Shown here one piece after another: positions 1-35,945 of a stretch of DNA of 35,945 bases. The stretch is taken from NCBI GenBank assembly GCA_016744535.1, contig JADGEE010000022.1, positions 1 through 35,945 on the forward strand. The letters are read 5' to 3'. The first letter of the stretch is position 1, and every line of letters starts with the position of its first letter. The stretch comes from Campylobacteraceae bacterium (lineage in GTDB: Bacteria; Campylobacterota; Campylobacteria; Campylobacterales; BB28). Both the position numbers and the translations under genes were made by a program. The notes beneath the pieces were generated by a model, which was given only the letters and a program-made list of their open reading frames with translations, did no database searches and was not told where the DNA came from.

Positions 1-1
1 T

Positions 2-2101
2 GATTTAATAAAAGAGAAAACTAATTATAAATCTGTGATTACAAACAATTTAAAAACAGCAAAAGAGATTTTAAAAAATAAAAAATATAATATTTTTGCA
101 ATATTTTCTGGCATATATTTAGCCGATGAAATTGAAGATAGAGTGATTAAATTTTTAGTTTCATCTAATATATCTTCAATTGTTTTAAGTTCAAAAATTA
201 CAGAAGAGATGAGAGAAAAATTTAGTAATGAATCTATTATCGATTATATCTCAAAAGAGAATATAGATGATATTAAAAAAGCAATAGAGATTTTATATAA
301 ACTTGAAAATAATAAAAAAAATAAAATTTTAATAGTAGATGATTCTAAAACTTTTAGAAATTACATCAAAAGTTTTTTAAGTTTACATAAATTTGCTATT
401 TTTGAAGCACAAGATGGAAAAGAAGCACTTGAGATAATAGAAAAAGAGAAAAATATATCTATTGTTTTAACTGATTATCATATGCCAAAAATAGATGGAT
501 TTGAGCTTACAAAAGAGATTCGAAAAAAATACTCTAAACAAGAAATAGCAATTATAGCACTCTCTTCAGATAGTAATAGTTATACAACTTCAAAATTTTT
601 AAAAAATGGGGCAAATGACTATTTACTTAAATCCTCTTCAAAAGATGAATTTTTTAGTAGAATCTACTTAAATATAGAAAATTTAAATTTAATGAAAAAC
701 TTGAAAACTGAACAGAAGCTTTTAAGTGAATATAAAAAAGCTGTTGATAGAAGTTCAATTGTATCTAAAACAGATCCAAAAGGAATTATTACTTATGTAA
801 ATAGAGAATTTTTAAATATTTCAGGCTACTCTGAAGATGAGTTAATAGGAAAACCACATAATATAGTGAGACACTCTGATATGCCAACAGAAGCGTTTAA
901 AGAGATGTGGGAGACACTTAAATTAAAACAACCTTGGCAAGGAATGGTTAAAAATAGAAGAAAAGATGGAAGTGCATATTGGGTTGATAGTTTTATAAAT
1001 CCAATTTTAAATGAAAAAAGAGAAATTATTGAATTTATTGCACTTAGAAATGATATAACAGACATTCAAGAGATTAAAGAGAGGTTACAACAAGATTTAA
1101 ATATTACAACAGGAAATTTTCAAGATGCTCTACAACTCTCTCAAGAGTATGAGAGGGCAATTGATGAGAGTAATATTCTATCTCGTACAGATTTAAAAGG
1201 TTGCATAACTTATGCAAATAACGAATTTTTTAAAATTTCAGGTTATAGTGAAGATGAAATTATAGGTAAACATCATAATATTGTCAGACATCCTGATAAC
1301 TTATCTGAACTTTTTAAAAATTTATGGGGTACTATAAAATCTGGGAATATTTGGAGGGGAATACTCAAAAATAGAGCAAAAGATGGCTCAACTTATTGGG
1401 TAGATTCCGTTATTTTACCAATTAAAAATTCTCAAGGTAAAATTAGTGAATATATGGCAATTAGACATAATGTAACACAGATAATGGAGTTATCAAAAGA
1501 GATTGAAGATACTCAAAAAGAGGTTGTATTTACTATGGGTGCAATTGGAGAGACTAGAAGTAAAGAGACTGGAAACCACGTTAAAAGAGTTGCTGAATAC
1601 TCTAGAATTTTAGCTTTAAAATATGGCTTAAGTGAAGATGAAGCTGAACTTTTAAAACAAGCATCACCAATGCACGATATTGGAAAAGTTGGAATTCCTG
1701 ATTCAATACTCAATAAACCAGGTAGATTTACAGATGAAGAGTTTGAAATTATGAAGTCTCACTCTCAATTAGGGTATGAAATGCTAAAACACTCAAAAAG
1801 AGAAATATTAAAAACTTCTGCAATTGTAGCTTATGAACATCATGAAAAGTGGAATGGTCAAGGATATCCTCAAGGTTTAAGCGGAGATAAAATTCATATT
1901 TATGGAAGAATTACAGCAATTGCTGATGTATTTGATGCACTAGGAAGTGATAGATGTTATAAAAAAGCTTGGGATGATGAGAGAATATTTAAATTATTAA
2001 AAGAGGAGAGAGGTGAACACTTTGACCCTAAATTAATCGATATATTCTTTGAAAATTTAAATGAATTCTTAAGAGTCAGAGGAGAATACAGAGACTTTTA
2101 A
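2..2101 (+). CDS. REC-REC-PAS-PAS-HD-GYP c-di-GMP phosphodiesterase (5' partial)
   Basis: Likely cytoplasmic response regulator that hydrolyses cyclic di-GMP. The frame is open to the left edge, so the true start lies outside; the GTG at 35 is only the first start-like codon (residues below count from it). Residues 1-90 look like the rear part of a degenerate receiver. A complete receiver follows (about 97-215; acidic VDDS, phospho-acceptor D147 in LTDYHMP). Then come two PAS domains (about 235-350 and 372-490), both of the Aer type: HNIVRHSDMP and HNIVRHPDN, then W-x-G, KNR and YWV. In Aer this motif set binds FAD. The C-terminal HD-GYP domain (about 505-688) keeps HDIGKVGIPD and HHEKWNGQGYP, so it should be catalytic. 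No membrane segment is visible. The stop is 6 bases from the convergent receiver gene. Domain calls are strong; the c-di-GMP substrate is family knowledge, the FAD and redox input inference. Confidence 0.9.
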   Translation, partial: DLIKEKTNYKSVITNNLKTAKEILKNKKYNIFAIFSGIYLADEIEDRVIKFLVSSNISSIVLSSKITEEMREKFSNESIIDYISKENIDDIKKAIEILYKLENNKKNKILIVDDSKTFRNYIKSFLSLHKFAIFEAQDGKEALEIIEKEKNISIVLTDYHMPKIDGFELTKEIRKKYSKQEIAIIALSSDSNSYTTSKFLKNGANDYLLKSSSKDEFFSRIYLNIENLNLMKNLKTEQKLLSEYKKAVDRSSIVSKTDPKGIITYVNREFLNISGYSEDELIGKPHNIVRHSDMPTEAFKEMWETLKLKQPWQGMVKNRRKDGSAYWVDSFINPILNEKREIIEFIALRNDITDIQEIKERLQQDLNITTGNFQDALQLSQEYERAIDESNILSRTDLKGCITYANNEFFKISGYSEDEIIGKHHNIVRHPDNLSELFKNLWGTIKSGNIWRGILKNRAKDGSTYWVDSVILPIKNSQGKISEYMAIRHNVTQIMELSKEIEDTQKEVVFTMGAIGETRSKETGNHVKRVAEYSRILALKYGLSEDEAELLKQASPMHDIGKVGIPDSILNKPGRFTDEEFEIMKSHSQLGYEMLKHSKREILKTSAIVAYEHHEKWNGQGYPQGLSGDKIHIYGRITAIADVFDALGSDRCYKKAWDDERIFKLLKEERGEHFDPKLIDIFFENLNEFLRVRGEYRDF

Positions 2102-2107
2102 ATAATT

Positions 2108-2491
2108 CTATCTCTTTTGATATTTTAGTATTAAATTATAAATTTTTTCAATTAAATCACGATTATTAATTGGTTTATGAATAATTTCATCCGCTAAATT
2201 ACTCTTATGTGCTTCATCTTTAAAAGCAGTAATAATAATAATTGGTTTACTCTCGTCTAACTCTTTTATCTCTTTTATCATATCTAACCCATTCATTATA
2301 GGCATTTCAATATCTGTTATTACTATATCTGGATTATATTTCTTAAAAAGTTCTAACCCATCTAATCCATTTTCAGCTTCGTGCAACTCTTTAAACCTTC
2401 GTCTTAAAAACATACCTAAAATTTCTCTTACTATCTCTTCATCTTCAACATATAAACCTGTTGTACTCTTTAATATTTCATAATTATTCAT
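2108..2491 (-). CDS. Stand-alone receiver (CheY-like response regulator)
   Basis: Single receiver domain of 127 residues with no output domain. The acidic pocket is VEDEE (residues 15-19), the phospho-acceptor D60 lies in IVITDIEMP, the conserved threonine is in IIITAF and the lysine in IIHKPINN. The start ATG overlaps the end of the upstream kinase gene by 8 bases and has AAAGG six bases before it. The pair is therefore almost certainly co-transcribed, and this is the likely phospho-acceptor of that kinase. Without an output domain it must act by protein contact (CheY or Spo0F style) or as a phosphate sink; the target is not visible here. Confidence 0.9.
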   Translation of the reverse strand: MNNYEILKSTTGLYVEDEEIVREILGMFLRRRFKELHEAENGLDGLELFKKYNPDIVITDIEMPIMNGLDMIKEIKELDESKPIIIITAFKDEAHKSNLADEIIHKPINNRDLIEKIYNLILKYQKR

Positions 2492-4229
2492 CTTTAACCT
2501 TTATTGTAAATTTTACACCATTTAAATAATTTTCTATAAATACATCTCCATTCATAGAGTTTTCAATAATATTTTTAACCATATAAAGCCCTAATCCAAT
2601 TCCTTGTGCTTTATGTTTTGTAGTAAAATATGGCTCGAAAACTCTATTTATAATCTCTGAATCAATTCCACCACCATTATCGATAATATCAAGTTCTATT
2701 TTATTATCTATTTTTTCTAATTTAATATCAATTTTACCATTAAGTATTTTTTCTCTTTTTATAGCATCTGTAGAGTTATTTAAAATATTTAAAATAACTT
2801 GAGAAAACTCATTTGAATCTCCATAAACTTTAAAATCTTTCATAAAATTAATATTTACCTTTATATGATTTCTCTTAAATGCAGAATCCATTAAAGATAT
2901 ACTTTTCATTAGAGCTTCGTTTATACTAAAAATCTCTTTCTCTTTTTTAGCGTTATAAAAACTTGCAAATGTATCTATCGTGTTTGAAAGTTCTTTTAAA
3001 ATTTTAACTATTCTCTCTACTGTTTTATTTAAATTATCGCTGTTTAAATCTCCATATTCATAATACTCCTCTATATTTTGTGCTAAAAGTCCTATTGCAT
3101 TTAAAGGTTGTCTCCATTGATGTGCAATATTAACTAAAAGTTCATTCATAGATATTTGAAAAGCTTGTCTAATTAAAATTTCTTCTTGTTTTCTTCTTTC
3201 TGTTATCTCTTCTTCAACTCTTCGTTCAAGTGTTTGATTTAACTCCTCAAGTGCAACTCTAGATCTCTTTTTTTCTGTAATATCAACAACAGTAGCAAAA
3301 GAACCTATGACTTCTCTATCATCATTATAGAGTGGAGCAGTATTAAATAGACAAGAGACATATTCACCATCTTTTTTTATTAAATCTACTTCATAGTGTT
3401 GCCCCTCTTTTTGTACTTGAGACTTATAAGTATTATTTTTTAATATTTTATTTCCAACTTTATTTACAAATTGATAAATTGGTTTTCCTACCATTTCACC
3501 ATCTTTCATTCCAAGCATTTGTGTCATAGCTCTATTAGTTTTAAAAGTTATTTTATCTCTGTCAATAAGCCATATTCCTTCATTTGCTGTCTCAAACAAT
3601 GTACTCATAAGTCTCTCATTATCCTCTAATTCTATTTTAATTTTATTTCTTTTATGGATTTGATACATAAAAAGTATAAGTAAAACTAAAATTAATAAAC
3701 CTATAAAAACTAATCCATTTCTAACTATTTCGTTTCCCTCTACTGTTATAATTCCAACGTGAATAACACCTGTAATAGAGTTTTTATAACCACTTCTATA
3801 TGGAATAGATATATCTTTTATCTCTTTAGTATCTATTATTCTTCTATAAATAAAAGGCTCTTTTGAATTTATAATTTTGTTATAATTTTTTAAATGTTCA
3901 GAATTTACATATTTATTTATCTTATCTTTATCATTATTAATAATTATTTTTCCATTATCATCGTGAATATAAATATATAAAATTTGAGGATTTTTTGATA
4001 CTATATCTTTAATTAATAGAGTTGAATGATATTTACCAGAAAAACTAATTTTAGTTATAGCATCATTTACTATATTTGTAATAGTAGTTGAGAGTTGAGC
4101 ACTCTCTTTATCAATCACTTTTTCATAATAAGATTTTCCTAAAATGACTAAAATTGACATTAAAATAAATATAAAAATTACATACATATAAACTATATTA
4201 CTCTTAAATTTTTTAAGCATTATAAGCAT
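2484..4229 (-). CDS. Membrane PAS histidine kinase
   Basis: Inner-membrane sensor kinase of 581 residues. One membrane helix at about 12-31, a periplasmic sensing region of about 140 residues (33-170), a second helix at about 172-190, a PAS domain at about 205-320, and a charged coiled coil at 320-355. The kinase core follows: phospho-acceptor H370 in NIAHQWRQPLN, N-box NNSTDAI, G1 box DNGGGI, and G2 box GIGLGLYMVK. The AHQWRQPLN H-box is common in Campylobacterota kinases. Its partner is the receiver overlapping its 3' end. The start is uncertain: ATG at 4229 has only a distant GAGGG, and an in-frame ATG lies three codons on. The ligand is unknown; the periplasmic part shows no motif I recognise. 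Confidence 0.9.
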   Translation of the reverse strand: MLIMLKKFKSNIVYMYVIFIFILMSILVILGKSYYEKVIDKESAQLSTTITNIVNDAITKISFSGKYHSTLLIKDIVSKNPQILYIYIHDDNGKIIINNDKDKINKYVNSEHLKNYNKIINSKEPFIYRRIIDTKEIKDISIPYRSGYKNSITGVIHVGIITVEGNEIVRNGLVFIGLLILVLLILFMYQIHKRNKIKIELEDNERLMSTLFETANEGIWLIDRDKITFKTNRAMTQMLGMKDGEMVGKPIYQFVNKVGNKILKNNTYKSQVQKEGQHYEVDLIKKDGEYVSCLFNTAPLYNDDREVIGSFATVVDITEKKRSRVALEELNQTLERRVEEEITERRKQEEILIRQAFQISMNELLVNIAHQWRQPLNAIGLLAQNIEEYYEYGDLNSDNLNKTVERIVKILKELSNTIDTFASFYNAKKEKEIFSINEALMKSISLMDSAFKRNHIKVNINFMKDFKVYGDSNEFSQVILNILNNSTDAIKREKILNGKIDIKLEKIDNKIELDIIDNGGGIDSEIINRVFEPYFTTKHKAQGIGLGLYMVKNIIENSMNGDVFIENYLNGVKFTIKVKDE

Positions 4230-4270
4230 AATGAACTACAACCCTCTATTTTTATTTAATTTTATATTAA

Positions 4271-4288
4271 ATAAGTTTGAATATAGCT
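4271..4288 (-). promoter_or_regulatory. Possible promoter of the kinase-receiver pair
   Basis: On the minus strand a TATATT (4285-4280) preceded by TTTTAGC and followed by CAAACT sits about 50 bases before the kinase ATG. The same GCTATATT...CAAACT arrangement is seen at the nuoA promoter. Another TATAAA (4266-4261) is an alternative -10. No -35 is evident. Confidence 0.35.
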
Positions 4289-4338
4289 AAAATTAATAAA
4301 AATTATATAATTTAACTATTGATTAACATAAATTTTAT

Positions 4339-4344
4339 ATAATT
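4339..4344 (+). promoter_or_regulatory. Probable -10 of exbB-exbD
   Basis: TATAAT 28 bases before the exbB ATG, with an AAGG Shine-Dalgarno (in GAAAGGC) between. A second TATAAT lies at 4306-4311; both sit in copies of TTATATAATT (4303-4312 and 4336-4345), 33 bases apart. I did not see a convincing Fur box, although exbBD are often iron-regulated. Confidence 0.45.
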
Positions 4345-4372
4345 AATTTTATTTTTGAAAGAAAGGCTTTAG

Positions 4373-4900
4373 ATGGATTTTGCGTTTATGGAATATATCG
4401 AAAAAGGTGGAGTAATTATGTATGTACTATTTGCCTTAAATTTTATAGGTTATCTCTTAATGTTATCAAGTTTTTTACTCTTAATTTATTCAAAATTTAA
4501 TAAATCAAACATAATAGAATCTATACTTAAAAATCAAAGTTATGAAGTAAAAACAGAAATAAGTATAAAAATTTTCAAAGACGAACTAACATCTAAAATT
4601 AAATCTATGGAATTTGGTTTAAATACAGTTAAAATTATAGCTACAATTTCACCACTACTTGGACTTTTAGGGACAGTTATAGGAGTTTTTACATCTTTTG
4701 ATGCAATAAGCAAAAGTGGTTTAGAAGACCCATCAGTTTTTGCAGAGGGAATTTCAGTTGCATTAATTACAACTGTTGGCGGTTTAATTGTCGCAATTCC
4801 ACACTACATAGGATATAACTTTTTAATTGGAACTGTTGATGCTTTAGAGATTGAACTTGAAAAAGAGTTGTTTAAAGAGTATTTTGGAGTTAATAGGTGA
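4373..4900 (+). CDS. exbB: ExbB/TolQ/MotA-family proton channel protein
   Basis: Inner-membrane proton-channel subunit of 175 residues, short like other ExbB proteins. It shows a membrane helix near residues 16-39, then a cytoplasmic segment, then the family core: [18 protein letters not shown] (second helix) and [18 protein letters not shown] (third helix). The downstream exbD overlaps its stop codon (GTGA), so the two are translationally coupled. ExbB-ExbD use the proton motive force to drive TonB at the outer membrane, but no tonB or receptor gene is in the window. TolQ is the alternative; the short length and immediate ExbD partner favour ExbB. Confidence 0.85.
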
Positions 4901-5280
4901 AAAGAAGAGAGAGTTTAAATCCAGATCTTACTCCACTTATTGATGTTGTATTTTTACTTTTAATATTTTTTATGGTTTCAACTGTATTTAAAAAAGAAGA
5001 TTTAGCACTACTTTTAAATTTACCAAAAGTGTCAGAAGCAAAATCAGAAATTGAACAAAAAGAGATAAATTTAGAATTAAATGAAAAAGAGTTAGCTTAC
5101 AATGGTAAAAAATTAACTTTTATAGAGTTAAATAATAGACTTAATTTAATCACTAAAAAAGATGCACCTATTATTGTTAGAATTGATAAAGAGGTTAAAT
5201 ATAGTAGAATTATAAAACTATTTGAACTATTACAAAATAATAATTTAAATAATTTAGCTTTAATAAATGAGGAAAAATAA
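4897..5280 (+). CDS. exbD: ExbD/TolR-family biopolymer transport protein
   Basis: 127-residue partner of ExbB with an N-terminal anchor helix (about 12-30, in [17 protein letters not shown]) carrying the conserved membrane aspartate D16, and a periplasmic domain (about 45-127). It starts at GTG 4897, inside the exbB stop (GTGA), with GGAG seven bases upstream; no ATG lies near the N-terminus, so the GTG is accepted. The periplasmic domain ends in a charged, asparagine-rich tail. TolR is the alternative. Confidence 0.87.
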
Positions 5281-5342
5281 ATAGTTATCAATTTTAAATA
5301 ATCAATCAAAAATAAAACTTTATTTTATAAAAATTAGTATAT

Positions 5343-5348
5343 TATAAT
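5343..5348 (+). promoter_or_regulatory. Probable -10 before the GGDEF-EAL gene
   Basis: TATAAT in an AT-rich 103-base gap after exbD, 35 bases before the ATG at 5384; AAGG precedes that ATG. Because the GGDEF-EAL stop overlaps the dnaE start, this promoter may also transcribe dnaE. No -35 is visible, as is usual in this phylum. Confidence 0.4.
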
Positions 5349-5383
5349 AAATAATACTTTTAATTAATAAAAAGGCTTTCAAT

Positions 5384-7822
5384 ATGAAAAAATTTTATAA
5401 AACAAGAAACATAATATTAATATATTCATTTATTATTTTTATAATATGGAGCATTATAAGTGGATTATCAATATGGTGGAATATTAAAATTGAACAAAAT
5501 ATAACAATGAAAAGTGTTACAAATATTGCTAGATCAAGTTTCAATAAAGACCAAGCATACAGGCAATGGGCAACTGCACACGGTGGAGTATATGTAAAAC
5601 CGACTAAAAAAACACCCCCCAGTCCTTGGATGTCTCATATAGAAGATAGAGATGTAGTAACTACTGATGGAAAAAAATTAACATTAATGAATCCTGCATA
5701 TATGTTAAGAGAGATGATGCAAGACTATTCATCTTTATATGGAATTAAAGGTAGAATCGTAGGAACTGTCTATTTAAATAAAGAAAATAAAGCGGATAAA
5801 TGGGAAGAGAGTGCTATAAAAAGTTTTGAAGAAGGTACTAAAGAGATTATGGAACTTACTGGAAGTGGAGAAAATGAGTATTTAAGACTTATGAAACCTA
5901 TGATTATGAAACAAAAATGTCAAAAGTGTCATGGAATTTTAGGCTTTAAAAATGGCTCTATTAGAGGAGGTGTTAGTGTCTCTGTTCCTATGAAAAAGTA
6001 TAGAGAATACGAATATAAATCAATAAAAAACATAATTTTAACTTATTTAGGTATCTGGCTACTTGGTGTAATTGCAATTATTATTATCTCAAGAAATATC
6101 ATAATTCACTTAAAAATAAGAATTAAAGATCTTGAAGAGCTGATTATATCATCTCAAGTTTTTAATAATACACTAGATGCTATATTTATAACAGATTCAA
6201 AAGGAAATATTTTAAGAGTTAATAGTAGTTTTGTAGAATTAACAGGATATGGTGAAGATGAAAGTATAGGTAAAAATCCAAAAATTATAAAATCAAATCA
6301 TCATAATGAAAAGTTTTATAAAAATTTATGGGATACTATTTTAAATAAAGGATATATTCAGTTAGAGATGTGGAATAGAGACAAAGATGGAGAGATATTT
6401 GTAGTAATTGAGAGTATTAGTAGTATTAAAGATGAAGATAACATAATTAAATACTTTATTGCAACAATGCATGATATTACAGCAAGAAAAAATGCTGAAA
6501 AAAGAATAACTCATATGGCACATTATGACCCATTAACAAACCTTCCAAATAGAGTCTTATTTCAAGAGAGGTTTTTACATTCAATAGAGATAGCAAATAA
6601 ATCAAACTTAAAAGTAGCACTTGTTTTTATGGATATAGATGGATTTAAAAAAGTAAATGATACAAAAGGTCATCAAGTTGGAGATAAGCTTTTAGTGAAA
6701 ATTGCAAATATAATAAACTCTTGTATAAGAAAATCAGACACACTATCAAGACTTGGTGGAGATGAATTTACAATTATTTTTGAAAATTTAAATAGAATTA
6801 ACTCTATATTGCCAATTTGTGAAAAGATATTAAAAGAGCTGAAAAAAGAGATTATAATTGATGAGCAAAATATTTTTATATCTGCTAGTATGGGAATTAG
6901 TATATATCCAAATGATGGAAAAGATATTCACACTTTAATTCAACACGCAGATACAGCAATGTACAGAGCAAAAGATAGTGGAAAAGATAAATTTAATTTT
7001 TATGAAGAGTCTATGACAAAATTAGCAAAAGAGCGTGTATTATTAGAAACATCTATACAAACAGCACTTAAAAATGATGAATTTAGAGTCTTCTATCAAC
7101 CAAAAATTTCTGCATCAGATGGTGATATTATAGGGATGGAAGCACTTGTTAGATGGTTTTCTCCTGATAAAGGCATAATACCTCCTGATAAATTTATATC
7201 TGTTGCAGAAGAGATGCATATTATAGACCAAATAGATATGTTTGTACTTACACAAGTCTGTAAAGATATGAACAGTTGGGAAAAATTAGGTTATAAAGAT
7301 TTAAAAGTTGGAGTTAATTTATCAGGTTATGATATTAGTACAAGTAATTTATTTCAAAAAATTAAAAATATCGTTGAACTTAATAATGTAAATCCTAAAA
7401 ATATTGAATTTGAAATTACAGAGACATATTTTGTAAACTTCACAGAAAAACATATTCAAACACTTACAAATTTAAAAGAGTATAATTTTACTTTAAGTAT
7501 AGATGATTTTGGTACAGGATACTCATCTCTTAGTAATTTACAAAAATTACCAGTTGATATATTAAAAATTGACCAATCATTTATAAGAACAATGAATGAG
7601 AAAGAGGATAGCCAAGAATTAGTAGATATGATTATAAATCTATCACATACATTTTCATTAAAAGTTATAGCTGAAGGGGTTGAGACTGAATATCAATCTA
7701 AATACTTAAAAGATAGAAAATGTAACTATATTCAAGGATATTTAGAATCAAAACCTCTGCCTAAAAATGAATTTGAAGTTTATCTTAAAAATAAAAAAAT
7801 TAAAAAAAATAGGTCTTATTAA
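5384..7822 (+). CDS. Haem-motif (DUF3365-like) sensor with PAS, GGDEF and EAL domains
   Basis: Membrane protein of 812 residues that may make and degrade cyclic di-GMP. Helix at about 9-32; a periplasmic domain (33-212) of the DUF3365/Tll0287-like type with a c-type haem motif, CQKCH at 179-183; a second helix at 214-236; a PAS domain at about 255-370; GGDEF domain with intact GGDEF at 458-462 and inhibitory site RKSD at 449-452, the normal five residues before it; EAL domain with EALVRW (587-592), FEITET, IDDFGTGYSSL and AEGVE all present. By residues both enzymatic domains could be active; which dominates cannot be told. The haem motif suggests a redox, NO or O2 signal (inference). The stop TAA overlaps the dnaE ATG by one base. 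Confidence 0.92.
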   Translation: MKKFYKTRNIILIYSFIIFIIWSIISGLSIWWNIKIEQNITMKSVTNIARSSFNKDQAYRQWATAHGGVYVKPTKKTPPSPWMSHIEDRDVVTTDGKKLTLMNPAYMLREMMQDYSSLYGIKGRIVGTVYLNKENKADKWEESAIKSFEEGTKEIMELTGSGENEYLRLMKPMIMKQKCQKCHGILGFKNGSIRGGVSVSVPMKKYREYEYKSIKNIILTYLGIWLLGVIAIIIISRNIIIHLKIRIKDLEELIISSQVFNNTLDAIFITDSKGNILRVNSSFVELTGYGEDESIGKNPKIIKSNHHNEKFYKNLWDTILNKGYIQLEMWNRDKDGEIFVVIESISSIKDEDNIIKYFIATMHDITARKNAEKRITHMAHYDPLTNLPNRVLFQERFLHSIEIANKSNLKVALVFMDIDGFKKVNDTKGHQVGDKLLVKIANIINSCIRKSDTLSRLGGDEFTIIFENLNRINSILPICEKILKELKKEIIIDEQNIFISASMGISIYPNDGKDIHTLIQHADTAMYRAKDSGKDKFNFYEESMTKLAKERVLLETSIQTALKNDEFRVFYQPKISASDGDIIGMEALVRWFSPDKGIIPPDKFISVAEEMHIIDQIDMFVLTQVCKDMNSWEKLGYKDLKVGVNLSGYDISTSNLFQKIKNIVELNNVNPKNIEFEITETYFVNFTEKHIQTLTNLKEYNFTLSIDDFGTGYSSLSNLQKLPVDILKIDQSFIRTMNEKEDSQELVDMIINLSHTFSLKVIAEGVETEYQSKYLKDRKCNYIQGYLESKPLPKNEFEVYLKNKKIKKNRSY

Positions 7823-10800
7823 TGAAATTTACCCACTTACATCTACATACTGAATATTCACTTCTTGATGGTGCAAATAGAATAAAAGAGTTAGCAAAAT
7901 CCCTTAAAGAAAAGGGTATGGAATCCGTTGCGATGACTGACCACGGTAATATGTTTGGTGCAATTGATTTTTATAAAACAATGAAAAAAGAGGGGATTAA
8001 GCCTATTATTGGGATGGAGGCATATCTTCATAATAATGAAGAGTTAGGCGATAAATCCACTAGACAGAGATTTCATTTATGTCTATATGCAAAAAATGAA
8101 ATTGGTTATAAAAATTTAATGTATTTAAGTTCTCAAGCTTATATTAATGGATTTTATTACTATCCTAGAATTAATAAAAAGATATTAAGAGAACGAAGCG
8201 AGGGGATAATATGCAGTAGTGCTTGTCTACAAGGTGAAATTAATTGGCATTTGAATTTAAGCGAAAAAAATAAAAAAAATGGTGCAAAAGGTTATGACGA
8301 AGCAAAAAGAGTAGCACAAGAGTATAAAGATATTTTTGGAGATGATTTCTATATTGAAATGATGCGTCACGGAATTGGTGACCAGTTGCGAATTGATGAG
8401 CAAATTATTAAAATTTCACAAGAGACAGACATTAAAATAATTGCTACAAATGATACACATTACTTAGCTCAAAATAGAGCTGATTCACACGAAATTTTTA
8501 TGTGTATTGCGATGAAAAAGCAACTTGATGATAAAGATAGATTAAAACACTCTGTTCACGAATTTTTCCTTAAAACTCCACAAGAGATAGCAAAACTTTA
8601 CGCAGATATTCCTGAAGCAATAACAAACACACAAGAGATTGTAGATAAGTGTAATTTAGAGATTAAATTAGGCGATCCAACTCCACCAAACTTTAAGTTT
8701 GTGCAAAATTATGCAGATATTGATAAAGTTGAATTAGATGGAAATGATTCACTAGAAAATGATAAAATTTATTTTAGTTATAAATGTAAAGAGGGCTTAG
8801 AGGAGAGACTTAAGCTAGTTTCTGATGAAAGACACCAAGAGTATAGAGACAGACTTCAAATAGAAATTGATATTATAAATAATATGAAATTCCCTGGTTA
8901 TATGTTAATCGTTTGGGATTTTATTCGTGAAGCAAATGAGAAAGGTATACCGGTAGGACCTGGAAGGGGTTCGGCTGCTGGTTCACTTGTTGCTTATTCA
9001 CTTAAAATTACTGATATTGATCCTCTTAAATATAATTTACTGTTTGAGAGATTTTTAAATCCAGAAAGAATCTCAATGCCAGATATTGATATTGACTTTT
9101 GTCAAGCAAGACGAGAGGAAATTATAAAATATGTTGTCCAAAAATACGGCAGATTTAATGTAGCACAAGTTATAACTTTTGGTTCTCTTTTAGCAAAAGG
9201 AGTTCTTAGAGATGTCTCAAGAGTTATAGGAATTAGTTATGCTGAAGCTGATAAATTTGCAAAATTAATTCCCGATGAGTTAGGGATTAATTTAACAAAA
9301 TCTTATGAAAAAGAGCCAAAACTAAAAGAGTTAATTGATACAAATCCTATTTACAAAAAACTTTGGCAATATGCACTTGAACTTGAAGGGCTTAAGAGAA
9401 ATGCAGGAATGCACGCGGCTGGAGTTGTGATTAGTAATGAAGAGCTTTGGCATAAAACCCCGCTTTATCGCCCATCAGGTGAAGAGACTTTAGTAACTCA
9501 ATACTCACTTAATTTTCTTGAAGATGTAGATTTAATTAAATTTGATTTTTTAGGCTTAAAAACTTTAACTGTTATTGATAATGCATTAAAGCTGGTGAAA
9601 AAAAGATATGATAAAAATATAAACTTTTCAACTATTGATGTAGATGATAAAAAAGTTTATGATTTAATTCAAACAGGTGAAACACTAGGCTTATTTCAAA
9701 TAGAATCACAAGGTATGCAAGATTTAAATAAACGATTAAAACCAACAAATTTTGAAGATATTATTGCAGTTTTAGCACTCTACCGACCAGGTCCTATGGA
9801 ATCTGGAATGCTTGATGATTTTATTGATAGAAAACACGGTAAAGCTAAAATAAATTACTTTTTTGATGAATTTACAAAACCATTAAAACCGATATTAGAG
9901 CCAACTTATGGAGTTATCGTATATCAAGAACAAGTTATGCAAATTGTACAAACTATCGGAGGTTTTAGTCTTGGAGAATCAGACCTTATTCGTAGAGCGA
10001 TGGGTAAAAAGAAATTAGAGGAGATGGAAAAATACTCCAATGAGTTTTCAGATAGAGCCGAAAAATTAGGATATAAAAGAGAAAATGCAAAAGAGTTGTT
10101 TGATTTAATTGAAAAATTTGCTGGATATGGATTTAATAAATCTCACTCCGCTGCTTATGCGATGATTACATTTCAAACAGCTTACTTAAAAACTTATTAC
10201 CCTCAAGAGTTTTTATCAGCAATTTTAACAAGTGATAAGGATAATACTGAAAAAGTTGTAAAGTATATTGATGAGATAAAGAGATTAAAAATAAAACTTT
10301 TACCTCCTGACGTAACTCGCTCACAACTTGAATTTTCAGCTACAACAATAGATAATGAAGATGTAATTTTATTTGGTTTAGGAGCAATTAAAGGTGTTGG
10401 AGATGTGGCAATTAAATCTATTTTAGAGACTAGAGATGAAGCAGTATTTGAAGATTTTAATGATTTTATCTCCAGAATAGAGACAGGAAAAGTAAATAAA
10501 AAATCACTTGAATCACTTACAAAGTCAGGAGCATTAGACTCATTTGGAATAAAAAGAAGAGTTCTTTTTGAAAATATTGAAAAAATTGTAGAACAATCTC
10601 ATAATGTTTCTAAGAGTAAGAAAGAGTCTCAAAATAGTCTTTGGGGGGCTGATGATTCAGAGTTAATTGCTACTGTAAATTTAGATTTAACAGATTTTGA
10701 TGAGTATGAGTTAAAAGAGAAGTTAGCATTTGAGAAAGAGACTCTAGGTTTTTATGTTTCAGGACACCCACTTGATAACTTTAGAGATGAAATTGATAAA

Positions 10801-11349
10801 ATAAATTATGTGCTTAGTAGTGATATTGAAGATGTTGATGATGGAAGTGAAGCTTTATTTATTGGTAAAATTGATACTATTACACATAAAACAAGTAAAA
10901 AAGGTAATAAGTTTGGAATTGTAAAATTAATGGATTTTCACGGTAATATAGAGATGATGTTATTTGAAGATAAATTAAATGAGTTAGAAAGCTTAGATTT
11001 AGAACAACCAATTGCTTTTAAGACGAGAATAAACAAAACAGAAACTTTTACCAGAATTACAGTAAATAAAATTCTAACCCTAGAGGATTCAAAAGAAGAG
11101 AGAGTAACCACAAGTTTTTCTAAAAAAGCAGGTAATCCAATTTTTATAAAAATAGATTTAACTGATAATTTAGCACTACTTGAAGAGATTAATACGATAG
11201 TTCAAAGAAGAAGTGGAAATAGACCAGTTAGTTTAATTGTTAAATCTAAACTTCAAGATGCCGTTATGCAAACTCCATTTTTTGTAAGTGACGAGATATT
11301 TAAAGATTTTACTTCTCATCAATTAGTTGAAGTTAGTGATGATAGTTAA
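7822..11349 (+). CDS. dnaE: DNA polymerase III alpha subunit
   Basis: Replicative polymerase of 1175 residues, full length for the DnaE1 family. The PHP domain opens the protein (FTHLHLHTEYSLLDG, TDHGN). The polymerase core has GPGRGSAAGSLVAYSL and the catalytic PDIDIDF aspartates (D421, D423), with a third acidic residue in KFDFLGL (D575). The fingers and helix-hairpin-helix region includes GYGFNKSHSAAYA. A C-terminal OB fold (about 1010-1090) and a tau-binding tail complete it. Translation is coupled to the upstream c-di-GMP gene by TAATG; only a weak AGG is seen eight bases before the ATG. The flagellin promoter lies directly after the stop. Identification is secure. Confidence 0.98.
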   Translation: MKFTHLHLHTEYSLLDGANRIKELAKSLKEKGMESVAMTDHGNMFGAIDFYKTMKKEGIKPIIGMEAYLHNNEELGDKSTRQRFHLCLYAKNEIGYKNLMYLSSQAYINGFYYYPRINKKILRERSEGIICSSACLQGEINWHLNLSEKNKKNGAKGYDEAKRVAQEYKDIFGDDFYIEMMRHGIGDQLRIDEQIIKISQETDIKIIATNDTHYLAQNRADSHEIFMCIAMKKQLDDKDRLKHSVHEFFLKTPQEIAKLYADIPEAITNTQEIVDKCNLEIKLGDPTPPNFKFVQNYADIDKVELDGNDSLENDKIYFSYKCKEGLEERLKLVSDERHQEYRDRLQIEIDIINNMKFPGYMLIVWDFIREANEKGIPVGPGRGSAAGSLVAYSLKITDIDPLKYNLLFERFLNPERISMPDIDIDFCQARREEIIKYVVQKYGRFNVAQVITFGSLLAKGVLRDVSRVIGISYAEADKFAKLIPDELGINLTKSYEKEPKLKELIDTNPIYKKLWQYALELEGLKRNAGMHAAGVVISNEELWHKTPLYRPSGEETLVTQYSLNFLEDVDLIKFDFLGLKTLTVIDNALKLVKKRYDKNINFSTIDVDDKKVYDLIQTGETLGLFQIESQGMQDLNKRLKPTNFEDIIAVLALYRPGPMESGMLDDFIDRKHGKAKINYFFDEFTKPLKPILEPTYGVIVYQEQVMQIVQTIGGFSLGESDLIRRAMGKKKLEEMEKYSNEFSDRAEKLGYKRENAKELFDLIEKFAGYGFNKSHSAAYAMITFQTAYLKTYYPQEFLSAILTSDKDNTEKVVKYIDEIKRLKIKLLPPDVTRSQLEFSATTIDNEDVILFGLGAIKGVGDVAIKSILETRDEAVFEDFNDFISRIETGKVNKKSLESLTKSGALDSFGIKRRVLFENIEKIVEQSHNVSKSKKESQNSLWGADDSELIATVNLDLTDFDEYELKEKLAFEKETLGFYVSGHPLDNFRDEIDKINYVLSSDIEDVDDGSEALFIGKIDTITHKTSKKGNKFGIVKLMDFHGNIEMMLFEDKLNELESLDLEQPIAFKTRINKTETFTRITVNKILTLEDSKEERVTTSFSKKAGNPIFIKIDLTDNLALLEEINTIVQRRSGNRPVSLIVKSKLQDAVMQTPFFVSDEIFKDFTSHQLVEVSDDS

Positions 11350-11360
11350 AGTTTTAAATA

Positions 11361-11369
11361 TGTTATAAT
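11361..11369 (+). promoter_or_regulatory. Extended -10 promoter of the flagellin gene
   Basis: TGTTATAAT, an extended -10 (TG-N-TATAAT), begins 11 bases after the dnaE stop. Transcription should start near 11376, giving a leader of about 27 bases to the ATG at 11403. I looked for sigma-54 (GG-N10-GC) and sigma-28 (CGAT-type -10) sites, which drive flagellin genes in Campylobacter and Helicobacter, and saw neither close by. Confidence 0.65.
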
Positions 11370-11390
11370 TTCGTGAGAGTAATTTTTAAC

Positions 11391-11397
11391 AAGGAGG
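11391..11397 (+). promoter_or_regulatory. Strong Shine-Dalgarno that fixes the flagellin start
   Basis: AAGGAGG, complementary to the 16S rRNA tail, stands five bases before ATG 11403. It is the best ribosome binding site in the window, fitting a very abundant protein, and rules out the in-frame GTG at 11373, which lies upstream of it. Confidence 0.9.
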
Positions 11398-11402
11398 TTA
11401 AA

Positions 11403-12902
11403 ATGAGCTTTAGAATAAACTCTTCTGCTAATCCAATGGATAGGTATAATGTAAAAATAAATGAAAATGCTAAACTTTTAAATCAATCTATACAGAGATT
11501 ATCAACTGGTGTTAAAGTCAATAGTAGTGCTGATGATGTATCTGGATTAGAGATAGCAAACTCATTAAGAATTCAAAGATATACCTATTCACAAGGTATT
11601 AGAAACTCTAATGAGGGAATTGCTATAACTCAAATTGCAGATAGTGGGGTTAAGGGACAAATAGAGATTTTGGATATGATTAAAACTAAAGCTATTCAAG
11701 CATCTCAAGATGGACAATCAAGTGATACAAAAATTACAATTCAAAAAGATATTACGAAATTAATAAAAGCATTGGATTTAATATCTGATTCTACAATGTA
11801 TAATAGTCATAAACTACTCTCAGGAAATTATCAAAATAAAAAATTTCATTATGGATCTCCCATTGACCAAACTATAGATTTATCAATTGCATCAACAAGG
11901 TCAGATAAGATAGGAAATACCAGATTTGAAACAGGTACTTTAATAACTAGTGCGTCAATAAACCAAGAGGTGAGTTTAAAATTTATGAAGTATGATGGTT
12001 TGCATGATTTAAAGTTAAAAAGTGCCAAAATTGGAACTAGCGTGGGTGAGGGAATAGGAAATTTATCAAATATAATAAATCAAGCGTCAAATACCACTGG
12101 TATAAAAGCTAGTTGGAGAGTATTAGAGAGTGCAAGTTCTTCAATTGAAGCTGGAACTATAAATAATCTCAACATTAATGGTATTGAAATCGGGACACTT
12201 ACAGATATAAAAAATAGTGATAGTGATGGAAAATTAACAAAAGCCATTAATGAATTAACTAATGAAACTGGTATTAAAGCTTTTGTAAAAGATGGTAAAT
12301 TAAATTTAAAAAGTGTAGATGGTAGAGGTATTCAAATCAGTGGATCTGGACTTAATAGTATAGCAAAACTAAGAGATGATGTTGTATATAATTTTGGAAG
12401 ATTATCACTTACTAAATTTAATAGTAACGATATTTCAATTTCAGGTACAAATTCATCTTTAGCAGGATTTGATAATAACTCTGAATCACAAATCAGTTTA
12501 ACACTATCTGATATGAAATTTGATATTACTTCAACTATGGGTGATGCAATTGGTGCTTATGCTAATTCAAATCAAATAAATGGAAATTTAGGTTCAGGAG
12601 TTACAAATTTTAATGGAGCTATGGCTTTAATTGATGTAAGTGATAGTGCATTAAAGGAGTTAAGTCAAATTAGAAGTGAAATTGGTGCTACTCATAATCA
12701 ATTTAATTCAATGATAAATACTCTAAGTGTCACAACTGTTAATATGGCATCAGTTGAATCTCAAATTAGGGATATTGATTTTGGAGCAGAATCACTTACT
12801 TTTCAAAGAAGAAAGCTTTTAGCTCAATCTGGAAGTTTTGTAGTTAATCAAGCAAATGGATTAAATAATCTTGAAGCAGTGATAAGTAAATTGTTTCAAT
12901 AA
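11403..12902 (+). CDS. Flagellin
   Basis: Filament subunit of 499 residues exported through the flagellar apparatus. The N-terminal D0/D1 region shows the family pattern (IQRLSTGVKVNSSADDVSG, then IANSLR), and the C-terminal D1/D0 region has QIRDIDFGAESLTFQ and ends NNLEAVISKLFQ. The middle (about 180-390) is the variable outer domain, rich in Ser, Asn and Gly, so possibly glycosylated. The segment QASQDGQSSDTKITIQKDI resembles Campylobacter and Helicobacter flagellins, in which the Toll-like-receptor-5 contact is altered. The start is set by AAGGAGG; a longer GTG start at 11373 is rejected. The gene stands alone behind dnaE with its own promoter; no other flagellar gene is in the window, so a flaA or flaB symbol is not assigned. 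An AT-rich, T-rich 102-base gap follows. Confidence 0.93.
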   Translation: MSFRINSSANPMDRYNVKINENAKLLNQSIQRLSTGVKVNSSADDVSGLEIANSLRIQRYTYSQGIRNSNEGIAITQIADSGVKGQIEILDMIKTKAIQASQDGQSSDTKITIQKDITKLIKALDLISDSTMYNSHKLLSGNYQNKKFHYGSPIDQTIDLSIASTRSDKIGNTRFETGTLITSASINQEVSLKFMKYDGLHDLKLKSAKIGTSVGEGIGNLSNIINQASNTTGIKASWRVLESASSSIEAGTINNLNINGIEIGTLTDIKNSDSDGKLTKAINELTNETGIKAFVKDGKLNLKSVDGRGIQISGSGLNSIAKLRDDVVYNFGRLSLTKFNSNDISISGTNSSLAGFDNNSESQISLTLSDMKFDITSTMGDAIGAYANSNQINGNLGSGVTNFNGAMALIDVSDSALKELSQIRSEIGATHNQFNSMINTLSVTTVNMASVESQIRDIDFGAESLTFQRRKLLAQSGSFVVNQANGLNNLEAVISKLFQ

Positions 12903-12938
12903 TTTAATTTTTCTTCTCTTTTTTTATTTTTTTTGCTT

Positions 12939-12959
12939 AAAATATCATAAAAATATCAT
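12939..12959 (+). repeat. Direct repeat of AAAATATCAT, possible operator
   Basis: Two exact copies of AAAATATCAT (12939-12948 and 12950-12959), 11 bases apart, just upstream of a TATAAT (12970-12975). The one-helical-turn spacing and the place over the expected -35 region resemble response-regulator half-sites. AT-rich chance similarity is possible. Confidence 0.4.
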
Positions 12960-12969
12960 TTTTAAATAA

Positions 12970-12975
12970 TATAAT
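12970..12975 (+). promoter_or_regulatory. Probable -10 of the REC-histidine kinase gene
   Basis: TATAAT 29 bases before the ATG at 13005; AAAGGA lies five bases before that ATG. The preceding gap has a long pyrimidine/T tract (12905-12934) but no stable hairpin, so I do not call a flagellin terminator. Confidence 0.45.
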
Positions 12976-13004
12976 AAATTTATAAAGCTTCAAAAGGAAT
13001 AATT

Positions 13005-14207
13005 ATGGATGATAAAAAAATGGAAATGTTTAAAGTTTTAAAAACATTAAAAGTTTTGTATGTAGAAGATGAACAAAATATTAGAAGGGAAATAAAGCTC
13101 AATCTAAATAATTTTTTTGATGATTTTATAATAGCAGTTGATGGTGAAGATGGACTCGAAAAGTTTAATAATAAGAATATAGATATAATCATTACAGATA
13201 TAGAGATGCCTAATTTAAATGGACTTGATATGGTTTCACAAATTAGAGAAAAAGAGAAAAATGATATACCTGTCATTATAACTACTGCATTTAATGAAAT
13301 AGAGTATTTAGAAAAATCACTTGATTTATGTGTTGATGGGTATATTGCAAAACCTTTTAAAGTTACAAAATTATTAGAGATTATTTATAAAGTTTCAGCA
13401 AAAATAATTAATAAAAGATTACAAAAAGAGTTAGCTGATATAAATAAAAATTTAGAGTTGAAAGTAAAAGATAAAGTAAATGAATTAAGGGAAAAAGATA
13501 AAATAATGTTAAATCAATCTCGTTATGCACTAATGGGTGAAATGATAGATGCGATAGCACATCAGTGGAAACAACCATTAAACATTATTAATTTAATAGC
13601 TATTATGATAGATGACAGTTGTGACGGTGAGATAGAGGAAAAATTTTGTAAAGAGACATCAGAAAAAATTTTTAATCAAGTTGAGCATTTAACACAAACA
13701 CTAGATGAATTTAGGGGTTTTTTTAGAGTAAATAAACAAAAAAGTAGTTTTACTATAAAAAATGTTATAGAATCAGTAATGTTACTAACAAAAGATGAGT
13801 TTTCAAAAGATAGAATAAAGATTAAAATTAAAGGTGAAAATTTAAGTATAAATGGATTTGCAAATGAGTTAAAACATGTAATACTTAATATTATAAATAA
13901 TTCAAAAGATGCTTTTATAGAAAGAGATATTCAAACAAGAGAAATAGAAATAGAAACTTTAAAGAGTGGTGAAAATATTTTATTATTTATAAGAGATAAT
14001 GCTGGTGGGATACCAGAAGATATTCTTTTACATATATTTGAATTAAATTTTACAACAAAAGCAGATAAAGGAACTGGTGTTGGTCTATATTTATCAAAAA
14101 CAATTATGGACAATATGAACGGAGATTTAAGTGCTAAAAATATAATATTAGATACTAAAGAAAAAGGAATAGAGTTTAAAATATACATAAAAAAAGAGAA
14201 AGTTTAA
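13005..14207 (+). CDS. Soluble receiver-histidine kinase
   Basis: Cytoplasmic protein of 400 residues with an N-terminal receiver and a C-terminal kinase, the reverse of the usual hybrid-kinase order. Receiver: VEDEQ near residue 20, phospho-acceptor D65 in IIITDIEMP, and KPF at 116-118. A coiled coil (about 135-170) leads to the H-box with H186 in AIAHQWKQPLN, then NNSKDAF, DNAGGIPED and GTGVGLYLSK. No membrane segment and no PAS domain, so its input is probably phosphorylation of its own receiver by another kinase, making it a relay component (inference). The receiver resembles the stand-alone receiver at 2108-2491 (TDIEMP-x-x-NGLDM in both). The start is supported by AAAGGA before ATG 13005. 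It lies between a flagellin and complex I; the target is unknown. Confidence 0.9.
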   Translation: MDDKKMEMFKVLKTLKVLYVEDEQNIRREIKLNLNNFFDDFIIAVDGEDGLEKFNNKNIDIIITDIEMPNLNGLDMVSQIREKEKNDIPVIITTAFNEIEYLEKSLDLCVDGYIAKPFKVTKLLEIIYKVSAKIINKRLQKELADINKNLELKVKDKVNELREKDKIMLNQSRYALMGEMIDAIAHQWKQPLNIINLIAIMIDDSCDGEIEEKFCKETSEKIFNQVEHLTQTLDEFRGFFRVNKQKSSFTIKNVIESVMLLTKDEFSKDRIKIKIKGENLSINGFANELKHVILNIINNSKDAFIERDIQTREIEIETLKSGENILLFIRDNAGGIPEDILLHIFELNFTTKADKGTGVGLYLSKTIMDNMNGDLSAKNIILDTKEKGIEFKIYIKKEKV

Positions 14208-14216
14208 TTAAAAGTA

Positions 14217-14248
14217 ACAAATCAGAGGGTTAAAAACCACTGATTTGT
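14217..14248 (-). terminator. Hairpin at the end of the nuo operon, overlapping the nuoN stop
   Basis: A perfect nine-base inverted repeat, ACAAATCAG (14217-14225) with CTGATTTGT (14240-14248), encloses an inner GGTT/AACC stem with a three-base loop. The nuoN stop codon (14232-14230) lies inside the loop. Read on the minus strand, the hairpin is followed by TTACTTTTAATT, a weak U-tract. Read on the plus strand, it starts 10 bases after the REC-kinase stop but has no T-run behind it. It probably ends nuo transcription and may block convergent read-through. Confidence 0.6.
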
Positions 14249-15720
14249 ACATGATGGGTAATAATATCAAGAAGTGGATTTACTAAGAAAATAGAAGCAA
14301 GAACTACTATTGCTGAAAATCCAATAATTGTTTTGAGAGTATTTGACGCATTTTTTACATATACTGTTCCATCATTTTGAGATGGTTCTTTAAATAACAT
14401 ATATATGATAAGTTTAAGATAATAATATCCTGCGATTGCACTATTTAATACCATTACAATTGCAAGTCCAATAAAACCTGCATTTACAACAGAACTAATT
14501 AAATACATTTTACCCCAAAATACTGCAAATGGAGGAACTCCAGCTAAACTTAACATAAATAGAGCCATAATTAAAGCACCCATTGGCATAATATGGATCA
14601 TACCAGCAAATTTTTCGTAAGGGTGGTCATATCTAACATCAAATACATTTTTACCTTTATGTCTTGATACCCAAAGCATTGTAAATGCTCCAAGGTTTGT
14701 AAACATAAATAGTATCCAGTATAAGAAAACTGCACTATTTGATTGCGTTGTTCCAACTAAAATAGCTGCCATTACAAAACCAGCGTGTGCGATTGAGCTA
14801 AATGCTAACATTCTTTTCACATCTTGTTGGACTAATGCTAAAATATTCCCAACAGTCATTGTTATAATTGTAGTAATTAATAAAATATCTTGAACCCAAG
14901 TTACACCTGAATTAATGAAAAATTCAAAAAATCTTATTGCAACTACAAAACCAGCAATTTTAGGAACTACTGACATATATCCTGCAAGTGCGGCTGAACT
15001 TCCCTCATAAACATCAGGTGTCCAAGTATGAAAAGGTACAATAGATAATTTAAACCCTAATGCACCTATCATCATTACAACTGATAAAATAATAAATGGC
15101 ATTGAAGCAAACTCATTAGCAGTTAAAACTTCACCTATTTTATGAATTTCAACACTTCCAGTTAATGCATAAAGAATCATTACACTAAAAGCGTAAAATC
15201 CAGCAGCTAATGCACCCATTGTAAAATATTTAATTGCAGCTTCAAATGATTTAGCACGATTGTGCATTGCAATTAGAGTATAAAGTGCTAAACTTGCTGT
15301 TTCTAATCCAATAAAAATTAAAATCAAGTTATCACTTGCAACCATAAATTGAAAACCTGCTATCATAAATAAAAATAGTGCAAAAAATTCTGGATAACTA
15401 AATTCGTGAAACCTTTTTGAAGTTAAAGCAAGTGGGATAAATAATATTGATGCTACTAAAATTACTGCTTGTCCTAAAAATGCAATACCATCAATTAACA
15501 TTACATCAAAAAAGCCTCTTGTTCCACCTACATAACTAATTACTGCACCTAAGTCTATTACAATAAATAAAATAGTTAGCATAGTATATAGAGTTTTTGA
15601 TAAATCTTTTTTAAATAAATCAATAACTAAAATAGAAAGCCCACCTACTATTGCAATAATCATAGGAGCAAGAGAAGCTAAATTAAGAGCTTCTACATCA
15701 ATGTTAATTGGCTCTATCAT
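14230..15720 (-). CDS. nuoN: NADH-quinone oxidoreductase-type complex I subunit N
   Basis: Antiporter-like membrane subunit of 496 residues with about 14 helices, last gene of the operon. Family signatures are [17 protein letters not shown] (conserved helix-5 glutamate) and [17 protein letters not shown] with SVVPKIAGF, the charged residues of the proton path. The start ATG overlaps the nuoM stop (ATGA). Length and order are normal. The terminator hairpin is built over its last codons (QISGF). Confidence 0.96.
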
Positions 15721-17240
15721 TTTCCTACCTCCTCAATTTTTCCATTAAAAAACTCTTTTGCTTCTTCAGTTTGTGCTTTATTTTGCATAAAAGTTACTAA
15801 CTCTTTAACGCTAGTATCAATTGGTCCTAAAACTGGCTTTGGATAAACCCCTAACCATACTACAACTAAAACAAGTGGAATAAATGCTGTTATCTCTTTT
15901 TTATTTAAATCTTGCAAATTCTTATTAGCTGAATTTGTAACTTCACCAAAAAATGATTTTTTATAAAGACTTAACATATAAACTGCACCTAAAATAATAC
16001 TAGTTCCAGCAAGTAGTGTTATAGTATGAGACACTTTATAGAAACCAACTAAACTTAAAAACTCACCAACAAAACTCATAGTAAGTGGTAATCCAACTGA
16101 AGCCATAAGCATAATTCCAAATACAGTTGCATAAAGAGGCATTACTGAAGCTAATCCTCCAAAATCACTCATCATTTTAGTGTGTCGTCTATCGTAGATT
16201 ACTCCAACTAACATAAATAGAGCTCCACTTACGACACCATGAGATAACATTAAGAAAATTGAACCACTAATACCCTCAACATTTAGTGCAAATGTACCTA
16301 TCATAATGATACCCATATGAGAAACTGAACTATAAGCAATAACTTGTTTCATATCTTTTTGTGCGTAAGCTACCATTGCAGTATAGATAACCATAATAAG
16401 TGATAAAATTGCAATTGGTATTATAAAATATACTGACGCATCTGGAAACATTGGAAGGGAAAATCTTATAAATCCATAACTTCCCATTTTTAATAATACC
16501 GCTGCTAGGATTACTGAACCAATTGTTGGTGCTTGTCCGTGAGCGTAAGGTAGCCAAGTATGAAATGGGAACATTGGAATTTTAATTGCAAAACCGATAA
16601 AAAATGCAATAAATAACCAAATTTGAGTACCAAAAGGTAGAAGTAAATTATGCCATTCAAGTATTGAAAAACTCCAAACACCTGTCACTTCGTGATATGC
16701 AAATGCCATATAAAGCATACCTACAAGCATAATCAATGAACCCGCAAATGTGTATAAGAAAAATTTAACTGCAGCATAAATTCTAAGATTACCACCCCAA
16801 GCACCAATGATATATAACATTGGAACAAGTGAAAGCTCCCAAAATAGATAAAAAATAACTGCATCTAACGCAACAAAAACACCAACCATCGTCATTTCAA
16901 GAAATAGAAGTGTAATGATTAAGTTTTTAATATTTTTTTTCTCACTTAATGAAATTAAACCTATAAAAGTCATAAAAGTTGTTAAAATAACTAAAAATAG
17001 ACTTATTCCATCAACACCTAAGTTATAACTAATTCCAAAATTTGCAATTATTGGAGCAAATTCAGTAAATTGCATTCCACCATTATGAGTGTCAAACATT
17101 AACCATAGCCAAAGAGATAAAAGAAGTTCTATAAAAGTTACAGCGACTCCATAAACTCTTATTCCCTCTTTAGAGACTAAAAAGCCAAGAACTCCAGCAA
17201 CAGCTGGAAAGAATATTAAAATTGTTAATAAATGATCCAT
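15717..17240 (-). CDS. nuoM: Complex I subunit M
   Basis: Antiporter-like proton-pumping subunit of 507 residues. Visible signatures are [19 protein letters not shown] with the key glutamate, [19 protein letters not shown] with the helix-7 lysine, and [12 protein letters not shown]. The C-terminus ends in a hydrophilic tail of about 30 residues. I use ATG 17240, with AAGGGG seven bases upstream, and not the TTG one codon earlier. It lies 11 bases after nuoL and overlaps nuoN. Confidence 0.96.
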
Positions 17241-17251
17241 CAAAATTCCCC

Positions 17252-19111
17252 TTACCTAATCGAACTATTAAGTAGAATTGCTAATATAGTTAAGATAATA
17301 ATTCCAACTACCATCCATCTTAGCATTTTAGATAAGTTCCCACTTTGAATAACTCTTGTTTTATCACCAGTTGCATATATTGTTTTAGCAATTGCATCAA
17401 CAGTTGCATCTACAACTTTTACATCAATTTGTTTCCATGCAATATTTGAGAGAACTAAATATGGAGTTGTAATTAAAACTTCATATATTTTTGGAATATA
17501 GTATTGATTATCTAACAGTTTATATAAGAAACTATTTTCTAACTTTTTACTAAAACCACCTGCATTATATTTATATACGGCAAATGCGATACCTGCAAGT
17601 GCAATAGCCGAAGTTATAAGTATAAGCATAATAAAGGTTGAACTTGCTACATGAGGTTCTACTCCTGGGAGTACAAATTTTACAAGCTCTAAAAATTGAT
17701 GCTCAAACCACCCTGCAATTATCGCTAAAACTCCAAGAGGTGCCATTGCAATTAATACAAATTTATGAGATTCGTGTGGGTTTAATCCAAACTCTTTATA
17801 ATTCTCTTTTCCAAAAAATACAAGCATAATTAATCTAAAGCTATAAAATGCTGTTAAACCAGCAGTTACCCATAATACAAACCATAAAATATATTGATGT
17901 TCACCAAAAGCAACTTCAAGTATTTTATCTTTTGAAAAGAAACCTGCTAATGGAAAAATTCCTGCTAATGCTACTGATGCAATAATCATTAAAATAGCAG
18001 TCCATTTCATAGTATTGTAAAGACCACCCATTTTTTTGATATTTAACTCATCGTGCATTGCGTGCATAACATTTCCAGCACCTAAGAATAGAAGTGATTT
18101 GAAAAATGCGTGAGTTACTAAATGAAATAGTGCAATCCAATAAGCCCCAAGTCCAGCTGCTACAAACATATATCCTAATTGCGATAGTGTCGAATAAGCA
18201 ATAATTCTTTTTAAATCATTATTCACTAATGCCATAGTTGCTGCAAAAATTGCTACAAATGCACCAAGAGTTGCAATAAATACTCCAACTTCTGGAATTA
18301 AATCATAAATTGGATTCGCTCTAATTATTAGATAAACCCCAGCTGTAACCATAGTAGCTGCGTGAATTAATGCTGAAACTGGAGTTGGTCCCTCCATTGC
18401 ATCTGCAAGCCAAGTATGAAGTGGAAATTGTGCTGATTTACCCATAGCTCCAATAAATAAGAATACTCCTATCCAAACTAGAGTTGTATGACCTAATTCA
18501 GGTGCAATTGTAAATACTTCATCATATTTTAAGCTTCCTGTATGCCAAAATATTAAGAATATACCAATTAACATTCCTAAATCTGCTATTCTGTTCATAA
18601 TGAATGCTTCATTTGCAGCCCAACTGGCAGAATGTTTGTGATACCAATGCCCAATTAACAACCAAGAACAGAGACCAACACCTTCCCAACCAATAAATAG
18701 ACCTAAAAAGTTATCACTCATAACTAACACCATCATTGAAAAAACAAATGCTGAAAGATATGAAAAATATCTATTAAAACCTTTATCGTGTTCCATATAT
18801 CCAATTGAATATACATGAACAGCGGTTGATACTATTGTAACTACTGACATCATTGTTACTGAAACTTGGTCAGCTACAAAACCAAAAGAGACACTAAAAT
18901 CCCCTGCCGTAATCCAATCCATTAATTCAACATGGATAACTGCCCCATCTTTTACAGCAAAAAGTAAAATCAGTGAGCTAACCATAGAGATTGCTAAAAG
19001 TGCTGAAGTTACTAAACCTGTAATTAAATTTTTTGGTTTAGCTCCAAACATAGCAGCAAAAAGCGAACCTACAAGAGGAGCAAATAGTGCAATATATACG
19101 AGTTTCTCCAT
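17252..19111 (-). CDS. nuoL: Complex I subunit L
   Basis: Distal proton-pumping antiporter-like subunit of 619 residues, the usual length including the C-terminal lateral helix. Key features are E143 in FIGWEGVGLCSWLLIG, K224 in GAMGKSAQFPLHTWL, the stretch DAMEGPTPVSALIHAATMV, and IIAYSTLSQLGYM. The C-terminus (about 560-619) has the long amphipathic helix and a final membrane anchor. ATG 19111 has AAAGG seven bases upstream, overlapping the end of nuoK. Confidence 0.97.
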   Translation of the reverse strand: MEKLVYIALFAPLVGSLFAAMFGAKPKNLITGLVTSALLAISMVSSLILLFAVKDGAVIHVELMDWITAGDFSVSFGFVADQVSVTMMSVVTIVSTAVHVYSIGYMEHDKGFNRYFSYLSAFVFSMMVLVMSDNFLGLFIGWEGVGLCSWLLIGHWYHKHSASWAANEAFIMNRIADLGMLIGIFLIFWHTGSLKYDEVFTIAPELGHTTLVWIGVFLFIGAMGKSAQFPLHTWLADAMEGPTPVSALIHAATMVTAGVYLIIRANPIYDLIPEVGVFIATLGAFVAIFAATMALVNNDLKRIIAYSTLSQLGYMFVAAGLGAYWIALFHLVTHAFFKSLLFLGAGNVMHAMHDELNIKKMGGLYNTMKWTAILMIIASVALAGIFPLAGFFSKDKILEVAFGEHQYILWFVLWVTAGLTAFYSFRLIMLVFFGKENYKEFGLNPHESHKFVLIAMAPLGVLAIIAGWFEHQFLELVKFVLPGVEPHVASSTFIMLILITSAIALAGIAFAVYKYNAGGFSKKLENSFLYKLLDNQYYIPKIYEVLITTPYLVLSNIAWKQIDVKVVDATVDAIAKTIYATGDKTRVIQSGNLSKMLRWMVVGIIILTILAILLNSSIR

Positions 19112-19114
19112 CTT

Positions 19115-19417
19115 CTAACCTTTCATACTTTGCAGACTATCAAGATTAATTGTACCTTTTCTTTTATACCAAAGAATAAGTAATCCAAGTCCAACCGCCA
19201 CTTCACTTGCCGCAACTGCAATTATAAAGAAGGCAAACATTTGACCAGTTAAATCACCATAGTGATTTGAAATAGCAGCTAATCCAATATTTACAGCATT
19301 TAACAAAATTTCTGTTGCAAAAAATAGCATTAATAAATTTTTTCTTCTAATAATACCAACTAATCCTATTGCAAAAAGGATTGATGATACTATTAAATAA
19401 TGGTTTAAAGTTATCAT
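19115..19417 (-). CDS. nuoK: Complex I subunit K
   Basis: Three-helix membrane subunit of 100 residues, standard length. It has the conserved membrane glutamate in FFATEILLNAVNIGL, and the second acidic position in AASEVAVGLGLLIL. The start overlaps the nuoJ stop by four bases (ATGA) and has AAGGGGG six bases upstream. Confidence 0.96.
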   Translation of the reverse strand: MITLNHYLIVSSILFAIGLVGIIRRKNLLMLFFATEILLNAVNIGLAAISNHYGDLTGQMFAFFIIAVAASEVAVGLGLLILWYKRKGTINLDSLQSMKG

Positions 19418-19977
19418 TTTTTACCCCCTTTTGCAAACTCTTCTTCCTCTATCTCTTCATCTGTAAGTAGAGTTAAACTTCTATCCATTTTTTTACCTGC
19501 TAAAATAATTCCTGATATCATAGCTACAAGTAACATTACAGCAGCTAACTCAAATGGAACTAAATATTTTGTAAATAAAACAATTCCAACATCTTGAGGA
19601 TTTGACTCACCCATTGGATAAAGTGCAGTTACATTATCACCTATTAATGGAAATGAAACCATTATTACAAGTAAAAGTGCTACTGCCCCACTTAATAAAA
19701 AAACCATCTTTGGATTTTCAATTTTTTCTTCAATATCTTTAGTTGTATCTACAAACATCATACCAAATGCGTATAGTGCAACAATTGCCCCACTATATAC
19801 GACTATTTGTACAACTCCTAAAAAATCTGCATTTAATAAAAAGAAAAAACCAGAGATAAAAATCATCCCTGCAGCCATTGCACTCATAGCATAGAGTGCA
19901 TTTTTACTCATAACTACTATGATAAACATAGCAGTTGTTAAACCTGCAAAGAGATAAAAAGCCATTGCTTCAAACAT
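19414..19977 (-). CDS. nuoJ: Complex I subunit J
   Basis: Membrane subunit of 187 residues with five predicted helices. The third helix region GVVQIVVYSGAIVALYAFGMMF matches the family's conserved pi-bulge segment. A charged loop (DTTKDIEEKIENPK) and an acidic C-terminal tail (about 170-187) follow. It has AAGGG seven bases before the ATG, and lies 15 bases after nuoI, the widest gap inside the operon. Confidence 0.95.
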   Translation of the reverse strand: MFEAMAFYLFAGLTTAMFIIVVMSKNALYAMSAMAAGMIFISGFFFLLNADFLGVVQIVVYSGAIVALYAFGMMFVDTTKDIEEKIENPKMVFLLSGAVALLLVIMVSFPLIGDNVTALYPMGESNPQDVGIVLFTKYLVPFELAAVMLLVAMISGIILAGKKMDRSLTLLTDEEIEEEEFAKGGKK

Positions 19978-19992
19978 TTTTAACCCTTTTTT

Positions 19993-20574
19993 TTAATATG
20001 CAAGAGGAGTTTTCTTGACAAATTTACTCGCATCTTTACTAAGTGCACCAAAACCTGGAAACTCTTTTTGCTCTTTTAAAAAGTCAATTGGTGTGAGCAT
20101 ATCATCTTTTAGTGCAAAATGAGCTCTCTGTTCTGAAGAGTTCTCATATCTATCACCGTGTACGATTGCAAGTTCAGGACAAACCTCTGCACAATAACCA
20201 CAGAAGATACATCTTCCTAGATTTATTGTATAGTCACTTACCTCTTTTCTACCATTCTCATCAACTCTTGTGTCCATCTTTATACAATTACTTATACAAA
20301 TTTTTTCACAAAGCCCACACCCAATACATCTCTCATTACCACTCTCAATTAATCTTAAAAGTTTATGAACGGCTCTATATCTAGGGCTAATTGGTAATTT
20401 TTCCAATGGATATTGAACAGTATGAATATTGAATTTAATCATCTCTCTAAATACTATCCAAAGTCCAACAAAAAGTTCACCCTTTAGTGTTCTTGATACA
20501 ACTTGCGTAAACTTAGCCCAACCACTCTCTGGAATTGGGTCAATTTCTAATAATTTATAATTTTTATCTCCCAT
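19993..20574 (-). CDS. nuoI: Complex I subunit I, 2x[4Fe-4S] protein
   Basis: Peripheral-arm iron-sulfur subunit of 193 residues that passes electrons from NuoG to cluster N2 in NuoB. Two ferredoxin motifs are complete: [15 protein letters not shown] and [12 protein letters not shown], the ligands of clusters N6a and N6b. The N-terminal amphipathic segment and a basic patch before the clusters are typical. AGGAGA precedes the ATG by five bases. Confidence 0.96.
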
Positions 20575-20583
20575 TACTTTCTC

Positions 20584-21579
20584 CTATAATGTCATTATAA
20601 CAACACCTGTAATCAAGATGTTGATTATTGCAACTGGCATTAATACTTTCCAACATAACCACATTAATTGGTCAGGTCTAATATGAGGCCAAGCTGCCCT
20701 AGTCCATAAAAAGAAGAATATTAAAAATACAACTTTAAGTAAAATCGCAATTCCACCTGGAATAAACCATAAATCATTAAATCCACCTAGGAAAATAATA
20801 CTTGTTAAAAATGCTACTGTAAACATATTGGCATATTCACCAATAAAGAAAAGTCCCCATCTCATACCAGAATACTCAGTTGCATAACCTGAAATCACTT
20901 CAGCTTCGTGCTCAAGTAAATCAAATGGTGTTCTATTTGTTTCAGCAAATCCAGCAATTAAAAATAGAATAAATGCTATAGGTTGTGTCCATAAAATCCA
21001 ACCAGTAATTCCACCATCTTGATAATTGTTAATATCAATTAAAGATAGTGAGCCAATCATCATTAATGGAGATAAAATTGCTAGACCTGATACAACTTCA
21101 AAACTTAAAAGTTGAATTGCAGCTCTAGCACCACCAAGTAGTGACCATTTATTACCTGAACTTAAACCTGCAAGAAGAGGTGCATAAATACTAATTGATG
21201 CAACTCCAATTACATATAAAAGTCCAACATTGATATCTGAAATAATTGGAGTTACTGTATAACCAAAAATTTCAAATGCTGGAAAAAATGGAATTGCTGC
21301 CATTGCAGTAAAAGCTGATGCTGCTGCAATTACTGGAGCAATTTTAAAAATTGGCTTTACAGCATTTTGAGGAACAATATCCTCTTTTGTAAAGAGTTTT
21401 ATCCCATCAGCCAAAACTTGTAAAAGCCCAAATGGACCAACATGCATAGGACCTAATCTTCTTTGCATAAATGCTAAAACTTTTCTTTCAGCATAAGTTG
21501 TAAAACCTGCTAGTGCTGAAAAAATAAGTAAAACAACTACTATTTTTATAATTGTTTCTATTATGTAGCTAGTTTCCAT
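20584..21579 (-). CDS. nuoH: Complex I subunit H
   Basis: Membrane subunit of 331 residues that forms much of the quinone chamber at the junction of the two arms. Signatures are RRLGPMHVGPFGLLQVLADG near the N-terminus, the acidic loop AETNRTPFDLLEHEAEVISG, and EYSGMRWGLFFIGEYANM. About eight helices. It lies 3 bases after nuoG2; AAAGGTG precedes the ATG. Confidence 0.97.
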   Translation of the reverse strand: METSYIIETIIKIVVVLLIFSALAGFTTYAERKVLAFMQRRLGPMHVGPFGLLQVLADGIKLFTKEDIVPQNAVKPIFKIAPVIAAASAFTAMAAIPFFPAFEIFGYTVTPIISDINVGLLYVIGVASISIYAPLLAGLSSGNKWSLLGGARAAIQLLSFEVVSGLAILSPLMMIGSLSLIDINNYQDGGITGWILWTQPIAFILFLIAGFAETNRTPFDLLEHEAEVISGYATEYSGMRWGLFFIGEYANMFTVAFLTSIIFLGGFNDLWFIPGGIAILLKVVFLIFFFLWTRAAWPHIRPDQLMWLCWKVLMPVAIINILITGVVIMTL

Positions 21580-21582
21580 CTT

Positions 21583-24027
21583 CTACACCTTTTTAATTTT
21601 AACTTCACTAAATCTATAATCATCAAATAGAATTAAACTATCTACATTTTTATCAAATGTAGGAATATAAGGAATATTTCCTTTTAATTTAGAATCTATG
21701 CTGATTTTTAATTTTATAGTGGCTTTTTCATTTGAAAGTTCTACTACATCACTCTCAATTAAAGCATTTGCTTCTAAAAACTCTGCTGAACAGAAGAGTT
21801 TTGCCTCATCTTTGAGATTAGTAGTGTTATTTGTGAATTCACTAAATTGTAGTAGTGGATTTGCTAAATAAATAATACTATTTCTCATTTCAATTAACTC
21901 TACATTCTCTACATTGTCATTAGTTACAATATCAAAAGAATCAATTATATAACCTCTATTATCTTCCATTGAATTACTAAAAGAGTTATCTAAACTATCA
22001 AATTTTACAGTTTTAAAACCTTTTGAAATTGGTAATTTATCTGTATAATTTATAGTGTATTTTTGATTAAGTCCAAGTACATTTGCAATATCATTTAAAA
22101 TATAACCATTATACTCTAATGCTACATTTGTAGGAATAACTCTCTTATCAACTGATACAAAAGTTCCTTCTTGTTGATTAAGTGCTGGTATATCTAAATC
22201 TCCATCACCCAATGCACTTAATTTAAAGTTACCATTTGCATTATAACCGATTGTATATTCACCACATTTTTCATCTAAATCACAAATTAAACTTACACCT
22301 AAAGTGTTCGTTTTAGATGGAATTATTAAAATATTAAAATCTGTATATCTATCAATTAAACCAGCTAATTTTGCTAAATTTTTAGATTTTGGATGAGTTA
22401 TTAAATCATCTCCTAAAATCAAACTAAAATCATCTTTTTTAGTAAGTAATTTTTGAAGTTTTGCATCAAAGCTGTCATCTAAACCGATAATATCAGCTAA
22501 TTTACTAATTTCAACTTCAACCTCTTTTTCAACTTTTTTAGGAACAACTTTACTAACTTCTTTCTCTACACCATTTTCATCTTTAACTTTTTCTACAATA
22601 GTTTCTCTAATAGTTTCGATTACTTTTTTAACTCTTTTTTCTTTAAAGCTATTTAAGTATTCAGTAATATTTTTTGGTAACTCTTTTCCAAAAAATTCAA
22701 GAATTAAATATAAGATATACTCTTCAATTAAAGGTTTGTGATATATTGGAACTATATTTTTTGACAATCCCTCAACTACACTATCTCCTAATGGATGAAA
22801 ATATAGTCCTGCACCTTTATTTAAAGTTAAAGCATTATTTAATGCATATCTAGCATTCGGAGCATCATTTTTGATGAAGCTTCCAACAGAAATTACAAAG
22901 TTACTCTTGGCAACACTTTTTAAATCTGTACTATATAAAGTTTTACCACTTGTAGATGAATAGTTATCTAAGAATTTTTTAAAGTTTAAAGCATCTTTAT
23001 TAACTAATTTATAACCATATTTTTCTTTTAATCTTTGTAAAATTAGTGCTTCTTCATTTGTAATATAACTTGAAAAATTGATAGTATCAGCTTTTTTAAA
23101 TGCTTCTATTGAATTATTAAAAGTATTTTCATCTTTTCTACTTACTCTATTTTCAAAATCATAACCAAATCTACCAGCACCACAAAGAGATACATAATGA
23201 AAATCATTAACTACTCTAAAAATTTTCTTTTCAGGATTCTCAATTGAGCTATTTTTTACATCATACTTAATTTGACATCCCATACTACAATGTGAACAAG
23301 TTGCTGGAATCGATGTTAAATCCCAAGCATTTGACTTATATTGAAAATCATTTGTAACTAATGCCCCAACAGGACAAACAGATACACACTCTGCACAATC
23401 ACTACAATCTAGCTTATCACCACTTACTGTACCAATTAAATTTTTATTCATCTTATTCCAGATAGCATAAGAATCTTTTGGCATACTCTCTTTAAATTTA
23501 GGATTTATCTCTTCACCATTTCTTTTTACAGTTTTAAGAGCAGCGTCACCTATCATATCTTTACAGACACTAACACATCTTTCACAAACTATACAAAGAG
23601 CTGGGTCATAGTGAATAATACCCCAATCTTGAGCTGGTTTAAAAGTATCTTTAATAGAATAACTTTGTGAATCAACTTTAAGCTCGAGAGTATAATTTTG
23701 TAATTCACACTCACCACTCTGATCACAAACACCACACTGTAATGGATGATTTATATCATAAACTTCCATTATAGCTTTTCTCTCTTCTTGAATTTCTTCA
23801 TTATGAGTAGTGATGTTCATACCATCTTTAGCTTTTGCATTACAACTATATGCTCTTTTACCATCAATATCTACTAAACATAACCTACAAGCAAGTGTAG
23901 GAGAACATCTAGTCAAATAGCAAATAGCGGGAATAAAAATATCATTTGCCCTTGCTATATTGAGTATAAACTCACCTTCTTTAGCTTTAATCTCTCTTCC
24001 ATCGATATGTAAAGTTACTTCTGCCAT
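21583..24027 (-). CDS. nuoG: Complex I subunit G, second copy (long)
   Basis: Iron-sulfur subunit of 814 residues. Cluster ligands are all present: [2Fe-2S] C36, C47, C50, C62; N5 H94, C98, C101, C107; [4Fe-4S] C145, C148, C151, C155 and C208, C211, C214, C218; and N7-type C244, C247, C251, C282. The rest is a molybdopterin-oxidoreductase-like fold that in NuoG has lost its cofactor. It is a paralogue of the gene just upstream and matches it along almost its whole length. It differs by about 20 extra residues before the third [4Fe-4S] motif and a Lys/Glu/Val-rich insert at about 461-530. It lies one base after the other nuoG; its Shine-Dalgarno is weak (GAG). Confidence 0.93.
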   Translation of the reverse strand: MAEVTLHIDGREIKAKEGEFILNIARANDIFIPAICYLTRCSPTLACRLCLVDIDGKRAYSCNAKAKDGMNITTHNEEIQEERKAIMEVYDINHPLQCGVCDQSGECELQNYTLELKVDSQSYSIKDTFKPAQDWGIIHYDPALCIVCERCVSVCKDMIGDAALKTVKRNGEEINPKFKESMPKDSYAIWNKMNKNLIGTVSGDKLDCSDCAECVSVCPVGALVTNDFQYKSNAWDLTSIPATCSHCSMGCQIKYDVKNSSIENPEKKIFRVVNDFHYVSLCGAGRFGYDFENRVSRKDENTFNNSIEAFKKADTINFSSYITNEEALILQRLKEKYGYKLVNKDALNFKKFLDNYSSTSGKTLYSTDLKSVAKSNFVISVGSFIKNDAPNARYALNNALTLNKGAGLYFHPLGDSVVEGLSKNIVPIYHKPLIEEYILYLILEFFGKELPKNITEYLNSFKEKRVKKVIETIRETIVEKVKDENGVEKEVSKVVPKKVEKEVEVEISKLADIIGLDDSFDAKLQKLLTKKDDFSLILGDDLITHPKSKNLAKLAGLIDRYTDFNILIIPSKTNTLGVSLICDLDEKCGEYTIGYNANGNFKLSALGDGDLDIPALNQQEGTFVSVDKRVIPTNVALEYNGYILNDIANVLGLNQKYTINYTDKLPISKGFKTVKFDSLDNSFSNSMEDNRGYIIDSFDIVTNDNVENVELIEMRNSIIYLANPLLQFSEFTNNTTNLKDEAKLFCSAEFLEANALIESDVVELSNEKATIKLKISIDSKLKGNIPYIPTFDKNVDSLILFDDYRFSEVKIKKV

Positions 24028-24028
24028 A

Positions 24029-26257
24029 TTACTCTACCACTTTATGGATTTTTACTATCTGATAACGATATGAGAATAGCAAATCATTACTTAAGCTTAA
24101 ATCAAAGGTTGGAGCTAATGCAATAGTACCTTTTAGGTCTCTATCAGTCTTAAAAACTCTTTTTAATCTTTGATTTTTAAACTCAACTTCTACTAAATCA
24201 TTATCTTTAACTTTTGCAACTTTTGCAAATTGCTCTGAACCAATTATCATTGGTTCTCCTCTTAACTGATGTGCCATATTTGTAACTGGTGAAAATTGAA
24301 GAGTAGGTTCACATCTATAAACAACCATACCATTGAATTCAGGTAAATTTTCAATTGCTTCTATAGTTTCATCAACTTTACTACTTAAGTTTTGTAATGA
24401 GTAACCTCTAACTTCTTCTCCATCGTTTGTAAAATAGTTATCTAAATTGTCAAATTCAATTTCTCTAAAGCCTTTACTTAATGGAAGATCTTTTGTATAT
24501 CCAACTGTATACTTTTTTGTTAAATCAAGTTCATTTGCAATATCATTTAAAACATAGCCATTAAATTTAACTGCCACATTTGTTGGAACTACTTTTTTAT
24601 CAATTGAAGTAAAAGTACCTTCTTGCTGATTAAGTGCAGGTATTTCTAAATGACATTCTTCGTAATTACTTAATTTAAAGTTACCCTCAACATTATAGCC
24701 AATTGAATAATTACCATCACTTTCATCTAAATCACAAATAAGGCTAACTCCTAATGAGTTAGTTTTAGGTGGAATAATTAAAGTATTAAAATCTGTATAC
24801 TTTTCAATTAATCCAACAAATTTTGCAATATTTTTAGCTCTTGAGTGATTGATTAAATCTTCACCTAAAATTAGAGTAAATCTCTTTTTTCTGACTCTTT
24901 TTTTACTAAGTATTTCAATCTCTTCTTCACCAATATTTGATTCAGCACTTAAATATCCTAAATCTAACTCTTTAAAGTAACTCTTTAAATTTTCAGGTAA
25001 TTTATCTAATTCTATTAATTCATTTGCTAAAGAGGCGATAACTCCCTCTTCTGAACCAACTTCATATTTTACAAATTGAGTTATAATTGGTTTTAAAAGT
25101 TCATCTTCAATTGGATGAATATAGATAATTTCAGCACCATTATTTTTTTGAGCAGAATTTAAAGCATATCTAATCATTGGATTATCAGTTGATATTCTTG
25201 AACCAAAGACTATAATATAATCACTCTCTTTCACATCATTAATAGAAGAACTATATAAATTTTTAGAGCTTATTGAGGTATAAGCATTTAAAAACTCTGA
25301 ATAAGCTTTAGCTTCAGGGTTAATTAACTTATATCCGAACTTCTCTTTTAATTTTTGTAAAATAAGTGCTTCTTCATTTGTTATCAGACTTGAAAATTTA
25401 ATAGTATCAGCTTTCTTAAAAGCTTCTATTGAACTATTAAAAGCATTCTTATCTTTTGAATTAACTATATTTTCAAAATCATAACCAAATCTACCAGCAC
25501 CACAGAGTGAATTAAATTCAAACTCATTTGTAACTCTAGCAATTTCATTATCTTTAACTTCATAATTTAAGTTACAAACACTACTACAATGTGAACAACT
25601 TGCAGGTATTTTTGAAAGCTCCCAAGAGTTTACATTATATTTAAAATCACTACTAATTAAAGCACCAACTGGACAGACAGCTATACATTCACCACAATAT
25701 GTACAATCTAATGTTTCACTATTTTTTGGAATAATAGTTGAGCTATATCCACCTACTAAAACTTCGATAGCATCATCGCCAATTACTTGATTACATGTGC
25801 TCACACATTTTTCACATAAAATACAAAGACTTGAATCATATTGGATTTTAGCCCAATCTTTTATATCTCTTTTTATATCTTTTGTAGCAAAGCTTTGCTC
25901 TTTTATACCAAATTCCAAAGTTTTATTTTGTAAATTACATTCTCCACTCTTATCACATACTCCACACTCTAATGGGTGATTTACATCATAAAGTTTCATA
26001 ATATTTTGTCTATATTTAAATAAATCTTCAGAGTCTGTTGTAACTTTTGCATTTTCTGTTGGAGGAGTTTGACAACTTAATATAAACCCATTAACACCCT
26101 CAACATCTACAACACAAAGTCTGCAAGAAGAGATAGGTTTTACTTTAGTTAAATAGCACATTGTAGGAATATAAAGACCATGTCTTCTTGCAACTTGAAG
26201 AATACTCTCTCCCTCATTTGCATAAACTTCTCTATTATCTATAAAAAATTTAACCAT
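24029..26257 (-). CDS. nuoG: Complex I subunit G, first copy (short)
   Basis: Iron-sulfur subunit of 742 residues. [2Fe-2S] ligands C34, C45, C48, C62; N5 H94, C98, C101, C107 in HPLECGVCDKSGEC; [4Fe-4S] ligands C145, C148, C151, C155 and C185, C188, C191, C195; N7-type C221, C224, C228, C252. As in the second copy, the whole set is intact, so neither looks like a decaying duplicate. It follows the NuoF/GltD-like gene by 9 bases and has AAGGAAA before the ATG. It is the copy next to the electron-input gene, so it may be the one that contacts it (inference). Bacterial complex I normally has one NuoG. Confidence 0.93.
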   Translation of the reverse strand: MVKFFIDNREVYANEGESILQVARRHGLYIPTMCYLTKVKPISSCRLCVVDVEGVNGFILSCQTPPTENAKVTTDSEDLFKYRQNIMKLYDVNHPLECGVCDKSGECNLQNKTLEFGIKEQSFATKDIKRDIKDWAKIQYDSSLCILCEKCVSTCNQVIGDDAIEVLVGGYSSTIIPKNSETLDCTYCGECIAVCPVGALISSDFKYNVNSWELSKIPASCSHCSSVCNLNYEVKDNEIARVTNEFEFNSLCGAGRFGYDFENIVNSKDKNAFNSSIEAFKKADTIKFSSLITNEEALILQKLKEKFGYKLINPEAKAYSEFLNAYTSISSKNLYSSSINDVKESDYIIVFGSRISTDNPMIRYALNSAQKNNGAEIIYIHPIEDELLKPIITQFVKYEVGSEEGVIASLANELIELDKLPENLKSYFKELDLGYLSAESNIGEEEIEILSKKRVRKKRFTLILGEDLINHSRAKNIAKFVGLIEKYTDFNTLIIPPKTNSLGVSLICDLDESDGNYSIGYNVEGNFKLSNYEECHLEIPALNQQEGTFTSIDKKVVPTNVAVKFNGYVLNDIANELDLTKKYTVGYTKDLPLSKGFREIEFDNLDNYFTNDGEEVRGYSLQNLSSKVDETIEAIENLPEFNGMVVYRCEPTLQFSPVTNMAHQLRGEPMIIGSEQFAKVAKVKDNDLVEVEFKNQRLKRVFKTDRDLKGTIALAPTFDLSLSNDLLFSYRYQIVKIHKVVE

Positions 26258-26266
26258 TTGCTTTCC

Positions 26267-28267
26267 TTAGACTGCTACCATAGCAATATAGTAACATCTC
26301 ATACACCTTTGTGCTTCTACTATGGCTTCTTGTTGCGTAAAACCAAAATTAACTTCTCTATCATTATCAATTCTTTTCTCAACTGATAACTTTTCACTAA
26401 CTTGGCGTTTTAATCCAGGCAACCAACCAGTAACTTTTTCATTTTTATCATAAACTCGAAGTTTTCTTAAATGATCTTCCATAATTTCGTTATTATTCAA
26501 AGATGCACTACCAGTTGTCAAATACCTAGTCATAACAGAAGCTGCTCTTTTTGCTTGACCAACTGCATTTACAATTGTCATAGGACCATATTCACAATCC
26601 CCTGCTGCAAAAATACCATCTCTATTAGTCATATAAGTTGTACCGTCAGTTTTAATTGTTCTCCAAGATGTTTGATTTATTTCCCACTCTTTTGGTAAAT
26701 GTGATAAATCCGCATCTTGAGAAACTGCAGGAATTAAATAGTCAGCATCTATAAAAAAATCAGCTCCATCAATTTTTTGAAGTTGTGGTCTTCCACCATC
26801 TTTACCTTGAACTAATTCAAACTTATTAACTTTTAACTGTTTTAAATTATCACTCTTATCAGTTATAATATCTTCAATTGCAGTTTGAAAAATAAATTCA
26901 ACTCCCTCTTCTAAGGCTTCGTGATACTCTTCATAAGATGTATTATTAATAATTGTTTTATCATCTCTACGATAGAGCATTACAACTCTTTTTGCTTTTG
27001 CTCTAATTGCACATCTAACGACATCCATAGAGGTAAATCCACCACCAACGCAAACAATAGTTTTTTCAGTTAAATCAACACTTTCACCAATTCCATACTT
27101 ATCGTGTAAATTTATTTGGTCTAAAAATGGAATTGCAGGCCAATAACCATTAATTTCAGGTCTCTCATTATTTGCTCTAATTTTTTTAGAAATTCTAGTT
27201 CCAGTAGCAATTAAAATTGCATCATAATCTTTTTCAAATTGTACCATCATATCAGCTGTGACTTTAGTATTTACAATAAAGTTTACACCCAAAGATTTAA
27301 CTAAATCAATATCTTGATTATATTTACCAATTGGCATTCTATACTCAGGTACTCCAATAGCAACCTCTCCACCTAAAACAGGAAGTTCTTCATAAACATC
27401 ACAATCAACTCCATCTATTGCTAAATAATAAGCACCTGTAAGCCCTGCTGGACCTGAACCTATAATTGCAACTTTTTTACCAATTTTAGGTTTTGGCTCA
27501 GTTGGGTGAAACCAATTTAAGCTGTGAGTATCTTCATAATCTGCTCCAACTCTTTTAAGTTCCATAATTGAAATTGGCTCATCTAAATTCGTTCTTCTAC
27601 AAGCATCTTCGCACGGATGTGGACAGACTCTTCCACAGCTGTGTGCTAGTGGCATAGTTTCTCTTGTAGATTTTAGTGAATCATCAAGTCTTAAATCTTT
27701 TACTTCTTCGATATATGCAGGAATATCAACGTGTGCTGGACACATATCCATACAAGGAGCAGTTACTTTTGTGAAATATTCATTATCTTTTTGATTATAA
27801 TCTTTAGATGGTTTTTTATCTTCAATTAAAGCTGAAAAATCATCTTCAAAATACTCAATTAAATTTAAAATTGGGACAGGAACTGTTTTTCCAATTTCAC
27901 ACTTACTTGTATTTGTCATAGTTGAAGCTGTCTCTTTTAGACTCTCTAAGTCACTTAGCTCACCTTCACCTCTTGCAATTTTATCAAGTAAGTCGTAAAG
28001 AATCTTTCCACCCCATCTTCCAGGTGCACATCTTCCACAAGCTTCTGAATAGATTTGATATTGTGCAGCGTACTCTGTTGCTAATCTTACAACATCTACT
28101 TCTGCATCAAAAAGTGCAAATCCATTCCAACCTATAAAAGCTTTAGATGGAGTGTTTGGATTATAGTTCTCTGGCAATTTAAAACTAGCTTCTTGCCAAC
28201 TACTACTCGGCTTATCTCTATTATCTACTAATTCATCTTGCCAAGTAGAGAAATAGACTTTACTCAA
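26267..28267 (-). CDS. NuoF-remnant/GltD-like NADPH flavoprotein fusion
   Basis: A 666-residue protein in the nuoF position. Residues about 70-145 match the NuoF C-terminal Fe-S domain: EACGRCAPGR, then TSKCEIG 43 residues on, as around cluster N3. Its ligand set is C77, C80, G83, C123, so the third cysteine is glycine; the FMN/NADH Rossmann part of NuoF is absent. Residues 165-660 are a complete glutamate-synthase-small-subunit/NfnB-type module: Fe-S cysteines C172, C176, C211, C215, C219, C223; FAD motif GSGPAG (270-275); dinucleotide motif GGGFTSMD (408-415) with LYRR, typical of NADPH; AAGDCEYG near FAD; and a C-terminal CMRC. No glutamate synthase large subunit is nearby. It starts at TTG 28267 (next Met is residue 117), overlapping the previous stop (TTGA), with AGGAG six bases upstream. 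Likely the electron-input subunit of this complex I. Confidence 0.88.
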   Translation of the reverse strand: MSKVYFSTWQDELVDNRDKPSSSWQEASFKLPENYNPNTPSKAFIGWNGFALFDAEVDVVRLATEYAAQYQIYSEACGRCAPGRWGGKILYDLLDKIARGEGELSDLESLKETASTMTNTSKCEIGKTVPVPILNLIEYFEDDFSALIEDKKPSKDYNQKDNEYFTKVTAPCMDMCPAHVDIPAYIEEVKDLRLDDSLKSTRETMPLAHSCGRVCPHPCEDACRRTNLDEPISIMELKRVGADYEDTHSLNWFHPTEPKPKIGKKVAIIGSGPAGLTGAYYLAIDGVDCDVYEELPVLGGEVAIGVPEYRMPIGKYNQDIDLVKSLGVNFIVNTKVTADMMVQFEKDYDAILIATGTRISKKIRANNERPEINGYWPAIPFLDQINLHDKYGIGESVDLTEKTIVCVGGGFTSMDVVRCAIRAKAKRVVMLYRRDDKTIINNTSYEEYHEALEEGVEFIFQTAIEDIITDKSDNLKQLKVNKFELVQGKDGGRPQLQKIDGADFFIDADYLIPAVSQDADLSHLPKEWEINQTSWRTIKTDGTTYMTNRDGIFAAGDCEYGPMTIVNAVGQAKRAASVMTRYLTTGSASLNNNEIMEDHLRKLRVYDKNEKVTGWLPGLKRQVSEKLSVEKRIDNDREVNFGFTQQEAIVEAQRCMRCYYIAMVAV

Positions 28268-28497
28268 TCTATTCTCCTCTTAACGACTACTGTCCAATCA
28301 ACTTCATTAAATTTAAGAGAGTTCATTAATTGATGACCTGCCTCTTTGATTAAATCAGCACTCTTTTGAACAGGAGAAAAATCACCTATTTCAAACATAA
28401 ATATAGCAACATCTTCACTTGCTACATCTTTATTCAAAATTTCCATCATTCTGTCATAGAAATTATCTTTTAAATGTCTTAAGTCATATCTTTGCAT
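28264..28497 (-). CDS. Small NuoE-position protein of Campylobacterota complex I
   Basis: 77-residue soluble protein in the nuoE position. It has no cysteine at all, so it cannot carry the [2Fe-2S] cluster of true NuoE (about 160 residues). Size and place match the small proteins of the nuo operons in Campylobacter (Cj1575c) and Helicobacter (HP1264); from memory the latter binds FMN. Visible features are a basic N-terminus (MQRYDLRHLKD), an acidic centre and a final strand WTVVVKRR. Its stop overlaps the TTG start of the flavoprotein gene, and AGGGG stands before its ATG. A docking or flavin-carrying role is inference. Confidence 0.82.
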   Translation of the reverse strand: MQRYDLRHLKDNFYDRMMEILNKDVASEDVAIFMFEIGDFSPVQKSADLIKEAGHQLMNSLKFNEVDWTVVVKRRID

Positions 28498-28506
28498 CTC
28501 TTACCC

Positions 28507-29733
28507 CTATCTATCAACTTCACCAAAGACAATATTCGTAGAGCCGATGATTGTTACAACATCAGCTAAATAGTGTCCTGGTAATAAATCTTGAAGAATT
28601 CCTGTATGATAAAAACTTGGAGCTCTAACTTTTAATCTATATGGATAAGCTTCACCAATTGAATTTATATAAAAACCAAGTTCACCTTTTGGTGATTCAG
28701 TTGGTACATAAACTTCACCAATAGGTGGCTTCATTCCTTGAGTTACTAAAGTGAAGTGCTGCATAAGTGAATAGTTTTGTGTCATCATTTGCTCTTTTGA
28801 AGATGAGATATACTCAGGCATTTCAGCCATTATCTGTTTGTTAGTATCTTTATACATTGGAATTAACTGTTTTATTATTCTAACACACTGTTTCATCTCT
28901 TCCATATAAAGTTTATATCTTCCATAGCTATCACAAGTATCACTTATTGGAATATCAAATTCAAGCTCATTATATAATTCATACGGCTCCTCTTTTCTAA
29001 TATCCCACTGGATTCCACTTCCTCTTAACATTATTCCACTACAGCCCCAACTCTTAGCCATTTCAGGAGATAAAACACCAACGTCTTCAAGTCTCATTTT
29101 CCAAATTCTATTTTTATCCAATAGTGCTTCATAATCTTTAATATCATTTGGAAATTTATCTAAAAATGCATCCAATCTCTCTAGCCAACCATCTGGTAAA
29201 TCAAGTGGAACTCCACCAATTCTAACAGCTGAATGTGTAAGCCTTGCACCACAATAATCTTCCATTAAATCCATTGCAAATTCTCTCTCTCTAAAACAGA
29301 AGAGAAATACACTCATAGCACCAACATCTAATGCGTGTGTTGCAAGCCAAAATAGATGTGAAATTATTCTATTAAGTTCAAGTAATATTGTTCTTATAAC
29401 TTGCGCTCTTCTAGGAACTTCAGCTCCAATTAATTTTTCAACTCCCACAGCAAAAGCATAATTATTTGCACTAGCAGCAACATAATCCATTCTGTCAGTT
29501 GTAGGCAAAAATTCATTATAAATCATATTTTCTGCCATTTTCTCCATTCCACGGTGAAGATAACCTACATCGGGAATTGCTTTAGTTACTAGCTCACCGT
29601 CAAGCTCTAAAATAAGTCTAAGCTGACCGTGAGCTGAAGGGTGTTGAGGACCAAAGTTGATAACCATTGTATTATCATCTCTGTCAAAAACTAAATTTTC
29701 ATAAAATGGCTTTAATCTATTTACTTGTTGCAT
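28507..29733 (-). CDS. nuoD: Complex I subunit D (49-kDa type)
   Basis: 408-residue peripheral subunit that forms the quinone site together with NuoB and NuoH. Conserved positions seen are [10 protein letters not shown] near residue 30 (quinone-site histidine), [10 protein letters not shown] (quinone-site tyrosine), [12 protein letters not shown], and the C-terminal [12 protein letters not shown]. It is separate from nuoC, unlike the fused nuoCD of E. coli. AGAAGG lies seven bases before the ATG, and nuoC ends 4 bases upstream. Confidence 0.97.
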
Positions 29734-29737
29734 TTTA

Positions 29738-30544
29738 TTACCTTCTCTCTTTTAACTGTTTTGCTTTATCTAAGTTCATCTTTTCAATTAAAAAGACTCC
29801 CTCTTCTTCGTGATAAGTTATATCAGTATCAGGCTCAGCCACTTCTCTTAAATTTGTACCTTTTGGAACTTCATGTCCAATTCTTGAAAATCTCTCAGTA
29901 TCATATCTATCAATCATTGCACCATCACGATTTTCAGGTCCGATAATTTTCCTTGCTTCTTTTCCAAAAATTTTATCAACTTCATACCACTTGGCAAACT
30001 CATCACCCTCAAGTGGATAAGTTTTTCTTAAAGGATGACCTTGCCAATCATCAGGCATTAAGATTCTTTTAAAATATGGATGGTTTTTAACTTCTATTCC
30101 AAACATATCGTACATCTCTCTCTCTGCCCAATCTGCACTTCTAAAGAGTTTTTCAACACTCTCTATCGATTCATCTTCTTTAATATACATTTTAACTCTA
30201 GCTCGTTTTACTTTTGAAGTTGAAAGCATTTGATAAAATACTTCAAACTCTCCTTTTTGTGCAAGCCAATCAATAGCACTCATCTCTGTTAAAAAATCAT
30301 AATTAAGTTCCTCTTTAAAAAACTTAATTACACTCTTATTTTCTCTAGGATTTATATATACAACTAATTGATCTAATTGGATATAAGTCTCTTTGATCTC
30401 AAATTTTGCTTTTAACTGCTCAACATCTTTTGAAAATATTGAATCGCTAGAAATATCTTCTTTATCTACTTTTGGTGCAACCCAAAACCTATCACTATAA
30501 TAAGGTTTTGCTTGAGTGTTTTTCTTATCCTTGTAAGCTCTCAT
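29738..30544 (-). CDS. nuoC: Complex I subunit C (30-kDa type)
   Basis: 268-residue peripheral subunit. The family signature is complete: [18 protein letters not shown], then [18 protein letters not shown] (about 135-175). An N-terminal extension of about 45 residues and a C-terminal part of about 85 residues flank the core. The start overlaps the nuoB stop by one base (TAATG), so the two are coupled. Confidence 0.96.
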
Positions 30545-31053
30545 TACACTAACCTCTTTGGTTTTTGTCTTTTAAAAACAGACTCTTTTCTTATTTTTCT
30601 CTGCAACATTAAAACTGCATATTGAAGAGTTTCAGGTCTTGGTGCACAGCCTGGTAGATATAAATCAACAGGAATTACACGATCAACTCCTTGAACTGTC
30701 GCGTAAGTGTTAAACATACCACCAGTATTTGCACAACTTCCCATAGAAATTACCCATTTTGGCTCTGCCATTTGGTCATAAAGTCTTCTAATAAATTCAG
30801 CGTGTTTTTTAGTTAGAGTACCAGCTACAACCATAACTTCTGCTTGTCTAGGACTTGCTCTAAAGATTGTTCCAAATCTATCAAAATCATACCTACTAGC
30901 TCCACTTGCCATCATTTCAATTGCACAACAAGCTAAACCGTAAGTTAAAGCCCACAGTGAGTTGCTTCGTCCCCAATTTACTAATTTATCAACAGTAGTT
31001 AAAACTACTGGAAGTCCACCCTCTTGTAAGTAATTTACTTGATGCTGTGCCAT
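30544..31053 (-). CDS. nuoB: Complex I subunit B, cluster N2
   Basis: 169-residue subunit holding the terminal [4Fe-4S] cluster N2, which reduces quinone. The ligands are all present: the adjacent pair in [10 protein letters not shown], then [10 protein letters not shown] and LPGCAPRPE. The start lies 19 bases inside the end of nuoA, with AGGAG seven bases before the ATG. Confidence 0.98.
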
Positions 31054-31424
31054 TCAAGAGCTCCTTTTTTCCACGCATAGATAAAACCTATTGCTAATAA
31101 AATTATGAATAAAATCATTTCAACAAATCCAAACCATCCAAGTAATTTAAAATCTATTGCCCACGGAAACATAAAAATAATCTCTACATCAAATAGAATA
31201 AAAAGTAGAGCAAATAGATAAAATTGAGCTGAGATTTTGTTTGGCTGTTTTGTAACCTCAGGACCACACTCATAAATTGTAAGTTTTAATTTTTCTGTAT
31301 CAAGTCTAGCTAATGCCCGACTTGCTAATCTTGCAAGAACTGTCGTACCTATGAAAGATACAGTTGTTACAATAAATAGAACAAAAACTCCAAAATATGG
31401 ATGTGAAAAATCCATGTGTTCCAT
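31035..31424 (-). CDS. nuoA: Complex I subunit A
   Basis: 129-residue membrane subunit with three helices, first gene of the operon. Signatures are [11 protein letters not shown] in the loop after the first helix and [19 protein letters not shown] in the second helix. AAGGGG lies six bases before ATG 31424 and the promoter region is directly upstream. Its end overlaps nuoB. Confidence 0.96.
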
Positions 31425-31470
31425 ATTAACCCCTTTAAATATGTTACAAAATGAAAAAGTCTTAGTTTGA

Positions 31471-31479
31471 AATATAGCA
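31471..31479 (-). promoter_or_regulatory. Probable nuo operon promoter (extended -10)
   Basis: On the minus strand, TTTTTGCTATATT: an extended -10 (TG-C-TATATT) preceded by a T-run, the pattern described for sigma-70 promoters of Campylobacter. Transcription should start near 31464, leaving a 40-base leader with AAGGGG before nuoA. A palindrome abuts it directly upstream. Confidence 0.6.
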
Positions 31480-31501
31480 AAAAGTTATTAAAATAACTTT
31501 T
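31480..31501. repeat. Palindrome next to the nuoA -10
   Basis: AAAAGTTATT (31480-31489) and AATAACTTTT (31492-31501) are perfect ten-base inverted arms with a two-base spacer. The element occupies the region directly upstream of the nuoA -10, where a repressor or activator would meet RNA polymerase. It is not placed as a terminator, since no gene points into it. Confidence 0.55.
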
Positions 31502-31534
31502 ATTCTAATTTATCAAAGAACTAAAAAAAGATTA

Positions 31535-31551
31535 TGTAACACTAAGTTACA
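31535..31551. promoter_or_regulatory. TGTAAC-N5-GTTACA dyad, candidate operator
   Basis: A perfect six-base dyad with a five-base spacer. Its centre is about 79 bases upstream of the predicted nuoA transcription start, a typical place for an activator. It resembles CRP/FNR-type dyads only in general form (half-site not TGTGA or TTGAT), so the regulator is unknown. Confidence 0.5.
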
Positions 31552-31745
31552 CAAACATACTAAAAAGACTTCTATTTGTTTATTGCATTTTTTAATATTT
31601 TAAGTAAAACTTAAGTATTAATTAGTTTTATTTAATAATATTAAAAAAACAATTTATTAAGAAAAAATAGATTCTATCACAATTTTTTAGAATAATTAAT
31701 TTTGTTAATAAATTATTTTTAATAAGTTGATTAAAATATAAAAAG

Positions 31746-31754
31746 TGATATAAA
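31746..31754 (+). promoter_or_regulatory. Probable nhaA promoter (extended -10)
   Basis: TGATATAAA, an extended -10 (TG-A-TATAAA) 39 bases before ATG 31794; transcription would start near 31761. AAAGGA (31783-31788) is the Shine-Dalgarno, five bases from that ATG. Confidence 0.5.
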
Positions 31755-31793
31755 AGAATAAGGATAATTTCAATAAATAACTAAAGGATTGTG

Positions 31794-33110
31794 ATGTTAT
31801 ATCATATGTATAATTTAAACAAATTTATCAATAAAGAAGCTCTAAGTGGATTAATTTTATTTGTAGTGACAGTTTTAGCCGTAACAATTGCAAACTCAAA
31901 TTTAGGAGAAAGTTATTTTGAACTTTGGAATTTAGAACTTGGTGTCACTGGTGGTGGATTTATTATATCAATGAATTTAACTCATTGGATAAATGATGGA
32001 TTAATGGCACTATTTTTTTTGATGGTAGGTCTTGAAATTAAAAGAGAATTTCTACTTGGAGAACTTAAAGGATTAAAAAAGTCCTCTTTTCCAATTGTTG
32101 CAGCCATTGGAGGTATGATGATACCTGCAACTTTTTATCTTTTGATAAATCCTGATAATTATTTAGGATTTGGAATACCAATGGCAACAGATATTGCATT
32201 TGCACTTGGTATTTTAATGTTACTTGGAAAAAGAGTTAATACCTCTTTAAAACTATTTTTAGTTTCTCTTGCTGTCGTAGATGATTTGGGTGCAGTTTTA
32301 GTAATAGCTATATTTTATACAGATGATATAAATTTAATATATATGTTTTATTCTATTTTAACTTATAGTTTAATTTGGATATTACATTTTTTTAAAATTA
32401 AAAAATTACTACCATATTTACTTCTAGGGATTCTCCTTTGGATATTTATATATAAAATGGGAATTCACGCAACAATGGCAGGTATATTATTAGCTTTTGC
32501 AATTCCTATTCAATCAAAAATTAATGATGATGATTTTTTAATGTATGCTAGGGCTGAACTTGATATGTTTGAAAATCATGTAGATAAAACTCCTCTTTTA
32601 AATTCAACTCAAATAAATTCGCTTGAGGGGATTGCTTATGGATATGATAATGTACAAAATCCACTTGTAAGGCTTGAGCATAATTTACATAACTTAATTG
32701 CATTTTTTATTTTACCTTTGTTTGCTTTTTCAAATGCTGGTGTTATATTAAATTTTTCAAATGTATGGGCGAATTTAAATATCGTAATTGGTGTTATGAT
32801 GGGATTAATTTTAGGTAAACCAATAGGAATATTTGGATTTACTTATTTAGCTACAAAGTTTAAATTAATTGAAAAGCCAGAAAACATAGATTGGAATCAA
32901 GTTTTAGCAGTTGGATTTTTAGGAGGAATTGGTTTTACAATGTCAATTTTAATAACTCAATTAGCTTTTTATAATGAAAATATTATAGATGCTATAAAAA
33001 TAGGGGTTTTTTTAGCTTCTTTTATCTCTGCTGTTATTGGAATATTTTTAATTTTAAAACCAAAGAGTAAAAAGAAAAAAATTTTAATTAGTAGGAGGCA
33101 TAGGAGGTAA
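31794..33110 (+). CDS. nhaA: Na+/H+ antiporter NhaA
   Basis: Inner-membrane antiporter of 438 residues that expels Na+ (or Li+) in exchange for protons, for salt and pH homeostasis. With ATG 31794 the functional aspartates fall at D133 (MATDIAFALG) and D163/D164 (VVDDLGAV), exactly the E. coli numbers. This, with AAAGGA at the right distance, favours that start over the GTG one codon earlier. A helix near the end keeps LGKPIGI with the conserved lysine. It is about 50 residues longer than E. coli NhaA, mainly through a hydrophilic loop at about 245-291 (acidic at its start), like the extra loop of Helicobacter NhaA. The basic tail (SKKKKILISRRHRR) is encoded where it overlaps the convergent gene by 27 bases. 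Confidence 0.96.
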   Translation: MLYHMYNLNKFINKEALSGLILFVVTVLAVTIANSNLGESYFELWNLELGVTGGGFIISMNLTHWINDGLMALFFLMVGLEIKREFLLGELKGLKKSSFPIVAAIGGMMIPATFYLLINPDNYLGFGIPMATDIAFALGILMLLGKRVNTSLKLFLVSLAVVDDLGAVLVIAIFYTDDINLIYMFYSILTYSLIWILHFFKIKKLLPYLLLGILLWIFIYKMGIHATMAGILLAFAIPIQSKINDDDFLMYARAELDMFENHVDKTPLLNSTQINSLEGIAYGYDNVQNPLVRLEHNLHNLIAFFILPLFAFSNAGVILNFSNVWANLNIVIGVMMGLILGKPIGIFGFTYLATKFKLIEKPENIDWNQVLAVGFLGGIGFTMSILITQLAFYNENIIDAIKIGVFLASFISAVIGIFLILKPKSKKKKILISRRHRR

Positions 33111-33770
33111 AATCATATCTCCGTGCTTTTTGACTTCAGTACTCTCTCCAGTTCCTTGACTTCCTAAATTTACATTTGCCTTTTCACCAGAATTTAAATT
33201 AGTAACACTAGAGATATTATAAATTTTATCTTCACCACTTTTTAAATCTCTAACTTTAATAAAAATTTTATCATTTTCTTTTGCTAAACTTGGGTCAATT
33301 TGTGCATTAATAACTTCACCACTAGGTAAAGTTAAAGTTGTCAAAATAGGTATTTGGGGAAACATAGTTGTATCTCTTTGAGTCATATTATTTACCATTA
33401 TTTCAGCCTCATACTTCCCACTTTTATCTTTAAAAGTTATATTGTCATTATTTGAAGTTTGGATAGATGATAAGCTATTTTCTGAAACTACTCTCTCTAC
33501 ATCTTCACTATATCTATATCTATCTATTTCCTCTTTTTTAACTACTTTTGACTCCTCTTTTTTTTCTTCTTTATTTTTATTAAACTCTTTAGTTTGAGTA
33601 TATTCTATCTTTATATCATCATCTCTGACTCTCTCTTCACTCTTTTTTTCACTTTGAATTACTTTACTGGTTGGGGTTATATTTGTATTAGAGGTCTCAT
33701 CACTATCAAGTAGTAAAAATACCGATATTGCAACTATTACTCCAACAATACCTATGACTATATTATTCAT
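33084..33770 (-). CDS. Single-pass membrane-anchored protein of unknown function
   Basis: Not recognised. 228 residues: an N-terminal membrane helix (about 3-22, NNIVIGIVGVIVAISVFLLL), then a highly charged Lys/Glu linker (about 30-85), a serine/asparagine-rich stretch, and a C-terminal region (about 105-228) that looks beta-rich, with phrases such as LTLPSGEVINAQIDPSLA and KIFIKVRDLKSGEDKIYNIS. It ends in LPPMPPTN. The layout fits a protein anchored in the inner membrane that reaches through the periplasm. TonB was considered because exbBD lack a partner, but the linker is Lys/Glu and not Pro-rich and the end lacks the TonB pattern. The start is ATG 33770 (AGGAG five bases upstream), not the TTG before it. 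Its own promoter overlaps the murI stop. Confidence 0.75.
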   Translation of the reverse strand: MNNIVIGIVGVIVAISVFLLLDSDETSNTNITPTSKVIQSEKKSEERVRDDDIKIEYTQTKEFNKNKEEKKEESKVVKKEEIDRYRYSEDVERVVSENSLSSIQTSNNDNITFKDKSGKYEAEIMVNNMTQRDTTMFPQIPILTTLTLPSGEVINAQIDPSLAKENDKIFIKVRDLKSGEDKIYNISSVTNLNSGEKANVNLGSQGTGESTEVKKHGDMILPPMPPTN

Positions 33771-33801
33771 CAATTCTCCTAAATTAATATTTTAAAGTGA
33801 A

Positions 33802-33810
33802 ATTATATCA
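33802..33810 (-). promoter_or_regulatory. Extended -10 overlapping the murI stop codon
   Basis: On the minus strand TGATATAAT: the murI stop TGA is the TG motif of an extended -10, directly followed by TATAAT. Transcription would start near 33795, 25 bases before the ATG of the unknown protein. Confidence 0.55.
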
Positions 33811-34548
33811 AAATAACCATCTATTTGCTACCTCTTTAAGCCCTGCTGGATTTTCTGAAGCAAAAAACTCTAACTTAGTTTGTTCAAATAAAATTGACTC
33901 TTTTATATAATTGTTATTTAAATATTTAACTATCGCTTCGCCTGAATGAATTAATTTAACTCCTCCAAAATAGTTATCAATCTCTTTTGAAATTAAAGGA
34001 AAGTGAGTACAACCTAAAATTACTATATCAGGCTTTTTTAAGTCACTAAAATAGTGCTTTAATGTTTCATTCAAAATAGCTCCACCAAATATTCCCTCTT
34101 CTACAAGAGGGACAAAAAGACCAGTTGCTTTTGAAGTTATATTATAAAAACCGTGTTTATTTAATAAGTTTATATATTTATTTGAATTTATTGTAGCTTT
34201 TGTACCAATTATTAAAATACTACTATCTTTTGAAATTTTAATTTGATTTAGTGCTAATACTCCAGATTCAATCACTCCAACCACAGGAATAGTTGAAACT
34301 TCTCTCAACTCTTTTATAGCATAAGCACTTGCACTATTACAAGCTACTATAAAAATATCTATATCAAAGTTAGAAAAAAATTCTAAGGCTTCAAGTGAGT
34401 AGCGAATTATTGTATTTTTATCTTTTGCACCATAAGGAACTCTTGCAGTATCTCCAAAATAGATAATTTTCTCAAAGAGTTTAGCTTCAACTAAACTCTT
34501 AAGGACTGTTAATCCACCTACTCCACTATCAAAAACACCAGCAACCAT
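33808..34548 (-). CDS. murI: Glutamate racemase
   Basis: Cytosolic, cofactor-free racemase of 246 residues that turns L-glutamate into D-glutamate for peptidoglycan. The substrate-binding FDSGVGGLT (6-14), GDTARVPYG, and both catalytic cysteines are present: C70 in VACNSASA and C180 in LGCTHFPL. It is slightly shorter than the E. coli enzyme, like other epsilonproteobacterial MurI. It starts three bases after the rho stop, in the same frame, and shows no Shine-Dalgarno; translation probably depends on ribosomes finishing rho. Confidence 0.96.
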   Translation of the reverse strand: MVAGVFDSGVGGLTVLKSLVEAKLFEKIIYFGDTARVPYGAKDKNTIIRYSLEALEFFSNFDIDIFIVACNSASAYAIKELREVSTIPVVGVIESGVLALNQIKISKDSSILIIGTKATINSNKYINLLNKHGFYNITSKATGLFVPLVEEGIFGGAILNETLKHYFSDLKKPDIVILGCTHFPLISKEIDNYFGGVKLIHSGEAIVKYLNNNYIKESILFEQTKLEFFASENPAGLKEVANRWLF

Positions 34549-34551
34549 TTT

Positions 34552-35856
34552 TTATGAATTCATAATACTTAAAAATTCAATATTATTTTTTGTTTTCAAC
34601 ATTTTAGAATATAAAAATTTAAGGGCTTCAACCTCTTGCATTGTATTCATAGCATTTCTTAATGCCCAAACTTTTTGTAATAATTCAGGAGTAAATAATA
34701 ACTCCTCTTTTCTAGTTCCAGATTTAACAATATCAATGGCAGGATATATTCTCTTATTTGCAATATCACGACTTAAAACTATTTCAGAATTTCCAGTACC
34801 TTTGAACTCTTCAAAAATTACATCATCCATTCTACTACCAGTATCAATTAAAGCAGTTGAAACGATAGTTAAACTACCACCATTCTCAATATTTCTAGCA
34901 GCACCAAAAAATCTCTTTGGTTTATGAAGTGCATTTGCATCAACACCACCACTTAAAACTTTACCACTTGATGGTGTGACAGTATTGTAAGCTCTTGCAA
35001 GTCTTGTAACTGAATCGAGTAATATTACAATATCTTTACCCATTTCAACTCTTCTTTTAGCTTTTTCAATTACAAGTTCAGCAACTCTTACGTGATTATT
35101 TGCTGGTTGGTCAAAGGTTGAGCTATAAACTTCACCCTTAACACTTCTTTGCATATCAGTAACTTCCTCTGGTCTCTCGTCAATTAATAAAACTATTAGT
35201 TCAACTTCAGGATGGTTATATGTAATACCGTGAGCTAACTCTTTCATTAATTCAGTCTTACCACTTCTAGGTGGAGCTACAATTAAAGCCCTTTGACCCA
35301 TTCCAACAGGAGTAAACAGATCAATTACTCTTCCTGTCAATTTAATTGGGTTGTATTCAAGTTTAATTTTTGTATCTGGATAGAGTGGTGTTAAGTTATC
35401 AAAAAGAGGTCTATTTTTCGATTCATCTGGAGGTAGATAATTTATAGCTTCAATTTTTAAGAGAGCATAATATCTCTCTTGGTCTTTTGGAGGACGAACT
35501 TGACCTGTTACAATATCCCCATTTCTAAGTGCAAATTTTCTAATTTGAGTAGCTGATACATAAGCATCATTTGTACTATCACTAAAATTTGAATCAATTG
35601 CCCTTAAAAAACTATATCCTTCTGATTTCATCTCTAAAATACCAGTAAAAAGAATGTAACCACCCTGTTTAGTTTGAGATTTTAGTATTTCAAATATTAA
35701 ATCTTGTCGTTTTAACTCTTGTGGATTTTCTATTCCAAGATTGTTTGCTAATTTTAAAAGCTCATCCAAGCCTTTAACTCTTAACTCATCTATACTATAT
35801 CCTTGTACAGGAACATGAGTTCTTGTTTTTCTTTGAGATTGATTCTTCTCTGCCAT
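34552..35856 (-). CDS. rho: Transcription termination factor Rho
   Basis: Hexameric RNA helicase/ATPase of 434 residues. N-terminal RNA-binding domain with the Rho N-terminal helices (about 20-60) and the cold-shock-like fold with [12 protein letters not shown] (80-91). ATPase domain with Walker A APPRSGKT (194-201), [13 protein letters not shown], Walker B DIVILLDS, and [15 protein letters not shown] near the end. Full length, with only a short unstructured basic stretch at the N-terminus. AGAAGG lies five bases before the ATG. The 89 bases upstream, up to the right edge, are AT-rich; I could not settle on one promoter. Co-transcribed with murI. Confidence 0.98.
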
Positions 35857-35945
35857 TATTACCTTCTTTTGATTTTATATATTTAATATAAATAATATTA
35901 TGTAGAAAAAATATAGAGTAATTACTTGTTTAACATCTCCAGTAT

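Follow-up and report, generated by a model that had tools for sequence, protein, structure and literature searches.

Tandem NuoG genes are widespread in predicted complex I operons of Campylobacterota and occur together with an unusual putative input subunit

How Campylobacterota feed complex I is a puzzle, the standard NADH subunits being missing. The canonical 14-subunit complex I of Escherichia coli and Thermus thermophilus provides the reference: its NuoA, B, C, D and H-N recur in the same order in the operon described here, as do the N1b, N5, N4 and N7 sites of its NuoG. This operon lies in a window of 35,945 nucleotides (the whole stretch of DNA that was analysed) from a Campylobacteraceae bacterium. 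In contrast to the canonical enzyme, it encodes no NuoE, no NuoF FMN domain and two NuoG proteins, each with sites for an additional ferredoxin-type [4Fe-4S] cluster; Thermus-type NuoG is not known to carry this additional cluster. The complex of Aquifex aeolicus contains a single NuoG. This NuoG (PDB 7q5y) is the closest solved NuoG to G2, the second of the two copies in the window, and, in an alignment made with G2 only, it shows two CxxCxxCxxxC motifs as well.

A flavodoxin-type complex I has been described in Campylobacter and Helicobacter. Cj1574 and Cj1575 of C. jejuni have been reported to function together with flavodoxin at this complex (PMC4178425), and HP1264 of H. pylori was reported to bind FMN (PMC6269979). 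This system (Cj1575/Cj1574, HP1264/HP1265) has in common with the window the operon, a 77-aa FMN-binding protein family and an orthologue of G2, but it differs in the loss of a protein that we call P3 and of the Fe-S half of the first NuoG copy, G1, and in its 'NuoF', which is probably a remnant of G1. The StnABC/NfnABC transhydrogenases (PDB 8oh5, 9bov, 9n5u) likewise combine a GltD-like FAD/NAD(P)H module with an Fe-S protein of the NuoG type, as the window does. In StnC, where both parts are fused, the GltD FAD module feeds the NuoG domain along a linear path (PMC10482914). Unlike the window operon, these enzymes are soluble and include a HydBC-like bifurcating module; HydBC-like (NuoE/NuoF-like) subunits do not adjoin the GltD-like module in the window operon.

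In the window, a single, tightly packed operon on the minus strand runs from nuoA (31424) to nuoN (14230). NuoA, B, C, D, H, I, J, K, L, M and N are all present in order (assigned by Pfam, NuoI via Fer4), and the core of a complex I, namely NuoB, C, D, H and I with the antiporter-like NuoL, M and N, is thereby encoded in one operon. Neither a thioredoxin-like [2Fe-2S] NuoE nor the NuoF FMN domain PF01512 is encoded in it. Four genes, those of the 77-aa protein, P3, G1 and G2, separate nuoD from nuoH. Because the genes from the 77-aa protein to nuoH either overlap by 4 bp or are separated by gaps of 1-9 bp, this four-gene block is likely co-transcribed. The features are as follows.

31035-31424, minus strand: NuoA, first gene of the operon (PF00507, 7.6e-33)
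30544-31053, minus strand: NuoB, N2 cluster (PF01058, 3.2e-28)
28507-30544, minus strand: NuoC and NuoD (PF00329 and PF00346)
28264-28497, minus strand: 77-aa protein at the nuoE position (PF16514, 3e-40; PDB 2lxr, 1.1e-24)
26267-28267, minus strand: P3, 666 aa, in place of NuoF (PF10589, PF14691, PF07992; PF01512 absent)
27788-28177, minus strand: N3-type domain of P3 with Cys ligands C77, C80 and C123 (CGRCxPG, 52/52 orthologues)
26468-27775, minus strand: GltD-like module of P3 for FAD and NAD(P)H, with Cys for two [4Fe-4S] (domain and sequence comparison)
24029-26257, minus strand: G1, NuoG copy 1, 742 aa (NF006305, 886.6 bits; all ligands)
25472-26257, minus strand: Fe-S half of G1, residues 1-262, with N1b, N5, N4, the second ferredoxin-type cluster and N7 (ligand positions and conservation)
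24737-25225, minus strand: C-terminal block A of G1, about residues 345-507, approximate limits (hmmsearch; retained in remnants)
24032-24355, minus strand: C-terminal block B of G1, about residues 635-742, approximate limits (hmmsearch; retained in remnants)
24514-24890, minus strand: stretch of G1 sharing about 80% DNA identity with G2 at 22060-22440 (blastn, 79.7% over 384 bp)
21583-24027, minus strand: G2, NuoG copy 2, 814 aa (NF006305, 1170.7 bits)
23152-24027, minus strand: Fe-S half of G2, residues 1-292, with N1b, N5, N4, the second ferredoxin-type cluster and N7 (ligand positions)
14230-21579, minus strand: NuoH, I, J, K, L, M and N, i.e. the membrane arm and NuoI (PF00146, PF00499, PF00420, PF00361)
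19993-20574, minus strand: NuoI, two [4Fe-4S], N6a and N6b (Fer4 domains; Cys motifs read from the sequence)

Pieces of a second, canonical NuoF/NuoG-type system, with genes distinct from G1 and G2, were found elsewhere in the genome of the window. A canonical NuoF/NuoG pair lies at 3255-5952 of locus L072 (G000:C16), with no further nuo genes seen adjoining; a lone fused NuoCD lies beside flhB-like DNA at 658-2316 of L077 (G000:C32) in the same genome, again with no further nuo genes adjoining. L073 (G000:C138) and L078 (G000:C101) hold NAD-reducing-hydrogenase-like genes (NuoE-, NuoF- and HoxU-like, with a NiFe hydrogenase) and a NuoC/NuoD-related hydrogenase-like cluster.

A preliminary description of this DNA had placed two tandem NuoG subunits at 21583-26257, which the adjacent open reading frames of G2 and G1 match exactly. 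Both frames are intact, and the two proteins are 44% identical over their length. Both exceed the cut-off of 591 of the NCBIfam NuoG equivalog NF006305, while their scores of 195.1 and 229.5 bits with the general model TIGR01973 fall below its cut-off of 470, so that G1 and G2 are divergent from the general NuoG model. The same description had credited each copy with a full set of ligands, comprising one [2Fe-2S], the His/Cys N5 site, two [4Fe-4S] sites and an N7-type site, and had seen no decay in either. Indeed, we located in G1 the ligands of N1b (C34/C45/C48/C62), N5 (H94/C98/C101/C107), N4 (C145/C148/C151/C195), the second ferredoxin-type cluster (C155/C185/C188/C191) and N7 (C221/C224/C228/C252), and in G2 the equivalents of them all. 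In relatives, the ligands of N1b, N5 and N4 do not vary in either copy (52/52 G1, 90/90 G2); those of the second ferredoxin-type cluster are invariant in 90/90 G2 and present in about 45 of 52 G1. The N7 ligands are kept in about 50 of 52 G1 and, in operons classified below as full or reduced, in 43/48 and 19/42 G2, respectively. This conservation reflects a conserved function rather than chance. The N7 ligands are gone from G2 in 23 of the 42 reduced operons, in several lineages. At one locus (L100, from 7945), G2 is found in two pieces, with 309 aa in the Fe-S part and 537 aa in the C-terminal part, owing to a frameshift or a real split.

Which proteins take the places of NuoE and NuoF? The 77-aa protein at the nuoE position is unrelated to NuoE and is a homologue of H. 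pylori HP1264. P3 is a fusion of an N3-type NuoF domain with the GltD-like module and, in both sequence and predicted fold, is nearest to NfnABC/StnABC. Its N3-type site has three Cys instead of four in every orthologue, Gly83 standing at the third Cys of the motif; the P3-to-G1 step would therefore proceed without an obvious standard cluster. An extra Cys of P3, Cys211, is likewise invariant. The AlphaFold model of P3 is of moderate confidence (pLDDT 73), with a weak Fe-S segment at 169-255. The best 80 relatives of P3 listed from named genomes all belong to Campylobacterota. At two loci (L115, L116), P3 has about 927 aa, some 250 aa above the usual length.

Is the tandem NuoG pair a common arrangement? 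We compared 95 nuo operons in genomes from 13 families of Campylobacterales, annotated with profile models built from a first set of loci; models and classes derive partly from the same loci, and hence the membership scores of the first set are not independent, while those of the later 60 regions are. In 52 of the 95, a few of them cut by contig ends, P3, G1 and G2 occur together (full operons). The other 43 are reduced: they lack P3 as well as the Fe-S half of G1 and encode G2 alone together with a protein of 230-343 aa. No intermediate, mixed operon was found among the 95. G2 was never the copy lost and is the sole full NuoG of the reduced operons. The window operon, with P3 and a complete G1, is of the full and not of the flavodoxin (reduced) type. 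In a search of 121 genomes, P3 occurred as a single copy wherever it was present, and the listed genomes with a reduced operon all lacked it. At 18 of the 19 named loci without G2 or G1, only 2.0-4.1 kb of contig remain downstream of the P3 start, which is too little room for both NuoGs. Judged from these operons, tandem NuoG is widespread in the predicted complex I of Campylobacterota and tied to P3 as an unusual putative input subunit. One locus with P3 and a single NuoG (L154) was considered as an intermediate and rejected: its NuoG (3425-5689) follows G1 as far as about residue 680 and G2 from there on, a chimera joined across a near-identical converted block, and we attribute it to assembly collapse or recombination. 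In one genome bin (G208), there are two reduced nuo operons that differ in their affinity (L095, L096), perhaps by mixed binning.

The protein of 230-343 aa, which sits between the 77-aa protein and G2 in the reduced operons, is a remnant of G1. In 43/43 cases, a model of the G1 C-terminal part outscored that of G2 (e.g. 5e-74 versus 5.7e-25), both models being built from full operons only. With hmmsearch, the remnants match two blocks of the 482-position G1 model, at about 75-237 and 365-480, and the middle is missing; the Fe-S half of G1 is covered by none of the 43. Structure prediction for a Campylobacter-type remnant gave a fold (pLDDT 95) similar to those of formate dehydrogenase H and Thermus Nqo3. 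At locus L060, the 77-aa protein equals HP1264 at all residues compared, and the remnant at this locus is thus, by gene order, HP1265. Assigned in this way, H. pylori HP1265 is a C-terminal G1 remnant, and the published gene order (PMC4178425) suggests the same for the Campylobacter 'NuoF' of the Cj1574 type. Campylobacter and Helicobacter would accordingly appear to have lost the P3 input and to have kept a cluster-free stump of G1 at the gene position labelled 'NuoF'. Among the open-access papers searched, we found no report of a tandem NuoG or of a NuoG origin of HP1265/Cj1574, and only unrelated papers on two NuoG or nuoG1/nuoG2, which does not establish priority.

On the operon tree, full and reduced operons interchange repeatedly. 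On a core-gene tree (NuoB, C, D, H and I), the full and reduced states require at least 7 changes, 8 on a second tree, and 7 when the one genome with two reduced operons is left out; a single reduced clade is rejected (p-AU 5e-6). The gene tree of the remnants requires at least 4 changes and does not speak firmly against a single origin (p-AU 0.056), so that one reduced version may have been transferred in some of these changes. Since the P3 gene directly adjoins the part of G1 that encodes the Fe-S half, one deletion could remove both without any need for a functional link, and their co-loss says less about function than would losses at two unlinked places. This contiguity does not explain why the C-terminal part of G1 was kept repeatedly. 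A mirror-tree comparison by distance correlation of G1 with P3 and of G2 with NuoI did not discriminate, G1 being no closer to P3 than G2 is.

In some genera, G1 and G2 also exchange sequence. In five loci of one family, f9 (L036, L037, L038, L074, L098), the two copies are homogenised at about residues 470-680 of G1, while their Fe-S halves are distinct. About 620 bp are 97.6-99.8% identical in DNA (blastn on L036, L038 and L098), with signs at the protein level in all five, which is recent gene conversion. The corresponding similarity in the window, which extends at 85% over 193 bp besides the stretch listed above, reflects either older gene conversion or strong constraint. As the homogenised stretch overlaps the middle that is absent from the remnants, we speculate that G1 and G2 share a common substructure there.

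From the observed gene content and order, ligand conservation, co-occurrence and homology of the remnants to G1, we infer a shared assembly, an order of the wire, a direction of electron flow and the identity of the donors. With a probability of roughly 0.6, we propose that G1 and G2 act in series within one complex I, G1 being the adapter between P3 and G2. G2 would occupy the canonical NuoG slot and pass electrons on to NuoI and NuoB; as the only full NuoG of the reduced operons, it most likely sits in the standard place next to NuoI. G1 would be peripheral and would take electrons from the FAD of P3, along its own clusters, into G2. Its C-terminal part persists in operons in which G2 is the only candidate for the NuoG slot, and thus G1 probably stands beside G2 in a place of its own; its clusters are invariant where P3 exists, which makes it most likely the conductor from P3 to G2. 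That a GltD module can feed a NuoG has a precedent in the linear path of StnC. In the flavodoxin-dependent lineages, P3 and the Fe-S half of G1 would have been lost and the C-terminal part of G1 kept as a structural or docking piece. The FMN-binding 77-aa protein may mark a second entry point, on G2, for flavodoxin or ferredoxin. We speculate, at a rather low likelihood, on a dual-port complex I with NAD(P)H exchanging electrons via P3 and G1 and flavodoxin or ferredoxin via the FMN protein and G2, in which one pump would link NAD(P)H, a low-potential carrier and quinone and, possibly by reverse operation or flavin-based bifurcation, provide autotrophic members with both NAD(P)H and reduced ferredoxin.

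The preliminary description had left the choice between an extended wire in one complex and two forms of complex I with different input partners; the former is favoured by our data and the latter disfavoured for this pair. Could G1 with P3 form an NAD(P)H-oxidising complex and G2 a flavodoxin- or ferredoxin-oxidising one, alternating on the same NuoBCD-membrane core? Each NuoG has complete N1b, N5 and N4 ligands and could serve alone, and both inputs are plausible. However, the C-terminal part of G1 stands beside an intact G2 in 43/43 operons without P3, where it would be useless if the two alternated in one slot, and the lost copy is never G2, so that we regard two such complexes as unlikely. 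The same persistence of the G1 part without P3 argues against P3 and G1 being a separate, soluble NAD(P)H oxidoreductase of the Stn/NfnABC kind that merely shares the operon. P3 does resemble the GltD part of these soluble enzymes (PMC10482914), but no StnAB/HydBC-type partner is encoded beside P3 and G1, and their genes lie inside nuoA-N in every case seen; we find this explanation quite improbable.

No more credible is a G1 that is mainly structural, its clusters forming a side branch while the electrons of P3 pass straight to G2. The part of G1 that always persists is indeed free of clusters, and a series arrangement of P3 and G1 is not required; yet the N1b, N5 and N4 ligands are invariant in all 52 G1, which speaks against G1 being structural only, and the Fe-S half is missing exactly where P3 is, though contiguity could explain the latter. 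Finally, G1/G2 gene conversion still occurs in some genera, as fits a plain duplication kept for dosage or by drift. At 44% identity, however, G1 and G2 form two orthologous groups whose order and ligands are conserved across families, which leaves such a duplication hardly believable.

In summary, the comparison of nuo operons offers a testable answer to the question of how Campylobacterota may feed complex I: in many lineages, an NAD(P)H module would be wired to it through a second NuoG. Where this input appears to have been lost stepwise, as in Campylobacter, Helicobacter and others, a stump of NuoG would remain at the nuoF position. If G1 and G2 share a complex, its two NuoG would stand in series and give this complex I an unusually long chain of clusters.
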